This document shows positions 1-64,000 of a stretch of DNA of 64,000 nt, in pieces. Made by a program: the position numbers and the translations under genes. The notes under the pieces were generated by a model. That model was given only the letters and a program-made list of their open reading frames with translations. It made no database searches and was not told the DNA's origin. The first letter of the stretch is position 1, and each line of letters opens with the position of its first letter. Source of the stretch: Ruminococcus sp. (GTDB lineage: Bacteria > Bacillota > Clostridia > Oscillospirales > Acutalibacteraceae); NCBI GenBank assembly GCA_017457955.1, contig JAFTGL010000004.1, positions 62,001 through 126,000 on the forward strand. The letters are read 5' to 3'.

Positions 1-340
1 CAATAAACAGCACGATACAATCTTCAACAGCTCTGACTTGTACAGGGCTGTTTTTTGCGCCGTTGATCACGAGTGCTTCTCCGAAAAGGTAACCGCCGCT
101 GAAGGTGTGCATGGTGATTTGATCAAAGCTCTCGTTCTGAAAGGAGCTTTCGATCCTGCCCTTGAGGAGCAAACCTGCGTTTTGCAGGCTCCCGCCGAGC
201 TTGACGATAAATTCGTCCTTTTCAACTTTTCTGATCCGTCCGTTCAGCAGTTTGATCGCGTCCGATAGTTGTTCATCCCCGATGCCCTCGAACAGATAGC
301 ATTTACGCAGAGAGTATAGATAATCCTGATTGGTAATCAT
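1..340 (-). CDS. Crp/Fnr-family transcription regulator, N-terminal part (runs off left edge)
   Basis: The first 113 codons are readable on the minus strand, starting at an ATG at 340 preceded by AGGTGATTAA. The protein begins MITNQDYLYSLRKCYLFEGI and has the layout of a cyclic-nucleotide-binding-type beta-roll: an 'LFEGI' entry helix, LLNGRIRKVEKDEFIV, and FSGGYLFGEALVI, the usual Crp/Fnr effector-domain positions. The DNA-binding half lies outside the window. It is transcribed divergently from the ferredoxin operon, and a perfect palindrome sits in the shared 95-bp spacer. A regulator of the HcpR/FNR type that answers to nitrosative or oxygen stress is an inference from the neighbours. No Fe-S ligand cysteine cluster is visible at the N-terminus; the single early Cys is residue 13. 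Confidence 0.8.
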   Translation of the reverse strand, partial: MITNQDYLYSLRKCYLFEGIGDEQLSDAIKLLNGRIRKVEKDEFIVKLGGSLQNAGLLLKGRIESSFQNESFDQITMHTFSGGYLFGEALVINGAKNSPVQVRAVEDCIVLFI

Positions 341-372
341 TTAATCACCTCAATGATAGAATATCATAAATT

Positions 373-388
373 TGTTGCTGTGGCAACA
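373..388. promoter_or_regulatory. Perfect palindromic operator TGTTGC-N4-GCAACA, copy 1
   Basis: The 16-bp sequence is TGTTGCTGTGGCAACA. Its two 6-bp arms are perfectly complementary and separated by four bases, the arm spacing of FNR sites (TTGAT-N4-ATCAA). A -10-like TATGAT follows at 410-415, exactly 21 bp after the palindrome. This puts its centre about 41.5 bp upstream of the expected start of transcription, the class II activator position. The identical palindrome with the identical 21-bp spacing recurs before the SDR gene at 4384. The divergent Crp/Fnr-type gene at 340 is the obvious candidate binder. Confidence 0.75.
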
Positions 389-435
389 GCTTTTTTCGGG
401 CTGATTGATTATGATATAGTCAAGAGGTGAGAAGA

Positions 436-1143
436 ATGTTAAGGAAAATCATCAAAATAGATGAAGAAAAATGCAACGGCTGCGAAGCTTGCGCTAATGC
501 GTGTCATGAAGGTGCGATTGACATGGTAAACGGCAAAGCAAAGCTTATGCGTGAGAATTTCTGCGACGGCTTCGGCGATTGTCTGCCGAGTTGTCCTACA
601 GGAGCGATCACCTTTGAGGAGCGCGAGGCTCCCGAATATGACGAAAAAGCGGTTAAAGCCGCACAGGAGGAGAAGAAAATGGATATGCACAAGCACCAGG
701 GCGGATGCCCCGGTTCAAGATTTATGACTTTTGATAAGCCCGAGGCTGAGGAAGCACCTGTTATTACAGGCAAGCCGGTATCACGGCTGAACCAATGGCC
801 CGTTCAAATTAAGCTGCTGCCGACCGTTGCTCCGTTTTATGACGGCGCAAAGCTATTGATTGCCGCTGACTGCACCGCTTACGCCTACGCGAATATGCAT
901 GAGGACTTTATGAAGGGCAAGATAACCTTAATTGGATGCCCGAAGCTCGACATGGTGGACTATACTGAAAAGCTAACGGAAATCATCAGCAACAACAATA
1001 TCAAGAGCGTCACAATCGTTCGTATGGAAGTGCCGTGCTGCGGAGGGCTGCAGAGAGCTGCCGAGAACGCGCTCAGAAACAGCGGAAAGTTCATTCCGTG
1101 GCAGGTCGTGACGATTTCCAGAGACGGTCAAATTTTAGATTAA
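436..1143 (+). CDS. Two-cluster ferredoxin-like Fe-S protein (hcp-associated type)
   Basis: A 235-residue protein. The N-terminus has a CxxCxxCxxxC site (Cys 13, 16, 19, 23) followed by a second site CDGFGDCLPSCP (Cys 43, 49, 53). The 150-residue C-terminal domain carries further Cys motifs (DCTAYAYA, IGCPKLD, VPCCGG). This arrangement is typical of electron-carrier proteins found beside hybrid-cluster protein (hcp) genes in anaerobes. The ATG at 436 is chosen because AGAGGTGA sits 6 bp upstream; an in-frame GTG at 427 would overlap that site. It is the first gene of an operon running to 2926 and is probably activated through the palindrome at 373-388. No hcp gene is visible in the window, so the electron partner is unknown. 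Confidence 0.8.
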   Translation: MLRKIIKIDEEKCNGCEACANACHEGAIDMVNGKAKLMRENFCDGFGDCLPSCPTGAITFEEREAPEYDEKAVKAAQEEKKMDMHKHQGGCPGSRFMTFDKPEAEEAPVITGKPVSRLNQWPVQIKLLPTVAPFYDGAKLLIAADCTAYAYANMHEDFMKGKITLIGCPKLDMVDYTEKLTEIISNNNIKSVTIVRMEVPCCGGLQRAAENALRNSGKFIPWQVVTISRDGQILD

Positions 1144-1153
1144 GGAGGACATT

Positions 1154-1843
1154 ATGAGCTATATAGATTGGAAAGAGAAAACAACTGCATTCAAAAAAAT
1201 AGATGTGCGCGGTATTCAGGGCAACTTTTTTCAGGGATTGAAGAAGCAGGCGATGAATACTCTCGTCGGCGAAGGCTTGGAAATCGTGCAGAGCTTCGAT
1301 CCTATCCCGCTCTACGAAGTGATGGAACAACTCGGCTTTGAACATTACACCCAGCAGGTTGGAGACAGCGAGTTTCACGCTTACTTTTACCGCACAGAAC
1401 AGAAGCAGGACAACGGTGATATTCCGATGCGTCCTGCGGCGCTCACCAATATGCCGCTGATTGATGAGAAACTCGGCAAGGTCGCGGTACAGTTCTGGGA
1501 CGTGACTTGGAATGATAAGAAGCGCCATCTGCCGTATGAGATACGTCTGCTGCTTTCGCTGACCAATGCTGTCGGTGCCGGCAGAATGAGACAAGCGACA
1601 AGAGAGCTTGTCAAGGCATATATCCATGGTCTTGATTCCGCAGCGCTCGATGATGTATTTGAACTATTAGCGTGGAATCAGGGTATCGGCTATTTCAGCT
1701 CTGAAATCGGACCGTCAACGCTGTTTGCCGCATACAAGACCATCAAGAATATGGAGAACAAAGGCAAGAGCCGAGCTGAGATTGCGGAAGTGCTGAAAGA
1801 AAAGTTCGGTGAGAAGAATCCCGATGTGAAGGTGATGACATGA
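1154..1843 (+). CDS. DUF2249-domain protein
   Basis: 229 residues after GGAGG at 1143-1147. Residues about 33-80 (EGLEIVQSFDPIPLYEVMEQLG, then HAYFYRTEQ) match the TusA-like DUF2249 fold seen in proteins of anaerobic nitric-oxide or redox loci. The C-terminal half (LPYEIRLLLSLTNAVGAGRM onward) is helical and resembles the AhpD/carboxymuconolactone-decarboxylase arrangement, but it has no CxxC, so that comparison is tentative. The gene is 10 bp downstream of the ferredoxin gene and overlaps the next gene by 4 bp (ATGA at 1840), so translation is coupled. A role in stress redox chemistry is inferred from context only. Confidence 0.65.
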   Translation: MSYIDWKEKTTAFKKIDVRGIQGNFFQGLKKQAMNTLVGEGLEIVQSFDPIPLYEVMEQLGFEHYTQQVGDSEFHAYFYRTEQKQDNGDIPMRPAALTNMPLIDEKLGKVAVQFWDVTWNDKKRHLPYEIRLLLSLTNAVGAGRMRQATRELVKAYIHGLDSAALDDVFELLAWNQGIGYFSSEIGPSTLFAAYKTIKNMENKGKSRAEIAEVLKEKFGEKNPDVKVMT

Positions 1844-2067
1844 CAATCAACAGCAACACAAAACTTGCAGATATTCTTGTGGAATATCCTTGGCTCTTAG
1901 ATGAGCTTGTTAAGGTGAACGACAAGTTCAAAATGGTAAAAACGCCAATGGGAAAAATCGTGCTGAAAAAGGCGACCGTCGCCGATATGAGCAGGAAATC
2001 GAGTATGGATGAAACTGTTCTGATTGAAAAACTGAATGAGATGATCCGTTCTCATGAAGGGAAGTGA
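1840..2067 (+). CDS. Small DUF1858-domain protein
   Basis: 75 residues. The pattern LADILVEYPWLLDELVKVND followed by KFKMVKTPMGKIVLKKATVA is that of DUF1858, a small domain usually found at the N-terminus of PAS/hemerythrin-type proteins or beside hcp. It lacks cysteines, so it is not the redox-disulfide version of the family. It starts within the stop of the DUF2249 gene (ATGA overlap) and ends 4 bp before the cupin start. Co-occurrence with DUF2249 and ferredoxins supports an anaerobic stress-response role, but the biochemical activity is unknown. Confidence 0.65.
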   Translation: MTINSNTKLADILVEYPWLLDELVKVNDKFKMVKTPMGKIVLKKATVADMSRKSSMDETVLIEKLNEMIRSHEGK

Positions 2068-2071
2068 CGAG

Positions 2072-2722
2072 ATGCGGGAAAAATCAGGCGAGGTATTCAG
2101 CGTTGCAGAGGATAATCAGCCCGTGGCAGGCTGTACGATATCGAAAGCTGTCTATGACAACAGCGAGGACTATATCTCCTATTTCTCGCTCGCCGAGAAC
2201 ACCGATATCAGTGCGGAGATTTACGGTTATCACAAGCTGATTCTGCTCCATGAGGGTAGGTTGGAGGTCTATACAGACAAGGAAGTATTCACACTTGAAA
2301 AGAGTGATTGTATCCTCACGCCGACCGACATTCCCGTCGGAATGAGAACGAACACCAGAGCAATTTATACAGAAATATCTATCAGGAGGAACATGATGAA
2401 TAACGCAGTAAAAGCAGGAGAAGTATTCAGACTCGCAGGGCTGTTACCCTATCAGGAAGGCAAGATCATCAATATGGATGTCGTGCATAACGAGAAGATG
2501 AAGTTCGTGATTATGAGCTTTGACGAAGGAACGGGACTCTCGGAACATGCAGCGCCCGGCGAAGCGCTGATCTTCGCTCTCGAGGGAAAGGGTGTTATCG
2601 GCTACGAAGGCAAGGCGCACCCCATCAAAGAGGGCGAAAACTTCAAGTTCGCCGCCGGCGGCAAGCATTGGGTAAAAGCAGACGGCAGATTCAAAATGGC
2701 GTTGCTGATGACACTGGAGTAA
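2072..2722 (+). CDS. Double-cupin protein
   Basis: 216 residues with two cupin halves. The first (residues about 35-105) contains YGYHKLILLHEGRLEVYTDKE; the second (about 120-216) contains the conserved run LSEHAAPGEALIFALEGKG, then GENFKFAAGGKHWVKA. The second half keeps likely metal ligands (His in SEHAAPGEA, a Glu and His in AGGKHW). The start at 2072 is preferred over an ATG at 2054 because AAGGGAAG sits 7 bp before it. The gene is in the ferredoxin operon, 3 bp ahead of the next ferredoxin gene. Cupins of this kind often bind a metal and act as sensors or small-molecule enzymes; the substrate cannot be told. Confidence 0.7.
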   Translation: MREKSGEVFSVAEDNQPVAGCTISKAVYDNSEDYISYFSLAENTDISAEIYGYHKLILLHEGRLEVYTDKEVFTLEKSDCILTPTDIPVGMRTNTRAIYTEISIRRNMMNNAVKAGEVFRLAGLLPYQEGKIINMDVVHNEKMKFVIMSFDEGTGLSEHAAPGEALIFALEGKGVIGYEGKAHPIKEGENFKFAAGGKHWVKADGRFKMALLMTLE

Positions 2723-2725
2723 GAT

Positions 2726-2926
2726 ATGAAGGTTTGTATTAACAAAACCGACTGTATCGGCTGTCAGTTCTGCACCGATATTGTTCCCGATGTATTCGGC
2801 ATAGAAGAAGGAGTCGCTTTTCCTAAAAGCGAAATCAGAAACCACAATGATAACGCCGTACAGGAAGCAATAGAGGGCTGTCCTGTCGGCGCAATCAGTA
2901 TCACAGAAAAAAGCGAGGCAGCATAA
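2726..2926 (+). CDS. Single [4Fe-4S] ferredoxin
   Basis: 66 residues, MKVCINKTDCIGCQFCTDIV with a later EGCPVGAI. The motif CxxCxxC (Cys 10, 13, 16) plus a distant CP is the one-cluster ferredoxin pattern of Thermotoga/Clostridium type, with spacing that leaves room for one cluster. It probably supplies electrons to the next gene product in the original operon: its stop codon overlaps the ATG of the flavodiiron remnant by one base (TAATG at 2924-2928). With that partner broken, its present electron acceptor is uncertain. Confidence 0.85.
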   Translation: MKVCINKTDCIGCQFCTDIVPDVFGIEEGVAFPKSEIRNHNDNAVQEAIEGCPVGAISITEKSEAA

Positions 2927-3105
2927 TGAGAAAACACGTTATAGGTAATGTGAGCTGGGTAGGCTTTATCGATTGAGAGATCGAGGGTTTCCACAGCGAT
3001 GACCACTACTCTACAATGAATGACTCAAGTCAGAATCTTTATCTGTTGGTTCTTGGCGGATTAAAGCTGTGTATGCTCAAAATGAAAAATGGTGAGAACA
3101 AATAA
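2926..3105 (+). pseudogene. Decayed flavodiiron protein (FprA-type) N-terminus
   Basis: From the ATG at 2926 the frame reads MRKHVIGNVSWVGFID, then TGA at 2974-2976, then EIEGFHSDDHYSTMNDSSQN and on to a TAA at 3103-3105. Flavodiiron proteins begin with a near-identical pattern (WVGxIDWE, then FHG, then YST, then a GSS/TYNSYLI stretch), in which the stop codon here replaces the conserved Trp (TGG to TGA). After about 45 residues the similarity ends and no metallo-beta-lactamase ligands (HxHxD) follow. The gene therefore carries both a nonsense change and a large 3' deletion. The full-length protein would have reduced O2 or NO. The single-base overlap with the ferredoxin gene shows that it once belonged to the operon. 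Confidence 0.65.
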
Positions 3106-3116
3106 AAGGCGCACTT

Positions 3117-3172
3117 ATGAAATGTCCGGCGCAGATTGTCAATGAACTGGCAGTCTGCACCGGACATTTCAT
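3117..3172. repeat. 22-bp inverted repeat (hairpin)
   Basis: Arms at 3117-3138 and 3151-3172 match at 20 of 22 positions around a 12-base loop; the outer part of each arm contains GAAATGTCCGG / CCGGACATTTC. There is no T-run on either side, so it is an atypical terminator. It lies directly downstream of the deleted flavodiiron gene and could mark the deletion scar or a small mobile hairpin element. Confidence 0.6.
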
Positions 3173-3214
3173 CCTCCACAAAAGGTGAATTTAAAATGCA
3201 AATGCAAAATATAC

Positions 3215-3243
3215 TTGATAACATTGCAAATGTAATATATAAT
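3215..3243 (+). promoter_or_regulatory. Promoter TTGATA-17-TATAAT with internal palindrome
   Basis: -35 TTGATA at 3215-3220, 17-bp spacer, -10 TATAAT at 3238-3243. The spacer holds the palindrome ACATT-GCA-AATGT (3221-3233), and ATGCAAATGCAAAA lies just upstream. Both fit autorepression by the XRE protein encoded 24 bp downstream. Confidence 0.65.
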
Positions 3244-3267
3244 GTACATCAAGAAGGGAGGAAGCTG

Positions 3268-3480
3268 ATGAGAAATCTGAAGATGAAATTTCGGCGGATT
3301 GAATTGGAAATGTCACAAACCGAACTGGCTAAGAAAGCCGGGGTTACCAGACAGACGATAGGATTGATCGAGGCAGGAGAGTTCAATCCTTCGATCAAAC
3401 TATGCAATAAGATTTGCAGGGCACTTGGTGTCACATTAAACGATATTTTCTGGGAGGAAGAAGAAAGTGAAGAAGTTTAA
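3268..3480 (+). CDS. XRE-family helix-turn-helix regulator (YozG-like)
   Basis: 70 residues, nearly all one HTH_3 domain: MSQTELAKKAGVTRQTIGLI forms the helix-turn-helix, followed by EAGEFNPSIKLCNKICRALG and an acidic tail (EEEESEEV). The ATG at 3268 is chosen because GGGAGGAAG lies 4-8 bp upstream; the frame remains open further upstream, but the promoter occupies that stretch. It overlaps the membrane-protein gene by 14 bp, so the two are co-translated. Small XRE regulators of this type commonly pair with a multi-pass membrane protein, as here. Autoregulation is inferred from the palindrome between -35 and -10. Confidence 0.85.
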   Translation: MRNLKMKFRRIELEMSQTELAKKAGVTRQTIGLIEAGEFNPSIKLCNKICRALGVTLNDIFWEEEESEEV

Positions 3481-3940
3481 AAATCATCTTGATGAAATGC
3501 AGGAACAGGAATTATTAAAAATTGAGCATAACGGATGCTGGTTAGTTTTCTGGCTTTTGCTTATAGCTATCGTTGTACAGAGCTTCGCCTTTGAAAGCAT
3601 GGATTTTAAGACTGTCGCAGGGGAATGGGTCGTATTCATGATACTTGCCTTGTATCTGGAAATCGCTTGTATAAGAAAAGGAATTTGGGATCGTCATATT
3701 CCAATGAATACAAAAACAAATCTGCTTATTTCTCTGATTGCTTCCCTGGCGGTAGGCGTTTTCAACTTTATCATTGTATTTAAGAACTTTCAGAAGCCTG
3801 TAGGAGCGCTGGCTGTTTCAATTGTTTCGGTAGTAATCACCTTCGCGCTCTGCATGATAGCATTGACCATATCTATGAAAAAAACTCAAAAAAAGAAAAA
3901 TGAATTGGAAGCGGAACCTTCCGATACAAACGAACTGTAA
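3467..3940 (+). CDS. Four-helix membrane protein (DUF6773-like)
   Basis: 157 residues with four hydrophobic segments: about 26-44 (WLVFWLLLIAIVVQSFAF), 52-68, 84-104 and 112-133. A charged N-terminus and a Lys-rich C-terminal tail (KKTQKKKNELEAE) lie outside them. It resembles small integral membrane proteins that follow XRE regulators in Clostridia and are annotated only as domains of unknown function. The start lies inside the regulator gene. It probably senses or buffers a membrane stress together with the regulator, but nothing in the sequence shows an enzymatic site. Confidence 0.65.
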   Translation: MKKFKNHLDEMQEQELLKIEHNGCWLVFWLLLIAIVVQSFAFESMDFKTVAGEWVVFMILALYLEIACIRKGIWDRHIPMNTKTNLLISLIASLAVGVFNFIIVFKNFQKPVGALAVSIVSVVITFALCMIALTISMKKTQKKKNELEAEPSDTNEL

Positions 3941-3954
3941 AGGAGAGTAAAAGT

Positions 3955-4155
3955 ATGTTTACGTATAAGACGGAAATCTTAATGGTCGGAACCAAGTTTT
4001 GGTCTGATAAAGCCAATGTCAGGGATGCCGCAGAGCTGGATGAGCTTCTGAACAGAAGAGCGGCAGAGGGATGGGATCTTGCAACATATGATTACATGGC
4101 AACAAACACACAGCTAAAAGGAGCTTTTATTATCACATTCCGAAAAGCGATATAG
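3955..4155 (+). CDS. DUF4177 domain protein
   Basis: 66 residues: MFTYKTEILMVGTKFWSDKA, then LDELLNRRAAEGWDLATYDY and a final beta strand GAFIITFRKA. The LNxxxxEGWxL core is the DUF4177 signature. The start follows AAAGGAG at 3941-3947. It is third in the XRE operon, 14 bp after the membrane-protein gene. Function unknown. Confidence 0.75.
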   Translation: MFTYKTEILMVGTKFWSDKANVRDAAELDELLNRRAAEGWDLATYDYMATNTQLKGAFIITFRKAI

Positions 4156-4268
4156 CCGACACGGTTAAAAGCAGAGGGTTGCTTGCTGTATTGGTTAACC
4201 TATGCAACATGAACATTGCTGGCTTAAGCTCGAATGCCGCCGTTTCAAACTAAGTCTTTCTATTTTCA

Positions 4269-4300
4269 GACACGCTGTTTCTTATGCAGCGTGTCTTTTT
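4269..4300 (+). terminator. Rho-independent terminator of the XRE operon
   Basis: Perfect 9-bp stem GACACGCTG/CAGCGTGTC around a 9-base loop, followed by TTTTT. It lies 114 bp after the DUF4177 stop; the 113 bases between hold nothing recognisable. Confidence 0.85.
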
Positions 4301-4316
4301 CATAAATAAATAATCT

Positions 4317-4332
4317 TGTTGCCGCAGCAACA
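4317..4332. promoter_or_regulatory. Perfect palindromic operator TGTTGC-N4-GCAACA, copy 2
   Basis: TGTTGCCGCAGCAACA has the same arms as the site at 373-388. The -10 TATAAT is at 4354-4359, again exactly 21 bp beyond the palindrome, giving the same -41.5 centre. The SDR gene is therefore predicted to share the regulator of the ferredoxin operon. Confidence 0.75.
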
Positions 4333-4383
4333 GATAATCCTGACGATGCGGAATATAATACAAACAGATAAGGAGTGAGATAT

Positions 4384-5157
4384 ATGAAAGAGTATTTTGA
4401 TTTAAAAGGCAGAACAGCGATTGTAACAGGCTGTTCTACAGGCTTGGGCGTACAGATGGCAAAGGCTCTCGCCAATCAGGGAGCGAACATCGTCGCCCTT
4501 GCAAGACGGCAGGATAAGATTGATGCCGTTGCAAAGGAAATTAAAGAACAGTTCGGCGTGGAAACTCTCGCCGTCAAATGCGATATTACAGATACAGAAG
4601 CCGTTAAAGCTGCGGTAAAGCAAGTGCTTGACCGTTTCGGAAGAATTGATATTCTGATTAACAACGCGGGAACGGGAGCAATCGCTCCTGCCGAGGACAT
4701 CACAGACGAGCAGTTCTCCAACGAAGTCAATGTAGATTTGTTCGGCACATTCAAGGTTGCGCGCGAGGTCGCAAAGCAGGCGATGATTCCGCAGAAATAC
4801 GGCAGAATCATCAACATCGCTTCTATGTACGGCTTGGTCGGCAATAAGGTTGCAGGTTCTTCTCCGTATCACGCGGCTAAGGGCGGCGTAGTAAATCTCA
4901 CAAGAGCGCTCGCTGCCGAGTGGGGCAAATACGGAATCACAGTCAACGCAATCTGCCCGGGTTACTTCTACACACCGCTCACAAAAGAAACTCTCGACAC
5001 ACCTTCTTTTAAAGCATATGCTGACACGGTCATCCCTGCCGAGCGTTACGGTGAAGAAGGCGAACTGGATGCGGCGGCTATCTTCCTTGCATCCGACAGC
5101 TCGGCTTATGTCAATGGCGTTATGTTGCCTGTCGACGGCGGATATACTTGTGTATGA
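4384..5157 (+). CDS. Short-chain dehydrogenase/reductase (SDR)
   Basis: 257 residues of a classical SDR. The NAD(P) loop TGCSTGLG is at about residue 14-21, NNAG at about 90, the catalytic Ser in NIASMYG (about 142), and the YxxxK pair in SPYHAAKGG. The C-terminal PVDGGYT motif is also intact. Length and pattern fit the gluconate 5-dehydrogenase / 3-oxoacyl reductase type; the substrate is open. The start at 4384 is used because AAGGAG (4370-4375) is correctly spaced from it. The gene is monocistronic, and its operator links it to the Crp/Fnr regulon at the left edge, so the enzyme may dispose of reducing power or a reactive carbonyl under the same stress. Confidence 0.85.
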   Translation: MKEYFDLKGRTAIVTGCSTGLGVQMAKALANQGANIVALARRQDKIDAVAKEIKEQFGVETLAVKCDITDTEAVKAAVKQVLDRFGRIDILINNAGTGAIAPAEDITDEQFSNEVNVDLFGTFKVAREVAKQAMIPQKYGRIINIASMYGLVGNKVAGSSPYHAAKGGVVNLTRALAAEWGKYGITVNAICPGYFYTPLTKETLDTPSFKAYADTVIPAERYGEEGELDAAAIFLASDSSAYVNGVMLPVDGGYTCV

Positions 5158-5330
5158 CTGAGATTCAATGTTATTACCACATTGAGTTGTATAGTTATTC
5201 AACAGTCATCAGGTTTAGGTGTAGTTAAACTCGCTGAACTAGAAAAGGGTTTAATAAAAGACGAGAAAGGTTTTGCTTGACTTTTTCGTTTTCCGTGGTA
5301 TTGTGTTGTGATTGTAAGGAGCGTGATACG

Positions 5331-5603
5331 ATGACCACATTGGAGAACTTCTACTTTGGAAATATCAATCCGAGTGAGTACAAGCAAAGCAAGGACACCA
5401 AGAAAAAGCTGTCCGAGATGACAATGCTTCTTGATGAATTGAAATCATTACTGACTACCGAGCAGCAGAAAGAGAAGTTAGATCAGATAGATCAGTGTCA
5501 GCTATCACTGATCGCTCTGTCGGAGCGCGACGCCTACATCGAAGGATTTAAACTCGGTGTGAAAATGACAACAGAAATATATGCAGATACGCATCAGCGG
5601 TGA
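5331..5603 (+). CDS. DUF6809-like small protein
   Basis: 90 residues: MTTLENFYFGNINPSEYKQS, a helical middle with LLDELKSLLTTEQQKEKLDQ, then YIEGFKLGVKMTTEIYAD. This matches a short helical family of unknown function common in Clostridia and their mobile elements (DUF6809-like). The start at 5331 follows TAAGGAG at 5315-5321. The stop codon lies inside the terminator stem. It stands alone. Confidence 0.65.
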   Translation: MTTLENFYFGNINPSEYKQSKDTKKKLSEMTMLLDELKSLLTTEQQKEKLDQIDQCQLSLIALSERDAYIEGFKLGVKMTTEIYADTHQR

Positions 5604-5631
5604 GACCGGAAAAGTCTCACCGCTGTTCGTT
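5595..5631 (+). terminator. Terminator with 12-bp stem
   Basis: CAGCGGTGAGAC (5595-5606) pairs perfectly with GTCTCACCGCTG (5614-5625) around CGGAAAA, then TTCGTTCTT. The same 12-bp stem is used at 38739-38765 with a different loop. Confidence 0.8.
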
Positions 5632-6272
5632 CTTAATACACGAGTGGGGAGTTATTCTTTCTTCTGCCGATAAAGACTCGGATCATAAATCAAAACGCAA
5701 CATAGACGATTTGTGAGCGCTTGTGAAGCGGATAAACGCGCGCATTATTGCAGAGGTTTCGATGAGATAAAACGCAAGAGCAGGGACAGATGATTGATGT
5801 TTCATCTGCCCCTGCCCTTGTAGTTGTGTAGCAAAAACAAAAAGCCTAGTGTCGCAACCGTAAGCCACGTTATCTCTCTCGAGGTGTTCGTATGTTACCT
5901 TACAATCGTTCGGATTGCAAGTCTTTTCTGAAAGTTATCTTCGGAAAATAGTCAGTCATTATATAAAAAATATTGTGCTTTATTCTCTGACGGAATTTTG
6001 AAATTTCAAAGTCTATCTTATCGTACAAGTTCCGAGTATAATGTTAGGTAGGGACATTCTGAAATGTTTCAGGAAGTATGGCTCCTGAGTGATTTCTATG
6101 AATAATAGCACCGCTTTGGGCTCTTTTCGAGCGCGCTTATCAGGAAGCAGGTAAAAGCAAGCAATCCTTTAGTGGCTTGCTCGCAAAAGACATCGGACGG
6201 CAAGCTGACCGTTTAGCCGTTTTTAGAAAAATTTTAGGTGGGTTGCTGACGATCAGAACCTCTGCTTTTTTG
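5632..6272. other. Gene-poor, apparently decayed stretch
   Basis: About 640 bases with no convincing complete gene. It holds a 19-bp hairpin (5775-5820), a 19-codon frame at 5892-5951 after CGAGGTG (MLPYNRSDCKSFLKVIFGK), and a stop-bounded fragment at about 6104-6270. The fragment reads ALFERAYQEAGKSKQSFSGL and continues without a start or ribosome binding site. It looks like the remains of a protein-coding gene cut by the convergent HxlR gene, but I do not recognise its family. Confidence 0.4.
5775..5820. repeat. 19-bp inverted repeat (hairpin)
   Basis: Arms 5775-5793 and 5802-5820 (outer CAAG, inner CAGATGA/TCATCTG) match at 17 of 19 positions around an 8-base loop. There is no T-run. It sits in the decayed stretch and could be a REP-like or mobile hairpin. 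Confidence 0.55.
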
Positions 6273-6635
6273 CTATCTCTCCATGTGCGCTTCGCCCCAT
6301 TTGTACAGCTCGTTGAGCGTCGGGAGCAGGGCTTTTCCCTCATCGGTGAGGGAGTATTCCACCTTTGGCGGGATCGTGTCGTACTGAACGCGGCGAACGA
6401 GTCCGTCGTCCTCCAACTCTCTGAGGGATTTTGTCAGCATCATATTCGTGATACCCGTTATACGGCGCTTGAGCTCGTTGTAGCGGGTATTTTCTTTTTC
6501 ATGCAGATACCAGAGAATCGGCAGCTTCCACTTCTGTCCGATGATGTCGAGCGCATAGAGGATCGGGCATTTCTTCTCGGTGACGTCCTGCATGGTCTCA
6601 TCTATCTTATAGGTAATCTCTTTATTATCAGCCAT
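6273..6635 (-). CDS. HxlR-family transcription regulator
   Basis: 120 residues. The HxlR winged-helix signature is complete: KCPILYALDIIGQKWKLPIL (helix 1-2), TRYNELKRRITGITNMMLTK, SLRELEDDGLVRRVQYD, and PPKVEYSLTDEGKALLP. One Cys (residue 23) stands at the place where thiol-sensing members (YodB, HypR) keep their redox cysteine. The ATG at 6635 follows GAGGTG. It is divergent from the old yellow enzyme gene and probably represses it in response to electrophiles or oxidants; that role is inferred from the family and the neighbour. Confidence 0.85.
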   Translation of the reverse strand: MADNKEITYKIDETMQDVTEKKCPILYALDIIGQKWKLPILWYLHEKENTRYNELKRRITGITNMMLTKSLRELEDDGLVRRVQYDTIPPKVEYSLTDEGKALLPTLNELYKWGEAHMER

Positions 6636-6677
6636 AATAACACCTCATTATCAAAGTAAGGCAGAAAAAACTGCGTA

Positions 6678-6706
6678 CTTGTATTTTTCTTCCTATCGTT
6701 CTATGA
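6678..6706. promoter_or_regulatory. Imperfect palindrome in the HxlR/OYE spacer
   Basis: AAGTAAGGCAG...CTGCGTACTT flanks AAAAAA in the 111-bp divergent spacer, roughly around 6650-6690 with its core GCAG-AAAAAA-CTGC. One bulged base interrupts the symmetry. It is a candidate HxlR operator; the exact limits are uncertain. Confidence 0.35.
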
Positions 6707-6746
6707 TGAGTATAACAAAAGAAAATGTTAAGGTCAAGGTGATTAG

Positions 6747-7754
6747 ATGAAAGCATTATTTGACAAGGTACAAATGAATAATCTGACAGTGAAGAACAGA
6801 CTGGTGCGCTCCGCAACATGGGAGGGCATCGCCGATCCCTACGGCAATATTGACGATCGAAGCTATCGGATATATGAGGAGCTGTCAAGGGGCGGCGTCG
6901 GGCTGATTATCGGCGGCTTTACAAGCGTTGCCGAAAATGACTTTTACTTCGACGGCATGATGCGGCTGTCGAACGACAGCCTGATCCCGCAGTACCGTAA
7001 GCTGACAGATCTGATCCACCTGTATGACAGCAAAGTAATCGCTCAGCTCGCGCTCGGCGCGTTCTATCGCAACGGTGTGCAGATCGAGCCGGACTATATG
7101 ACAGCGGATGAGATCCAGACCGTTATCCAATGGCTTATCGACGCGGCAACTCGGGCAGAGAAAGCGGGCTTTGACGGCGTGCAGATCCACGCGGCGCATT
7201 TCTTCTTCCTCAGCCGTTTTATCAGCCCGCGTGTCAATCATCGTATCGATCAATACGGAGGTACTACCGACAACCGTATGCGTATCCTGTTGGAGATTAT
7301 GGACGGTATCCGCAAGGCTTGCCCTACACTCCACATCACGATTAAGATAAACTCAAGCGACTTCACCTACGGCGGTCTGGAGCATGAGGAAAGCCTGTAT
7401 ATCTGTAAGAAACTCGCCGAGAACGGTATCGACTCTATCGAAGTCAGCGGCAACGGGACTTCTGTCGGCGGTATCAAGGCGCATATCAACGAAGCATACT
7501 TTCTGGATTTTGCAAAGAGGCTTGCGAAAGAAGTAAATGTGCCGATCATCCTCGTCGGAGGGCTGAGGGCGAAGGATACGATGGAAAACGTGTTGAACAC
7601 GACGGATATTGAACTGCTTTCCTTATCCCGACCCTTGCTCCGTGAGCCTGATTTCCCGAACAGATTGCAGAACGAGGATAACGCGGTATCAAAGTGTATT
7701 TCCTGCAACCGCTGTTATTCGTCCGACTGTCACAAGTGCGTATTCAGGAGGTAA
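6747..7754 (+). CDS. Old yellow enzyme-type NADH:flavin oxidoreductase
   Basis: 335 residues of an FMN-dependent TIM barrel: LFDKVQMNNLTVKNRLVRSA at the N-terminus, then GVGLIIGGF, AGFDGVQIHAAHFFFLSRFI with a catalytic His-Ala-Ala-His set, YGG, and VGGLR. The C-terminus has a Cys-rich segment CISCNRCYSSDCHKC, of the kind that binds an Fe-S cluster in longer family members, but the FAD/NADH domain is absent. It reduces activated alkenes such as enones using NAD(P)H. The start follows AAGGTG. The hydrolase gene begins 2 bp after its stop, and AGGAGG at the end of this gene serves as that gene's ribosome binding site. Confidence 0.85.
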   Translation: MKALFDKVQMNNLTVKNRLVRSATWEGIADPYGNIDDRSYRIYEELSRGGVGLIIGGFTSVAENDFYFDGMMRLSNDSLIPQYRKLTDLIHLYDSKVIAQLALGAFYRNGVQIEPDYMTADEIQTVIQWLIDAATRAEKAGFDGVQIHAAHFFFLSRFISPRVNHRIDQYGGTTDNRMRILLEIMDGIRKACPTLHITIKINSSDFTYGGLEHEESLYICKKLAENGIDSIEVSGNGTSVGGIKAHINEAYFLDFAKRLAKEVNVPIILVGGLRAKDTMENVLNTTDIELLSLSRPLLREPDFPNRLQNEDNAVSKCISCNRCYSSDCHKCVFRR

Positions 7755-7756
7755 GT

Positions 7757-8635
7757 ATGCGTACCGAAATCCAAGTGCCAACCAAACGCGGCGTACTGCT
7801 TGACGGCGTGTTATTTCATCAAAAGCAGACTGACACAGTGTTGATCGCGATTACGGGTGTTCATGGCAATTTTTATTCCAATCCGTTTTACTACAACATC
7901 GGCGATACGCTCGCGGAGAACGGATGTGACTTTATCTATGCCCAGACCAACGACGCCTTCGGACAGATCAAGACCTACAATATCCATACGAAACAGAATG
8001 AGGTCATCGGCTCGTGGAACGAGCGGTTTGAATATACCGACGACGATATCAACGCCTATATCGAATTTGCCGAGCGTCAGGGCTACAAGCATATCTACCT
8101 TGCGGGGCACTCCCTTGGTGCGAACAAGGTGATCTACTACCTCTCCCGACATCACGATGATAGGGTCGAAAAGTTCCTGCTCCTCAGTCCCGCCAACTTA
8201 GAACACATGATGAGCGGTGTGACCGATGATGAGCGCGATTATCTCCGTGAGCAGGTCGAGAACGGTGACGGTGATAAACTCCTGCCGTTCTACTTTATGG
8301 GGTGGGTCATGTGTATCGCCAATACCGCCTACGACTGGGCGTGGACGGATATGCTGAACAATGTTCATGTCGAGCCCGACCGCGACTTCTCTCAAGTAGA
8401 GCAGATCACCCACACCGGGGCGCTCCTGATCGGTACGCTCGACACCTTCACCTACGGCGACCCGTCGGGCTTTTTGAAAACCATCAACGACCATATGCCG
8501 ACCGCAAAGCAGAATCAACTGATCTTCATTGAAGGGACAGGACACACCTATCAGCAGAAGCATCAGGAGGTCGCTGACAGAATTACGGCGCTTATAAAGG
8601 AGTGGAGAGAATGCCGTTCATCATCGCAAGAGTGA
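7757..8635 (+). CDS. Alpha/beta hydrolase (DUF1749-like)
   Basis: 292 residues of alpha/beta-hydrolase fold. An oxyanion region is at TGVHGNFYSNP, the nucleophile elbow is GHSLG (YLAGHSLGANKVIYYLSR), a likely acid lies in LIGTLDTFTYGDPS, and the catalytic His in EGTGHTYQQKHQE. Together these give the Ser-Asp-His triad. The ATG at 7757 has AGGAGG 6 bp upstream; in-frame codons further up lie inside the old yellow enzyme gene. Translation is coupled to that enzyme. It probably cleaves an ester or thioester related to the reductase substrate, which is an inference from gene order. Confidence 0.8.
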   Translation: MRTEIQVPTKRGVLLDGVLFHQKQTDTVLIAITGVHGNFYSNPFYYNIGDTLAENGCDFIYAQTNDAFGQIKTYNIHTKQNEVIGSWNERFEYTDDDINAYIEFAERQGYKHIYLAGHSLGANKVIYYLSRHHDDRVEKFLLLSPANLEHMMSGVTDDERDYLREQVENGDGDKLLPFYFMGWVMCIANTAYDWAWTDMLNNVHVEPDRDFSQVEQITHTGALLIGTLDTFTYGDPSGFLKTINDHMPTAKQNQLIFIEGTGHTYQQKHQEVADRITALIKEWRECRSSSQE

Positions 8636-8700
8636 GCATAACGATCACGTCCTTCAACGACCTGACAAAGCTGATTTGTTTATCTGTATCCTGCGGCTGA
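8611..8700 (+). pseudogene. Truncated tautomerase-like fragment
   Basis: A 29-codon frame starting MPFIIARVSITIT after a good AAGGAG site, overlapping the hydrolase end by 25 bp. MPFI followed by an S-x-x-[IL]T pattern resembles the start of 4-oxalocrotonate/MIF-type tautomerases, whose catalytic Pro is residue 2, but the frame stops long before a full domain. It is probably a remnant; the match is too short to be certain. Confidence 0.3.
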
Positions 8701-8818
8701 GTAGAATTACCGGTTGAAATCAGCCGCCTAAGGTGATAGTATTATTATCGAGTAGTGATGGCATGAGCACTTCATATTCAGGTCGTATTTGCTCCTATGT
8801 ACAACGCTGCAATTTTGG

Positions 8819-8845
8819 TGATATCATCATTTATTAATGATATCA
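8819..8845. repeat. 9-bp perfect inverted repeat before the acetyltransferase
   Basis: TGATATCAT (8819-8827) and ATGATATCA (8837-8845) around CATTTATTA. It lies 25 bp before the acetyltransferase start, where it could act as an operator or a leader hairpin. Confidence 0.4.
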
Positions 8846-8869
8846 TTCGGTTTGAGAGGTGTTAAATAT

Positions 8870-9424
8870 ATGAAATATCATCAGAGCATTCAATTGAAGG
8901 ACGGCAGACGATGTATTTTGAGAAACGGAACGGCAGACGATGGTCAGGCCGCGCTTGACACCTTTATTCTGGCTCACTCCCAGACGGACTATCTGCTGTC
9001 TTATCCTGATGAGATCACTTTTTCAGCCGAAGAAGAAGGGGAGTATCTGCAGAAAAAAGCGGACAGTGACAGTGAGGCGGAGATACTTGCCGAGATAGAC
9101 GGCAGGATCGTCGGTACCGCCGGAATAGAGAGGGTCGGCAAACACGAGAAGCTCTCTCACCGCTGTGACTTCGGAGTGAGTATTGAAAAAGAATTCTGGG
9201 GTCTGGGAATCGGCAAGGCGCTTTTATATGCCTGCATAGAATGTGCGAAGAAGGCAGGATACCGTCAGATGGAGCTTGAGGTGGTTGCCGACAATGAAAG
9301 AGCTGTCAATATGTATTTGAACGCCGGCTTTGCAGAGTACGGCAGAAATCCCAGAGATTTTTTATCCAGATACTCGGGTTATCAGGAAGTGGTATATATG
9401 AGAATGGAACTTACGGAGGATTAA
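8870..9424 (+). CDS. GNAT-family N-acetyltransferase
   Basis: 184 residues. Motif A reads FGVSIEKEFWGLGIGKALL, with GLGIGK as the acetyl-CoA pyrophosphate loop, and motif B is ELEVVADNERAVNMYLNAGF. Length and pattern fit a RimJ/RimL-like or small-molecule acetyltransferase. The start at 8870 follows GAGAGGTG. It is monocistronic, and a strong terminator lies 55 bp after its stop. The acceptor is not predictable. Confidence 0.85.
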   Translation: MKYHQSIQLKDGRRCILRNGTADDGQAALDTFILAHSQTDYLLSYPDEITFSAEEEGEYLQKKADSDSEAEILAEIDGRIVGTAGIERVGKHEKLSHRCDFGVSIEKEFWGLGIGKALLYACIECAKKAGYRQMELEVVADNERAVNMYLNAGFAEYGRNPRDFLSRYSGYQEVVYMRMELTED

Positions 9425-9479
9425 CAATGATTTCAAATAATCACTGAAATGATTGATAATATCATTTTGTCATCAAAAA

Positions 9480-9519
9480 ACAGCGGGGAGGAAATTCTTT
9501 TCCTCTCCGCTGTCTTTTA
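9480..9519. terminator. Bidirectional terminator
   Basis: A 15-bp stem (ACAGCGGGGAGGAAA, 9480-9494; TTTCCTCTCCGCTGT, 9499-9513) with one G-T wobble, an A-run before it and CTTTTAT after it. It separates the convergent acetyltransferase and dipeptidase genes. Confidence 0.8.
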
Positions 9520-9531
9520 TGGTGATGATAA

Positions 9532-10995
9532 TCAGTTATCCGAAAGCTTGAAGCCGTTTTTCATGTTCCGGCTTGCTTCCGCCATAACTTTGTTCAGTGT
9601 GAAAGCCGTCTCTTCCTCCGCCATTTTGCCGAGCTTTTCATTTGCTTTTTGGGCAAGCGAAAAGTCACCGGTCTCTTTCATCCTTTTGTCATATTCCAGC
9701 AGGATACGTCGCCCTTTGGTGAGCGTTTTCTCATGGTAACGCTCGATATGCTGGACGCAGTCGGAAAAGCATGTATCCGCGAGTGTGCCGATGAGCCTGC
9801 TGCCCCAGAAAAAGTCGGCGGTAGATACGTCGAGTCCTGTTTTGCTGACATACCGCGGCAGTCGCGGTACATTTGTGTAGAATGGTATAAATGCGGAAAA
9901 TGTGGTGGAGCCGAAGCACAGCCACTCTACGCCTTTGATCTCATCAGGTACATCGGAGCGTATCTGACAGATGGTCGTGACGCCGGTACGGTTGATGCCG
10001 ATCGATCGGTACATACCGCGCTTGCCGGTATCATGGCTTTTATAGGGATCAAAGTCCGTACCCTGATAGTGACCGGAGAGAAGATACTTTACATCCTCCA
10101 CGGCGACTTTTCTGTCAGGTACCAGAGACCACGGAAGATTATCGCTCTCCGGCTTGAACTCTGCGTTCTCACCATCCCAGCTGTGACTGAACGGACAGAG
10201 ATACCTGCCCATGAACCATGCTCTGGGGGTGTTGTAGATATGATCCATATCATCGTGAGACCCGAATATATCTCTCGGGTTGAAGACGCCGTTCTGATTA
10301 GTGTCAAGATGATAGTCGCTGATGAATTCTTTGAGATCTTTCGAGCACATATGTGCCTTTTGATTGGTCAGAGCGTCATCAAGATCAAAGCTGTCCATGC
10401 CGAACTGATTCGGATTCATGACCACAACATCATCGGGAACCTTCTTTGCGATCCAGTGGTGACCGCCTATGGTTTCCATCCACCAGACTTCGTTTTCGTC
10501 GTTAAATGCGATACCGTTGGATTCGTATGTACCGTATCTCTCCAGCAGAGACGCGAGCCTCAGTACGCCTTCGCGTGCAGAGCGGATATAGGGGAGCACG
10601 AGCGTGACGATATCCTCCTCGCCGATCCCTCCGATCGTATCCTTTTCTCTTCTGCTCTTAGCTTTCTTATATTCCACGAGCGGATCGGCAGAGAGCACCC
10701 GAGGGTTGGAGGAGATCGTTTCTGTAGCGGTCATGCCGACATTTGACGCGTTGATCCCTGACGCCGCCCATATTCCGTCCTTCGGGTCTACGCTGGGACA
10801 GGCTGTATAGCGCATAGGGTGGTCAGGCAGCTCTATCTCCACATGAGATATGACGCTTTTATACTTTTTCGGCTGATCCTTCGGCTCTTTCACAATGAAT
10901 TTTTTTACATCAAAGTGACCGTCATCAGTTCTTGCGATCATTGTGGTGCCGTCGTTTGACGCACCTTTTCCTACCAGTACGGTTGTGCAGGACAT
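9532..10995 (-). CDS. C69-family dipeptidase (PepD-like)
   Basis: 487 residues. MSCTTVLVGKGASNDGTTMI is the family start: Cys 3 becomes the N-terminal nucleophile after removal of the first residues. Later family motifs are TARTDDG-like IARTDDGHFD, WWMETIGGHHWIAKKVPDD (Glu and His region) and VMNPNQF. The ATG at 10995 with GAGGT upstream is preferred; an in-frame start 23 codons earlier would bury the nucleophile. Length fits the family (about 470-490). It hydrolyses dipeptides in the cytoplasm and is divergent from oppBCDFA, so imported peptides are the likely substrates. Confidence 0.85.
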   Translation of the reverse strand: MSCTTVLVGKGASNDGTTMIARTDDGHFDVKKFIVKEPKDQPKKYKSVISHVEIELPDHPMRYTACPSVDPKDGIWAASGINASNVGMTATETISSNPRVLSADPLVEYKKAKSRREKDTIGGIGEEDIVTLVLPYIRSAREGVLRLASLLERYGTYESNGIAFNDENEVWWMETIGGHHWIAKKVPDDVVVMNPNQFGMDSFDLDDALTNQKAHMCSKDLKEFISDYHLDTNQNGVFNPRDIFGSHDDMDHIYNTPRAWFMGRYLCPFSHSWDGENAEFKPESDNLPWSLVPDRKVAVEDVKYLLSGHYQGTDFDPYKSHDTGKRGMYRSIGINRTGVTTICQIRSDVPDEIKGVEWLCFGSTTFSAFIPFYTNVPRLPRYVSKTGLDVSTADFFWGSRLIGTLADTCFSDCVQHIERYHEKTLTKGRRILLEYDKRMKETGDFSLAQKANEKLGKMAEEETAFTLNKVMAEASRNMKNGFKLSDN

Positions 10996-11225
10996 GTTTA
11001 CATACCTCAATTCTTTTCTGAAAATGCTTTTACTCAATTTTGGCAAAAAGCTTAATGCCTTCACTTTGCCTGTATCAAATTATATCCAAACCTGAATATA
11101 AGTCAAATATAAAATTCGTCAAATTTTTGTATAAAGAAGCAAAATCAGCTGTTTTATCCTATGATACTAAAGAATCTTGTCGAATTGCTTAAAAGTTAAG
11201 TGTTCTTTTTATGAAAAGTGTTGAA

Positions 11226-11254
11226 TTGTATTTGATTCGTAAGTGTGATAAAAT
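11226..11254 (+). promoter_or_regulatory. Candidate promoter of the opp operon
   Basis: TTGTAT (11226-11231), 17 bp, TAAAAT (11249-11254). The 359-base dipeptidase/opp spacer is otherwise AT-rich without a gene. A small hairpin (CGGTA...TACCG, near 11315-11332) lies in the leader. Confidence 0.45.
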
Positions 11255-11354
11255 AACTTAGTGTGCATTATCGGTTTTGTTTTTCTCAGGCGGATGACCG
11301 CACAAAGCTCCTTACGGTATTCATACTACCGAAAGGAAAAAACAATAAGGTAGG

Positions 11355-12290
11355 ATGAGTATGAATTCAAAAACGCTGCTTTACGTTGTCAAACGTGTAC
11401 TTCTTGCGTTGTTTACCGTATGGGTAGTCATAACAGTCACGTTCTTTGTTATGCACGCTGTTCCCGGCGGTCCGTTTATCGGTGAAAAGGCGACCACCCC
11501 TGCCGTACAGGCCGCTATGGAGGCTAAGTACGGTCTGGACAAGCCGCTGCTTGAACAGTACGGTACATATCTTAAGGATATTGTCACAAAGTTTGACTTC
11601 GGTCCGTCTCTTAAGCAGAGAGGACGTATGGTAATAGACATTATCGCTGACGGCATGAAAACCTCGATGAAGCTCGGATTGATCGCTGCCGGTGTTGCGA
11701 CGCTGATCGGCGTAGTGCTCGGCGCAGTCGCCGCTCTCAGGCGAAACAAGGTGATAGACCGCGTGATCATGGTTATCACAACGGCATTTGTATCTATGCC
11801 GTCTTTTATCATCGGTGCTCTGCTGCTGGCGCTGTTTTCGGTACAGCTTCGCTGGCTGCCTGCTAACGGCTCTACCGGCGCCGGACTGGTACTCCCGATC
11901 ATCACCCTTGCGCTGTATCCGATGGCATACATCACGCGTCTGACCCGTTCCTCAATGCTGGACGTACTGGGTCAGGATTATATACGGACCGCTAAGGCAA
12001 AGGGCGTATCGGGCGCAAGGATCATCTTCGGCCACGCTCTGAAGAATTCTCTGATCCCGGTTCTGACATATCTCGGTCCCATGCTCGCCTATATCGTAAC
12101 AGGTTCGCTTGTCGTAGAGCAAATCTTTGCGGTACCCGGCATAGGACGACAGTTCGTCAGCTCGATCACCAACCGCGATTATCCTATGATCATGGGCACA
12201 ACGATCATTCTGGCTGCTCTGATCGTTATTATGAACCTTGTTACGGATATACTCTATAAGGTAGTAGATCCGCGTATCACGCTTGAATAG
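11355..12290 (+). CDS. oppB: Oligopeptide ABC transporter permease OppB
   Basis: 311 residues, six membrane segments. The N-terminal VVKRVLLALFTVWVVITVTF is the typical first helix of OppB/DppB. The EAA loop reads DYIRTAKAKGVSGARIIFGH, followed by ALKNSLIPVLTYLG. An alternative ATG at 11361 has slightly better spacing from AAGGTAGG. First gene of the oppB-C-D-F-A operon; 14 bp to oppC. Confidence 0.9.
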   Translation: MSMNSKTLLYVVKRVLLALFTVWVVITVTFFVMHAVPGGPFIGEKATTPAVQAAMEAKYGLDKPLLEQYGTYLKDIVTKFDFGPSLKQRGRMVIDIIADGMKTSMKLGLIAAGVATLIGVVLGAVAALRRNKVIDRVIMVITTAFVSMPSFIIGALLLALFSVQLRWLPANGSTGAGLVLPIITLALYPMAYITRLTRSSMLDVLGQDYIRTAKAKGVSGARIIFGHALKNSLIPVLTYLGPMLAYIVTGSLVVEQIFAVPGIGRQFVSSITNRDYPMIMGTTIILAALIVIMNLVTDILYKVVDPRITLE

Positions 12291-12304
12291 GGGAGGGGAA
12301 ACAC

Positions 12305-13363
12305 ATGCAAAAGAAAAAATTCACCTTCCATGTCGATCTTGATATGTTCAATCCGGCGTCCGAGAAGGACAAGGAATATATGGTGCAGATGCGCCCCTCG
12401 TCGACCTTTTTCAAAGACGGCGTTAAAAGGCTGTATAAGAACAAGGTTGCATTTGTCAGCTTCATCGTCATCGTGCTGATTACGCTGTCGAGTATTATTA
12501 TCCCGTTTTTCTGGCCTTATACTTATGAGAATCAGCTTGGCGTTCAGGCGGGAAAGGCAGTAGACGCTTCGTACAATAATCTGAAGCCTTTTGAATACGG
12601 AGCGACAGAGCAGCAGCTTATCGAAGAGGGCGAGAGTGTGTTCCCGCATGTTTTCGGTACCGATTCAGCGGGCAGAGATTACTTTATCCGCGTCATCTAC
12701 GGCACACGCGTATCTCTCGCGGTTGGCTTTTTCGCAAGTATCATCGTATTGCTTATCGGTACGCTGGTCGGCTCGATATCAGGCTATTTCGGCGGCAAAG
12801 TAGACCTTATCATCATGCGAATCGTAGATATCATCTACTCTCTGCCTGATATGCTGATGGTTATTCTTCTGTCAACAGTTTTGAAAATGACCCTCACTCC
12901 CGTCATCGCCGGTACGGCTCTCGAGAGCGTAGGAGCAAATATCATCAGTCTGTTCATTGTGTTCGCGCTGCTGTACTGGGTCAGCATGTCGCGTTTGATC
13001 AGAGGTCAGATCCTCTCTCTCAGAGAGCAGGAGTATGTTCTTTCGGCACAAGCGACAGGCGCAAAGGGTAAGTGGATCATCACAAAGCACCTGATCCCCA
13101 ACTGCATCAGCGTCGTTATTATATCCGCCGCTCTGCAGATACCCTCTGCGATCTTTACCGAGAGCTATCTGTCATTCCTCGGTCTCGGCGTTAACGCGCC
13201 TATGCCGTCACTGGGATCTCTGGCATCGGAAGCGCTCAACGGCCTTGCGAGCTATCCCTACCGACTGGTTATTCCCGCTGTTGTTATTTCGCTGATTGTA
13301 CTCAGCCTCAACCTCTTCGGCGACGGTCTCAGAGACGCGTTCGACCCGAAGCTCAACGACTAA
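12305..13363 (+). CDS. oppC: Oligopeptide ABC transporter permease OppC
   Basis: 352 residues. The long N-terminal cytoplasmic part (about 50 residues) and a first helix VAFVSFIVIVLITLSSIIIP are followed by a periplasmic loop with HVFGTDSAGRDYFIRVIYGT, the standard OppC/DppC motif. The EAA loop is EYVLSAQATGAKGKWIITKH, and SYLSFLGLGV follows. It pairs with OppB to form the membrane channel. The start follows GGGGAGGGG. Confidence 0.9.
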   Translation: MQKKKFTFHVDLDMFNPASEKDKEYMVQMRPSSTFFKDGVKRLYKNKVAFVSFIVIVLITLSSIIIPFFWPYTYENQLGVQAGKAVDASYNNLKPFEYGATEQQLIEEGESVFPHVFGTDSAGRDYFIRVIYGTRVSLAVGFFASIIVLLIGTLVGSISGYFGGKVDLIIMRIVDIIYSLPDMLMVILLSTVLKMTLTPVIAGTALESVGANIISLFIVFALLYWVSMSRLIRGQILSLREQEYVLSAQATGAKGKWIITKHLIPNCISVVIISAALQIPSAIFTESYLSFLGLGVNAPMPSLGSLASEALNGLASYPYRLVIPAVVISLIVLSLNLFGDGLRDAFDPKLND

Positions 13364-13376
13364 GGAGGCGCGTACT

Positions 13377-14396
13377 ATGGCATTATTGGAAGTTAAAAAT
13401 CTGCAGACATCCTTCTTTACCGACGCAGGTGAAGTCAAGGCTGTCAACGACGTATCATTTACTCTTGACAGGGGAAAGGTACTGGGTATCGTAGGCGAGT
13501 CAGGCTCAGGAAAATCCGTCACAGCGTATTCGATCATGCAGATCTTAGCCGGTACAGGCAAGATCATCGGCGGTTCGGTCAAGCTGGACGGTCAGGAACT
13601 GGTCGGAGCAGGCGAGAAGGTCATGAAGACTGTCCGCGGCAACAGGATATCCATTATATTCCAGGATCCGATGACCTCGCTCAACCCTACCTATACCATC
13701 GGCAGGCAGTTGATGGAAGCGATTATGCTGCACACCGACCGCAATAAGAAGCAGGCGTATGATCGCGCTGTTGAAATGCTCAGGCTTGTCAATATCAACG
13801 AGCCCGAAAAGCGCATGAAGCAGTATCCTTTCGAGCATTCGGGCGGTATGCGCCAGAGAGTCATGATCGCTATGGCGCTCGCATGCGAACCCGATATCCT
13901 GATCGCCGACGAGCCCACCACCGCTCTTGACGTGACGATTCAGGCTCAGATTCTTGAGCTGATGGGTTCCCTGCAGAGAGAGCTTGGTATGGCAATTATC
14001 ATGATTACTCACGATCTGGGCGTTGTTGCGCAGATGTGCGACGAGGTTATTGTCATGTATGCCGGCTCTATTTGTGAACAGGGCACTGCCGACGAGATCT
14101 TTTATAACCCGAAGCATGAATATACAAAGGGCCTCATGCGTTCTATCCCCACAGCGGATACCGCAGGCAGCAAGCTGCATCCGATCACCGGCACGCCTAT
14201 CGACCTTTTGAATATGCCAAAGGGCTGTCCGTTCGCTCCGCGATGTGATAACGCGATGAAAATCTGCATTAATCACCGCGCCGAGCGTATGCAGATCAAC
14301 GACGATCACGCGGCGGCCTGCTGGATGAATGTAAAGGAAGGCGTTGAAAAAGGCGAGATCGTATTAGATGAGGAAGGCGGTGACGACCGTGAGTGA
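13377..14396 (+). CDS. oppD: Oligopeptide ABC transporter ATPase OppD
   Basis: 339 residues. Walker A GESGSGKS, signature EHSGGMRQRVMIAMAL, Walker B DILIADEPTTALD, H-loop MITHDLG. The C-terminal oligopeptide-transporter extension has GCPFAPRCDNAMKIC. The ATG at 13377 follows AAGGAGG; it is preferred to upstream in-frame codons that lie in oppC. It energises peptide import together with OppF, and its end overlaps the oppF start by 8 bp. Confidence 0.92.
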   Translation: MALLEVKNLQTSFFTDAGEVKAVNDVSFTLDRGKVLGIVGESGSGKSVTAYSIMQILAGTGKIIGGSVKLDGQELVGAGEKVMKTVRGNRISIIFQDPMTSLNPTYTIGRQLMEAIMLHTDRNKKQAYDRAVEMLRLVNINEPEKRMKQYPFEHSGGMRQRVMIAMALACEPDILIADEPTTALDVTIQAQILELMGSLQRELGMAIIMITHDLGVVAQMCDEVIVMYAGSICEQGTADEIFYNPKHEYTKGLMRSIPTADTAGSKLHPITGTPIDLLNMPKGCPFAPRCDNAMKICINHRAERMQINDDHAAACWMNVKEGVEKGEIVLDEEGGDDRE

Positions 14397-15369
14397 TAAG
14401 CAGCCTCTTATTGAAGTCAAAAATTTAAAAGAGTATTTCAACATCAGCACCGGTATGTTCCGCTCAAAACCGCTCAAGGCTGTTGACGGCGTTTCATTCT
14501 CTATCAACAAGGGAGAGACGCTCGGACTTGTAGGCGAATCGGGCTGCGGAAAAACTACCGTAGGAAGAACTCTGCTGCACCTTTATAAGCCCACCGGCGG
14601 CGAGATCTGGTATAACGGCAAACGGATAAAGTCAAAATCAGATATCAAAGAATTCCGCAAGAAGGCCACTATGGTCTTTCAGGATCCGTACTCCTCTCTC
14701 AATCCGAGAATGACCGTTTCGGACATCATCGGCGAGCCTCTGGACGTACATAAGCTGACAAAAACCAAGAAAGAACGTGAGGAGCGTATCCTCGAGCTGA
14801 TGGGCTATGTAGGTCTCAACAGCGAGCACGCCGCCCGTTATGCGCATGAGTTTTCCGGCGGTCAGCGCCAGCGTATCGGCATCGCTCGTTCTCTCGCGGT
14901 AAATCCGGATTTCATTGTTTGTGACGAGCCTGTATCTGCGCTGGATGTCAGTATCCAGGCTCAGGTAATCAACATGTTCGACGAATTGCAGGAAAAGCTG
15001 GGCCTGACCTATCTGTTCATCGCCCATGACCTGCTGGTCGTTCGTCACATCTCCGACCGTATCGCAGTCATGTATCTCGGCAAGATGGTTGAGCTTGCGC
15101 CTGCCGCGGAGATCTACGATCATCCGCTCCATCCGTATTCCAAGTCGCTGCTCTCCGCTGTTCCGGTTCCGGATCCGAAGGTCGCGAGAGCGAACAAGCG
15201 TATCGTGCTGACGGGAGATATTCCCAGCCCGCTGAACGCGCCTTCCGGTTGTCCGTTCCGAACCCGCTGTCAGTATGCCTGCGAAAAGTGCGCCGAGAGC
15301 ATGCCTCCCTTTGAAGAGGTATCGACGGGACATTTTGTCGCCTGCCACAGACTCGCGGAGATAAACTAA
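14389..15369 (+). CDS. oppF: Oligopeptide ABC transporter ATPase OppF
   Basis: 326 residues. Walker A GESGCGKT, signature EFSGGQRQRIGIARSL, Walker B DFIVCDEPVSALD, H-loop IAHDL. The C-terminus has GCPFRTRCQYACEKC, the Cys-rich tail of this family. The GTG at 14389 (MSDKQPLIEVKN) is chosen because AAGGCGG precedes it; an ATG at 14368 lies deeper in oppD. It pairs with OppD. Confidence 0.9.
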   Translation: MSDKQPLIEVKNLKEYFNISTGMFRSKPLKAVDGVSFSINKGETLGLVGESGCGKTTVGRTLLHLYKPTGGEIWYNGKRIKSKSDIKEFRKKATMVFQDPYSSLNPRMTVSDIIGEPLDVHKLTKTKKEREERILELMGYVGLNSEHAARYAHEFSGGQRQRIGIARSLAVNPDFIVCDEPVSALDVSIQAQVINMFDELQEKLGLTYLFIAHDLLVVRHISDRIAVMYLGKMVELAPAAEIYDHPLHPYSKSLLSAVPVPDPKVARANKRIVLTGDIPSPLNAPSGCPFRTRCQYACEKCAESMPPFEEVSTGHFVACHRLAEIN

Positions 15370-15442
15370 GGTAAACCGTACAGGAATAAAACAGACCTGT
15401 ACCGAAAATAATATTCATTTTTATGAAAGGATTGACCGAAAA

Positions 15443-17233
15443 ATGAAAATCAAAAAGATGCTCGCAATGTTGCTTGCAGTAGCAATGATCGTCAGCTTAG
15501 CTGCATGCGGCGGCAACGGCGGCACAACTGCTTCCGCTACATCTATCGCGGTATGTCTGGCTTCTGAGCCCGACACCATCGACCCGGCTATGAACTCCGC
15601 AGTTGACGGCGCTACTATGTTGGCTCACCTCTTCTCCGGCCTTGCAAAGTGGGCTCAGAAGGATGACGGCACCCTCGAGATCGTACCCGACGCAGCGAAA
15701 GAGCTTGTCGAAGGCGTTGAGAACGAGGACGGCACCGTAACCTATACCTACACTCTCCGTGACGGCATGAAGTGGTCGGACGGTCAGGACGTCACTGCAG
15801 GCGATTTTGCTTATGCTTGGCAGCGCGCCGGTAACGTTGGTACGGGTGGTGACTACTACTCCATGTTTGCTGTCGTTGATGGCTATAGCGAGGATGATCC
15901 CGATGCGAAGCTCAATATTAAGGCGATCGACGATAAGACCTTCGAGGTCACTCTGGCAAACGCTGTTTCCTACTGGAACGAGCTGCTGGCGTTCCCGGTA
16001 TTCTTCCCTGTTCGCGAGGATGTAGTTGCTAATGACAGCTGGGCTACCGATCCTTCTACCTATGTTTGCAACGGTATGTATACCCTTGACAGCTGGGATC
16101 ACAACTCCCTGATTACCCTTAAGAAGAACGCCAATCATCCGGATGCTGACGAGGTCACCATGGATACCATCGAGTTCTACCTCTCCGATGACGCAAACAA
16201 TCAGCTCTCCAACTTCAAGAACGGCGAGTGGCTGCTGATTGACGACGTTCCCACCAATGAGATTTCTGTATTAAAGACTGAATATCCCGACGAGTTCTTC
16301 ACCGTTGGTCAGATAGGTACCTACTATGTATGCTGGAACATCAACGAGGATATTCTCCCCAAGGATTCCGACCTCACCGGCGCTGAGGCTGAGGCTGCTA
16401 AGGCCGAGATCAGAAACGCTGTTTCTCTGCTGCTCGACCGCAACTACATCATTGACGAGATATCTCAGGGCGGTGAGCTTCCCGCTTCCTCCTTCGTCGC
16501 GATGGGTATGACCGACGCTGACGGTTCCCAGTTCTACGAGAACGCAGGCAGCAGCGACGAGTATGTAGGCTACTACGATACCTCCGCTGAGGCTATCGAG
16601 TCCAACTTTAAGTCTGCTGTTGAGACCTTGAAGAAGTACTATGACTATGACGAGGCCGAGGGCAAGTTTACTAACTTCCCGTCCATGACCTACCTCTACA
16701 ACACCTCCGAGGGTCACAAGGCGATCGGCGAGTACATCCAGTCTGCTCTGGCTAATGTCGGCATCACCCTGAACATGGAGAACCAGGAGTGGGCGACCTT
16801 CCTGAACACCCGTAAGGCGGGCGACTATTCTATCGCGCGTAACGGCTGGCTGGCTGACTACAACGATCCGATCTGCTTCCTTGATATGTGGACGACCGCT
16901 TCCGGTAACAACGACGTTCAGTACGGCAAGGGCGACCACGCCGACGTCAAGGCATACAGTCTGGATCTTACCGATCTCGGCTATGACACGAAGGTTGAGA
17001 ACGGCACATGGGCAGAGACCTATGATGTTCTGATCTCTGACATTAAGTCTTGCACCGATACAGACGTTCGCTATAAGCTCATGCACAGAGCTGAGGATAT
17101 GCTGATGGCTACAGGCTGTCTGACCCCCATCTACTACTACACCGATAAGTATATGCTGTCCAAATCTGTCAAGGGCTTCTTCTCCAACCCGCTTGGCTAT
17201 AAGTACTTCATGTACTGCACGATCGAGAAGTAA
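15443..17233 (+). CDS. oppA: Oligopeptide-binding lipoprotein OppA
   Basis: 596 residues. The signal peptide ends in the lipobox LAAC (Cys 22). Mature-domain motifs of SBP family 5 are present: SEPDTIDPAMNSAVDG, YTYTLRDGMKWSDGQDVTAG and a closing YYTDKYMLSKSVKGFF. Codon use is strongly biased toward C-ending codons (GAC, ACC, TAC), consistent with high expression. A small hairpin (GTACAGG/CCTGTAC, 15378-15402) in the oppF-oppA gap may adjust its level relative to the upstream genes. It captures peptides at the cell surface for OppBCDF. Confidence 0.92.
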   Translation: MKIKKMLAMLLAVAMIVSLAACGGNGGTTASATSIAVCLASEPDTIDPAMNSAVDGATMLAHLFSGLAKWAQKDDGTLEIVPDAAKELVEGVENEDGTVTYTYTLRDGMKWSDGQDVTAGDFAYAWQRAGNVGTGGDYYSMFAVVDGYSEDDPDAKLNIKAIDDKTFEVTLANAVSYWNELLAFPVFFPVREDVVANDSWATDPSTYVCNGMYTLDSWDHNSLITLKKNANHPDADEVTMDTIEFYLSDDANNQLSNFKNGEWLLIDDVPTNEISVLKTEYPDEFFTVGQIGTYYVCWNINEDILPKDSDLTGAEAEAAKAEIRNAVSLLLDRNYIIDEISQGGELPASSFVAMGMTDADGSQFYENAGSSDEYVGYYDTSAEAIESNFKSAVETLKKYYDYDEAEGKFTNFPSMTYLYNTSEGHKAIGEYIQSALANVGITLNMENQEWATFLNTRKAGDYSIARNGWLADYNDPICFLDMWTTASGNNDVQYGKGDHADVKAYSLDLTDLGYDTKVENGTWAETYDVLISDIKSCTDTDVRYKLMHRAEDMLMATGCLTPIYYYTDKYMLSKSVKGFFSNPLGYKYFMYCTIEK

Positions 17234-17333
17234 TTGTTTTCATGCTATGATCAGGGATCGCGTAATCATCCCTGATGGAACAGAATAATCGGTAAAGCAA
17301 GGGGCTGTCGCATTAAGACGTCCCCCCAAAAAA

Positions 17334-17374
17334 ACAGACCGGGCAACCCGAAAGGGCTGTCCGGTCTGTGCTTT
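17334..17374 (+). terminator. Terminator of the opp operon
   Basis: A 16-bp interrupted stem (ACAGACCGG...CCGGTCTGT, 17334-17369) with a GAAA loop and CTTTTAT after it. An earlier 9-bp hairpin (ATCAGGGAT/ATCCCTGAT, near 17249-17275) lacks a T-run. Confidence 0.8.
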
Positions 17375-17599
17375 TATAGAATCATTTAATTGCCGAAAAA
17401 AACCACACAGAAAGCAAGGTGATTATGAAGGTATCGACCACCTGGTCCTCGGTTGTGCCGCTAAGCCTGCCGGCACTCCCGCTGCGCGAAAGGCTGACTA
17501 TATTTACAAAATTTAATCGGTGTTGTTATTTGCCCTGTAAGCGAATGATCTTGCAGGGCATTATACTTTATAACGGTCAAAAGGATATATTGTGTGGTC
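17375..17599. other. Non-coding stretch between opp terminator and HxlR gene
   Basis: No complete gene. A stop-bounded frame around 17413-17505 reads GDYEGIDHLVLGCAAKPAGT and ends at TAA; it has no start or ribosome binding site and may be a gene remnant. An 11-bp hairpin (TGCCCTGTAAG 17531-17541 / CTTGCAGGGCA 17550-17560) could end the minus-strand HxlR transcript, though there is no T-run. Confidence 0.4.
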
Positions 17600-17947
17600 T
17601 TACTCGCACGGAACAGGAACTCCGGCAAGCTCAAAGTAATGCTCGCCCCAGCTGCAGAGTGCCCGCACGATCGGCACGAGGGTTTGTCCAAGCTCAGTCA
17701 GCGAATATTCCGTTTTAGGCGGTACAACAGGATAGAGGACGCGGTTGATCACGCCGTCCTCCTCTAATTCCTTCAACTGCTTGCTGAGCATTCTCGGCGT
17801 AGCCTGAGGAACAGCTTTTTGGATCTCGTTATAGCGCCGTGTTCCGCCCATCAGCTCATATACGATCAGCGCCTTATACTTCCCTCCGATCACATCCATC
17901 GCCGCTTCAACGGGGCAGTTGTAACCTTGTATCTTTTCTATATTCAT
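17600..17947 (-). CDS. HxlR-family transcription regulator
   Basis: 115 residues from MNIEKIQGYNCPVEAAMDVI. The winged-helix signature is complete: GGKYKALIVYELMGGTRRYN, MLSKQLKELEEDGVINR, VPPKTEYSLTELGQTLVP. Cys 11 in NCPVEAAMDVIGGK is the position of the redox-sensing Cys in YodB/HypR-like members. The ATG at 17947 is 7 bp from AAGGAG; the ATG at 17953 is too close. It is divergent from the nitroreductase cluster and most likely represses it. Confidence 0.85.
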   Translation of the reverse strand: MNIEKIQGYNCPVEAAMDVIGGKYKALIVYELMGGTRRYNEIQKAVPQATPRMLSKQLKELEEDGVINRVLYPVVPPKTEYSLTELGQTLVPIVRALCSWGEHYFELAGVPVPCE

Positions 17948-17971
17948 TCCCATTCTCCTTAGTATACAAAA

Positions 17972-17986
17972 TGATAGTATCTATCA
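17972..17986. promoter_or_regulatory. Palindromic operator TGATAG-TAT-CTATCA
   Basis: A perfect 6+3+6 palindrome in the 130-bp spacer between the HxlR gene and the nitroreductase cluster, flanked by A/T-rich bases on both sides. Its position 25 bp before the HxlR start suits autoregulation. Confidence 0.5.
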
Positions 17987-18077
17987 AAAATGTGCGTTCT
18001 TGTATAATTGATAATTCATGATATAATTATATTAATAAAAGACAGCAAAGTCAATCATTAGTTTACGGAGGGAGTTT

Positions 18078-18596
18078 ATGGATTTTATGGAGCTTGCGGC
18101 GGATAGATATTCCGTCCGTTCTTTTTCCGACAAGCCTGTTGAACAGGAGAAAATAGACTTGATACTCAAAGCCGCGCAGCTTGCTCCTACAGCAGTGAAC
18201 TTTCAGCCGCAGATGATCTATGTGCTGAAAAGTGAAGCGGCTCTCGCAAAAATCAACCGCTTGTGCCGCTGTATCTACGGCGCTCCGCTGGTGTTCCTGA
18301 TCTGCAGTGACGAACGCAAAACGTGGAAAAGTCAGACCGAACCCGGCTACAGCGCAGGCGAAATGGATTGCAGTATCGTGTGTACGCATATGATGTTGGA
18401 AGCGTGGGAGCTGGGCGTAGGTTCTGTATGGGTGCGCCTGTTCGATGTGGAAAAGGTGGCAGAGGCGTTTGACCTGCCGCCGTATATCAAGCCGATCTGT
18501 CTGCTTCCTGTCGGATATGCGACAGAGGGCTGCAAACCATACGCGCCGTGGCATGATGTGTATCGTGATATCTCCGAATTTACGGAGGTGCTGTGA
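18078..18596 (+). CDS. Nitroreductase-family protein
   Basis: 172 residues. ADRYSVRSFSDKPVEQEKID is the FMN-binding start of the family, followed by AAQLAPTAVNFQPQMIYVL. The end has LPVGYATEGCKP. Length is typical for a homodimeric FMN nitroreductase or related flavin enzyme. GGAGGGAG precedes the start. First gene of a four-gene cluster; its stop overlaps the next start (TGATG at 18594). Confidence 0.85.
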   Translation: MDFMELAADRYSVRSFSDKPVEQEKIDLILKAAQLAPTAVNFQPQMIYVLKSEAALAKINRLCRCIYGAPLVFLICSDERKTWKSQTEPGYSAGEMDCSIVCTHMMLEAWELGVGSVWVRLFDVEKVAEAFDLPPYIKPICLLPVGYATEGCKPYAPWHDVYRDISEFTEVL

Positions 18597-18853
18597 TGAG
18601 TGATTTAAGACTTGTTCCCGGCATCGGGGCGAAGAAGGAAAAAGAGCTGATGGAGCTCGGCTACCATTCTTTGGAAGAGCTGAAATCAGCCGATCCTGAC
18701 GAACTGTATTTTCAGGCGAGCGTGGCGAATGGTGCGGAACTTGATAAATGCGTACTGTACGCCTTTCGCTGTGCGGTAGCGTTTGCGAAAGATCCGAATC
18801 CTGATCCGGAGAATTACCGCTGGTGGTATTTTTGCGATAAGAAGAAAGGATAA
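18596..18853 (+). CDS. Helix-hairpin-helix protein, Cdd1-like
   Basis: 85 residues. LRLVPGIGAKKEKELMELGY is a helix-hairpin-helix motif followed by SLEELKSADPDELYFQASVA; the tail holds NYRWWYFC. This matches the small Cdd1 / 'pathogenicity locus' family. The ATG at 18596 is preferred over an adjacent GTG because ACGGAGGTG is 5 bp away. HhH domains contact nucleic acid non-specifically, but the role of this family is not known. It is translationally coupled to the nitroreductase. Confidence 0.75.
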   Translation: MSDLRLVPGIGAKKEKELMELGYHSLEELKSADPDELYFQASVANGAELDKCVLYAFRCAVAFAKDPNPDPENYRWWYFCDKKKG

Positions 18854-18858
18854 TAAAG

Positions 18859-19497
18859 ATGAAGATATTTATTGCAGGAGCGACCGGAAGAGTCGCAAAA
18901 TGTGTCATTGAGAATCTGACTGCCGACGGTCATACCGTTTACTGCTGCTCCCGCCACGCTGGTGATCTTACCGAAACGGAACGGATAAAGCCCGTCAACT
19001 TCGATTTACATTTCAATAAAAATGAAATGGCGGAGATCATCAAGGATACGGACGCTGTCTATTTCCTCGCAGGTTCACGCGGGAAAGACCTGTTGCAGAC
19101 CGACGCGTTCGGCGCGGTGAAGCTGATGCAGGCGTGTGAACAGGTCGGTATCAGGCGTTTTATCATCCTCAGCTCGATCTTTGCTTTAGAACCTGAGAAG
19201 TGGGCAGAGGAAAAATCCTTGCAGAATATCACGAACTATAATATTGCAAAGTTCTTTGCTGATAATTACCTTGTCACGAACACCGACCTTGACTACACGA
19301 TCATTCAGCCGAGTGTACTAAAAGAGGAAGAAGGCACAGGCATGATCGAAGTCGATCCCGACCACGACGGAAGCAACCCGATCCCCGATGTGGCAAGGGT
19401 ACTGTCAAGCGTTCTGACAATGGAGAACACCTTTAAAAAGGTCATCAAAATGCGTTCCGGCGATACACCTATTGCCGCAGCGCTGTCAAATATTTAA
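18859..19497 (+). CDS. NAD(P)-binding Rossmann protein (atypical SDR)
   Basis: 212 residues. GATGRVA at residues 7-13 is the dinucleotide-binding loop of NmrA/YwnB-type atypical SDRs. FIILSSIFALEP and the YNIAK run (Tyr and Lys four apart) occupy the catalytic positions. It probably acts as a quinone or flavin-type reductase or as a redox sensor. Five bp after the HhH gene. Confidence 0.8.
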   Translation: MKIFIAGATGRVAKCVIENLTADGHTVYCCSRHAGDLTETERIKPVNFDLHFNKNEMAEIIKDTDAVYFLAGSRGKDLLQTDAFGAVKLMQACEQVGIRRFIILSSIFALEPEKWAEEKSLQNITNYNIAKFFADNYLVTNTDLDYTIIQPSVLKEEEGTGMIEVDPDHDGSNPIPDVARVLSSVLTMENTFKKVIKMRSGDTPIAAALSNI

Positions 19498-19511
19498 GTG
19501 AGGTAATGAAT

Positions 19512-20084
19512 ATGAAAAAATCTTTAGGTTCTTTCCCCAGCGTATATCCGATGCCCGTTCTGATGGTCGCGGCTTATGACGAGGGCGGCAAGGTGAATGT
19601 TATGAACGCCGCATGGGGCATGATCTGTGCCGAGGATAAGATCGCGCTGTTCATCGACGAGGATCATAAGACAACGCAGAACATTCTCAAAACCAAGGCG
19701 TTCACCGTCAGCATCGCCGACAGAGAGCATATAGACGTTGCCGACTTCTTCGGCATCGCCACAGGCAACAAGATGACAGATAAGTTTGAGCGCACAGGCT
19801 ATCACGCAGTCAAGAGCGAGGTCGTCAACGCGCCGATCATCGACGAGTTTCCGCTTGTGATGGAGTGCGAGCTTGCCGAGGTGATCGACACCGAGAATAT
19901 GTATGCCATCGTCGGCAAGATCGTTGATACAAAGGCTGAGGAAAGCATCCTTGACGAGAAGGATAAGGTAGAGGTAGAAAAGCTCGACGCGCTGATCTTC
20001 GACCAGTTCAAGCATGGCTACTATGTCACCGGTGAAAAAGCAGGCAAGGCATGGAACGCAGGCAAGGATTTGATGAAAGGATAA
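19512..20084 (+). CDS. Flavin reductase-like (FMN-binding split barrel) protein
   Basis: 190 residues. It opens MKKSLGSFPSVYPMPVLMVA, with NVMNAAWGMICAEDKIALFI and the conserved KTTQNILKTKAFTVSIA, the pattern of FMN-binding split-barrel flavoredoxins. ATG 19512 is 8 bp from GTGAGG; ATG 19506 is too close. It ends a cluster whose four products are flavin- or NAD(P)-linked except for the HhH protein, which suggests a coordinated response to electrophiles or nitro compounds. Confidence 0.82.
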   Translation: MKKSLGSFPSVYPMPVLMVAAYDEGGKVNVMNAAWGMICAEDKIALFIDEDHKTTQNILKTKAFTVSIADREHIDVADFFGIATGNKMTDKFERTGYHAVKSEVVNAPIIDEFPLVMECELAEVIDTENMYAIVGKIVDTKAEESILDEKDKVEVEKLDALIFDQFKHGYYVTGEKAGKAWNAGKDLMKG

Positions 20085-20094
20085 TATTTATGTA

Positions 20095-20132
20095 AAATCT
20101 CCGTACAGGAAATCCTGCACGGAGATTTTTAT
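20095..20132 (+). terminator. Terminator of the nitroreductase cluster
   Basis: A 16-bp stem (20095-20110 with 20113-20128, one mismatch) around AA, with the T-run at 20126-20130. Strong rho-independent structure. Confidence 0.88.
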
Positions 20133-20272
20133 AGACAAAGCAGAGTTCATTTGCTAAATCTTATAGGTAAAAATACACGCTCTGTTCAGCATTCTCCGAA
20201 TCAGCTAAAGATTTGTGTCGCAGCAACTTGCGATGTCCTTAGCGGAAAGGTCAAAAAACAAATAGTATACCA

Positions 20273-20310
20273 AAAGGCTGTCTTGAGATCATGAGATCAA
20301 GGCAGCCTTT
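20273..20310 (-). terminator. Terminator of the dockerin-protease gene
   Basis: AAAGGCTGTCTTGA (20273-20286) and TCAAGGCAGCCTTT (20297-20310) pair with one mismatch around a 10-base loop. Read on the minus strand it ends in TTTTGG. The rest of the 336-base gap between the flavin reductase and the protease holds no gene. Confidence 0.6.
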
Positions 20311-20420
20311 ATTGCAGTGTTTGGATGCTTTTTTTATACTTCCTTGAAGATAGGTTGTAATAGTCACGAAAGGCTTTATGAAAATTACTCTTGTCACTAT
20401 CGCCGAGGCGCTGTTTCGGT

Positions 20421-22406
20421 TTATCCGAAATAATCGTTTATCGTGTCAACGATGTACTCTCTGTCAAACATTCTGTTGACGGTGAGGTATACGTCGGGAG
20501 CAATACCGCCGTCGATGTCACGGATATAACCGTTCTTCATCGTGGAGAAACGGGTTTCGCTTGAAATCTGCATCATTGAGCCGATAGCAGTGGTAAGATA
20601 ACCAACCGAACAGGCGCCGCCGCCGCTCTGCTGACCTATCAAGAGGATTCTGTCGTCAAGCTGATCGAGAGCGTTCGGGAGCAGGTTGCCGCAGGAGAAG
20701 GAAACATTGGAGATATTCACCGCAACATTGAAGCCCATTGCAAGCATAGACTTGTCGTTCTCATCATACTTGCCGTCAAAGTTAAGGTCGAAATCCACTA
20801 CACACTGATGGATAGCCCATGTATTCGGGTTCTGGATATTGATATTGCACTGTCCGCAGATCGCCTGCATAGCATATCCGCAGGCAAAGACAGTACCGCC
20901 GCCGTTGCAGGCAAGGTCGATCACTACATTTTTGGCGTCCTTATCCTCATTCTGCAGGCGATTGAGGGCATAAGCAAAGAGCGCGATCGTATTCTTGGGG
21001 TCAGCGGTCGGCTCATAGCCCTCTGATACATACGAGGTCATCGTATTATCCATACCGAAAGAGTCGAAGGTGATGAATACTGTATCGCCGATACGTTCAT
21101 AAGCCGAGAAATCTTCTCCCAATGTACCCAACGCATTTGTACGGGTATTTTTGATTTTCATCCCTTTGAGAAAATTATTTAAGTAAACAGGGCTATACTG
21201 AGGCTGGTCTGCAACAGGCTCGCTGAGGAAAACCGACTGCATTAACGATCCGCTGTGGGAGTCCTCAAACAGCGTTGTGGAAACTTCCTGCTGAGCCTTT
21301 TCGATCGTTGCAAGGTCTGTGGAGAACATTCTTTTCTTGATTCCCATACAGTTGAAATACTCGTCAAAGGTTGCGATATTGTGAGCAGCCTGTAAACCGT
21401 AGCGGGCGTCGAGAGCATTACAAAACTCATAGTAGTTGACCTGCGCAAGAGCAGAAGAGACGGTATCGGTCTTTACAGAGTCACAATAAAGGTCAAAATA
21501 CTTTTTTCTGTTTTCATCACTTGCAAGGTTAGCATCAGTCCAGAATACGCCCTTGCCGTTATAGCTTACGAACTGACCTGTAAATGACACAAAGAAATCG
21601 GAAAAGGTCTGGAGCGGGATAAGTATATCGTCGCCCTTTTTGAGCATCGGAACCTCGTCATACGCGAAGGTAACCGCGATAGGATCGCCGCCGTGGTACA
21701 TATTCCGATCGGACACCTTATAGATCGGACCGTTTTTCATTGCTCCTACGCTGAATGGGTTGTAAACCATGAAACCGCCGTTGAGAACAAGCGTAGATGT
21801 ATAATCGCTGAAATACAGGAGCTTATCTTCGTAGTCAAAGGCAATATATGTGCCCATCGGCATATCGTAGGTATGGATCAGTCCCCCCGCTTCATTGATA
21901 ACTTCACAATTAGGGTCATAAGCTAACATTTTAAGAAAAGACTTGATAACATAGCTGTCTGATACAAACGGAACGTCAGGGTATTTGGTAGAGAAGTAAA
22001 CAGAGTCTTCTTCTTGCTTCAATACTCCGCTCTCATAATTATACCACGGCAAATTTTCCGCGTACACTACGCCTTCGTTTTCATCTCCGGCGGGTTCTCC
22101 GATAGGAAGGCCGGTATTCATTCCAACAAGGTAGCGCTGGATATATGTTACCGATCTGATTGATACATCTTCACCGTCAACCTTTGCCAACTCGGTTTGC
22201 AGACCGCTCAGTTCCGACATATGCACATCGCTGCGCTGTATCATGGTCGCGTCTACAATGGTGACCTCTCCGTCAAGGTCAACGTCACCCAGCAGATATA
22301 CCGGTTCCTCATCTGTTTGGGCTGCAGCAGCGGATACCGAGGAAATAACCATACCCGACATCATCAGCGCTGCCGCAAGAATAACTGACAGAACTTTTTT
22401 CATCAT
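20421..22406 (-). CDS. Secreted S41-type peptidase with N-terminal dockerin
   Basis: 661 residues. A signal peptide (MMKKVLSVILAAALMMSGMV, cleavage near the AAAAQ run) precedes a dockerin at about 37-97 with two Ca-binding helices: GDVDLDGEVTIVDATMIQRS and VDGEDVSIRSVTYIQRYLVG. The second repeat is shorter than the first. The C-terminal part carries S41 (C-terminal-processing/tricorn-type) motifs: VVIDLACNGGG, SFSCGNLLPN with the probable nucleophile Ser, and GQQSGGGACSVGY. An EF-hand-like DFDLNFDGKYDENDKS loop lies inside the catalytic domain. It could be anchored to a cohesin scaffold. No cohesin is visible in the window. The start follows AAAGGAG. Confidence 0.8.
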   Translation of the reverse strand: MMKKVLSVILAAALMMSGMVISSVSAAAAQTDEEPVYLLGDVDLDGEVTIVDATMIQRSDVHMSELSGLQTELAKVDGEDVSIRSVTYIQRYLVGMNTGLPIGEPAGDENEGVVYAENLPWYNYESGVLKQEEDSVYFSTKYPDVPFVSDSYVIKSFLKMLAYDPNCEVINEAGGLIHTYDMPMGTYIAFDYEDKLLYFSDYTSTLVLNGGFMVYNPFSVGAMKNGPIYKVSDRNMYHGGDPIAVTFAYDEVPMLKKGDDILIPLQTFSDFFVSFTGQFVSYNGKGVFWTDANLASDENRKKYFDLYCDSVKTDTVSSALAQVNYYEFCNALDARYGLQAAHNIATFDEYFNCMGIKKRMFSTDLATIEKAQQEVSTTLFEDSHSGSLMQSVFLSEPVADQPQYSPVYLNNFLKGMKIKNTRTNALGTLGEDFSAYERIGDTVFITFDSFGMDNTMTSYVSEGYEPTADPKNTIALFAYALNRLQNEDKDAKNVVIDLACNGGGTVFACGYAMQAICGQCNINIQNPNTWAIHQCVVDFDLNFDGKYDENDKSMLAMGFNVAVNISNVSFSCGNLLPNALDQLDDRILLIGQQSGGGACSVGYLTTAIGSMMQISSETRFSTMKNGYIRDIDGGIAPDVYLTVNRMFDREYIVDTINDYFG

Positions 22407-22496
22407 GCACTCTCCTTTGTAAATATTTATCTCGAACTGATCCTGAAAATAACGATCAATTATGCATTCATCATCGAAAGCTCTTCTAATTCACCA

Positions 22497-22529
22497 AGCC
22501 TCGGAGAATGTGCGCCATTCTCCGAGGCT
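22497..22529 (-). terminator. Hairpin downstream of the six-helix protein gene
   Basis: A perfect 13-bp stem AGCCTCGGAGAAT/ATTCTCCGAGGCT around GTGCGCC. On the minus strand it follows the stop at 22574 by 45 bp. There is no clear T-run, so termination is inferred from position. Confidence 0.6.
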
Positions 22530-22573
22530 ATTGCTACTCGTTTATTAAATTATTAAATGGCAGGCGTTTCGTA

Positions 22574-23218
22574 TTACTTCAGCATCTTCTTTGCTTTGCT
22601 CAGATAAAAGAGGTAAAGGACATAAAGTACAATGCTCAGAATACCTGCAACGCAGAGTATGATAACCGAGATCACAGCGCCCACGCTGTTTGTGATGAGT
22701 GTAGCGACAAAACGCGCCACCAAGGTGATAATGCCGATGCAAATAAGAACCTTGAGGATGTTGCTGCCCTTGCGTTCCACTGCGGAATCTTTCAGCTGAA
22801 TTGCAAGGTTGCGGACGCCCAGGATAATGGCAATCATGACAAAAAGGTTGATCAGGTCGGGCGTAGTATTTGACAGACTCGTAACAATCTCGTTGTTAGG
22901 GAAAGCATTGCCCAGAATGGCCATAACAATAGTGAAAACGATTCCAAAGATCGTTAAGATCAGAGCGGTCTTAAAATGATTGCCTTCATCCTTGGACGCC
23001 TGAGCGATACCAACGATATTGATGATGTATGAGATCACCGTCACGATCGCCATGATGATAGTGAATACACCCGCCAGTATGAGCATCGTACCGTTCTCGT
23101 TGCCGATTGCCAGCGCGGCGAAAATGGCTGCTGCAACGACGCAGATCGAGCCGATCAGCGCGAGGATCTCAGCTGCAAAAATCTTACCGATACCTTTTTC
23201 TGCATTAGGAAACTTCAT
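22574..23218 (-). CDS. Six-helix integral membrane protein of unknown function
   Basis: 214 residues. Hydrophobic segments are at about 14-37, 44-68 (with IIMAIVTVISYIINIVGIAQ), 84-104, 121-137, 155-174 and 180-205. The loops are short, and a Lys-rich C-terminus (KAKKMLK) lies in the cytoplasm. No catalytic or transport motif is recognised. The start follows AAGGAGAG. It sits between the dockerin protease (168 bp away) and the UPF0145 gene, all on the minus strand but probably with their own promoters. Confidence 0.6.
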   Translation of the reverse strand: MKFPNAEKGIGKIFAAEILALIGSICVVAAAIFAALAIGNENGTMLILAGVFTIIMAIVTVISYIINIVGIAQASKDEGNHFKTALILTIFGIVFTIVMAILGNAFPNNEIVTSLSNTTPDLINLFVMIAIILGVRNLAIQLKDSAVERKGSNILKVLICIGIITLVARFVATLITNSVGAVISVIILCVAGILSIVLYVLYLFYLSKAKKMLK

Positions 23219-23300
23219 AATATTCTCTCCTTAAATAATAAATAATTATAATGAAACAGTAAGGGAAGTGAGGATCCCCTCGTCTGCTTATTACCGAAAA

Positions 23301-23612
23301 TCAAACGAATTTTACCGCAGTGCCCCATGCGAGGATCTCCGCCGCGCCTTCCATCACGGAAGCGCTGGAAAACCTTACATTCACGACTGCGTCTGCTCCC
23401 ATGGACTGAGCCTGCTGAACCATACGAGAGACAGCGACGTCACGTGCTTCGCCGAGCATTTTGGTGTATGAGCCGACCTCGCCGCCTACGAGATTACGAA
23501 ATCCCGCGCCGATGTCCTTGAATGCGTTCTTGGACTGAACGGTACTGCCGCTCACCATGCCGAGGGTCTCGATTTTTCTGCCTTCGATGGTTGGGGTGTT
23601 TACGATTATCAT
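23301..23612 (-). CDS. UPF0145 family protein (YbjQ-like)
   Basis: 103 residues. MIIVNTPTIEGRKIETLGMV, GEARDVAVSRMVQQAQSMGA and DAVVNVRFSSASVMEGAAEI are the family signature (heavy-metal-binding-like fold, pentameric in known structures). Length is exactly that of the family. The start follows AAAGGAG. Cellular role unknown. Divergent from the XRE-receiver gene. Confidence 0.88.
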   Translation of the reverse strand: MIIVNTPTIEGRKIETLGMVSGSTVQSKNAFKDIGAGFRNLVGGEVGSYTKMLGEARDVAVSRMVQQAQSMGADAVVNVRFSSASVMEGAAEILAWGTAVKFV

Positions 23613-23716
23613 AGCTATTACTCCTTTTCATTTTTTACCATAAATATTTTAGCATAATTATTCCATAAATCAATAAAGTGTGTCATTATGAAACATTTTA
23701 TTGATGAAACGAACAG

Positions 23717-23745
23717 TTGCGTTTCTTTTTCAAATCTTCTATAAT
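23717..23745 (+). promoter_or_regulatory. Promoter TTGCGT-17-TATAAT
   Basis: -35-like TTGCGT (23717-23722) and -10 TATAAT (23740-23745) with a 17-bp spacer, ending 32 bp before the XRE-receiver gene. Confidence 0.6.
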
Positions 23746-23777
23746 GAGAATATTATATATGCAGAAAAGGAAAAGCT

Positions 23778-24371
23778 ATGAAAGATTCATTTGCCGATAT
23801 CCTGAAACAAACCAGAAAAGCGAAGAATCTGTCGCAGCAGCAGCTCGCCGAAATGCTGTTCGTTGAGCGTTCCAGCGTTGCGAACTGGGAGTCGGGACGG
23901 CGAACCCCGGACGCCGTGCTGTTGATACGGATCGCCAAATGCCTTGAAATTGACGTCAATCTTCTGCTGGAAGCGATAGACAGCACAGTGGAACAGCCTA
24001 ATATCATCGTGGTGGATGATGAAAGGATCATCCTCAAAGGCGGGATGGATGTGATCTGCAAGCTGCTGCCGAATGCCTCGGTGACCGGCTTTACCTCTCC
24101 CACAGAGGCGCTGACCTTTGCAGAATCCACACGGGTACATTTAGCTTTCTTAGATATAGAAATGGGCAATTTCAGCGGGCTTGATCTTTGCCGCGAGCTG
24201 TTAAAACTCAATCCCCGCATCAACATCATATATCTGACCGCATATGCCGATTATTCGCTGAAGGCGTGGAACACCGGCGCTTGCGGGTATCTCGTCAAGC
24301 CGATTTCACCCGAACAGATACGCGATCAACTCTCGCGATTGAGATTTCCGATGAGGGGGCTGCAGCTATGA
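23778..24371 (+). CDS. XRE helix-turn-helix fused to a response-regulator receiver domain
   Basis: 197 residues in an unusual order: DNA-binding first, receiver second. The HTH (residues 6-60) reads LKQTRKAKNLSQQQLAEMLF then ERSSVANWESGRRTPDAVLL. The receiver (about 75-190) has acidic VVDDERI, the phospho-acceptor Asp in LAFLDIEMGNFSGLD, the Thr in YLTAYADYS and the Lys in GYLVKPIS. All receiver key residues are kept. Its stop overlaps the kinase start (ATGATGA), so they form a coupled two-component pair. Most receivers carry the output domain at the C-terminus, so this arrangement is less common. Confidence 0.85.
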   Translation: MKDSFADILKQTRKAKNLSQQQLAEMLFVERSSVANWESGRRTPDAVLLIRIAKCLEIDVNLLLEAIDSTVEQPNIIVVDDERIILKGGMDVICKLLPNASVTGFTSPTEALTFAESTRVHLAFLDIEMGNFSGLDLCRELLKLNPRINIIYLTAYADYSLKAWNTGACGYLVKPISPEQIRDQLSRLRFPMRGLQL

Positions 24372-25567
24372 TGGATTGGTCTACGGTATTTAATCTTACG
24401 AGCATTTTGACGACATTATTGATAGGCTTCATAGCAATAGTTGTCGCTTTGGTTCTGCGTGATATCGAAAAGTGGTGGCGACGGTATTGTATCGTCTTCT
24501 TCTCTGTTATCGTCGCAAGAAATCTGTTTGATCTTTTTGATTATTTCTTTCTGAATATTACGACGGTCGAAACGATATGCGGTTTCCTGAACACACTGCT
24601 TGCGACGATAATCAACCCGCTGCTGGCGCTCTATATCCTGCACCGCAGCTCTGAGAATATTCGCAGGAGCTTGTACTGGAAACTGAGCTTGATTCTGTGG
24701 GGATTACAGACCACCTTGCTCATCTTCGGTACGCTGACAGGTACTTTCTATACAATTTCGGAATCAATCGAAGATATCCGTTTCGGCTTTACGTTCTATG
24801 CTTATTTGATGGTTGGCGCTGTAGCTCTGGCGGTGAACCTGATCGCTCTGATCCGCAGACGGAAGCATCTTTCAAAGCCGCAGTTCTTCATCATTCTGCT
24901 TTATTATTTCGTACCCAATTCCATCATGGTCCTCCTGATGGAATTGATGATGCTTTTGGATCAGGGAAAGCGGTATCTTACGCAGAAGGAGGAGCTTTCC
25001 CGCCAAAAGGTAAGCAACGCTGTACTGCAAATGCGTCCGCACTTTATCTATAACACCATGACGAGTATCTATTATCTGATCGAGCAGGATTCAGCCAAAG
25101 CCCAGCAGGTCACGCGTGATTTTACTAACTATTTACGAAAAAATTTTACCGCGATCGCAAAAGAGGGAACAGTCCCCTTTGCAGAGGAGCTGGAGCACAC
25201 AGAGGCCTATCTGTCGGTTGAGCTGGCGCGCTTTGAAGGAAAGCTGTTTGTAGATTACGATATATCATATATGTCATTCAGACTGCCGCCTTTGGTTTTA
25301 CAGCCCATCGTAGAAAACGCGGTCAAGCACGGCGTTGATCCCGACCTTGATCCGCTGTATATCACTGTTTCTGCCTGCGAGGGAAAACACGGCGCTGAGA
25401 TCACCGTCACGGATAACGGTCCCGGTTTTGGCGAGCAAGATAATGACGAGCCTCACATCGCGCTTCAAAATATCCGGGAGAGGCTCGAAATGATGTGCAA
25501 AGGTACGCTGGAAATCTCCGACCGTGATGGCGGCGGTACCGTTGTCAAAATAACGATACCTCAATAA
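24368..25567 (+). CDS. LytS/YehU-type membrane histidine kinase
   Basis: 399 residues. Six or seven hydrophobic segments occupy residues about 8-205 (first: LTSILTTLLIGFIAIVVALV). A short coiled linker follows, then the His_kinase box with phospho-His in LQMRPHFIYNTMTSIYYLI, and an HATPase domain with N-box LQPIVENAVKHG and G-box DNGPGFGE. No recognisable extracellular ligand domain is present, so the stimulus is probably sensed in the membrane. It phosphorylates the receiver of the preceding gene by inference. The start overlaps that gene by 4 bp. Confidence 0.85.
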   Translation: MMDWSTVFNLTSILTTLLIGFIAIVVALVLRDIEKWWRRYCIVFFSVIVARNLFDLFDYFFLNITTVETICGFLNTLLATIINPLLALYILHRSSENIRRSLYWKLSLILWGLQTTLLIFGTLTGTFYTISESIEDIRFGFTFYAYLMVGAVALAVNLIALIRRRKHLSKPQFFIILLYYFVPNSIMVLLMELMMLLDQGKRYLTQKEELSRQKVSNAVLQMRPHFIYNTMTSIYYLIEQDSAKAQQVTRDFTNYLRKNFTAIAKEGTVPFAEELEHTEAYLSVELARFEGKLFVDYDISYMSFRLPPLVLQPIVENAVKHGVDPDLDPLYITVSACEGKHGAEITVTDNGPGFGEQDNDEPHIALQNIRERLEMMCKGTLEISDRDGGGTVVKITIPQ

Positions 25568-25600
25568 CAGCATAAAAAAGAACTGACTTAAGTCAAGCAT

Positions 25601-25654
25601 ATGTCCCGACCCCCGAAAGTTAGACCAACAACTAACTTTCGGGGGTTGGGACAT
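25601..25654. repeat. 23-bp near-perfect inverted repeat
   Basis: Arms at 25601-25623 and 25632-25654 match at 22 of 23 positions (inner CCCCCGAAAGTTAG / CTAACTTTCGGGGG) around an 8-base loop. It may terminate the kinase transcript (CGTTTTGCG follows). A related CCGAAAGTTGGACT occurs singly near 27227, which hints at remains of a mobile-element end. Confidence 0.65.
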
Positions 25655-25706
25655 CGTTTTGCGACAGCCTCGTTTTTGCTGTATTTCGATAAATTTTTAC
25701 ATTATA

Positions 25707-25735
25707 TTGAAAAAACGCTTTTGTTATGTTATACT
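25707..25735 (+). promoter_or_regulatory. Promoter TTGAAA-17-TATACT
   Basis: -35 TTGAAA (25707-25712), 17-bp spacer, -10 TATACT (25730-25735). It lies 64 bp before the DUF308/papain-like gene in an AT-rich leader. Confidence 0.65.
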
Positions 25736-25799
25736 GATACTCAATATAAAAATAATTATTTTTGAAGCATTTGATTGTTTTATTGTGAGGTGATTGGTA

Positions 25800-27185
25800 T
25801 TGCAGATCATAAAATCAAAGAGAAAAAAGCCGTGGATGACTCTTGCAGCAGCAATTCTTTTGTTTTTAACAGGTATCGGTTTTATTATTATTAATGAAAT
25901 TGTGATTGAAGCCGTTTTGGTGATTTCGCTTGCTTTTGTTTTGTTCTCTTACGGAATTATAAGATTGGTACGCTGTTGGAAAAGCAATGATTTTTCAAAA
26001 GGCGTTGTTACGATAATTCTGTGTTTTTCTGCGGGAGTTGGTCTGATCGTAGCCGACTATTCGATTAAGAGCGTTGCCGTTCTTCCGAGTATCGCGGTCG
26101 GCGCGGTAGCTGTTATAATAGGTCTGCTCAGGCTGTTAATATGTATCAACTGTATCAAAAACAGAATTAAAGGCGGTATCCGTAACGGGATTTCGGCTTT
26201 GTTCTGTCTTGCGTTCGGTATCCTTCTTCTTGTAAATCCTATCACTAATTTTCAGATCCTTGTAACAGTTGCCGGCTTTTATCTCATTTTTTATGGCATT
26301 ACCATGTTTGCCGATTTTATAGCCGAGATGTCTGAAAGCGATATGGATGAAAACAAAATATACAGAAGAACGCATTTTGCTTTTCCTAATCTTTATACCT
26401 CGCTTCAGCCTTCACAAATGATAGAGCAGATAAACAAAGGCAGGGAAGATGGCAGCATTGTCGGCGGTATGCTTATTGAGCAGAAGCCTGACGCGAAATA
26501 CAAAGACGTAAATGTTGAGATCCTTGTACATCTGACCACCCAGGGCGCAAATAAATTCGGGCATGTCGATCTTGCTGTTAAGGACAAAGTTTACTCTTAC
26601 GGCACATATGACACGAGTACTGTTAAACTGGCAGGCTTCGTTGCGCAGGGCAGCTTCATAATCGTACCTAAAATACCTTATCTGAAATACTGCCTTACTT
26701 ATCAACAAAAATATGTGATAGGCTTCGGAGCTCATCTCTCTGAGAAACAAATCCAAAACATACAGAATAATATTGAAAAATTCCTTTCTGAATGTGAACC
26801 GTTTGAGAGCCCTTATGAACGGGCGGTTAAAAACGGTGAGGACGGCGATAAGCTTGACGACCCCGCAAGCAATGTTGTCCGTGATGTAGGCGGAAAGGTA
26901 TATAGGGTTGTCAAAGGCATGTTCAGAAGGTACTTCGGCATTAACACCAACTGTGTAAAGGCGGCTGATGTATTACTGACAGATTCAGGTATAGACAGAC
27001 TGTCATTCAGCGGCATAAGCACACCGGGTGGTTATTACAGTATGCTGAACGGTATGTTCAAACGCAAAAATACCCGTATCATCCGCAAAACATCCTATAT
27101 TATTGCGGATGAGATAGACGACCTTGATGAGCTCAGAGAACTGGTTAGACAGACAGCAGCTGAAATGTCGTCTGCAAAAGAATAA
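25800..27185 (+). CDS. DUF308 membrane protein with C-terminal papain-like (H...NC) domain
   Basis: 461 residues from a TTG start 7 bp after TGAGGTGA (an alternative TTG is at 25794). The N-terminal third has about six membrane segments in the HdeD/DUF308 pattern (WMTLAAAILLFLTGIGFIII; ISALFCLAFGILLLVNPITN). The soluble C-terminal part has NKFGHVDLAVKDKVYSYGTY about 130 residues before INTNCVKAADVLLTDSG. A His motif preceding an Asn-Cys motif is the layout of circularly permuted NlpC/P60-type (LRAT-like) or DUF4105-type Cys hydrolases. The catalytic claim is inference from these motifs. No operon partner is visible. Confidence 0.6.
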   Translation: MQIIKSKRKKPWMTLAAAILLFLTGIGFIIINEIVIEAVLVISLAFVLFSYGIIRLVRCWKSNDFSKGVVTIILCFSAGVGLIVADYSIKSVAVLPSIAVGAVAVIIGLLRLLICINCIKNRIKGGIRNGISALFCLAFGILLLVNPITNFQILVTVAGFYLIFYGITMFADFIAEMSESDMDENKIYRRTHFAFPNLYTSLQPSQMIEQINKGREDGSIVGGMLIEQKPDAKYKDVNVEILVHLTTQGANKFGHVDLAVKDKVYSYGTYDTSTVKLAGFVAQGSFIIVPKIPYLKYCLTYQQKYVIGFGAHLSEKQIQNIQNNIEKFLSECEPFESPYERAVKNGEDGDKLDDPASNVVRDVGGKVYRVVKGMFRRYFGINTNCVKAADVLLTDSGIDRLSFSGISTPGGYYSMLNGMFKRKNTRIIRKTSYIIADEIDDLDELRELVRQTAAEMSSAKE

Positions 27186-27248
27186 AATCAAATAACTAAA
27201 AAACGGTACAGCTGCATGACATGCCTCCGAAAGTTGGACTTAGTATCG

Positions 27249-27284
27249 AAAGCGTAGTAGTTTAATGACTGCTGCGCTTTTGTT
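27249..27284 (+). terminator. Terminator after the DUF308 gene
   Basis: AAAGCGTAGTAGT (27249-27261) pairs with ACTGCTGCGCTTT (27268-27280, two G-T pairs) around TTAATG, followed by TGTTAT. Confidence 0.65.
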
Positions 27285-27336
27285 ATGCAGTTAAAAGTTT
27301 AATTTTGTAGTTCTTTCAAGGAGTTTTATAATTTGC

Positions 27337-27365
27337 TTGAAAAATGGCTCTTGATGTATTATTAT
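27337..27365 (+). promoter_or_regulatory. Promoter TTGAAA-17-TATTAT of the STAS-NRPS operon
   Basis: -35 TTGAAA at 27337-27342 and -10 TATTAT at 27360-27365 with a 17-bp spacer. This leaves about a 50-base leader before the STAS gene. It looks like a housekeeping (sigma-A) promoter, not one for an alternative sigma factor. Confidence 0.6.
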
Positions 27366-27423
27366 AAAAATGAATAGGTTCATCATGGAAATTTGAGTAC
27401 ATTATCAGGAAAAGAGGTATATC

Positions 27424-27723
27424 ATGACAACAGCTATCAGCTTTGAAAACGATGTTTATACGGTCGTCATCAGCGGCAGGATCGACACGCTTACTGCTCC
27501 CGAGCTGGAACAGACTTTCAAAGAGATCGAACCGAAAGCCAACAAGGTGATCTTTGATATGAACGCGGTCGAATATGTTTCATCCGCAGGCATGAGAGCG
27601 ATCATAGCGGTTCACAGAGCAATGTCCCAAAAGGGCGGGCTGGTACTGCGCGGGCTGACAAAGAATGTGAGAACGATCATCAACCTGACCGGTTTCAACA
27701 AAGTACTGACGATAGAGGAGTAA
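27424..27723 (+). CDS. STAS-domain anti-anti-sigma factor (SpoIIAA/RsbV-like)
   Basis: 99 residues, a complete single STAS domain: VYTVVISGRIDTLTAPELEQ at the N-terminus and the phosphorylation loop NAVEYVSSAGMRAIIAVHRA, with Ser in the DxSS-A-G position (second Ser at about residue 58). In the family this Ser is phosphorylated by an RsbW/SpoIIAB kinase and dephosphorylated by a PP2C phosphatase; both enzyme types are encoded later in the same operon. The gene is 3 bp upstream of the NRPS gene. No cognate sigma factor is present in the window, so the downstream partner is unknown. Confidence 0.9.
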   Translation: MTTAISFENDVYTVVISGRIDTLTAPELEQTFKEIEPKANKVIFDMNAVEYVSSAGMRAIIAVHRAMSQKGGLVLRGLTKNVRTIINLTGFNKVLTIEE

Positions 27724-27726
27724 GCG

Positions 27727-30700
27727 ATGAAAAAATATCCTCTTTCAAAAACGGAATACGGTATTTATATCGAACAGACGGCAAGGGGTAACACTGCATA
27801 TAATCTACCCCTTTTGATCGGACTGCCCGATGATATCGATACGGAACGGTTTGAAAGCGCGGTCACCGCTGTCGTTCAGAACCACCCCGCACTGCTGACC
27901 TCGTTCGGCGTTGACAATAACGGAGAAGTTTACAAATATCACCGCTTTGATACGGTACAGATAGAGCATATCAATACGGACGCCTTTGAGCCGTACGACT
28001 ATGTCGCGCCCTTTGATCTGCATAACGACTGTCTGTGCCGTTTTTTTATTGTGACGACCCCAAGCGGGAAATACTTTTTCTTTGACGTCCATCATATCAT
28101 TTTTGACGGCACTTCGTCGTCGGTGTTTCTCAGTGAGATCGACCGCGTCTATAACGGCGAGGCGATCGCTCCCGAGGACTTTTCCGCTGACGCGTACGCT
28201 GAGGAAGAGCAGCAGCGGCTGAACAGCGACGAGTATCTTGCGGCAAAGAGATATTATCAGAGCGTTTTTGAGGGGGTTGACGTCGACACGGCGTTCTTTA
28301 CCGATCAAAATGAGCGTGAATCGGGCTCAAAGGAAATGAGTTACTCTTTCGGGTCAGTCGATTCATCCGCGTTGAAATCGCTCGCGAAGGCAAACGGTGT
28401 GAAGCTCAGCACGGTATTCAACGCGGCGTTTTCCTATCTGCTGGGCAGGTATACAAACAGCCCGCAGGTGCTGTATTCAACCGTCCATCACGGCAGAGAT
28501 GCAAGGCTGATGCGCTCATTGGGTATGTTTGTCAAGACCTATCCCGTTTACGCTGAACCGTCCGATGATACGCAGATCGGTGATTTTCTGAAAAAACTCG
28601 ACGCACATATCGAGCAGAACCGAAAGAACGATTTGTATTCGTTCGCGGATTTTTGCTCGGATTTTCACCTTAATCCTTCCGTTCTGTTTGCCTATCAGGG
28701 CGATATGATCGAGGAGATCGATTTTTGCGGCGGCAGGCATAAGGTAAAGCTGATTCCGATGAAGGACACGAAGAGCGGCTTTGAACTGACGGTCTGGCGT
28801 GAAAACGGTCTTTTCACAGCACACGCGGAGTACGACCCGAGTCTGTATAACGACGAGGTCGTCCGCGCGATGCTCGAGAGCTTTGATAAGATACTCCACG
28901 ATATGCTGTATGCCGAAAAGCTCGGCGATATCGATATGCTGACAGAGATCCAGCGTAAAAAGCTCGACGAAAACAACCGTCACGAAAAGGAGTATGAGAT
29001 CACCGATATCGTGACGCTCTTCCGCAGACAGGCGGCAAAATCCCCCGATCATATTGCGGCGGTATATCTTGATAAGCAAATCTCCTACGGTGAGATAGAT
29101 CGGATCACGGAGAATATCGCGGCTTTCCTGCACGGTAAAGGCGTCGGCAGGGAGGATGTTGTATCCATCCTGATACCGCGCGGCGAGTTCATGCCGATCG
29201 CATCACTCGGCGTTCTCAAGGCGGGCGCCGGTTATCAGCCGCTTGATCCGAGCTATCCGGTCGAGCGACTGGAATTCATGGTCAAGGACGCGTCCGCAAA
29301 ATACGTGATCGCCGACCGAGGGCTGATGGACAGACTGCCGAACTATGAGGGTCCCGTACTGTATACGGACGAGATCGCCTCACTGCCGACGGCTGAAACA
29401 CAGATCGGTTCTCCCGCACCGGAGGACTTGTTTATCATGCTCTACACCTCCGGCTCTACCGGAGTTCCCAAGGGCGTGATGCTGGAGCACCGCAATCTTT
29501 GCTGCTTCTGCGAATGGTACCGCAGCTTCTACAAGCTTGACGAAAACAGCCGCGTCGCCGCCTACGCAAGCTACGGCTTTGACGCCTGCATGATGGATAT
29601 GTATCCCGCGCTGACAAGCGGCGCGCAGGTACATATCATCGCCGAGGAGATCAGACTTGACCTGCTGGCGATCAAAGACTATTTCTATAAAAACCGTATT
29701 ACTCACAGCTTTATGACGACGCAGGTCGGCAGACAGTACGCCGATCTGTTCCCAGACGCTCTATACCCGCACCATCTCTCGACGGGCGGCGAAAAACTCG
29801 TTCCGATCGAACCACCCACGGGTTACAGCTTCTATAACGCCTACGGTCCGACCGAATGTACGATCTTCACAAATCTGTACAAAGTTGACAGGCTGTACGA
29901 GCGTGTTCCGATCGGAAAACCGCTTGATAATCTCAAGCAGTATGTCGTGGACAGCAAAATGCGAAGAGTTCCCGCAGGAGTGCCCGGGGAACTGATTGTC
30001 GCGGGACATCAGGTGAGCAGAGGTTACCTCAATCGACCCGAACAAAAAGCCTTTATCGACAATCCCTTTGAGAGCGAAAAGGGATATGAAAAAGCCTATC
30101 GCACCGGCGACGTCGTCCGTATGCTTCCCGACGGCGTTATCGACTTCGTCGGCAGAAATGACGGTCAGGTGAAGATACGCGGCTTCCGTATCGAGCTCTC
30201 CGAGGTGGAGGGTATCATCCGCAAGTTCAAGGGGATCAAGGACGCTACCGTACAGGCGTTTGACGAAAACGGCGGCGGCAAATTCATCGCGGCATATATC
30301 GTATCGGATGAAACGGTCGATATCGGCGCTCTCAATGCCTTTATCAAAGAGAACAAGCCGCCGTATATGGTGCCTGCCGTCACGATGCAGATCGACCGCA
30401 TCCCGCTCAACCAGAACCAAAAGGTCAACAAGCGCGCCCTGCCTGTACCCGAGAAGCAGGCGGAGGAAACCGTCCCGCCCGAGAACAAAGTCCAGCAGAG
30501 GATATTTGACTGTATCGCAGAGGTTATCGGTACCCGCAATTTCGGTATCACCACCGATATCTTTGACGCGGGACTGAATTCGATCGGCGCGATCAAGCTG
30601 AACGTCCTGCTTTCAAACGAATTCAACGTTCCCGTTGCGATACAGGATCTGCGCAAAAACAGCACCGTGAAAGCGCTCGAAGCATTTTTGATAAGCGCAG

Positions 30701-33700
30701 AGCAGACTAAGGCCTATGACATACAGCCCGACTATCCCATCACACAGACCCAGAACGGTATCTTTGTCGCCTGTATCGCTGAGCCGAATACGACGATGTA
30801 TAACATCCCGTTCCTGATCACCCTGAGCGATCAGGTGGATATCGTCCGGCTGCAGAAGGCGGTAAACGACGCCTTCGCGGCTCACCCGTATCTGCATACG
30901 ACTCTGTTCATGAATGAGCGGGGGGATATCCGCGCAAAGCGTGAGGACAGCGATCCTGTCACTATTGCCGTTGAACAGGTCGGTACCATACCGCCGCAAG
31001 ACGAGCTGGTGCGCCCGTACGACCTGATGGGCGACAGATTATGCAGGGCGGTCATTTATCAGACAGAATCGGGTAATTATCTGTTCCTCGACTTCCACCA
31101 TATCATCTTTGACGGCGCGAGCGCGGCAGTTCTCCTGCAGGATATCGCGGATGCGTATGACGGCAAAGAAATCAAAAAAGAGACCTTCACCGGCTTTGAA
31201 GCCGCTTTGGCTGAGAATGAAAAACGTAATTCTGAGCAATATCAAAAGGCGAAAGCCTACTATGATTCGATCTTCCGCGGATGTGACTCCGACTGCCTGC
31301 CCAAGGCTGACCGCAGCGGGGAGAAGGAAAGCTCCGGCTTCTATACCAAGCAGACCGAAACTCCGATCGCGCCGATCCGCAGATGGTGCGAGCGCAACGG
31401 CGTGACGCTGAACGCCTTCTTCAACGCGGTGTTCGGCTATGTTGTCAGCCGATACAACTTCTCTGACGAAGCGGTCTTTACTACGATCTACAACGGACGA
31501 AGCGGCTCCGAGAGCGTCCGCAGTACGGGCATGTTCGTCAAGACCCTGCCTGTGTACTGCAATATCGACCCTCAGCTCAGCGTCAGCGAATATGTCAAGG
31601 CGGTCGGCGATCAGCTGATCGGCAGCATGGAGAACGATATTTACTCTTTCTCAGAGATCGCCGCGGAATATGAGATTCAGCCCGATATCTCGATCGCTTA
31701 TCAGGATGAGCTGACCGAAGCTGTGATCCTCGGCGGAGAGACCTGCAAGCTGGAAATGCTCACCCTCGATACTGCAAAATTCCCGTTGTCGGTCGACGTC
31801 TATCTCAGCGGCGGCAAGCTGCGCCTGATGGCGGAGTACCGCGCTGATATGTTCAGCGAAGCGCTGATCTGCGGCTTTGTCGACGCGATCGAGACGGCGG
31901 CGGCACGGTTCATCGCAGATCAAAAGCTCAGCGGCATTTCATTGCTGACCGAAAAAGAAGCTGAGGCGATCGCTGCGTTCAACACGACCGACTATCCCGT
32001 TGAGCTTTGCAGTATCCCCGCTCTCTTTGAACGACAGGTGCAAAAAGCGCCCGACCGTGTCGCTGTGATCGCCGACGGCGTTCAGCTGACTTATTGGGAA
32101 CTTAACGAAAGAGCGAACCGTATCGCTCATACGCTGCTCGATCAGGGCATCGTACTTGGCGAGACGGTCGGTATGCTCCTGCCGCGCACCGTTGACGCGA
32201 TCGCGGCTGAGTACGGTATCATGAAAGCCGGCGGCGCGTTCCTGCCTATGCTGCCGTCCTATCCCGACGACCGTATCGACTATTGCCTGACCGACTCCTC
32301 GAGCCGTTTTGTGATCACGACCGACGAGATCCTCTCTGAGAGAAGCGGTCTGCTGCTCGGCAAGGCATATGAGCCGCTGACTGTAAGCAAACTGTATCAA
32401 AATGATGCGATTAGCGACCCCGATATTGAAATACCGACCGATTCGTTAGCCTATTGTATCTATACCTCCGGTTCGACCGGCACCCCTAAGGGCGTGATGA
32501 TCGAGCACGGCAACCTGTGCAACTTTGTCAATGCTAACCCCCTGAACCACGAGACGGTCAACTTTGTTTCCTGCGGTTCTGTCGCACTGTCGGTAGCGGC
32601 ATTCTCGTTTGACTTCTCGCTGATGGAGATCCACATCACCCTGTGCAACGGCATGACGCTGTGTATCGCAGGAGACGACGAGATCCATAATCCGCTCCTG
32701 CTGGCGCAGATGATCGAGAAGTATGACGTAGACGTTATGTCCGGTACGCCGTCCTTCTTCGCAAATGTACTGGATATCCCACAGGCGGCAAAAGCGCTGA
32801 AAAACATCGGTATGTATGATCTCGGTGCAGAGGCATTCCCGCCCGCGTTATATGGGAAGCTGCGCAAGGCAAGCCCCAAAGCCGTGATCGTCAACGGCTA
32901 CGGTCCTACCGAAGCGACGATCAGCTGTATCTCTAAGGTGGTGGAGAGTCCCGATCACATTACCATCGGTACCCCTGCCGCCAACGTGCACGCATACATC
33001 TTTGATAAATGCGGCAATCTGCTGCCGATGTGCGCTAAGGGCGAGCTGGTCATCGGCGGTTTAGGGGTAGGCAGAGGCTACGTGAACCTGCCCGACAAGA
33101 CTGCCGACGTGTTCATCACTGTGAACGGCGAGCGCGCCTACCGCACGGGAGATATAGCGCGCATCGACTCCTTCGGCGAGATCGAGTTCTTCGGCAGACT
33201 GGATAATCAGGTGAAGCTCAGAGGACTGCGCGTCGAGCTGGACGAGATCGTCAACGTCATGCAGACCTGCAGCGGCGTCAAGCACGCGATCGTCATCGTC
33301 AGGGGAGAGGGGGAACAGCAGTATCTCTGCGCCTATTATACCACCGACGGTACTGTCGTGGAAAAGGACGCGCTGGTCGCTCATATGAAGCAGTCTCTCG
33401 CGCATTATATGATCCCATCCGTGTTCGTACAGCTTGACGAGATCCCGCTGACAAGCAACGGAAAAATCGATAAAAAGGCGCTTCCCGAGCCTGAATTCAC
33501 ACAGGAAAGGCATGAGGGCAAAGCGCCCGCGACCGCTTTGCAAAAACAGCTTTGTGAGATATTCGCCTATGCTCTCGGCACGGACGCTGTCAATGCCGAC
33601 GACAACTTCTTTGAGATCGGCGGCACCTCGCTGCTCGCATCAAAGGTCGCGGTCAGAGCGATGGCGGAGGATCTGCCGATCGCCTTCAAGGATGTGTTCG

Positions 33701-34953
33701 ACTATCCCACCGCCATTGAGCTGGAAGAATATATCAACCGCTCGAACGAAGCTCAGACAGCTACAGAAGCAGAGCAATCCGTATCGGAGTCTTCCGCGCT
33801 CGCTCACAATGTCAACGCTTATGTCGATGAGATCCATGGTGAAGAGATCGGCGATATCCTGCTGACCGGCGCTACGGGTTTCCTCGGTGCGCATGTACTG
33901 CGTCATCTGATCGGGCATACCGATAAAAAAATCTACTGCTTACTGCGCGGCGGCAGCGATACCCCCGACAATAAGCTGAAAAATATCCTGATGTATTACT
34001 TTGAAACGCCGTATGAGGAGTTTTTCGGCGACCGTATCATTACTGTCAGCGGTGATATCACCGATCGGGACGGCGTGATGAAGCTCGCTGATATCGGGTT
34101 TGGCTGCGTCATCAACTGTGCCGCCTGCGTCAAACACTTTGTTCAGGACGACAGCCTTGAGCGCATCAACTGGCACGGTGTGGAGAACCTGATCGACCTG
34201 TGTGTTGAAACAGGCCGCAGACTGGTGCAGGTATCTACCGTCAGCGTCGCCGGCACCAGCGTCAACGGCGCGTTCAGCGTCGATAGAAAGATCCGCGAGA
34301 ACGAGCTGTTCTTCGGTCAGAACCTTGACAATAAATATGTTTATACCAAGTTCAAGGCGGAGGAAAGCCTTCTCAGGGCGATCGAGGAACGCGGTCTGGA
34401 CGGCAAGATCGTCCGCGTCGGCAATCTGATGAGCCGATACAGCGACGGGCTGTTCCAGATCAACTCCGTCACCAATGGATTTATGCGCAGTCTGCGCGCT
34501 TATGCGGCGCTCGGTGTGATTTCCGTGTCGGCGCTCGACGAGCTGGTCGAGTTCTCGCCGATCGACTGTACCGCTTCCGCTGTCGTGACCCTCGCGTCCG
34601 CGAACAGTGACTTTACGGTGTTCCACGCGACCAACGGTCACCGTGTCCAGATGGGCGACGTGATCGAGGCGATGAACCAAAGCGGTATCAGGATCGATAT
34701 CGTCAGCGCGTCGGAATTCGGCAGAGCCTTCAACAATGCGCTGAACGATGAAAAGCTCAGCGAGGCTGTATCTCCGCTGATCTCCTATCAGGCGTCGGAT
34801 CAGAACACGGTCGAATTCTTTATTGATTATGACAACGCCTTTACCACCAAGGCACTGTACCGGCTCGGCTTCAAGTGGCCGATCATCAACGAGGATTATC
34901 TTAAAAACGTGTTTGATTCTCTCGATTCTCTCGCGTTCTTTGACGAGGTTTGA
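27727..34953 (+). CDS. Two-module NRPS with terminal thioester reductase (C-A-T-C-A-T-R)
   Basis: 2408 residues. Order by position: condensation-type domain about 1-420 (HHIIFDG near 121); adenylation 427-925 (YTSGSTGVPKG near 571); carrier about 930-1000 (GLNSIGA, Ser near 950); condensation 1003-1420 (HHIIFDG near 1123); adenylation 1429-1930 (YTSGSTGTPKG near 1578); carrier about 1935-2010 (GGTSLLAS near 1966); reductase 2040-2408 (TGATGFLG near 2046, Tyr-Lys in YVYTKFKAE near 2205). All core motifs are intact. The product is loaded, joined and released as an aldehyde by NAD(P)H. The leading C domain suggests an acyl-capped start. By eye the A-domain pocket residues read D-A-M-F-S-G-A-I-F and D-F-M-S-D-G-G-I-S, so I cannot name the amino acids. 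Similar gut NRPS clusters make dipeptide aldehyde protease inhibitors and pyrazinones. Confidence 0.92.
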   Translation: MKKYPLSKTEYGIYIEQTARGNTAYNLPLLIGLPDDIDTERFESAVTAVVQNHPALLTSFGVDNNGEVYKYHRFDTVQIEHINTDAFEPYDYVAPFDLHNDCLCRFFIVTTPSGKYFFFDVHHIIFDGTSSSVFLSEIDRVYNGEAIAPEDFSADAYAEEEQQRLNSDEYLAAKRYYQSVFEGVDVDTAFFTDQNERESGSKEMSYSFGSVDSSALKSLAKANGVKLSTVFNAAFSYLLGRYTNSPQVLYSTVHHGRDARLMRSLGMFVKTYPVYAEPSDDTQIGDFLKKLDAHIEQNRKNDLYSFADFCSDFHLNPSVLFAYQGDMIEEIDFCGGRHKVKLIPMKDTKSGFELTVWRENGLFTAHAEYDPSLYNDEVVRAMLESFDKILHDMLYAEKLGDIDMLTEIQRKKLDENNRHEKEYEITDIVTLFRRQAAKSPDHIAAVYLDKQISYGEIDRITENIAAFLHGKGVGREDVVSILIPRGEFMPIASLGVLKAGAGYQPLDPSYPVERLEFMVKDASAKYVIADRGLMDRLPNYEGPVLYTDEIASLPTAETQIGSPAPEDLFIMLYTSGSTGVPKGVMLEHRNLCCFCEWYRSFYKLDENSRVAAYASYGFDACMMDMYPALTSGAQVHIIAEEIRLDLLAIKDYFYKNRITHSFMTTQVGRQYADLFPDALYPHHLSTGGEKLVPIEPPTGYSFYNAYGPTECTIFTNLYKVDRLYERVPIGKPLDNLKQYVVDSKMRRVPAGVPGELIVAGHQVSRGYLNRPEQKAFIDNPFESEKGYEKAYRTGDVVRMLPDGVIDFVGRNDGQVKIRGFRIELSEVEGIIRKFKGIKDATVQAFDENGGGKFIAAYIVSDETVDIGALNAFIKENKPPYMVPAVTMQIDRIPLNQNQKVNKRALPVPEKQAEETVPPENKVQQRIFDCIAEVIGTRNFGITTDIFDAGLNSIGAIKLNVLLSNEFNVPVAIQDLRKNSTVKALEAFLISAEQTKAYDIQPDYPITQTQNGIFVACIAEPNTTMYNIPFLITLSDQVDIVRLQKAVNDAFAAHPYLHTTLFMNERGDIRAKREDSDPVTIAVEQVGTIPPQDELVRPYDLMGDRLCRAVIYQTESGNYLFLDFHHIIFDGASAAVLLQDIADAYDGKEIKKETFTGFEAALAENEKRNSEQYQKAKAYYDSIFRGCDSDCLPKADRSGEKESSGFYTKQTETPIAPIRRWCERNGVTLNAFFNAVFGYVVSRYNFSDEAVFTTIYNGRSGSESVRSTGMFVKTLPVYCNIDPQLSVSEYVKAVGDQLIGSMENDIYSFSEIAAEYEIQPDISIAYQDELTEAVILGGETCKLEMLTLDTAKFPLSVDVYLSGGKLRLMAEYRADMFSEALICGFVDAIETAAARFIADQKLSGISLLTEKEAEAIAAFNTTDYPVELCSIPALFERQVQKAPDRVAVIADGVQLTYWELNERANRIAHTLLDQGIVLGETVGMLLPRTVDAIAAEYGIMKAGGAFLPMLPSYPDDRIDYCLTDSSSRFVITTDEILSERSGLLLGKAYEPLTVSKLYQNDAISDPDIEIPTDSLAYCIYTSGSTGTPKGVMIEHGNLCNFVNANPLNHETVNFVSCGSVALSVAAFSFDFSLMEIHITLCNGMTLCIAGDDEIHNPLLLAQMIEKYDVDVMSGTPSFFANVLDIPQAAKALKNIGMYDLGAEAFPPALYGKLRKASPKAVIVNGYGPTEATISCISKVVESPDHITIGTPAANVHAYIFDKCGNLLPMCAKGELVIGGLGVGRGYVNLPDKTADVFITVNGERAYRTGDIARIDSFGEIEFFGRLDNQVKLRGLRVELDEIVNVMQTCSGVKHAIVIVRGEGEQQYLCAYYTTDGTVVEKDALVAHMKQSLAHYMIPSVFVQLDEIPLTSNGKIDKKALPEPEFTQERHEGKAPATALQKQLCEIFAYALGTDAVNADDNFFEIGGTSLLASKVAVRAMAEDLPIAFKDVFDYPTAIELEEYINRSNEAQTATEAEQSVSESSALAHNVNAYVDEIHGEEIGDILLTGATGFLGAHVLRHLIGHTDKKIYCLLRGGSDTPDNKLKNILMYYFETPYEEFFGDRIITVSGDITDRDGVMKLADIGFGCVINCAACVKHFVQDDSLERINWHGVENLIDLCVETGRRLVQVSTVSVAGTSVNGAFSVDRKIRENELFFGQNLDNKYVYTKFKAEESLLRAIEERGLDGKIVRVGNLMSRYSDGLFQINSVTNGFMRSLRAYAALGVISVSALDELVEFSPIDCTASAVVTLASANSDFTVFHATNGHRVQMGDVIEAMNQSGIRIDIVSASEFGRAFNNALNDEKLSEAVSPLISYQASDQNTVEFFIDYDNAFTTKALYRLGFKWPIINEDYLKNVFDSLDSLAFFDEV

Positions 34954-34954
34954 T

Positions 34955-36709
34955 ATGCAGAGAAATGACTATCTGATCAAACGCAAGTTCAACAGCTATC
35001 TGATCCCTGGCGTGCTGATGGTCATGGCGATGCAGCTGGGCAATATCGTCGACAGTATTCTGGTCAGCAATACCATCGATATCGACGGTATGACGGCAAT
35101 ATCCCTGAGCCTTCCGGTGCTGTATTTTACCCAGATCGTCGGCTTTGCCGTCGGCGTCGGCGGTGCGGTGACGATCTCCGTCATGCTCGGCAAACGGCAG
35201 ATCAAAGAGGCGTCTGGCGTGCTGTCTGTCTGTATCGCCGCGGATATCGGATTGTCTTTGATCTTCACGATACTCGCGCCCTTTACGGCTTCACCTTTGG
35301 CGCACATGCTCGCGCAGACGCCGAGACTCGAAGAGCTTTTGATGCCGTACATCTATGTGTATATGCTGGGTACGCCGCTGTTGAATCTGTGTATACTGAC
35401 GTCTAATGTCATTACGATCGATAACTGCCCCAAGCTCGGCGCTTCCTGCTTTGTGATCGCGAACATCGTTAACCTGGGTCTTGACTGGTATTTCCTGACG
35501 CAGACAGGACTCGGTATGTACGGCGCCGCGCTGTCTACGATCATCGGTTACGGAGTCGGCTGTCTCATATTGATCCCATACGCTTTTTCAAAAAAGCGTA
35601 TGCTGTCCCTGAAGCTCAGGGAGGGCTTTCGTCAGATAAAATCCTTCCCGCGGGTCTTGAAAGCCGGCATGACACAGGCTTCTTATCTGATCATGCTGAT
35701 CCTGCAGTATTTTATACTCAATACCTATATCCAAAGCACGCTCGGCGCGGATCAGACGGCGATCTATTCCATGTGCATGAATTCCGTAGAGATCGTCAGA
35801 CTGTGTATCGAAGGCGTCATCGGCGTGATCCAGACGATCGCCGGCGTTCTGTTCGGCGAGAAGGACTATTTCGGAATCCGACGGCTGGTCAGACGGACGG
35901 TCATCATTACTGCTGTCGCGGTTGCCGTACTGACGGCGGTATACATGATCTTCCCGGATTTGATCCTTACGATATTCTCCTTCAATAAAGCTCAGCTTTA
36001 TGAAATCGCAAAGCTGTGTGTACGCCTGTTCAGCCTGTCTTTCATCTTCTTTGCGGCGAATCGGGTGACGCAGGTCTATTATCAGACCACGCTGAAAACC
36101 TCGCTGTCAACGCTGGATACCGTGCTGCAGGGCTTTGTCTTTCTGCTGCCGCTGTCGATCCTGTTTATCGGCAGCCTCGGTATCACGGGTGTCAGCATTG
36201 CCGCCGCGCTGACCGAAGCGCTGACCTTTGCCGCGGTATGGTGCTGGCGGATGTTCCGGCAAAAGCGCGGCAAACTGCCGCAGAAGGGCTTTTTGATGAT
36301 ACCGGATACCGACAGCGACAGCCTGTGTGATATCACCGTCAAAAACACCGAGCAGGATGCGGTCGAAGTGTCAAAAAGACTGATCCGCTCCTGTGAAGAA
36401 AGCGGCGTTCCGTCCGAGACGGCGGGTATCATCGGCGTCGCCGCGGAGGAGCTCGCAGTAAATATCTCGCGCTATGGCAGCAAAAAGCCGAGCCTGAGCT
36501 ATGTCGACGTCAATCTGTCCAGATCGGGCGACAAGCTGATCCTGCGGGTGCGTGACGACGGTGTGCCGTTCGATCCGACCGAGTATAACGCGGACGAGGG
36601 CGACGAATTTCTGATCGGCGGGATCGAGATGATCCGCCGTATTACCGACAAGATCAGTTATACCCGTGTACTCAACATGAACAATACGGTGATCGAGGTC
36701 TCTATATGA
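34955..36709 (+). CDS. MATE-family exporter fused to an RsbW-type kinase domain
   Basis: 584 residues. Residues 1-440 are a MATE/MOP transporter with about 12 membrane segments: YLIPGVLMVMAMQLGNIVDS opens it, GVGGAVTISVMLGKRQIKEA follows. Residues about 460-584 are an HATPase_c domain of the anti-sigma kinase type, with N-box AAEELAVNISRYG, VRDDGVPFDPTEYN and IGGIEMIRRITDKISY. The ATG at 34955 is 1 bp after the NRPS stop. Export of the NRPS product is inferred from position; kinase activity on the STAS protein is inferred from the domain. A single frame spans both parts with no internal ribosome site, so the fusion is real at the sequence level. Confidence 0.88.
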   Translation: MQRNDYLIKRKFNSYLIPGVLMVMAMQLGNIVDSILVSNTIDIDGMTAISLSLPVLYFTQIVGFAVGVGGAVTISVMLGKRQIKEASGVLSVCIAADIGLSLIFTILAPFTASPLAHMLAQTPRLEELLMPYIYVYMLGTPLLNLCILTSNVITIDNCPKLGASCFVIANIVNLGLDWYFLTQTGLGMYGAALSTIIGYGVGCLILIPYAFSKKRMLSLKLREGFRQIKSFPRVLKAGMTQASYLIMLILQYFILNTYIQSTLGADQTAIYSMCMNSVEIVRLCIEGVIGVIQTIAGVLFGEKDYFGIRRLVRRTVIITAVAVAVLTAVYMIFPDLILTIFSFNKAQLYEIAKLCVRLFSLSFIFFAANRVTQVYYQTTLKTSLSTLDTVLQGFVFLLPLSILFIGSLGITGVSIAAALTEALTFAAVWCWRMFRQKRGKLPQKGFLMIPDTDSDSLCDITVKNTEQDAVEVSKRLIRSCEESGVPSETAGIIGVAAEELAVNISRYGSKKPSLSYVDVNLSRSGDKLILRVRDDGVPFDPTEYNADEGDEFLIGGIEMIRRITDKISYTRVLNMNNTVIEVSI

Positions 36710-38676
36710 GAAAATCTATCTTTTTTAAACTTGCTTTGCTGATCATACCCATTGTCATCCTGCTGGACGCGGCGGTGCTGTTTGTATCCTACAGGCTCAC
36801 CTATGATAATCAGGTCGAAGTTAGCACGGATACGATCGAAAGAGCCGCTGAGATGGCTGAGATCTACATGGAGCTTAACTATCCGGACACCGTTGAAAAA
36901 GGGCAGGAAGTTTCTGGGTATTTTTATAACTTGTGCGCTGCTATGGGTATCTCCTATATCTACGCTATCGCTCCCGACGCCGAGAATGACAGCATGTATT
37001 ATGTCGCGATCGGCTTCGGTGACGGCGCGTCGGATCAGGCTAAGAAAGACCGCTACCCCGGGGTAACGGTCAATCAGTCGCCGACTAAGGAAATGATGGA
37101 TGCCTGCAGCGGCGACGGCTCCGGAGTGATCGAGCATTATCAGAACCAATTCGGTGATATGGTAGCGTACTATTTGCCGGTGACCGAGTATTATGATTAT
37201 GACCGGCGCGAATATGTAAAACCGGAAAAGCCGGTCGTCGTTGCCGCCGAAGAGAATATCTCCTCTATCGTAGAGAGGATCCAGAGAAGGATCAAAACGA
37301 TCGCGGTCTTTACAATCCTGTTTTCTATGCTGATCGTTGTTTTGATCTTTCTGCTTATGTATTTCAGGATCTCCAAACCCATAACAAGGATCAGCAGGCG
37401 AATGAAGAACTTTGTATCCGACCGTGATAAGGGCGTTGAAAAGCTGAAGGTCAAGGGTCATGACGAGCTGGCGGAGATGTCGCAGTCATTCAATATGATG
37501 ACGGACGAGATCGACGGCTACATCCGCAATATCGACGCCTTGAACAGAGAGAAGCATATGCAGGACGCTGAGCTGAACATTGCCCGCAAGATCCAGTCGG
37601 GACTGCTCAAGCCTTCCTTTTACCGCGACGGCAGTGTCGAACTGCGCGCCTTTATGCATGAGGCGAAGAATGTCGGCGGCGATCTGTATGACTATCAAAC
37701 GCTCGATGACGGCAGGGTGTTCATCTGTATTGCCGACGTCTCGGGCAAGGGTATTTCGGCGGCGCTGTTCATGTCGCGCGCTATCACCCTGCTGCACCAG
37801 TACGCGCTTCTCGGCTATACTCCCGCACAAATGCTCAAAGAATACAATCATACACTTGCAGAGCAGAACCCGAACGGGCTGTTCATCACGACCCTTGCCG
37901 CGGTTTATGATCCCAAAACGAATGAGCTGACTTATTCGAACGCCGGTCATAACCATCCGTATCTCATATCGGATACGCTGATCGAGCTGGACGGCGCCGC
38001 CGGGATCGCGGCAGGTATTTTCGACGGTATGGATTATGAGCAGGAGACGATCGCTCTCAAAGACGGCGACGTGGTGTTCCTGTACACCGACGGTGTGAAT
38101 GAGGCTGAGGACAACTCGGGCAAGATGTACGGCACAGAGGCGTTAGAAGCTGAACTGAAAAAGTTTATCGGTGTGGCAGACGGGGATATCTGTGACGCGA
38201 TAATGAAGTCGGTCAAAGCGTTTTCCGACGGCGCTGATCAAAGCGACGATATCACGATCCTGACGCTGAAAGCAGAACGATCGCCTGTACATTGTGAGAT
38301 CACCGTAAAGAATCAAGTTGAGAATCTTACGAAAATAAATGAGATCATCAACGCTCAACGGCTCGATGAAGAGACACGATCACAACTCCTGCTGATTGCG
38401 GAAGAGCTGTTTGTCAATATCTGCTTCTATGCCTATAAGGATAAGCAGGGAGAAATCACGTTTGCGGTCGATCGTGAAAACGATCGTATCATTCTGACCT
38501 TTACGGACGCGGGAGAACCCTTTGATCCGACTGCCGACGTGATCAACATTGAAGAATATGATCATGAAAACAGCACCGGCGGACTTGGTCTGTTTATGGT
38601 GTTTGAAATGGCAGACGATTATTCATATACCTATGAAGACGGGAAAAACAGGATCAAAGTTATCAAAAAAATATAG
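36706..38676 (+). CDS. Membrane PP2C (SpoIIE/RsbU) phosphatase fused to an RsbW-type kinase domain
   Basis: 656 residues. TM1 about 8-28 (LALLIIPIVILLDAAVLFVS); an extracellular sensor region about 29-200 (likely Cache-like); TM2 about 201-221; HAMP to about 275; SpoIIE-type PP2C about 289-525 with NIARKIQSGLLKP, NVGGDLYDY and IADVSGKGISAALF; HATPase about 530-656 with IAEELFVNICFYAY, FTDAGEPFDPTAD and GGLGLFMV. PP2C metal-binding Asp residues (GGDLYD, ADVSGKG, DGADQSDD) are kept. It should dephosphorylate the STAS protein while its own C-terminal kinase opposes it. Starts inside the MATE gene (4-bp ATGA overlap). Confidence 0.9.
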   Translation: MRKSIFFKLALLIIPIVILLDAAVLFVSYRLTYDNQVEVSTDTIERAAEMAEIYMELNYPDTVEKGQEVSGYFYNLCAAMGISYIYAIAPDAENDSMYYVAIGFGDGASDQAKKDRYPGVTVNQSPTKEMMDACSGDGSGVIEHYQNQFGDMVAYYLPVTEYYDYDRREYVKPEKPVVVAAEENISSIVERIQRRIKTIAVFTILFSMLIVVLIFLLMYFRISKPITRISRRMKNFVSDRDKGVEKLKVKGHDELAEMSQSFNMMTDEIDGYIRNIDALNREKHMQDAELNIARKIQSGLLKPSFYRDGSVELRAFMHEAKNVGGDLYDYQTLDDGRVFICIADVSGKGISAALFMSRAITLLHQYALLGYTPAQMLKEYNHTLAEQNPNGLFITTLAAVYDPKTNELTYSNAGHNHPYLISDTLIELDGAAGIAAGIFDGMDYEQETIALKDGDVVFLYTDGVNEAEDNSGKMYGTEALEAELKKFIGVADGDICDAIMKSVKAFSDGADQSDDITILTLKAERSPVHCEITVKNQVENLTKINEIINAQRLDEETRSQLLLIAEELFVNICFYAYKDKQGEITFAVDRENDRIILTFTDAGEPFDPTADVINIEEYDHENSTGGLGLFMVFEMADDYSYTYEDGKNRIKVIKKI

Positions 38677-38736
38677 GAGAAGAACTGCCGATAGCTGAGT
38701 AATCATACAACCCGATTATCTTGTTTTATACGGCAA

Positions 38737-38767
38737 AACAGCGGTGAGACGAGGTCTCACCGCTGTT
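38737..38767. terminator. Bidirectional terminator, 14-bp perfect stem
   Basis: AACAGCGGTGAGAC (38737-38750) and GTCTCACCGCTGTT (38754-38767) around GAG. It ends both the NRPS operon and the convergent permease gene, whose stop lies inside it. The 12-bp core is the same as in the terminator at 5595. Confidence 0.85.
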
Positions 38768-39911
38768 TGCGCTTTGTGATGGTTTGATAGATTTTGACGG
38801 AATAGTAACATGACGCCGCCGTTAATACGATCAGCTCCGCTGTGCAGATCGTAAAGGAGATCCAAAACAGCTCGGACAGATAGGTACTGCCGCACCACAG
38901 ATTGGTATGCGCTGTCTGCAAGGTCGTTTTGAACGCGTCCAGATAGTGGCTGATCTCAAAGATATTATCGTAGGGGATATAGCTCTGCGGGAGAACCAGC
39001 CTCGGCGGGAAGATGAAAAAGAGTGCCGTGGGAACGGCGATCAGCAGGATCATAGCGAGAATACGGAGCAGGATGAAACCGATATTTCTCTTGAATACCG
39101 TCGGGTAATAATCCTTTTGACTGTCGGTTTTTAATTTGCGTCTTGTTTGCGCGATCAGCTTTGTGATGAGCTTGATCGCAATAACGGTTAGAATGACGGC
39201 AATCACCGAGATGAGCAGATTAGGAAGGTTAGCGAGGATATCTCTCTTAATGGATAGATCGTTCTCCATGAAAAAGCCGGTATCTGTTTCTGTCATCCCG
39301 AGCAAGGGCATCGTCTTTTCGGAGTACGCGCCTTTGGGAGCCGAGACGGTGTCGACGGAGATATCGGCATATCCGTCATAACAGGTGTAGGGGATATAAA
39401 CGCGGTCGTAGATATCCGAAGAGATCTCCCGCAGGAAACCGTTCGGTTTTGTGTATACGCCTGTGACGGTGAACTCTCTGCCGTAAAGCGGGATCGTCTG
39501 ACCGACAACGTCGGCGTTGAGTCTTAAACTGCGGGCGGCACGGTCGCTGATCACGACGGCGGGGAGCTTTTTGTCGATATGCTCAGCCGTGATGGGAGAG
39601 CCTGCGACATAGATATCATAGACGGAAAAGTAGTTTTCGTTGACCAGAACCGGTCTGACCTCGCCGATACCTTCGACCGTTACGGGGTCAAGCTCACTGC
39701 ATATCGACAGCTTCTCTCTGTAGGAGGTGTTCGGCAGCTTCTCATAGGTCGAAAAAGTGATCCCGCCCGACAGTCGACTGCGGTTGTATTCCAGTATGTC
39801 GGGAAGCTCGGCAGAGACCGAAAACGCCGTCACAAAGAAGTGAACCGCCGCGATCAGGACAAGGATGCCGAAGATCCACAGCCCGATATGCTTTTTTCTG
39901 CGCTCAGTCAT
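38757..39911 (-). CDS. MacB/FtsX-like permease (no ATPase partner nearby)
   Basis: 384 residues. An N-terminal helix (LWIFGILVLIAAVHFFVTAF) precedes an extracytoplasmic region about 35-230 of MacB_PCD type: NENYFSVYDIYVAGSPITAE, then PAVVISDRAARSLRL and VVGQTIPLYGREFTVTGVYT. Three membrane segments follow at about 230-253, 275-297 and 355-375. This is the layout of macrolide-export-type permeases. No ATPase gene accompanies it. Overlaps the adaptor-like gene by 8 bp (start within its end). Substrate unknown. Confidence 0.75.
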   Translation of the reverse strand: MTERRKKHIGLWIFGILVLIAAVHFFVTAFSVSAELPDILEYNRSRLSGGITFSTYEKLPNTSYREKLSICSELDPVTVEGIGEVRPVLVNENYFSVYDIYVAGSPITAEHIDKKLPAVVISDRAARSLRLNADVVGQTIPLYGREFTVTGVYTKPNGFLREISSDIYDRVYIPYTCYDGYADISVDTVSAPKGAYSEKTMPLLGMTETDTGFFMENDLSIKRDILANLPNLLISVIAVILTVIAIKLITKLIAQTRRKLKTDSQKDYYPTVFKRNIGFILLRILAMILLIAVPTALFFIFPPRLVLPQSYIPYDNIFEISHYLDAFKTTLQTAHTNLWCGSTYLSELFWISFTICTAELIVLTAASCYYSVKIYQTITKRKQR

Positions 39912-40596
39912 CCACGATCACCCTTTGTCCGTCGTGGATCTCCTTGGAGCAGGTCAGCACGATGGGCAGCATATCGCTGTCCATATCCACCGCGGCATAG
40001 AAATCTGATTCGGCGAGAATGGTCACAGGTACCTCGGCGACATAACGCTTGTCGGCATCGTCCTTGATGACAACATAGACATAGCTGCCGTTCTGAATCG
40101 CCGACTTCATGACGATATGTCCGTACCTCTGCGTCTCAAAGACGGAGTCAATGATGATTTCGTCGCCGTAGGTCGGCATGGATTCATTGCCTTTGAGCTC
40201 CATATCTTTCAGCTCGGCGGTACATTCGATACCGTTTTCGGTCTCTCTCTTGCCGACGATGACTGCGCTGCCGTCGCGCATGACGTATTCATTCTCGGCG
40301 GTTTGTACTGAAGCCCTGCAATCGACAACAGAACCCATCTGTACAAAGACGTCCAGCGACTTGTCGCAGTTGAAACGGAAGCGGAGAGAGTCCTGATGGG
40401 TAGAATCAGCAGAAGGCTGTTCCAGCACAGACATATCGTATAAGCTGTATTTGAGCGTTCCTTCTCCTCCGTAGGTGATCTTGACGTGGGGAAGAAGATA
40501 GTTGTCGATCGTGCCTGAGAAGTAGGTCAGCAGTGCGATGATGGCAAGAAAGACGACCGAGACAGTGATAATGATAGATTTGATTGATGATTTCAT
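39904..40596 (-). CDS. Periplasmic-adaptor-like (MFP-type) protein
   Basis: 230 residues with an N-terminal anchor helix (IIITVSVVFLAIIALLTYFS). The C-terminal half has beta-rich ENGIECTAELKDMEL and a closing GSYVYVVIKDD...HDGQRVIVDD, similar to the last domain of efflux adaptor proteins. It lacks a clear coiled-coil hairpin. It is placed between the MacB-like permease and the sugar permeases, so an adaptor for the former is the likely role. No strong ribosome binding site is seen. Confidence 0.5.
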   Translation of the reverse strand: MKSSIKSIIITVSVVFLAIIALLTYFSGTIDNYLLPHVKITYGGEGTLKYSLYDMSVLEQPSADSTHQDSLRFRFNCDKSLDVFVQMGSVVDCRASVQTAENEYVMRDGSAVIVGKRETENGIECTAELKDMELKGNESMPTYGDEIIIDSVFETQRYGHIVMKSAIQNGSYVYVVIKDDADKRYVAEVPVTILAESDFYAAVDMDSDMLPIVLTCSKEIHDGQRVIVDD

Positions 40597-40625
40597 GTTA
40601 TTTACCCGTTAATCAGTTAATAGCT

Positions 40626-41450
40626 TTATACTTTTGCGTTCTTAAATTCTTTGCTGTGATAGAGATACAGCAGCAGGGGAGGGATCATGAAGATGACGCC
40701 GCAGGCGAAGATGATCCCGGGATCGGTGGAAGCGTAGCTGCTCAGCGCGACCGAGAGGGGATATTTGTTCTCGTCGGAGATATAGATGATGACCTGCTCG
40801 ACCATGTTCCAGTTGTCAATAAAGGTCAGGATCATCAGCGCGGCAACGCCGCCCTTGATCTGGGGCAGGACGATCCTGAACAGGATCTTGAATGCCGACG
40901 CGCCGTCAAGCTGTGCCGCCTCGATGGTTTCATCCGGTACATAGCGCATGTACTGTCTGAGCAGACACACGCCGAACGCCGTGAACGAGGACGGCAGGAT
41001 CAGCGCCCAGATGGTGTCGAGCAGTCCCAGCCGCTGGATCATCATGTAGTTCGGCACCATCGTTACCCACGACGGCAGGATCAGCAGGATGATAAAGAGG
41101 AAGAACAGCGTATCCCGCAGGGGAAATTTCAGCTTTGTGAACGCGAACGCCGCGAAGAACGATACAAGGCTCTGTATCGCGACGATCGGGACGGTGATCA
41201 GCAGAGAGTTCCAGAACAGGTTGAGAAATTGCGGCCGTCTTAAAAACACCTGATAATACTGCTCCAGGCTGAAATTGTCGGGGATCAGATGGAAGCGGGC
41301 GAAATGCTCGGACGAAGTCGTATAAGCGTCTGTGATCTCACTCGACGACATCACGGAGTTTGCCAGCATATAAATGACGGGCAGCAAAAAGAGCAGGAGG
41401 ATCAGTGCGAGCAGAAGATATTTTCCGACGCGGATCAAGTGCTTTTTCAT
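40626..41450 (-). CDS. Carbohydrate ABC permease, MalG/LacG type
   Basis: 274 residues. The start YLLLALILLLFLLPVIYMLA is the standard first helix. The EAA loop is ETIEAAQLDGASAFKILFRI and is followed by VLPQIKGGVAALMILTF. Six membrane segments are expected, and length fits the family. It overlaps the partner permease by 4 bp. It should form the import channel with it; the ATPase is encoded elsewhere, as is common for sugar importers that share MsmK-like ATPases. Confidence 0.88.
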   Translation of the reverse strand: MKKHLIRVGKYLLLALILLLFLLPVIYMLANSVMSSSEITDAYTTSSEHFARFHLIPDNFSLEQYYQVFLRRPQFLNLFWNSLLITVPIVAIQSLVSFFAAFAFTKLKFPLRDTLFFLFIILLILPSWVTMVPNYMMIQRLGLLDTIWALILPSSFTAFGVCLLRQYMRYVPDETIEAAQLDGASAFKILFRIVLPQIKGGVAALMILTFIDNWNMVEQVIIYISDENKYPLSVALSSYASTDPGIIFACGVIFMIPPLLLYLYHSKEFKNAKV

Positions 41451-42301
41451 CCGTTATCACTTCTCCTCTCTATCAGGAATGTGACCAGCATGATCGTGAT
41501 GACGAAAATGCTCAGTATGATCGAAGCCGTGCTCAGGCGGGGATAGTTGAGGTTGTAGAAGTTGTTGTTCATGAAGTGCTGGACCATATACACGTTTTCG
41601 TCGGGATACATCCCGTACAGCAGGTACGCTTCGCGGAAGATCTTGAACGAGCTGATGACCGTGAGCAGGAGCACAAAGAAGGTCGTCGGTCTGAGGAGGG
41701 GCAGGACGATTTTTCGGATGACCTGCGAGCGGCTTGCGCCGTCCAGATAGGCGAACTCCCGAACGTCCTTCGGGATCTTTTTCAGTCCTGCCGAGAAGAG
41801 GATGATGTTGTAGGCGCAGTTCTTCCAGATGAATATGACGATCAGCAGCGCCATCGACCACGGACCCTTGAAGAAGATGATCGGATCGAGCCCGAGCTTT
41901 TGCAAAAGGTTGTTGACTACGCCGTAATCGGTGAAGAAGATCTGCCAGACATAGATAACGGACGCGGCAGGGACGATCAGCGGCGAGAGAAACAGCGAGC
42001 CGATCAGGTCGGTGAACTTCTTGAAGGTGGAGAGGAACAGCGAGATCAGCAGGGGAATGACGATCGCCAGCGGAACGGCGATCACCGTGAAAATGGCGGT
42101 GTTCTTCATGCTCAGCCAGAAGGTATTGGATTTCATTAGCGCGATAAAGTTATTGAACCCGACAAATTGATTTTGCAGGGTGAAGCCGTAGTACAGGCTG
42201 ATACAGTATGGGATCAGATAAAAGAGGAAGATCCCGATGAGGGCGGGCAGCGCAAAGCCCGCTCCTGTCCATGCTTGCTTTGTTTTCAGTTTCATCATCA
42301 T
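41447..42301 (-). CDS. Carbohydrate ABC permease, MalF/UgpA type
   Basis: 284 residues. First helix WTGAGFALPALIGIFLFYLI; periplasmic GFTLQNQFVGFNNFIALMKS; EAA loop EFAYLDGASRSQVIRKIVLP. The start is ambiguous among three adjacent ATG codons (42301, 42298, 42295). The first overlaps the binding-protein stop (ATGA) and is used here; upstream codons in frame would extend 24 residues into that gene. It pairs with the MalG-type permease. Confidence 0.85.
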   Translation of the reverse strand: MMMKLKTKQAWTGAGFALPALIGIFLFYLIPYCISLYYGFTLQNQFVGFNNFIALMKSNTFWLSMKNTAIFTVIAVPLAIVIPLLISLFLSTFKKFTDLIGSLFLSPLIVPAASVIYVWQIFFTDYGVVNNLLQKLGLDPIIFFKGPWSMALLIVIFIWKNCAYNIILFSAGLKKIPKDVREFAYLDGASRSQVIRKIVLPLLRPTTFFVLLLTVISSFKIFREAYLLYGMYPDENVYMVQHFMNNNFYNLNYPRLSTASIILSIFVITIMLVTFLIERRSDNG

Positions 42302-43689
42302 TCCAAAAGATAGATCCTTGTTGCGGAGGAAAGGTCGTCGGCGCATTTGTCTGCGTCGATTTTTCCGTCCCAATAGTTTTGTAAGATCGGTATAGCGACG
42401 TTTCTGTCGTAGTTTGAGCGGTAAAGGTCGGCGTACAGATCGACGGAGTTGATATGCTCGATGTGATCGATCAGAGCCATTGTCGTCGGACTCAGCTCTT
42501 CCTTGTCGCCGAGATCCTCGCCGTAGGCGCCGATACGGTTGTAGGCGGTTCTGATGCAGCTTTCAAAAGCGGAGTTCAGAACAGGCAGATAGTCGCCGCC
42601 ACCGCCTGCCCAGTATTCTTCGTCCGTACCCGTATACAGATTTTGCAGATGATTACCGAGCAGATATTTGAGGAAGGCAGATACCTTATCCTCTTTCTTT
42701 GTAGCGGCATTGACAAAGAGCGCGTCCGCGATCGCCGCGGAGTAGGTCGTCTCATCCTTCTCGAAGCAGGAATACAGCACAGGCTCCTTTACTTTCAGTG
42801 CAAAGTCAACTCCCTCGGGCAGATCTGTCAGCCACTCCATCCATATCGGATTGGAGTGAGATAAGATAGAGGGGAACAAGTAGGCATTTCCCGAATCGGA
42901 CGCGGAAACTCCCGACGCTTCCGAGAGGGAGATCTCCGACTGCTTTCTCAGAGCAGTCAGCAACTCCAGCTTCTCTTTGAAATCCTCGTCAAATGAGCAG
43001 GTTTTGTTCTCGTAGTCTATCTGTGTATTCACCAGCCTGAGGATCAGATTGTCTGCTGTGATCCCGCTGCTCTGCGCCTCGTTAGTGATACAGCGGTATT
43101 CGCTGGGGTCTTGCAGATAATCCGCGAATACCTCGTCCATGTTGTCGAAGGTGAGACGGTAGCCCTGCTCTGTCGGCATGTCGTATGCTTCGAATACTCC
43201 TTTTTCGCCGACCAGGACAGGGACGCTGAAGAACGCGGGGATGAAATACCGTTTTCCGTCATAAACGCCCGCGTCAAGGATCGTCTGGTTGTACAGACTC
43301 AGGTCGAGCTTATCCTCGGAGGTGTCGTTTTCAATCAGCTCATTCAAGTCGTAGAACGCGCCGTTCTGGATCATCTTCTCAAACGGAAGATCCTGATAAT
43401 TGGAGAACAGATCGGGGCCGCCGCCTGCCATGACTTCAATGTTCAGCCGCTGGCTCATGGTCTCATAATTCTCAAATTCGATCAGGTTGATTTTCATATC
43501 CTCGGTCGAATGAGAGGTGCACCAGCGGTTATAGCGCTTGATGGTCTCGGTCATGTCGTCCGGATACTCTGCGGTATAGTAGTAGGTCAGCTGACCGCTG
43601 TCAGCCGTTTCGCCGCTGCTGCACGCGCAGTACAGCGGTATGAGCGTCAGGGTCAATAAAAAACAAATGAACTTTTTCGTAGCGATCAC
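42298..43689 (-). CDS. Extracellular solute-binding lipoprotein, family 1-like
   Basis: 463 residues from a GTG at 43689. The signal ends at LIPLYCAC with a lipobox-like Cys. Mature motifs typical of sugar-type binding proteins are YETMSQRLNIEVMAGGGPDL, FSNYQDLPFEKMIQNGAFYD and KRYFIPAFFSVPVLVG. A Gly-rich YWAGGGGDYLP run lies near residue 380. The ribosome binding site is poor (AGGGTG), so the start is less certain. It presumably delivers a sugar or similar solute to the two permeases that follow. Confidence 0.8.
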   Translation of the reverse strand: MIATKKFICFLLTLTLIPLYCACSSGETADSGQLTYYYTAEYPDDMTETIKRYNRWCTSHSTEDMKINLIEFENYETMSQRLNIEVMAGGGPDLFSNYQDLPFEKMIQNGAFYDLNELIENDTSEDKLDLSLYNQTILDAGVYDGKRYFIPAFFSVPVLVGEKGVFEAYDMPTEQGYRLTFDNMDEVFADYLQDPSEYRCITNEAQSSGITADNLILRLVNTQIDYENKTCSFDEDFKEKLELLTALRKQSEISLSEASGVSASDSGNAYLFPSILSHSNPIWMEWLTDLPEGVDFALKVKEPVLYSCFEKDETTYSAAIADALFVNAATKKEDKVSAFLKYLLGNHLQNLYTGTDEEYWAGGGGDYLPVLNSAFESCIRTAYNRIGAYGEDLGDKEELSPTTMALIDHIEHINSVDLYADLYRSNYDRNVAIPILQNYWDGKIDADKCADDLSSATRIYLLE

Positions 43690-43747
43690 CCTATATCTTT
43701 ATTACGGGTTCATGATAATATAAGAATCTGTTTTTTATCTGTAGATT

Positions 43748-43791
43748 TTTAAGGAAAAATAGTTTATAGTTATACTACAGGTAAACTACAG
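43748..43791 (+). promoter_or_regulatory. Promoter with 11-bp-spaced ACTACAG direct repeats
   Basis: TTTAAG (43748-43753), 17 bp, TATACT (43771-43776). ACTACAG occurs at 43774-43780 and again at 43785-43791, an 11-bp period typical of OmpR-family sites. It lies in the divergent spacer, so it could also control the minus-strand transporter. Confidence 0.5.
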
Positions 43792-43810
43792 ACGGAGAAG
43801 GTAGGATATT

Positions 43811-44497
43811 ATGGGTGGTAGTATGTATCGGATACTTTTGGTTGAGGACGATCCGCATATCCGCGAGATGATATGCGACTATTTTGACGATAAAAGCGGC
43901 GGCGAGCTAAGTGTGGAGACCGCCTGCGACGGTCAGCAGGGCGTCGAAAAAGCGTATGAAAACGCCTATGATGTATTGGTATTGGACGTTATGCTGCCGC
44001 AGATGGACGGTTTTGAGATCTGCCGCGAGGTGCGCAGACACAGCGACGTGCCGATCATCTTCCTGACCGCGAGAGTCGCCGAAGAGGATATGCTCAGGGG
44101 TTATGCCCTCGGATGTGACGACTATGTCACAAAGCCGTTTCCGCTCTCGGTGTTGTATGAGAAGGTCCGCGCGTTGATCAAGCGCTCCAAGGGACTGGTG
44201 CGCTCGCCGATGCTGTCGGCAGGCGCGATCACCGTGAACCCGAATAACGGCAAGGTTTTTTCCGACGGGGAAGAGGTCAGGCTGACCGCGAGGGAGTACG
44301 CGATCCTTAAAATTCTTTTAGAGAATAAAGGTGCGATCGTCAGCCGCGAGAGCATTCTCGTCAGGCTGTGGGGTTATGACACCGACGCCGACGAGCGTGT
44401 GCTTGACAATCATCTGAAAAACCTGAGAAAAGCGCTGGGGGATAACGGCAAGCGCATCAAGACCGTTGTCCGCCGCGGTTACAGGATCGAGGAGTAA
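43811..44497 (+). CDS. OmpR/PhoB-family response regulator
   Basis: 228 residues. Receiver: LLVEDDPHIREMI, phospho-acceptor Asp in VLVLDVMLPQMDGFE, FLTARV, DDYVTKPF. Winged helix: VRLTAREYAILKILLENKGA and RVLDNHLKNLRKALGDNGKR, ending VRRGYRIEE. All key residues are present. The start at 43811 follows AAGGTAGG; an ATG at 43823 is possible. The kinase gene begins 1 bp after its stop. Confidence 0.92.
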   Translation: MGGSMYRILLVEDDPHIREMICDYFDDKSGGELSVETACDGQQGVEKAYENAYDVLVLDVMLPQMDGFEICREVRRHSDVPIIFLTARVAEEDMLRGYALGCDDYVTKPFPLSVLYEKVRALIKRSKGLVRSPMLSAGAITVNPNNGKVFSDGEEVRLTAREYAILKILLENKGAIVSRESILVRLWGYDTDADERVLDNHLKNLRKALGDNGKRIKTVVRRGYRIEE

Positions 44498-44498
44498 T

Positions 44499-46235
44499 AT
44501 GGAAAAGAAGCTCAGAAAACAGCGCAGAAGGCTTGTTGTCAGAATATCCGCCATCCTGCTTGCGGTATGGCTGATCCTTTCCGGCGCTTATGCAGTCGTC
44601 GCGTTTCTGGATGAAAAGGAACGCGCGTATAACGACTCAAGGATCGCTTTCTCCGATCTGACAGAAGCGGTCAGTCTGCCGGACAACAGCTTTTTCGCGA
44701 TTGATGAGGCGCGGAAAAGTGCTGTGGCAGAAAACCGTATTGATCTAAGCGGCGGACAGAACGGTGATGAGCATAACGTCGATGTGACGATCATCGCGTC
44801 ACGGATAAAGGATAAGGTCGATTTCGGCGATATCCTCAATATCTGCTTTACCTCGGAAACAGAGGATCCCGAATACCGTGAATCGCATTTCGGCTATCTC
44901 AGCTTCAAGAGCTTTCGTGGTTCGATGACCGATGAGCAGTATGAAAAGATTCTCTCTTATCTCGATCATCAGCCCGCGGATGATTCTTACTACGAGCTTC
45001 TGTGCACGGAGTTTTACCGTACCGCTGACAATCAGCTCCTTCCCAAGACCGTACAGATCGTATTGACCAAGGATGCCTATAAATGGTATGTGCAGGATAC
45101 CGTGACAGAGACCTTTGAGCTTGAGCCTGCGGGAACTGAGGGTTTATCGCTTCACCATATCTCCTATCTGGACCGCAATGAGATCCCCGAAGAATTCATC
45201 CGCAATGCCTTCGGCGGCAGTCTGATCAAAACGGCACAGCGGCTGTCGCAGGAGAACGACAGCGGTCATAGCGGGGAAGAAGAATTGCTCAGGGAATCTC
45301 TCACCACATATCTCTATTATGATCACGAAGCTGTCACCGCGTGGCTGACGGATGTCTCTTATGAAGAATATGAGAAAATCTTGGAGAAATATGGATATTT
45401 CTCCTTCACACCCGAGGAGAAGCGTTACGACGTCTATTACGCAAGGCGGCTGGATATCCTTGACGGCTGTGAGTATAACATCTTGAACACGGCGGTGATC
45501 CTGCTGATCTTCTTTTTGACGATCGGCGTCATCCTCACTGTGATGATGTGGAAGAGCATGAAAACGCAGATGATCGAGGAACAAAAGCGCCGTGATATGA
45601 CCAACGCTCTCGCGCACGATATCAAAACGCCGCTGTTTATCCTCTCGGGTTACGCGGATAATCTTAAGGAGAATGTGCAGACCGAAAAGCGCGCGCACTA
45701 TGCCGACGTGATCGTTGAACAGTCGCGGGAGGTCAACCGACGGGTCAACCGCATGCTGGAGCTGAGCAAGCTCGATTCGCCCGATTTCGTGCCGAAGAAG
45801 CAGGAATTTGATTTGGCAGAGCTTGTCTCGGAAATTTTGCGCTATTATGAAGCGCTGTCCGACGGGAAGCGTATCGAGTGCCGCGCGGGTAATTGTACTG
45901 TCAACGCCGACAGAGACCTGATAAAAAGGGCTGTCGAAAACCTCATTGATAACGCCGTCAAGTATTCCGATCCCGATTCTGTCATCACGATCAGCGTAAC
46001 AAACAACACGCTTGAAGTATCCAACGTCTGTTCCTCAGTAATGGGGTCAGACCTCAAAACGATGGCCCGACCTTTTGCCCGTGGCGATAAAGCCCGTACC
46101 TCGGAAAAAGCCGTGCAGGGCTCGGGACTGGGGCTATCCATCGTCAAGGCGGTATGTGATCTTCACCGTATGAAGCTGACGGATACGGTGCATGATAAAA
46201 CCGTTACTTTCACGATAAGCGGTTTCTCAAAGTGA
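44499..46235 (+). CDS. Membrane sensor histidine kinase
   Basis: 578 residues. TM1 about 15-37; a large extracytoplasmic region about 38-330 without a recognised ligand domain; TM2 about 331-353; HisKA box ALAHDIKTPLFILSGYADNL (phospho-His in AHDIK); HATPase with N-box ENLIDNAVKYSDP and G-box GSGLGLSIVKAVC. The cognate regulator is the preceding gene. The ATG at 44499 follows GAGGAG. The unusually large sensor region, together with divergence from the transporter operon, suggests that it senses a solute or an antimicrobial at the surface. Confidence 0.9.
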   Translation: MEKKLRKQRRRLVVRISAILLAVWLILSGAYAVVAFLDEKERAYNDSRIAFSDLTEAVSLPDNSFFAIDEARKSAVAENRIDLSGGQNGDEHNVDVTIIASRIKDKVDFGDILNICFTSETEDPEYRESHFGYLSFKSFRGSMTDEQYEKILSYLDHQPADDSYYELLCTEFYRTADNQLLPKTVQIVLTKDAYKWYVQDTVTETFELEPAGTEGLSLHHISYLDRNEIPEEFIRNAFGGSLIKTAQRLSQENDSGHSGEEELLRESLTTYLYYDHEAVTAWLTDVSYEEYEKILEKYGYFSFTPEEKRYDVYYARRLDILDGCEYNILNTAVILLIFFLTIGVILTVMMWKSMKTQMIEEQKRRDMTNALAHDIKTPLFILSGYADNLKENVQTEKRAHYADVIVEQSREVNRRVNRMLELSKLDSPDFVPKKQEFDLAELVSEILRYYEALSDGKRIECRAGNCTVNADRDLIKRAVENLIDNAVKYSDPDSVITISVTNNTLEVSNVCSSVMGSDLKTMARPFARGDKARTSEKAVQGSGLGLSIVKAVCDLHRMKLTDTVHDKTVTFTISGFSK

Positions 46236-46272
46236 TCGACAGCGTCGGGACAGCCGTAAAGAAGCAAAAGAA

Positions 46273-46312
46273 AAGTGCTCCTCAGCATATGCGTGTTGAG
46301 GAGCACTTCATC
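46273..46312. terminator. Terminator after the histidine kinase
   Basis: AAGTGCTCCTCA (46273-46284) pairs perfectly with TGAGGAGCACTT (46297-46308) around a 12-base loop. It lies between convergent genes and could serve both. Confidence 0.7.
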
Positions 46313-46339
46313 ATTTCAGATTATTATTACAAATGAGGG

Positions 46340-47290
46340 TTAATAATTGTTTTTGCTGTGTAGGGCGGCGTAGGTTTTCATGAGCGCTTCGTTTTTTGAC
46401 GCGCTCTGCATCGCCTGCGCCTGAGCGCCGACCAGCGTCGCCGCGGCGAGCTTCGGATCGGTCAGCGCCTTCGCGTATTGCAGGCTCTGTAACAGATCCT
46501 TATCGCCCTGCGTTAAAGAAATGCTTTCAATACCGATCGAGCAGATAACAAACCCTCGCTCTTTGACCCATTGTTCGTTGATGATCTCTTCCGCCGAAGA
46601 AATGATCTCGTCCGCCTTTATCGACAGCGCGTATGCCGAGGTGCCCTCGGTACAATGCTTTGCCAACGCCTGTCTTAAAACGGCGTTCAGCTCAGTCGTC
46701 AGCTGGGGAAGAACGGTGGACGTCATCACTGTGGAGGTGGAATTGCCGCACACCTTCTTATAAAAGGTGGCAGGATCGGCGATACGGAACGAGAACATGC
46801 CGCCCAGCGTGATCACCGCGTCGATGCTCGCTCCCGTGTTCCGCTCCGTGAGATTGATCGGGACTTTTACCGCAAAGGGATTGCTCATGTGTTCTTTCAG
46901 GTCAAGATACATGATGATCTGATAGATCGCCGCGACGCCGCCGTAGCCGAAGCGCTCAAAGCTCTGTTTCGCAATCGATTTCAGCCCGCCCTTGTGAAAG
47001 ACGCTTCCCGTGCGGCTGCTGTGATAGGTGTTTTCACCGGGGGTATCATAGACGCCGATGACCTCGCCCTTGTCGATCGCCAAGGCGCATTGACCGTCGT
47101 GCACGATGACGGTGGAGCCGTCGCTGATGACGTTTTCTTCTCCTTTGGTGTTGGATGATCTCGCTCCTGTCTTTTTCACGGCGCGCTGAGCCAAAACATT
47201 CTGAGGAAAACTGCCGCAGGAGTATATCTCCAGCCACTGGTCGGCAAGCGTCCCGCCGACGGACCCTGCCGCCGCTTTGAAAATCCCCAT
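46340..47290 (-). CDS. SPFH-domain protein, YdjI-like
   Basis: 316 residues. WLEIYSCGSFPQNVLAQRAV near the start, NVISDGSTVIVHDGQCALAI and GVYDTPGENTYH match the YdjI / 'virion core'-like SPFH family; a helical tail (AAATLVGAQAQAMQSASKNE) follows the band-7 part. The C-terminal zinc ribbon present in some members is absent. In Bacillus the homologue localises with phage-shock-like envelope stress proteins. The gene stands alone. The start follows AGGTGAAACC. Confidence 0.82.
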   Translation of the reverse strand: MGIFKAAAGSVGGTLADQWLEIYSCGSFPQNVLAQRAVKKTGARSSNTKGEENVISDGSTVIVHDGQCALAIDKGEVIGVYDTPGENTYHSSRTGSVFHKGGLKSIAKQSFERFGYGGVAAIYQIIMYLDLKEHMSNPFAVKVPINLTERNTGASIDAVITLGGMFSFRIADPATFYKKVCGNSTSTVMTSTVLPQLTTELNAVLRQALAKHCTEGTSAYALSIKADEIISSAEEIINEQWVKERGFVICSIGIESISLTQGDKDLLQSLQYAKALTDPKLAAATLVGAQAQAMQSASKNEALMKTYAALHSKNNY

Positions 47291-47358
47291 GGTTTCACCT
47301 CCGCATAACAGATTTATATGCTCAAATACTATAATATTTTTACTCTTAAGTCAAATGA

Positions 47359-47393
47359 TTTTTGGTATGATAATCAGTCAGAGTTATGAGAAT
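47359..47393 (+). promoter_or_regulatory. 35-bp conserved upstream element, copy 1
   Basis: The element contains TTTTTGGTATGATA, then TCAGTCA, then TGAGAAT. It matches 54357-54391, upstream of the V-ATPase operon, at 30 of 35 positions with no gap. TGGTATGAT within it fits an extended -10. It lies 106 bp before the secreted-protein gene; a TATATT (47443-47448) further down could be the actual -10. Confidence 0.55.
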
Positions 47394-47498
47394 TTGATTC
47401 AACTTTTTATTGAATAATATTTACTTTTTGGAAGGAATATGGTATATTAAACTGGATTAAGAGTCGCTTGCTGTCGATTTTTATTACAGGAGGGTATT

Positions 47499-50228
47499 AT
47501 GATGAAAAGAAGTTTTGCGCTTTTGCTTGCGGTGATGATGTCGGTCAGTTTCCTTACAATGCTGTCATCGTCGGCTGAAGAGGTAGATGGCGAGTCTGTC
47601 GCAATAGAACCTGTGGGAGCACCGGAAATTCTCGCAGAGTCCGGGGAACCGAACGGGACAGAGGGTACCATTGCTCTGGAGACCGGCTTTTTGAAGTACA
47701 GCTATGATATTGAGCAAGGCACGGCTAAGATCATCGGAGCCGAAGACCTTTCGGAAGATGTCGTTATCCCCGATACCGCGGACGGTTATCCTGTTGCTGC
47801 GATCGGTGATTACGCGCTGATGGGACAGGATCTTGTGAAGTCGGTCACGGTACCCGCGTCAGTCGAGACGATCGGACTGATGGCGATGGGCTACAGCGCC
47901 GATTCACAGAAGCTGGACGGTTTTACTGTGAAAAGCGCTGAGATCAGCGCCGCGGCAGATTATGCGGATGAAAACGGTTTTGCGTTCATAGACGTCAATG
48001 CTGACAAGTATCCGCACATCACTTCGTTCGAGAATACCGAAAAGGGCGTCAAGATCAAGTGGGACGCTTTCAGCGGCGCCGATTACTACAGTGTTTACTA
48101 TCAAAACGAGAGCGGCGGATGGACGCGTCTTGCGTCTGAGACAGGGCGCGAATATGTCGATACCTCCGTCAAGGGCGGCGAGACCCGCGTTTATACAGTC
48201 CGCGCACTGAAGGGAGACGCCTTTATCTCTGATTTCAGCCGCAGAGGCTGGAGCACTACCTTTATCTCGGCGCCTGAAGTCACACTGAGCAATAATGAAA
48301 ACGGCGTGATGATCAAGTGGACTCCCTGTGCCGGAGCCGAGAGATACCGCATCTATTATTATGGCAAAAACGGATGGACAAGAATGGCTGAGACTGCAGA
48401 GTCCTCTTTCCTCGATACCGACGTCCGTTCGGGAAACACTTACACATATACCGTCCGCTGTATCACTGCTGACAGCAATGAATTTACCAGCGACTATAAG
48501 GCGGGGAAGAAGATCCTCTACGTTGCCGCTCCCAGGATCACTTCGATCGAGAATACCGTAAACGGCGCGAAGATCAAGTGGGACGCGGTCAAGGGCGCAG
48601 ACGTCTATCGCGTTTATTACAAGAGTGATAACGGATGGACCCGCCTTGCGACAAAAACGCAGACGGAGTATGTCGATACCTCCGCAAAATCCGGCGAAAG
48701 CCGTATCTATACCGTTCGCTGCCTGAACAATAAGGAAGAATTTGTCTCCGATTTTGTCGGTTCCGGATGGAGCAACACCTACGTAGCGGCTCCTGTCGTC
48801 ACGCTCAGCAATGCTGAGGACGGCGTGATGATCAAGTGGACTTCCTCTGCCGGAGCTGAAAAATACCGCGTTTACTACTACGGAAGTAAAGGCTGGACCA
48901 GGATGGCGGATACGACTCAAACGGAATTTCTGGATACCGATGTCCGTTCCGGCACCAATTTTACATATACCGTTCGCTGTATCTCCTCTGACGGAAAGAG
49001 CTTTATGAGCGATTATAACGCGGGCAAAAAGATTCTGTATGTCGCGGCTCCCCGATTTACGTCGATCGAGAATAGTGATAACGGCGTCTTATTAAAATGG
49101 GACGCGGTCAAAGGCGCGGATTTCTACCGCATTTATTATAAGAACGCAAGCGGCGGCTGGACTCGTCTCGCTTCCAAATATCTGACCGAGTATGTCGATA
49201 CTTCCGTTAAGAACAACGAGACTCGCATTTATACCGTTCGCTGTCTGAATGAGAAAGAGGATTTTGTATCTGATTTTGTTCACGACGGTTGGAGCAATAC
49301 CTTCTACGCTCCGCCCGCGATCGCCTCTGTTTCCTCTGTTCAGGACGGCAATCTGGTGGAATGGGAATCCGGCAAGGACGTTGCCGCGTATCGCCTTTAC
49401 CGAAAGGTGGTCGGAGGTTCCTGGAGCAGATTGTTTGACTCAACTGAGGAGATCTCCTACACCGATACAACTGTCGAAAAGGGCAAGATCTACGCGTATA
49501 CGCTTCGTTATATGGATGCTGAGGGCAACCTCATCAGCAGTTATCTTGACGACGTCAAGTACTATAAAGACGGTAAAGCTGTCGACGGCGTCCAGCAGAG
49601 CGACGGCGTCTCCTATTACTTTGATAAAGGCTATCTGCATTCGGGTCTGACCCGTATCAACGGTAAGCTGTATCACTATGGGAGCAACGGCAAGCTGAGC
49701 AAGGATACGATCGTTAAGGTCGGCTCTGATTATTACTATGTCGATAAGGACGGCGTCTGCTGTGAGAGTGAAGAGATCCGTCTCGCGGCAGCCTTTATGA
49801 TGGAAAAATGTAAGGGAAGCACCTTGAAGGACAAGATGAAGTACGGCTTCCAGTATCTGGCGGACAACTTCCCTTATCAGCGGTACTATGACCCGCCGAA
49901 AAAGGCTTCCGATATGCCGAATATGGCTTCCTCATGCTTCAAAAACCGCAACGCTAACTGCTACCGTTACGCTGCTGCTTTCTGTTGCCTCGCCCGCATG
50001 GCGGGCTACCGTGCCCGTGTTGCCGTAGGTAATACCGGCGGTTTGCCGCACGGATGGACAGAAGTGTATGTCGACGGCAGATGGCTGGTCTGTGACGTCG
50101 ACGCCAACATCCCGCAGTATCATCAGGCTGATTATGCGGCATATATGATGAGAAATCATTTCTGGCCGCTGAGCAAAAGCTTCTCTGCTGAACTGACGAT
50201 CGAGAACGGAAAGGCAGTCTGGAAGTGA
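47499..50228 (+). CDS. Secreted FN3-repeat protein with cell-wall-binding repeats and transglutaminase-like domain
   Basis: 909 residues. Signal peptide about 1-26; a BspA-like leucine-rich piece about 62-150 (EDVVIPDTADGYPVAAIGDY); FN3-like repeats from about 170 to 690, the first five alternating in two types; cell-wall/choline-binding-like repeats about 690-760 (DGVSYYFDKGYLHSGLTRIN); and a transglutaminase/protease-like fold to the end. Its triad is Cys 821 (NANCYRYAAAF), His 851 (GGLPHGWTEVYV) and Asp 866 (VCDVDAN). It probably cross-links or cleaves surface peptides outside the cell. AGGAGGG precedes ATG 47499. Confidence 0.85.
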   Translation: MMKRSFALLLAVMMSVSFLTMLSSSAEEVDGESVAIEPVGAPEILAESGEPNGTEGTIALETGFLKYSYDIEQGTAKIIGAEDLSEDVVIPDTADGYPVAAIGDYALMGQDLVKSVTVPASVETIGLMAMGYSADSQKLDGFTVKSAEISAAADYADENGFAFIDVNADKYPHITSFENTEKGVKIKWDAFSGADYYSVYYQNESGGWTRLASETGREYVDTSVKGGETRVYTVRALKGDAFISDFSRRGWSTTFISAPEVTLSNNENGVMIKWTPCAGAERYRIYYYGKNGWTRMAETAESSFLDTDVRSGNTYTYTVRCITADSNEFTSDYKAGKKILYVAAPRITSIENTVNGAKIKWDAVKGADVYRVYYKSDNGWTRLATKTQTEYVDTSAKSGESRIYTVRCLNNKEEFVSDFVGSGWSNTYVAAPVVTLSNAEDGVMIKWTSSAGAEKYRVYYYGSKGWTRMADTTQTEFLDTDVRSGTNFTYTVRCISSDGKSFMSDYNAGKKILYVAAPRFTSIENSDNGVLLKWDAVKGADFYRIYYKNASGGWTRLASKYLTEYVDTSVKNNETRIYTVRCLNEKEDFVSDFVHDGWSNTFYAPPAIASVSSVQDGNLVEWESGKDVAAYRLYRKVVGGSWSRLFDSTEEISYTDTTVEKGKIYAYTLRYMDAEGNLISSYLDDVKYYKDGKAVDGVQQSDGVSYYFDKGYLHSGLTRINGKLYHYGSNGKLSKDTIVKVGSDYYYVDKDGVCCESEEIRLAAAFMMEKCKGSTLKDKMKYGFQYLADNFPYQRYYDPPKKASDMPNMASSCFKNRNANCYRYAAAFCCLARMAGYRARVAVGNTGGLPHGWTEVYVDGRWLVCDVDANIPQYHQADYAAYMMRNHFWPLSKSFSAELTIENGKAVWK

Positions 50229-50278
50229 TCCTCTGAGTTTATACCCTGTGGTTTTGTCTATAAGAAAGGCTGCTATCT

Positions 50279-51706
50279 ATGGTTTTCAGTTCTCTGACAT
50301 TTCTATGTATATTTTTACCGGCGGTATTTATTGTTTACTCGCTGGTTCCTAACCTTAAGATTCGCAACGGACTGTTGATCGTCGCCAGTTTGGTGTTTTA
50401 TGCTTACGGCGAACCGATATACGTCTTACTGATGATCTTCAGCACCGTACTCAACTATATTTGTGCGCGGTTTGTACTGTCCGGAAAGAACGGCAGGAAT
50501 AAAGCTGTTTTGACAGCCGCTGTTATCATCAATCTTGGTATCCTCGGCGTCTTTAAGTATACCGGCTTTTTGGTCGGGACGGTCAACGATATCTTTTCAC
50601 TGTCGATCCCAGTCCCGTCTATTGCTCTTCCGGTCGGTATTTCGTTCTTCACGTTCCAGGCGCTGTCCTATGTGATCGATGTATACCGCGGAGACGCTGC
50701 GGTACAAAAGAATTATTTCAATGTTCTGCTGTACATCTCGTTCTTTCCCCAGCTGATCGCGGGACCTATCGTAAAGTACCGCGATATCGATAAGCAGATC
50801 ATCGACCGCTCCCAAAGCGTGGAAAAAATCGCACGCGGGTTGCGGCGGTTTGTCTGCGGATTGGGAAAGAAGATATTGATCGCCAATACGATGGGGCAGA
50901 CGGCTGATATCATTTTTTCATCCGATATCAGTACTTTATCTCTTCCTGCCGCATGGCTGGGCGCGATCGCGTACCTGTTCCAGATCTACTATGATTTTTG
51001 CGGCTATTCCGATATGGCGATCGGCCTCGGACTGATGTTCGGCTTCGAGTTCCGAGAGAACTTCATGTACCCTTACGGAGCCTCGGGTATTCAGGATTTC
51101 TGGCGCAGATGGCATATCTCGCTGTCAACCTGGTTCAAGGAATATCTGTATATCCCGCTGGGCGGCAACCGCAAGGGGAAGGCACGTACCTATCTCAACA
51201 AAATGATCGTCTTTTTCTGCACAGGTCTTTGGCACGGCGCAAGCTGGACCTTTGTACTGTGGGGCATATATCACGGCTTGTTCCTTCTCTTTGAGGGCGC
51301 GGTCCCTGCTGTGAAAAAACTGCCGCGCGTGATCCTCCATATCTATACGCTGCTGGTGGTAACGGTCGGTTTTGTGCTGTTCCGAGCCGATACTATCGGA
51401 CAGGGAGTTTCCATGATAGGGAAGATGTTCGCGGGCTTTGATGTTACCGACAGCTCCCTGAGCCTTGTACTTACCCAACTGACGCCGTGGTTCCTTTTGA
51501 TGCTTACAGCGGCAGTCATCGGCTGCGCTCCGATCCGTCCGCTTGCGGACAAGATCCGCGCGAACCTGTATGGCGGGGCGGAGCTGAGCGCGGGATGGAA
51601 AGCCGTTCAGATCGCGCTGTATGTGATGACGTTCGTGCTCCTGTTCTGGTGCATGCTTCGGCTGTCCGCTACCTCATACAATCCGTTTATTTATTTTAGA
51701 TTTTGA
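50279..51706 (+). CDS. MBOAT-family O-acyltransferase (AlgI/DltB/PatA-like)
   Basis: 475 residues with about 10-11 membrane segments. Family motifs are ALPVGISFFTFQALSYVIDV, SFFPQLIAGPIVKYRD, YYDFCGYSDMAIGLGLMFGF, NFMYPYGASGIQDFWRRWHI with the conserved RRWHIS, and the catalytic His in FFCTGLWHGASWTFVLWG. It moves acyl groups across or at the membrane, usually onto surface polysaccharide or teichoic acid. It is followed by an AlgJ/AlgX-like gene, the usual partner pair. 50 bp after the FN3 gene. Confidence 0.9.
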   Translation: MVFSSLTFLCIFLPAVFIVYSLVPNLKIRNGLLIVASLVFYAYGEPIYVLLMIFSTVLNYICARFVLSGKNGRNKAVLTAAVIINLGILGVFKYTGFLVGTVNDIFSLSIPVPSIALPVGISFFTFQALSYVIDVYRGDAAVQKNYFNVLLYISFFPQLIAGPIVKYRDIDKQIIDRSQSVEKIARGLRRFVCGLGKKILIANTMGQTADIIFSSDISTLSLPAAWLGAIAYLFQIYYDFCGYSDMAIGLGLMFGFEFRENFMYPYGASGIQDFWRRWHISLSTWFKEYLYIPLGGNRKGKARTYLNKMIVFFCTGLWHGASWTFVLWGIYHGLFLLFEGAVPAVKKLPRVILHIYTLLVVTVGFVLFRADTIGQGVSMIGKMFAGFDVTDSSLSLVLTQLTPWFLLMLTAAVIGCAPIRPLADKIRANLYGGAELSAGWKAVQIALYVMTFVLLFWCMLRLSATSYNPFIYFRF

Positions 51707-51723
51707 TGAAAGGCGGCATAGAC

Positions 51724-53142
51724 ATGAATAAATTTCTTCGTTGCTTTTTCATCATCCTTTGCATGGCGCTTTGCCTGATCCCGACTGTCGGGATGCCTTT
51801 TTTTGCAACGAACGAGACGATCGGAAACGAGTCCGAGACTCCCTTTCCCTCTGTCACAACGGAAGAGGGCGGCTTTAACAGCAGTTTTCTTCCCGAGCTC
51901 GGCGCCTATTATGAGAAGCATTTTGCGTTCCGACCGCAGTTTATTGATACGGATGCCCGTATACAGTCAAAGCTGTTTGCGGTTTCCAACCTCGATACGG
52001 TCACAGTCGGCAGCAGCGACTGGCTGTATTATTCCTCTACCCTGGATGACTATCTCGGCAGAAATACGCTTTCTCAGAGAGAGATCAACGGTATCGTTCA
52101 CAATCTGGGGCTGGTGCAGGAGTATGTTGAGTCGCAGGGCTCGCAATTCCTCTTTATGGTTGCTCCCAACAAGAACACGCTCTATCCTGAGAACATGCCT
52201 TATTATTATGACGTGAAAGCGTCGGATGAACATAATAGGGATCTGCTTCATAAGGCGCTCGCGGACAGCGAGGTCAACTATCTGGATCTGTTTTCTCTGT
52301 TTCAGTCGCAGGATGAGACCTTGTATTTTAAGCAGGACTCCCACTGGAACAACAAAGGCGCGCTGATGGTTTATAACGCTTCGCTCGACGCACTCGAAAA
52401 GCGGCATGACGATTACAGCGCTGCTGAAGAAAAACGTGTGAAGGATCATTACGGAGATCTGGCAAAAATGCTTTATCCCGCCGCACAGCAGGCAGAGTAT
52501 GATTATGAGTACGCTATCGACGCGTCATACTCCTATGTTACGCCGACAAAATCAGTCGAGGACCCCTTGATCATCACCGAGAACCCTTCCGCATCAGGCT
52601 CGCTGTATATGTACCGCGATTCCTTCGGCAATTCACTGCTTCCGTTCTTTGCGAACGCTTATGAAAATGCCCGTTTTACCAAGTCGAAGCCGATCAATGT
52701 CGCGCTGGATAATATGAACGGGATGGCAGATACGGTCATCTTTGAGATCGTCGAGCGCAATGTTTCCTGGTTTGTGGAAAGCCCGCCTGTTATCCCGTCG
52801 CCTGAACGCGTGCTGAATATCAGCGACTCTGTTGAAGGGACGGCTCAGGTGAGTGGAAACATACTGGAGGCTAACACGCAATATATCGCACTGAGCGCTT
52901 TTGTTGACAGCGATTTATGCGCCGACGACGCGACGGTCTGTCTGCGGGTAACGACTCCCGACGGAAAGTCCGATGATTTTGAAGCGTTTACCCTGTCGGA
53001 TGATGAAAGCGGCGACGGCTTTGTCGTCTATATTCCTGCGGCGGACTATGCGGATCGTGAGTTGGAAGTCGATATCATTGTCCTTGAGGGAGAACGTACA
53101 ACTAAGGTTTATCATACTTCGGTAGATAACATAATTCTGTGA
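51724..53142 (+). CDS. AlgJ/AlgX-like SGNH-type O-acetylation protein
   Basis: 472 residues, with an N-terminal signal anchor (LRCFFIILCMALCLIPTVGM). GSSDWLYYSS, FKQDSHWNNKGALMVYNASL (Asp and His of DxHW) and LYMYRDSFGNSLLPFFAN (Ser) give the Asp-His-Ser set of AlgX/AlgJ/DHHW proteins. It works with the MBOAT protein to finish polymer O-acetylation on the outside of the membrane. The ATG at 51724 is 7 bp from AAAGGCGG. The C-terminal 110 residues form a beta-rich region of unknown role, perhaps carbohydrate-binding. Confidence 0.85.
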   Translation: MNKFLRCFFIILCMALCLIPTVGMPFFATNETIGNESETPFPSVTTEEGGFNSSFLPELGAYYEKHFAFRPQFIDTDARIQSKLFAVSNLDTVTVGSSDWLYYSSTLDDYLGRNTLSQREINGIVHNLGLVQEYVESQGSQFLFMVAPNKNTLYPENMPYYYDVKASDEHNRDLLHKALADSEVNYLDLFSLFQSQDETLYFKQDSHWNNKGALMVYNASLDALEKRHDDYSAAEEKRVKDHYGDLAKMLYPAAQQAEYDYEYAIDASYSYVTPTKSVEDPLIITENPSASGSLYMYRDSFGNSLLPFFANAYENARFTKSKPINVALDNMNGMADTVIFEIVERNVSWFVESPPVIPSPERVLNISDSVEGTAQVSGNILEANTQYIALSAFVDSDLCADDATVCLRVTTPDGKSDDFEAFTLSDDESGDGFVVYIPAADYADRELEVDIIVLEGERTTKVYHTSVDNIIL

Positions 53143-53170
53143 AATAAAGTAATTGGAAGGAGAACCTGAT

Positions 53171-54217
53171 ATGCTAAAGAAAAAGTCATTCTTAAAGATG
53201 GCGGCGCTGCTGATGGCAGTTTGCGTGTTTGCGGGGCTTTTGGTCGCCTGCGGCGGTCATGAGGTCACGCTGGAGATCGACGACATGGGCACCAAGACTG
53301 AGGTCACATCCTCTACGGGTAAGACAGTCAAACAAACGCTGGAGTCCGCCGAGATCGAGCTTGGAGAAAAGGATGAAACCGATCCCGCGCTCGATACGAA
53401 GATCACCGCCGATACCAAGACGATTTTGGTCAAGCGCTATGCGAAGGTGACCGTTGTTTACGGTGAGGAGAAAAAAGAGGTCGAGCTTGTCGGCGCAACC
53501 GTAGCCGACGCGGTTGAAAAGGCTGCGTTCAAGACGGAAGAGAACGTGACGCCCGATGTTCCCGCGACCGATTATCTGAAAGACGGCATGACAATCACTC
53601 TTGTCAAAAGCATGAACATCGAGCTGACTGTCGACGGAGAAACAAAGAAGATCAGTACAACTGCAGCTACTGTCAAGGAGCTGCTGAGCGAGCAAGAGAT
53701 CACCCTCGGTGAAAACGATGAAGTCAGCGAGAAGCTTGACGCCGCGGTTACCGATGAAATGAAGATCACGGTGAAGCGTGTTGAGTATAAGGAAGAGAAA
53801 AAGACCGAAGAGGTCAGCTATGATACCGAGGAAAGATACAGCGACTCTATGGCGTCCGGCACCAGTGAAGTAACGCAGGCGGGCGTTGCGGGTGAGAAAG
53901 AGGTCACCTATAAGGTCAAGTATGTGGACGGTAAAGAGGACAGCCGTGAATCTGTCAGCGAGAAGATCACCAAGGAGCCTGTCAACAAGATCGTCACCTA
54001 CGGTTCCGCTTCAAACGGCGGATCGGATAATTCCGGAAACTCGAATAATTCCGGCAGTTCAAACGAAGGCGGTTCCTCCGGTTCAGGGAACAACAATGAA
54101 TCCGGCGGAGGCAAGACCGTGGTGTCAAGGACTGATTACCCTGACTGTGACGGTTCCGGTCACGGTTATTATCTTATCATCTATTCCGATGGATCTCAGG
54201 ATATCGAGGAATATTGA
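53171..54217 (+). CDS. Lipoprotein with DUF348 and G5 domains
   Basis: 348 residues. The lipobox VAC follows LLMAVCVFAGLLVAC. Two or three DUF348-type beta units follow: VTSSTGKTVKQTLESAEIEL and ISTTAATVKELLSEQEITLG. A G5 domain is at about 205-285 (EKKTEEVSYDTEERYSDSMA; KITKEPVNKIVTYG). A Ser/Gly/Asn-rich linker and a short Cys-containing tail (DYPDCDGSGHGYYLIIYSDG) end the protein. G5/DUF348 proteins such as YabE bind peptidoglycan and often precede a lytic transglycosylase domain, which is missing here. ATG 53171 follows GAAGGAG. Confidence 0.82.
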   Translation: MLKKKSFLKMAALLMAVCVFAGLLVACGGHEVTLEIDDMGTKTEVTSSTGKTVKQTLESAEIELGEKDETDPALDTKITADTKTILVKRYAKVTVVYGEEKKEVELVGATVADAVEKAAFKTEENVTPDVPATDYLKDGMTITLVKSMNIELTVDGETKKISTTAATVKELLSEQEITLGENDEVSEKLDAAVTDEMKITVKRVEYKEEKKTEEVSYDTEERYSDSMASGTSEVTQAGVAGEKEVTYKVKYVDGKEDSRESVSEKITKEPVNKIVTYGSASNGGSDNSGNSNNSGSSNEGGSSGSGNNNESGGGKTVVSRTDYPDCDGSGHGYYLIIYSDGSQDIEEY

Positions 54218-54234
54218 TTAATCGATTATATTGC

Positions 54235-54270
54235 GCTGCCGAGCTCATGGCTCGGCGGCGTTTTCGTTTT
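54235..54270 (+). terminator. Terminator of the MBOAT-G5 group
   Basis: GCTGCCGAGC (54235-54244) pairs with GCTCGGCGGC (54250-54259, one G-T) around TCATG, followed by GTTTTCGTTTT. Confidence 0.88.
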
Positions 54271-54356
54271 ATGAGAGGATAGGGTGTATAAGCTGTGATC
54301 TCATCCGACAGGCAGCACATAATATTCATATAAATAATAGCCCCTGCGTCGAAAAT

Positions 54357-54391
54357 TTTTTGGTATGATATTCAGTCATAACTTTGAGAAT
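54357..54391 (+). promoter_or_regulatory. 35-bp conserved upstream element, copy 2
   Basis: It matches 47359-47393 at 30 of 35 positions. It ends 6 bp before the -35 TTGATA of the V-ATPase promoter, so a regulator bound here would sit just upstream of RNA polymerase. Confidence 0.55.
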
Positions 54392-54397
54392 AGACTA

Positions 54398-54425
54398 TTG
54401 ATAAAATCAAAAAAAGTGCTATAAT
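54398..54425 (+). promoter_or_regulatory. V-ATPase operon promoter TTGATA-16-TATAAT
   Basis: -35 TTGATA at 54398-54403, 16-bp spacer, perfect -10 TATAAT at 54420-54425. The leader before the first gene is about 48 bases. Confidence 0.7.
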
Positions 54426-54479
54426 ATGTAGCTGTACAGAAATCTGATTTATCTTTCTCAGATTGAAAAGAGGGATATG

Positions 54480-54788
54480 ATGCAGGACTTATTGAAAAAA
54501 ATCATCGAAATGGATGAAGAAGCCCGCAAAGTCGAACAACAGGCGAAAAGCGAAAAGATAAAGAGCGAAGAAGAGGTCGAACAGCTCCGCGAGCAGATCT
54601 ACAACGATTATATCGCCCGCGCGAAGGATCGCGTCGAGAAGAATATTGCTGTCGAAGAAGCGCGCGCTCAGGAGTATGTCAAGGCATATCGGGAGCGGAT
54701 CGACACCGCAAAACGGGATATGCAGACCTTATATGCAGAGAATAAAGAGAAATGGGTCGACGAGATCGTGAAGCGAGCTCTTGCTTGA
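54480..54788 (+). CDS. V-type ATPase subunit H/G (stator coiled coil)
   Basis: 102 residues, almost entirely charged coiled coil: KKIIEMDEEARKVEQQAKSE, then REQIYNDYIARAKDRVEKN. It has the length and composition of the archaeal/bacterial H (G/NtpF) subunit that pairs with subunit E in the peripheral stalk. An adjacent ATG at 54477 is closer to GAGGG, so 54480 is preferred. First gene of the V-ATPase operon. Confidence 0.75.
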   Translation: MQDLLKKIIEMDEEARKVEQQAKSEKIKSEEEVEQLREQIYNDYIARAKDRVEKNIAVEEARAQEYVKAYRERIDTAKRDMQTLYAENKEKWVDEIVKRALA

Positions 54789-54827
54789 CAGCGACCCAAA
54801 GTATGATGAAAGAAAGGCGGTGAGTAT

Positions 54828-55853
54828 ATGGCTGTTATCGATCCCGCTTCCGCGATCACCGCGAAGGTCAAATCCCAGTACGGCAAAAGACTGCGGGAAA
54901 AAGACTATCAGGCGATGGTGAAATGCGGTTCTGTAGGCGAAGTCGTTCAGTATTTAAAGACATATACTCATTATCAGAATTTTCTTGATAAAGTCAGCAA
55001 TGACGTCCACCGCGGCAATCTCGAGAATATCATGCGCGAGAAGCAGTTTGAGAGCTTTCTGAGCTTTTGCAGATACAACAACGGCAACACGCCGGTGACA
55101 AAATACGGTCTGAGGATGATCGAGATACGCGAGCTGATGAAGTTCATTACCTTATTATCCATCCGCCGCCCCGAGGAATATCTGTTCTCGCTGCCGCTGT
55201 TCTTTGTACAGCACACGGATATCGCCCTCGAGAAGCTCTCGCTCGTCGATAACCACCACGATCTGCTGGCGGCTGTAGAGCGCACGGGATACTATGATAT
55301 CCTCAAAGGATTCCCGCCCAACGACATCGGCGACTATGATCTGGCGGCGATCGAGGACGCGCTCGAGAATTACAGTCTGAGCGTTCTATATCAGGATTTA
55401 GGGAAGATCAAAAAGAAAAAAGAAAGAAATCAGATGCTCGATCTGTTTGATACGCTGTCCGATTACCACAACTATTCCCGTATCATCCGTTTGAAAAAGT
55501 ATTACCATATGAACAGTGACGCTGTGCGCGATCACCTGCTGAAATTCGGTAATCTGACCGGAAAGCGGCTGGACAGGATCCTTTCCAAAGATACGTACGA
55601 AGAGGTCCGCGGGGAGCTGCTGCAAACCGGCGTCGGCAAAAAGGCGAAAACGATTGACATCGACCGCGAGATGGCGGTGCAGGGACGGTTTGAGATGTGC
55701 CGACATCAGCTGTATTTCTCGACCAATCCCGAGATCGTTCTTTTGTCGTTTTATGTTCTGTCACAGACAGAGCTGTCCAATGTGATTGCCATTATCGAAG
55801 GCGTCAGATATTCGATGACGCCCGAGAGTATTTACGAGACTCTCGTTCTGTAA
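54828..55853 (+). CDS. V-type ATPase subunit C (AC39/NtpC-like)
   Basis: 341 residues. It contains SQYGKRLREKDYQAMVKCGS, VGEVVQYLKTYTHYQNFLDK and LENYSLSVLYQDLGKIKKKK, with RIIRLKKYYHMNSDAVRDHL, all characteristic of AC39/VMA6-like subunits. It joins the rotor shaft to the membrane ring. It begins after AAAGGCGGTG. Its position before subunit I differs from the more common order I-K-E-C. Confidence 0.88.
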   Translation: MAVIDPASAITAKVKSQYGKRLREKDYQAMVKCGSVGEVVQYLKTYTHYQNFLDKVSNDVHRGNLENIMREKQFESFLSFCRYNNGNTPVTKYGLRMIEIRELMKFITLLSIRRPEEYLFSLPLFFVQHTDIALEKLSLVDNHHDLLAAVERTGYYDILKGFPPNDIGDYDLAAIEDALENYSLSVLYQDLGKIKKKKERNQMLDLFDTLSDYHNYSRIIRLKKYYHMNSDAVRDHLLKFGNLTGKRLDRILSKDTYEEVRGELLQTGVGKKAKTIDIDREMAVQGRFEMCRHQLYFSTNPEIVLLSFYVLSQTELSNVIAIIEGVRYSMTPESIYETLVL

Positions 55854-55867
55854 GGTGAGGTGATAAT

Positions 55868-57808
55868 ATGGCACTTACTAAAATGAAACTGGTCAACGTG
55901 ATCGGTATGATGCGTTATCTCGACGACGTGGTTTCCGCTTTAGGACGGACAGGCGTTTTCCAGCCGGACGAGACTGCCGAGTTTTTCTCGGATAACGAAA
56001 AGCTGGTACCCGTCAATACGCAAAATGATTTTTCACCCCTGCTTGACAAGCTCAGGGAGCTGATGGCAGGCGCGGGGATACAGCCGAAGATCGTTGACGC
56101 GCCCGAGTTTGACGATATGAACGCGGGGGAGATGAAGCGGATCATCGACGACACCGATACGCGCTTAGGCGATTTGATCGCGACGCGCGATAAACTGCAA
56201 ACAGAAGCTGACGCCTGTGAAGTGAATGTCGAAAAGGCAAGACACTTTTTCGGTCTGGACATCGATATCTCGAAGATCAGCGAGTGCGAGTATATCATCA
56301 CTCGTTTCGGCAAGCTGCCGAAGGACAGCTATATCAAGCTGCAGGCGTACAGCGACAATCCGTATGTCGATTTCTTCCCGTGCTCAAAGGACGATGCCTA
56401 TTACTGGGGTGTGTATGTCACGCCGATGAGCAAGGCGGACGATATCGACCGCCTGTTCTCACGACTGTTCTTCGAGCATGTCGATATCTCCGATATCCAT
56501 GATAAACCCGAGCAATATGTCGAACAGCAGTCAAAGCTGAGAGACGATCTGAAAAAAGAGATCACGGGGCTGAATCAGGAGATTGACGCGTATGTCAAAG
56601 AGCATGAGAACGAGATCTTGAAGCTGTTCTCGGCTCTTTGCAAACAGCACGCATATATCTCAATCAGGAATCACGCCTGCAAATACCGCAAGAGCTTTAT
56701 CCTTGTCGGATGGATCCCTGCAGAGTATGAGGGACAGATCAAACAGCTTCTGACTCCGATCACCAGCGTAGAGGTGACCTTTACAAAGGCGGAGGATGAA
56801 ATGAAGCACTCGCCTCCCGTCAAGCTGAAAAACCGCTTTTTCTTCAAGCCGTTTGAGTATTACACCGAGATGTACGGCTTGCCGAACGCCCGCGAGATCG
56901 ACCCGTCGTGGTTTATCGCGCTGACCTATACGGTCTTGTTCGGTATCATGTTCGCCGACGTCGGTCACGGTCTGATGCTGCTGATCGCGGCGATCTATAT
57001 GTACAAGAAGATGAAAATGCCGCTCGGGGCGCTTCTGATCCCGTGCTCGATCAGCTCGATGGTGTTCGGCGCGGTATTCGGATCGGTATTCGGCTTTGAA
57101 GAACTGCTCAACCCTGTTTACAAGGCGTTGTTCGGACTTGACAACAAGCCTGTCGAGGTCATGGACGGCGACACGACCATGATGCTGATCTTCGGCGCGG
57201 TCGGTATCGGCGTCGTGCTCCTGATGATCGCTATGCTTCTGAATATTATATCCTGTCTGAAACGCCGTGACGTCGGCGGAGCGCTGTTCGGCGTGAACGG
57301 CGTCGCGGGACTGGTATTCTACAGCTCTCTGGTGATCGGGCTGGTATGCAGTATGGTTCTCGGTATCCAAATCATGAACACCGCGTATATCCTCGGTCTG
57401 ATCGTCCTGCCGCTGATCCTTATATTCTTCCGCGAGCCGCTGTCAAAGCTCATCAAAGGGGAGAAGGGCTTATTTGAGGACGGTTTCAGCTCCTTTGTCG
57501 TTGACAACCTGTTCGAGATGTTCGAGGTCGCGCTGTCATACGTGACGAATACCATGAGCTTCCTCAGAGTCGGCGCGTTCATCCTGGTGCATGCAGGTAT
57601 GATGACGGTTGTTTTCGTACTGGCAGGCATGTTCGGACCGGTCGGTTACTGGATCACCGTTGTGATCGGCAACGTCCTCGTCATGGCGCTTGAAGCGCTG
57701 CTCGTCGGTATTCAGGTACTGCGCCTTGAATACTATGAGATGTTCAGCAGATTTTATATCGGCGACGGCAGAAAGTATGAGCCCGTCACCGTGAAAGATA
57801 TAGTTTAA
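55868..57808 (+). CDS. V-type ATPase subunit I (a subunit)
   Basis: 646 residues. A soluble half (to about 345) with coiled coil (KLRDDLKKEITGLNQEIDAY) is followed by about eight membrane segments from LTYTVLFGIMFADVGHGLML onward. The proton/sodium channel Arg lies in TNTMSFLRVGAFILVHAGM. It forms the ion path and the stator anchor. GGTGAGGTG precedes the ATG. Length typical. Confidence 0.92.
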   Translation: MALTKMKLVNVIGMMRYLDDVVSALGRTGVFQPDETAEFFSDNEKLVPVNTQNDFSPLLDKLRELMAGAGIQPKIVDAPEFDDMNAGEMKRIIDDTDTRLGDLIATRDKLQTEADACEVNVEKARHFFGLDIDISKISECEYIITRFGKLPKDSYIKLQAYSDNPYVDFFPCSKDDAYYWGVYVTPMSKADDIDRLFSRLFFEHVDISDIHDKPEQYVEQQSKLRDDLKKEITGLNQEIDAYVKEHENEILKLFSALCKQHAYISIRNHACKYRKSFILVGWIPAEYEGQIKQLLTPITSVEVTFTKAEDEMKHSPPVKLKNRFFFKPFEYYTEMYGLPNAREIDPSWFIALTYTVLFGIMFADVGHGLMLLIAAIYMYKKMKMPLGALLIPCSISSMVFGAVFGSVFGFEELLNPVYKALFGLDNKPVEVMDGDTTMMLIFGAVGIGVVLLMIAMLLNIISCLKRRDVGGALFGVNGVAGLVFYSSLVIGLVCSMVLGIQIMNTAYILGLIVLPLILIFFREPLSKLIKGEKGLFEDGFSSFVVDNLFEMFEVALSYVTNTMSFLRVGAFILVHAGMMTVVFVLAGMFGPVGYWITVVIGNVLVMALEALLVGIQVLRLEYYEMFSRFYIGDGRKYEPVTVKDIV

Positions 57809-57825
57809 TTCCGGAGGTTTTTATT

Positions 57826-58251
57826 ATGTTACAGTATTTATTGATGTTCATTCCCGCGGCTTTTCTGGTTATTTCCGTTCTGCTCTGTGTCAGAGCGTAT
57901 AACAGGGGCACAAGTCCGAAGAAAGCTGTTTTGAGCCAGCTCTTTTCCTTCCTCGCGGTTTCCGCGTTCTGCATTTGCTGCCCGCTCGTCGCTCACGCGG
58001 CTGACGCTTCCGCGGCGGCTGACGCTGTCTCGAATTCCTCTGCTGGACTCGGCTATATCTCCGCAGGTCTGTCCACAGGTCTTTCCTGTATCGGCGGCGG
58101 TATCGCTGTCGGCGGCTCCGCTCCCGCGGCGATCGGCGCGACCTCTGAGGACCCCAAAAACTTCGGTAAGTCTATCATCTTCGTCGCGCTGGGCGAAGGC
58201 TGCGCGCTGTACGGTATGCTTATCTCCATCATGATCCTCACCAACCTTTAA
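57826..58251 (+). CDS. V-type ATPase subunit K (membrane ring)
   Basis: 141 residues. Hydrophobic segments are at 3-23, 38-58, about 74-97 and 113-140. Only the last two form the c-ring hairpin: GLSTGLSCIGGGIAVGGSAP, then FVALGEGCALYGMLISIMIL with the ion-carrying Glu in GEG. The first half ends in VAHAADA, a signal-like cleavage motif. The first helix of the hairpin has no Gln or Glu near the ion site, more like a proton than a sodium c subunit; this is an inference. CCGGAGG precedes the start. Confidence 0.9.
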   Translation: MLQYLLMFIPAAFLVISVLLCVRAYNRGTSPKKAVLSQLFSFLAVSAFCICCPLVAHAADASAAADAVSNSSAGLGYISAGLSTGLSCIGGGIAVGGSAPAAIGATSEDPKNFGKSIIFVALGEGCALYGMLISIMILTNL

Positions 58252-58252
58252 T

Positions 58253-58564
58253 ATGAGAATGTATCTGTTAAGCGATAACGTCGATACGCTGATGGGTATG
58301 CGCATGTCGGGCATCGACGGCGTCGTGCTCCATCAGGAGGAAGAAGTGAGAGACAAGCTCAACGCTCTCCTGAAAGAGGACGATATCGCAGTGATCCTGA
58401 TCACGTCGACTCTGGTCAATCTGATCAGAGAAACGATCTATGATTTGAAGCTCCACCGCAGTCAGCCCCTGATCATCGAGATACCCGACCGCCACGGCAA
58501 CGGACGGACAAAGGACAGTATCACCCGATATGTCAAAGAGGCGATCGGCGTCGATATGAGCTGA
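58253..58564 (+). CDS. V-type ATPase subunit F (NtpG-like)
   Basis: 103 residues: MRMYLLSDNVDTLMGMRMSG, DIAVILITSTLVNLIRETIY, PLIIEIPDRHG. This is the Rossmann-like F subunit of the central stalk. Its start lies 1 bp after the K stop (TAATATG), so translation is coupled. Confidence 0.9.
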   Translation: MRMYLLSDNVDTLMGMRMSGIDGVVLHQEEEVRDKLNALLKEDDIAVILITSTLVNLIRETIYDLKLHRSQPLIIEIPDRHGNGRTKDSITRYVKEAIGVDMS

Positions 58565-58577
58565 GAGAAGGTAAAAC

Positions 58578-59303
58578 ATGAACGACAAGAATAAGGATTC
58601 AAAATTCCTTGACGTCATCTATCAGAACGCCGAAGACCAGAAGGCGCAGCTGAGAGAGGACATCAAAAATTATAAAAAGAAAAAGCTGAAAACGCCCGCA
58701 AAGCAGAGCGTTGCTGTCGATACCTCAAAGGAATCGAAGTTCTTTGAAGCCATCAATCAGGATGCCGCGGCGCATATGGCGCAGATCACGCAGGAGATCG
58801 AAGCGTACAGGAACGAGAAGATCGAGCAGGCGACCGAGCAGGGCTTGCAGGACGCCTATGATCTGATCCGCGCGGATCTCACCAAGCGTACTGCCGCCAT
58901 CGTCAACGGCGTCGCGAAGAAGGAGCTCGATCTGAGGAACGGTCTGTTCCTCGAACGTCAGACCATCCGCGACGAGGTATTTGCTCAGGCGCGGGAAAAG
59001 CTCAGAGCATTTACACAGACAGAGGAATATACGCAGTTTTTGTCAAAGTCTCTTTCCGAGATCGCTCAGACTGCAGGCTCCGACAAGTGCGTTGTATCTA
59101 TCGCTCCCGCTGATGAGAACAAGCGCGATATGATACAGTCACAGCTGCCCGACGCGCAGATCGTCGTCGATAATCACATCCTGATCGGCGGCATGAAGGC
59201 GCATATCCCCGCGAAGGGAATCATGCTGGACGACACGCTCGATACCAGATTATCCGACCAGTACGCGTGGTTCAACGAAAACTCAGGCTTGAAGGTGGTG
59301 TAA
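58578..59303 (+). CDS. V-type ATPase subunit E with duplicated N-terminal helix segment
   Basis: 241 residues. Residues about 85-241 are a normal E subunit (KKELDLRNGLFLERQTIRDE; IVVDNHILIGGMKAHIPAKG). The N-terminal 82 residues hold two similar units, DSKFLDVIYQNAEDQKAQL and ESKFFEAINQDAAAHMAQI, about 45 residues apart and alike at roughly 12 of 32 positions. This makes the stalk-side helix longer than usual (E is commonly about 185-200 residues). It pairs with subunit H. GAGAAGG precedes the start. Confidence 0.88.
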   Translation: MNDKNKDSKFLDVIYQNAEDQKAQLREDIKNYKKKKLKTPAKQSVAVDTSKESKFFEAINQDAAAHMAQITQEIEAYRNEKIEQATEQGLQDAYDLIRADLTKRTAAIVNGVAKKELDLRNGLFLERQTIRDEVFAQAREKLRAFTQTEEYTQFLSKSLSEIAQTAGSDKCVVSIAPADENKRDMIQSQLPDAQIVVDNHILIGGMKAHIPAKGIMLDDTLDTRLSDQYAWFNENSGLKVV

Positions 59304-59305
59304 CG

Positions 59306-61057
59306 ATGGCAAATGTAATATACGGCATCAACGGCCCCGTCGTTACCGTCAAGGGAGCGACCGAGTTCTCCATGATGGAGATGGTTTATGTCGGAAAGCA
59401 GCGTCTTGTCGGCGAGATCATCGGCATTACTTCCGAGCTGACCACCATCCAGTGCTATGAGGAGACCACAGGCTTGAAACCCGGCGATCCGATCGAGGGC
59501 ACCCATACCCAGATGAACCTCATGCTCGGTCCCGGTATCCTCGACAACATCTTCGACGGTATCGAAAGACCGCTTGCCGAGATTGAGAAGCAGGTCGGCG
59601 CTTTCATCAGCCGCGGCTCTCAGGTATCCTCGCTGAACACCGAAAAAGAATGGGACGTCACCGTGACCGCGAAGGTCGGCGACGAGCTCAAAGGGGGAGA
59701 GGTCTACGCGACGACTCCCGAAACACAGATCATCACCCATAAGCTGATGGTACCGCCGCTTCTCAGCGGCAAGGTCGTTGAAGTCAAGCCCGACGGCAAG
59801 TACAGGCTCAACGATACCATCGTCAAATTAGAAGATACATACGGTGCCGTGCATGAGCTGACTTTGGTCCAGCGCTGGCCGATCCGTACGCCCCGTCCCG
59901 TCAGACAGAGACTGACGCCCACCGTCCCGCTGATTACCGGTCAGCGCGTCATTGACACGCTGTTCCCCGTATCCAAAGGCGGTACGGCGGCGATCCCGGG
60001 CGGTTTTGGCACAGGCAAAACCATGACCCAGCACCAGCTCGCGAAGTGGTGCGACGCGGATATCATCGTCTACGTCGGCTGCGGCGAGCGCGGCAATGAG
60101 ATGAGTCAGGTATTGCAGGAATTTTCCGAGCTGATCGACCCGAAGTCGGGCAGACCGATGACCGACAGGACTACCTTGATTGCGAACACCTCCAACATGC
60201 CTGTCGCGGCGCGTGAAGCGTCGATCTACACCGGCATCACCCTCGCGGAATACTACCGCGACATGGGCTATGACGTCGCGATCATGGCAGACTCCACCTC
60301 CCGCTGGGCAGAGGCGCTCCGTGAGATCAGCGGACGACTGGAGGAAATGCCCGCCGAAGAAGGTTTCCCCGCATATCTGCCCTCACGACTTTCCGAGTTC
60401 TATGAGCGCGCGGGTCGTGCGGACGTCCTCAGCGGCTTCCAAGGCTCCGTCACCATCATCGGCGCAGTGTCTCCGCAGGGCTCTGACTTCTCCGAGCCTG
60501 TCACCCAGAACACCAAGCGCTTCACCCGCTGTTTCTGGGCGCTGGACAAGGCGCTCGCATACGCGCGTCACTATCCTGCCATCAACTGGATGGACAGCTA
60601 CAGCGAGTATTTCACTGACCTCGATCCCTACTATGCTGAGAACTACGGCAAAGAATTCGTCGAATACCGCAACAGTATTTCCGCGCTATTGCAGGAAGAG
60701 AATCGTCTGATGGAGATCGTCAAGCTGATTGGCTCGGACGTCCTGCCCGACGACCAGAAGCTGATCATCGAGATCGCGAAGATCATCCGTGTCGGCTTCT
60801 TACAGCAGAACGCGTTCCATAAGGACGATACCTATGTTCCGCTCGAAAAGCAGAAGCGCATGATGGAGACCATCCTTCATCTGTATGAGAGATCGAAAGC
60901 CGTCGTGGCGCAGAATATCCCTCTCAAGCGCATTATCGAAGCGGGCTTGTTTGAAAAAGTCACCAAAATCAAATACGATATCCCGAACGACCGTCTCGAC
61001 ATGTTTGACGAGTACATCAAGGATATCGACGACAAGATTTTGTCGATCTTAGGATAA
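59306..61057 (+). CDS. V-type ATPase catalytic subunit A
   Basis: 583 residues. The N-terminal beta barrel begins [20 protein letters not shown]; the 'bulge' insertion of A subunits follows. Walker A is GGFGTGKT, Walker B lies in [20 protein letters not shown], and [11 protein letters not shown] is present. It is the ATP-hydrolysing/synthesising subunit. The ATG at 59306 lies 2 bp after the E stop; GAAGGTGG lies upstream. Confidence 0.95.
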
Positions 61058-61069
61058 GGAGGACCGCGC

Positions 61070-62443
61070 ATGATTATTGAATATGTAGGCGTAAAAGAAA
61101 TCAACGGTTCTCTGGTCGTGATCGACGGCGTCAAAGGCGTATCTTATGAAGAGATCGTCGATATCCGTCTTGACAGCGGCACCGTCCGTCAGGGACGCAT
61201 TGTCCAGATCGAGGGCGACCGCATCGTGGTACAGGTGTTTGAAGGCACGCGCGACGTCAGCCTCGAGAACACCACGACCCGCCTGACAGGTCACCCGATG
61301 GAAATGCCGCTGTCCCCCGAGATCGTCGGACGTATCCTCAACGGTTCCGGCAAGCCGATCGACGGACTGGGCGACATCTACCCCGTGACTAAACGCGATA
61401 TCAACGGAACCGCCATCAATCCCGTTTCCCGTATCTATCCGAGAAACTTCATCAATACAGGTATTTCGAGTATTGACACACTGTCGACTCTGATCCGCGG
61501 TCAGAAGCTGCCGATCTTCTCGGGTTCCGGTATGAAGCATAATGAGCTTGCGGTACAGATCGTCCGTCAGGCGAAGATCACCGGCGCGGATGAAAACAAC
61601 TTCGGCGTCGTATTCGCCGCGATGGGCGTCAAGAATGACGTCGCCGATTACTTCAAAAAGAGCTTTGAGGAAGCGGGCGTCATGCAGCATGTCACCATGC
61701 TGCTGAACCTCTCTAACGACCCGATCATCGAGCGTACTCTGACTCCCAGATGTGCTTTGACGGTCGCGGAGTACCTTGCCTTTGAACTGAACATGCATAT
61801 CCTCGTCATCATGACAGATATGACATCCTATGCCGAGGCTTTGCGTGAGTTCTCGTCCTCAAAGGGTGAGATCCCCGGTCGTAAAGGCTATCCCGGCTAT
61901 TTGTACAGCGACCTTGCGTCGATGTATGAAAGAGCGGGTATGATCAAGGGCTCGACAGGTTCACTGACCCAGATCCCGATCCTGACCATGCCCAACGACG
62001 ATATCACCCATCCCGTACCCGACCTCACGGGCTACATCACCGAGGGTCAGATCGTACTGGACCGCGGCTTGCAGAATCAGGGCATTTATCCGCCCGTCAA
62101 CGTCCTGCCGTCGCTGTCGCGACTGATGAAGGACGGTATCGGCGAGGGCTTCACCAGAGCCGACCATCCGTCGCTCTCTAACCAGCTTTTCGCAAGCTAC
62201 GCGAAGGTCATCGACGCGCGTTCTCTGGCGTCAGTCATCGGTGAAGAGGAGCTTTCCGAAACAGATAAGAAGTATATTGAGTTCGGCAGACAGTTTGAAA
62301 ATACTTTCGTCAACCAAGGGTTTGACGAAAACCGCGATATCTCTCAGAGCCTCGATCTCGGCTGGAAGCTGTTATCGACCCTGCCCAGAACGGAGCTCGA
62401 CAGAGTGGACGACGAGCTGCTCGATAAATATTACGGCAAGTAA
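61070..62443 (+). CDS. V-type ATPase regulatory subunit B
   Basis: 457 residues. [20 protein letters not shown] at the start; the degenerate nucleotide site [20 protein letters not shown] replaces Walker A, as expected for B subunits; [20 protein letters not shown] and [20 protein letters not shown] follow. It alternates with A in the hexamer. AAGGAGG precedes the start. Confidence 0.95.
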
Positions 62444-62478
62444 AATGCTTATGATCAGGAAGAAAGGAGAGTGATACA

Positions 62479-63096
62479 ATGGCACAGCAGACCGTACCGA
62501 CAAAAGGCAATCTCATGGCGACCAAAAAGTCTCTGGCGCTTGCCAAGGTCGGCTATGAGCTGATGGATAAGAAGCGCAACATCCTGATTCGTGAGATGAT
62601 GGCGCTGATCGACCGCGCCTCTGCGATCCAGAGCACCATCGACGACGCCTTCGCGAACGCGTACAAATCCCTCGAAAAAGCGAATATCACTCTCGGCTTC
62701 TGTAACGAGCTGTCCAAGACCGTGCCGTTCGATACCTCCGTCACGATGGATTCGCGCTCTATCATGGGCGTCGAGATCCCCATCCTCTCCATTGAGAAGC
62801 CCGAGGAAACCGAGTTGCACTACGGACTCCAGCACACGAACGCCCGTTTCGACGAGGCTGTCGCGCAGTTTATGGAGGCAAAGTACCTAACGGTGGAGCT
62901 GGCTGAGATCGAGAACAGCGTTTACCGTTTGGCTGTCGCCATCAAGCAGACCCAGAAGCGTGCGAACGCCTTGAAGAATATCATGATTCCGAAGTTTGAG
63001 AGCGACGTGAAGTTCATCACCGACGCGCTCGACGAAAAGGACAGGGAAGAGTTCTCGCGTCTGAAGGTCATCAAACGGCAGAAGGCAAACAAATAA
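62479..63096 (+). CDS. V-type ATPase subunit D (central shaft)
   Basis: 205 residues. VPTKGNLMATKKSLALAKVG, then YELMDKKRNILIREMMALID is the family start; the C-terminus has VAIKQTQKRANALKNIMIPK. The two long helices form the rotor axle. Last gene of the operon. AAAGGAG precedes the ATG at 62479. Confidence 0.93.
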   Translation: MAQQTVPTKGNLMATKKSLALAKVGYELMDKKRNILIREMMALIDRASAIQSTIDDAFANAYKSLEKANITLGFCNELSKTVPFDTSVTMDSRSIMGVEIPILSIEKPEETELHYGLQHTNARFDEAVAQFMEAKYLTVELAEIENSVYRLAVAIKQTQKRANALKNIMIPKFESDVKFITDALDEKDREEFSRLKVIKRQKANK

Positions 63097-63110
63097 TCGT
63101 TTTGAGAAAT

Positions 63111-63145
63111 GACTCTTGAGCACGAAAGCTTGGGAGTCTTTTTTA
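63111..63145 (+). terminator. Terminator of the V-ATPase operon
   Basis: GACTCTTGAGC and GCTTGGGAGTC pair (with G-T pairs) around ACGAAA, followed by TTTTTTT at 63138 on. 15 bp after the D stop. Confidence 0.82.
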
Positions 63146-63172
63146 TACGATCAGCTGTTTTTACTAATAAAA

Positions 63173-63198
63173 AACGGCTCTGAGTTTTCAGAACCGTT
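63173..63198 (-). terminator. Terminator of tRNA-Leu
   Basis: AACGGCTCTGA/TCAGAACCGTT stem. On the minus strand it is followed by TTTTTTATT. It lies 6-30 bp beyond the tRNA 3' end. Confidence 0.75.
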
Positions 63199-63203
63199 AA
63201 AAA

Positions 63204-63287
63204 TGGTGCGGGCGACAGGACTTGAACCTGCACGGGATCACCACCAGAACCTAAATCTGGCGCGTCTGCCAATTCCGCCACGCCCGC
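63204..63287 (-). tRNA. tRNA-Leu, anticodon UAG
   Basis: The 7-bp acceptor stem GCGGGCG/CGCCCGC, discriminator A and encoded CCA (63204-63206) are all present. The anticodon stem CCAGA/TCTGG holds the loop TTTAGGT, so the anticodon is UAG, reading CUA/CUN Leu codons. A long variable arm (GTGATCCCGTG region) and GGTTCAAGTCC T-arm confirm a class II tRNA. The total is 84 bases with CCA. Confidence 0.95.
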
Positions 63288-63380
63288 GTGTTCTGTTTAC
63301 ATGTGCTATTATACATTTTGAAAGCGTAAATGTCAATCGGATTCTCGCCGGTAGATCAATTCTGCGCGTGACAAAAAGAT

Positions 63381-63409
63381 TTGACAAGCCCTATGCTTTG
63401 CATTATTAT
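63381..63409 (+). promoter_or_regulatory. Promoter TTGACA-17-TATTAT
   Basis: A consensus -35 TTGACA (63381-63386), 17-bp spacer and -10 TATTAT (63404-63409), 37 bp before the acyl-CoA synthetase-like gene. Confidence 0.75.
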
Positions 63410-63445
63410 AGTAGGGTAGGACAAAAATGGTAAAGAGGAAACAAC

Positions 63446-64000
63446 ATGAGTGAAAAGTATGTGATCGATTATCCCCGTCTGACGATGTATCAGATGGTGG
63501 AGAAAGCGGCGCGTCAGCATCCTGATGACAACGCCGTTGAGTTTTTCGGAAAAAAGATATCTTACCGCAGCCTGCTCAGCAGAATCGAACGATGCGCCAA
63601 AGCATTCGTTGCGGCAGGTATAAAAAAGGGCGACGCGGTGACGCTGTGCATGCCGAATGTGCCCCAGACGCTCGAATGCTTCTACGCGATCAACCGTATC
63701 GGAGCCGTCGCGAATATGGTACACCCTCAGTCGGCACAGAATGAGATCACCTATTATCTGAACGTCAGCGAGAGCAAGGCAATCGTAACGGTCGATTTGT
63801 TCTTTGAGAACGTCAGCAGGGCGATCGCAAACGCCGATCATCCCGTACAGGCGATCGTCTGCCGTATGCAGGATGAACTGCCCTTCCCGCTGGATCTCGC
63901 GTTCCTCGTGAAAAAGGGCAAATCGTATCTGAAATATCCCAATACCGAGAACAGTATTTTATATAAGAAATTCCTCAAGGGCGCTGACAAGGTCAACAGC
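63446..64000 (+). CDS. Acyl-CoA synthetase-like (AMP-forming) enzyme, N-terminal part (runs off right edge)
   Basis: The first 185 codons are visible. MSEKYVIDYPRLTMYQMVEK begins it, with the ANL-family start (YRSLLSRIERCAKAFVAAGI; KKGDAVTLCMPNVPQTLECF; YAINRIGAVANMVHPQSAQN). This matches the N-terminal domain of long-chain fatty-acid or related CoA ligases. The P-loop YTSGTTG-type motif would lie beyond the window. The start follows AGAGGAAACAAC. Whether it serves fatty-acid activation for the NRPS 28 kb away cannot be told. Confidence 0.85.
   Translation, partial: MSEKYVIDYPRLTMYQMVEKAARQHPDDNAVEFFGKKISYRSLLSRIERCAKAFVAAGIKKGDAVTLCMPNVPQTLECFYAINRIGAVANMVHPQSAQNEITYYLNVSESKAIVTVDLFFENVSRAIANADHPVQAIVCRMQDELPFPLDLAFLVKKGKSYLKYPNTENSILYKKFLKGADKVNS

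Follow-up and report, generated by a model that had tools for sequence, protein, structure and literature searches.

Known Partner-Switching Systems and Related Peptide Synthetases

Partner switching is known chiefly for freeing sigma factors, and a few other outputs are also on record. In the RsbU/RsbV/RsbW and SpoIIE/SpoIIAA/SpoIIAB systems, as at the locus described here, a STAS protein with a conserved Ser is accompanied by an RsbW-type kinase and a PP2C phosphatase. The present locus differs from both in having no sigma factor in the window (the whole analysed stretch of 64,000 nt, C1:62001-126000, from Ruminococcus sp. contig JAFTGL010000004.1) and in carrying a second RsbW-like domain, without the G2 motif, on a transporter. 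The best structural match was the RsbU-RsbW fusion Rv1364c (3ke6), in which a single chain likewise has a PP2C domain and then an RsbW domain; here, in contrast, the chain is a membrane protein with an ectodomain and a HAMP domain, and STAS is a separate gene.

Indigoidine is a product of a nonribosomal peptide synthetase (NRPS). In Vogesella, its production is affected by TciKR, a protein with an RsbW-like domain; as described in the accessible part of the source, TciKR is a REC-RsbW response regulator with neither an RsbV homologue nor a transporter fusion, unlike the present system (PMC12826045). The accessible texts also report that STAS phosphorylation controls type III secretion in BtrU/V/W (PMC8256260) and biofilm formation in SypE/SypA (PMC12826045), and in these portions a transporter-fused RsbW-like domain, present here, is not described for either system. 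In SLC26/SulP, according to the available section of PMC8256260, the STAS domain belongs to the transporter and is required for its function; STAS is thereby part of the transporter chain, whereas at the present locus the transporter carries an RsbW-like domain and STAS is a free protein. Gut bacteria, R. bromii among them, make dipeptide aldehydes such as ruminopeptin and N-octanoyl-Met-Phe-H with NRPSs (PMC12327764, PMC8518294); their synthetases and AusA are the closest known counterparts of the one found here, and the accessible parts of these papers do not mention switch genes. Neither such transporter fusions nor partner-switched NRPS operons appeared among the literature matches listed, which consisted of titles and the beginnings of abstracts and lay largely outside the subscription literature.

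Organization of the Locus

ORF calls and Pfam searches confirmed the four-gene array of the initial annotation (STAS, NRPS, MATE+HATPase_c_2, and HAMP/PP2C+HATPase_c_2) at its ORF positions. The features are as follows:

27337..27365, + strand, promoter-like site TTGAAA-17-TATTAT just upstream of the STAS gene (consensus match only)
27424..27723, + strand, STAS (RsbV/SpoIIAA-like) protein, 99 aa (Pfam STAS, 3.5e-15)
27727..34953, + strand, NRPS with the order C-A-T-C-A-T-R, 2408 aa (Pfam)
33862..34581, + strand, terminal reductase (NAD_binding_4) of the NRPS, residues 2046-2285 (Pfam)
34955..36709, + strand, MATE exporter with C-terminal HATPase_c_2, 584 aa (Pfam, fold comparison)
36320..36706, + strand, MATE-fused RsbW-like domain, G2 GxG missing, proposed STAS receiver
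36706..38676, + strand, membrane protein with ectodomain, HAMP, PP2C phosphatase domain and, at the C terminus, an RsbW-type kinase domain, 656 aa
37705..38271, + strand, PP2C (SpoIIE) match, residues 334-522 (Pfam)
38335..38667, + strand, RsbW-type kinase domain with intact N, G1 and G2 motifs (Pfam, motifs)
38736..38768, + strand, 15-bp hairpin 3' of the last gene, possible transcript end (folding)

Read directly from the sequence, the STAS and NRPS genes are separated by 3 bp and the NRPS and MATE genes by 1 bp (TGA-T-ATG, with the MATE start at 34955), and the MATE and PP2C genes overlap by 4 bp (ATGA). These distances are those originally claimed, and the spacing upholds the view of one operon-like array. 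The promoter-like site is weak evidence because a scan of positions 27100-38900 on both strands returned 16 such sites versus 10.5 (sd 3.7) in shuffles. The 71-nt stretch with the hairpin after the PP2C gene folded at -32 kcal/mol (z -6.65), indicating a strong hairpin, which the terminator scan did not list because it is without the required T run. Chance or annotation error as the origin of the array was ruled out by the strong Pfam and fold evidence and by the recurrence of the gene set at many loci.

The Synthetase and Its Predicted Product

The NRPS was matched by Condensation (two), AMP-binding (two), PP-binding (two), and NAD_binding_4 (the reductase), and Pfam revealed no domains other than NRPS ones in the 2408-aa chain. 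Two C-A-T modules and a reductase end form the architecture of reductively released NRPSs of the dipeptide aldehyde type. From this domain order, the product is probably a dipeptide with reductive release; possible forms are an N-acyl dipeptide aldehyde and the pyrazinone to which such an aldehyde could give rise. The top NCBIfam match was AusA, the aureusimine synthetase (NF047350), with 1144.7 bits versus a curated cut-off of 2500, a score too low for the NRPS to be assigned to AusA.

STAS and PP2C Proteins

The complete STAS/kinase/PP2C set reported earlier is present at the locus, as judged from Pfam matches and conserved residues. Ser54 of the STAS protein (codon 27583-27585), which we take to be the phospho-acceptor position, is invariant in 39/39 aligned sequences and lines up with DSSG of the SpoIIAA from the same genome, at its first Ser. 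The PP2C protein was matched by HAMP, SpoIIE (2.4e-52), and HATPase_c_2 (1.6e-17). Its residues D326 (just ahead of the SpoIIE match), D344, D462, and D515, presumably metal-binding, are invariant (16/16). The PP2C-fused kinase domain retains GxG along with its HATPase_c_2 match and shows a weak sequence match to the RsbW structure 6m36 (E 0.0041); in relatives, the N, G1, and G2 boxes are all present in 24/24 such domains. Pfam gave no match to the ectodomain, even with the threshold relaxed to E 5, and in the fold comparison the matches were taken up by the PP2C domain, none being informative on the ectodomain.

Transporter-Fused RsbW-like Domains

The exporter matched MatE over the Pfam cut-off in two stretches of its 584 residues, and Foldseek ranked MATE structures highest, the first four at TMt 0.85-0.87. 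Its C-terminal domain matched HATPase_c_2 (6.3e-11) but has no ATP-binding GxG (G2) motif. Among relatives, a motif search independent of alignment columns found GxG in only 4/72 MATE-fused domains (L026, L032, L048, and L081), versus 24/24 PP2C-fused ones. The earlier idea of two equivalent RsbW-type kinases is thus not supported, and "kinase" needs correcting as the word for the MATE-fused domain, which, judging from its motifs, has probably decayed into a receiver for STAS. It may nevertheless still bind nucleotide or be a weak kinase, because the N-box is kept in 61/72 and G1 in 57/72 of these domains and GxG in the four named.

The switch genes also adjoin an unrelated transporter family, SDF symporters with an N-terminal HATPase-like domain. 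This domain is even more degenerate than the MATE-fused one, the N-box Asn, the G1 Asp, and the aligned GxG being almost completely lost. Catalysis is seemingly not under selection there, because the motifs are nearly gone and the neighbourhood is kept in 8/11 cases. These counts bear on a further explanation, in which the MATE-fused domain would be a working kinase that senses the state or substrate of the pump and reports to STAS, with the transporter as sensor and the PP2C protein as antagonist. The retained N-box and G1 and the few surviving GxG motifs would fit such a role, and transporters serving as sensors are known in general; however, with GxG missing in 68/72 MATE-fused domains and a conserved neighbourhood around the nearly motif-free SDF-fused ones, we regard it as highly improbable.

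The Question of a Sigma Factor

A Sigma70_r2 search gave zero matches within the window, so that no cognate sigma factor gene lies beside the switch set there, as had been noted; contig C1 carries a single match, at 177856, outside the window. The whole genome contains 17 matches, one of them inside a separate SpoIIAA-SpoIIAB-SigF operon, which rules out identity of the present genes as the sporulation switch. The missing sigma factor excludes the locus only from the classical sigma-controlling type, members with other outputs being known. The set could still act as an ordinary partner switch on an unlinked sigma factor or transcription regulator, the operon being its target or merely its neighbour. 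The canonical RsbU/V/W parts and the genomic supply of sigma factors are in keeping with this. Yet the window holds no candidate, SigF is already paired with its own SpoIIAA and SpoIIAB, and neither the RsbW-like fusions to two kinds of transporter nor the loss of ATP motifs in the fusions, as against their retention in neighbouring kinases, would be explained; we consider this alternative rather doubtful.

Gene Neighbourhoods in Related Genomes

Switch genes were located within 5 kb of 42/62 MATE+HATPase and 8/11 SDF+HATPase genes, versus 1/21 plain MATE and 0/12 plain SDF genes, with a Pfam search that covered part of the neighbouring genes. Switch genes thus go with HATPase-bearing transporters and not with plain ones. 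Across 148 genomes, 59 reductase-domain places were counted, and 43 of them have a MATE+HATPase gene no more than 11 kb away; ten of the other 16 were inspected, six having STAS, PP2C and/or kinase genes in view and four having none. Among close relatives, therefore, homologous NRPS loci do not consistently lack the switch genes.

Exceptions occur in both directions. Fifteen of 78 distinct MATE+HATPase genes, several on short contigs, have an NRPS within 3 kb and no switch gene in view within 12 kb; they include all Selenomonadaceae/Selenomonadales loci (L023-L028). At L026, L028, L048, and L034, the further flank beyond the NRPS holds no switch genes either, and at L018, also without one, just 1.8 kb are left to the contig end. 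STAS and PP2C were found elsewhere in 12/12 genomes checked; at such loci, the switch would therefore have to act in trans. Conversely, L070 (same genome), L086, L088, L089, L091, and L093 combine an NRPS and switch genes with no MATE+HATPase in view and therefore need another output.

The latter six loci are consistent with STAS gating the NRPS itself, and hence synthesis instead of export, perhaps through contact with the megasynthase, with the MATE domain as a second, antagonistic kinase. The 3-bp STAS-NRPS distance in the window also points that way, as do the 14 of 69 counted STAS genes that directly adjoin an NRPS gene. More often, however, STAS adjoins a HATPase-bearing transporter (25 MATE and 6 SDF, in a count confined to loci that carry one), trios at L066 and L080 lie in genomes without a reductase-domain match, an NRPS is found within 5 kb of just 1/11 SDF+HATPase genes, and Pfam assigned the synthetase NRPS domains only. 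Gating of synthesis is accordingly judged improbable. A module specific to NRPSs is ruled out by L066, L080, and the SDF+HATPase loci. L098 was dropped as an additional NRPS-free trio, since its genome (G081) has an NRPS (L090) on another contig. Switch genes occur with NRPSs of several architectures, and these, together with NRPS-free pumps and the second transporter family, speak against the proposed circuit dedicated to one natural product.

Proposed Mechanism and Distribution

The reading we favour, and hold to be somewhat better than an even bet, is a partner switch whose output is the membrane transporter, STAS phosphorylation gating export of the probable reductively released peptide. 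The observed basis is the gene content, the operon-like spacing, the preservation of key residues by STAS, PP2C, and the PP2C-fused kinase, the GxG loss in nearly all MATE-fused domains, the HATPase-transporter association, and the second transporter family; from these we infer phosphorylation, docking, gating, signal, and product. The PP2C-kinase protein would sense something extracellular via its ectodomain and set the phosphorylation state of Ser54, its RsbW-type domain phosphorylating STAS and its PP2C domain removing the phosphate. One STAS state, most likely the unphosphorylated one, as for RsbV/SpoIIAA, would dock on the MATE-fused RsbW-like domain, which, having lost its ATP-binding glycine motif, would act as a receiver, and docking would open or close the pump. 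Synthetase and exporter would thus be made together, with export gated post-translationally. Of the initial interpretation, the operon-like array, the full switch set, the missing sigma factor, and a non-sigma output stand, the last as a supported reading in which export was one of two options named; the single product and the equivalent kinases do not.

On a wider scale, it is about as probable as its opposite that Clostridia and their relatives harbour an undescribed design in which STAS/PP2C/kinase switches have as output a transporter with a catalytically dead RsbW-like receiver, in at least two unrelated families (MATE, C-terminal; SDF, N-terminal), NRPS peptide export being the commonest use among the loci here. 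If the dead pump domain reads the STAS state, partner switching could act on transport itself and bypass transcription. The operon also offers a handle on the timing of NRPS peptide release by gut and rumen bacteria, a class of peptides that includes protease-inhibiting aldehydes, and the gene sets are small and open to tests with purified domains.

L084 encodes, in a stop-bounded frame of 144 aa, a free-standing domain of the kind otherwise fused to MATE, 34% identical to residues 446-582; its closure by stops and the lack of a MATE match before it rule out a contig-cut MATE gene.

Operon Organization

Reading frames and Pfam domains confirmed the four genes as the initial annotation had described them, including their spacing of 3, 1, and -4 bp, in order:

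27424-27723, forward strand, STAS protein
27727-34953, forward strand, NRPS
34955-36709, forward strand, MATE exporter with a C-terminal HATPase_c_2 domain (MATE+HATPase)
36706-38676, forward strand, PP2C phosphatase fused to a HATPase domain (PP2C+HATPase)

A promoter-like site precedes the operon and a strong hairpin follows it. The ectodomain of the PP2C protein had no Pfam match. The switch components belong to the RsbU/V/W type, with a PP2C-kinase fusion similar to Rv1364c. Judging from known gut NRPSs (PMC12327764 and PMC8518294), the synthetase probably yields a dipeptide that is released reductively. The genome has a size of 1.83 Mb and is 74% complete; the nearest named relatives of the MATE gene belong to uncultured Ruminococcus and Clostridiales genomes, many of them RUG-named. 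Upstream of the operon (24188-25567), a His_kinase/HATPase_c sensor kinase was found that the RsbW-type HATPase_c_2 model does not match.

Comparison of HATPase Domains and Key Residues

The HATPase domains of loci L006-L085 were aligned with duplicates collapsed (24 PP2C-fused, 14 solo, and 72 MATE-fused). The N-box Glu/Asn was present in 24/24, 14/14, and 61/72 of them, respectively, and the G1 Asp/Gly in 24/24, 14/14, and 57/72. The GxG motif, counted in the 22 residues preceding a conserved Tyr, was retained in 24/24 PP2C-fused and 13/14 solo domains vs. 4/72 MATE-fused ones (L026, L032, L048, and L081). A GG pair occurs in 28 of the 72 MATE-fused domains, lying two residues closer to the Tyr in 27 of these, and a second Gly follows in just three. 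Near the domain end, NN[TLMIFV] was found in 59/72 MATE-fused domains vs. 0/24 PP2C-fused domains. The MATE+HATPase family profile matches the RsbW and SpoIIAB structures in the initial portion of the domain only, to profile position 539 or 536. Judged by these motifs, the PP2C-fused and MATE-fused domains are not equivalent. The sole solo HATPase domain without GxG (L084:805-1239, 144 aa) stands alone, with no adjoining MATE match, and belongs to the MATE-fused type. In L033, L036, and L037 (two Lachnospiraceae and one Eubacterium), a STAS gene is flanked by a MATE+HATPase gene on each side, and in the second copy the N-box Asn and the G1 Asp are missing as well.

Ser54 of STAS was invariant in 39/39 aligned proteins (the window STAS, 37 of the 51 STAS found, and SpoIIAA of the same genome), as were four PP2C Asp residues, presumably the metal ligands, in 16/16 (the window protein and 15 of the 38 PP2C found). 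The writer (kinase), eraser (PP2C), and phospho-acceptor therefore seem intact, whereas the domain on the pump resembles a reader.

Gene Order in Related Genomes

A scan with the window MATE+HATPase protein gave 43 named loci in Ruminococcus and other Clostridia, Selenomonadaceae, Lachnospiraceae, Oscillospiraceae, Clostridiaceae, Erysipelotrichaceae, and other Bacilli; these loci and those of further relatives were searched with HMMs built from the window domains. Gene order differs between loci: the four-gene order, for which a search across Clostridia had been proposed, recurs in some of them, with other orders elsewhere.

Table. Gene orders at related loci (MATEK, MATE+HATPase; PP2CK, PP2C-kinase fusion; SDFK, SDF+HATPase; K, solo kinase).
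STAS-NRPS-MATEK-PP2CK: L007, L008, L010-L012
NRPS-MATEK-STAS, PP2CK on the opposite strand: L013, L015
K-PP2C-NRPS-MATEK-STAS: L020, L022
NRPS-MATEK-STAS-PP2CK: L039, L044
K-STAS-MATEK-NRPS: L055-L057 (frames broken in L056)
K-PP2C-SDFK-STAS: L132
K-STAS-SDFK-PP2C: L137 (PP2C first on its strand)
SDFK-STAS-K: L139
STAS-SDFK-MATEK: L135
Switch-type neighbourhood with SDFK: L142

An NRPS lies within 3 kb of 58 of the 78 distinct MATE+HATPase genes. An NRPS, reductase, STAS, PP2C, and non-MATE kinase domain were all present at 25/78, and none of NRPS, reductase, STAS, PP2C, or separate kinase at 10/78, genes near contig ends included. When only the 41 genes flanked by 7 kb or more in each direction are considered, an NRPS is found at 31 (3-kb limit) and one or more switch genes at 26 (12-kb limit). 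In a close relative (L006/L072), the NRPS frame is broken, while STAS, MATE+HATPase, and PP2C+kinase each retain an open frame.

Reductase domains occurred at 59 places in 148 genomes, that of the window among them (one broken gene, in G084, counts as two), and for 43 of these a MATE match among the best 61 lay no more than 11 kb away. Ten of the remaining 16 were examined, with switch genes in six (L086, L088, L089, L091, L093, and L094) and none found in four (L087, L090, L092, and L095); L087 and L092 start at a contig end, and the L095 protein is of a different, 991-aa type.

Fifteen of the 78 MATE+HATPase genes had an NRPS but, within view, none of the switch genes (L009, L017, L018, L023-L029, L034, L038, L048, L054, and L059), several being on short contigs and several having the upstream flank taken up by the NRPS. 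Extended flanks, each overlapping part of the original locus, had no STAS, PP2C, or HATPase match at L026 (14.0 kb), L028 (17.5 kb), L048 (16.0 kb), and L034 (17.5 kb), so the switch genes are genuinely absent at at least four NRPS-MATE+HATPase loci; L018 runs to the contig end. The outcome that the initial annotation had named as refuting its reading, homologous NRPS loci consistently lacking the switch genes, did not occur among close relatives: switch genes occur at many loci and are absent at at least four. All 12 genomes checked, among them those of L018, L026-L028, L034, and L048, encode STAS and PP2C elsewhere, and the switch could act in trans where linked genes are missing. In G081, the STAS/PP2C/kinase-type set with MATE+HATPase (L098) and the NRPS (L090) sit on separate contigs.

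Transporter Neighbourhoods and the Probable Target of the Switch

In L094, from another family of the same order, the STAS-NRPS-PP2C-kinase operon is preceded by an SDF symporter (Pfam SDF, 7e-66), not by a MATE gene. Its N-terminal domain matched the HATPase HMM weakly (20 bits), had no HATPase match by Pfam, and contains one G.G string, out of register. Searching 394 genomes from this order yielded more SDF+HATPase genes; among 18 distinct SDF-fused domains, the N-box Asn was kept in two, and the G1 Asp and aligned GxG in none. Symporters with this degenerate HATPase-like domain accompany STAS, PP2C, and/or kinase genes in L130, L132, L133, L135, L137, L139, and L142; in L131, L136, and L138, no such gene lies closer than 5 kb.

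As a control, the surroundings of plain transporter genes in related genomes were examined (20 MATE and 16 SDF places). Only genes with 2.5 kb or more of sequence to either side were counted, across all loci; this removed 2/20 and 4/16 of the control places. A STAS, PP2C, or kinase gene lay within 5 kb of 42/62 MATE+HATPase vs. 1/21 plain MATE genes (Fisher p 2.9e-7), the single exception being in L132, beside its SDF+HATPase module, and of 8/11 SDF+HATPase vs. 0/12 plain SDF genes (p 3.4e-4). For an NRPS within 5 kb, the counts were 45/62 vs. 0/21 (p 1.2e-9) and 1/11 vs. 0/12. These statistics come from related, non-independent sequences, with plain genes partly from other genomes; the MATE+HATPase loci were gathered by similarity to the window protein, some loci were included for reductase or MATE matches, and none were selected for switch genes.

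The best-supported target of the switch is the pump rather than the peptide synthetase; STAS binding would either open or close the pump. The earlier proposal that STAS phosphorylation may gate synthesis or export was right in spirit, but its restriction to one natural product did not hold, the circuit being wider. Partner-switch outputs other than sigma factors are already known (PMC8256260 and PMC12826045). Among the literature matches listed, titles and abstract openings mention neither RsbW-like domains fused to transporters nor an NRPS linkage like this one. The finding has a testable novel core.

Other Switch Sets

A second NRPS-linked switch set of the same genome (L070, G000:C2:60000-79000; 3822-9172) comprises STAS, an NRPS-like protein of 996 aa with A-T-C domains, PP2C, and a solo kinase, with no MATE+HATPase gene in view. 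In its relatives L064, L067, and L078 the set occurs together with MATE+HATPase, and a carboxylesterase lies downstream in L064 and L078. In L069 (G000:C15:1-19900; 8427-19900), STAS adjoins a carboxylesterase and a PP2C-kinase lies ~7 kb further; ~2 kb beyond that PP2C-kinase, at C15:19638, lies the one PF01648 (PPTase) match detected in this genome, which is 74% complete. A single protein in L077 (9812-11416), adjoining a MATE+HATPase gene, combines STAS, APH, and HATPase_c_2 matches.
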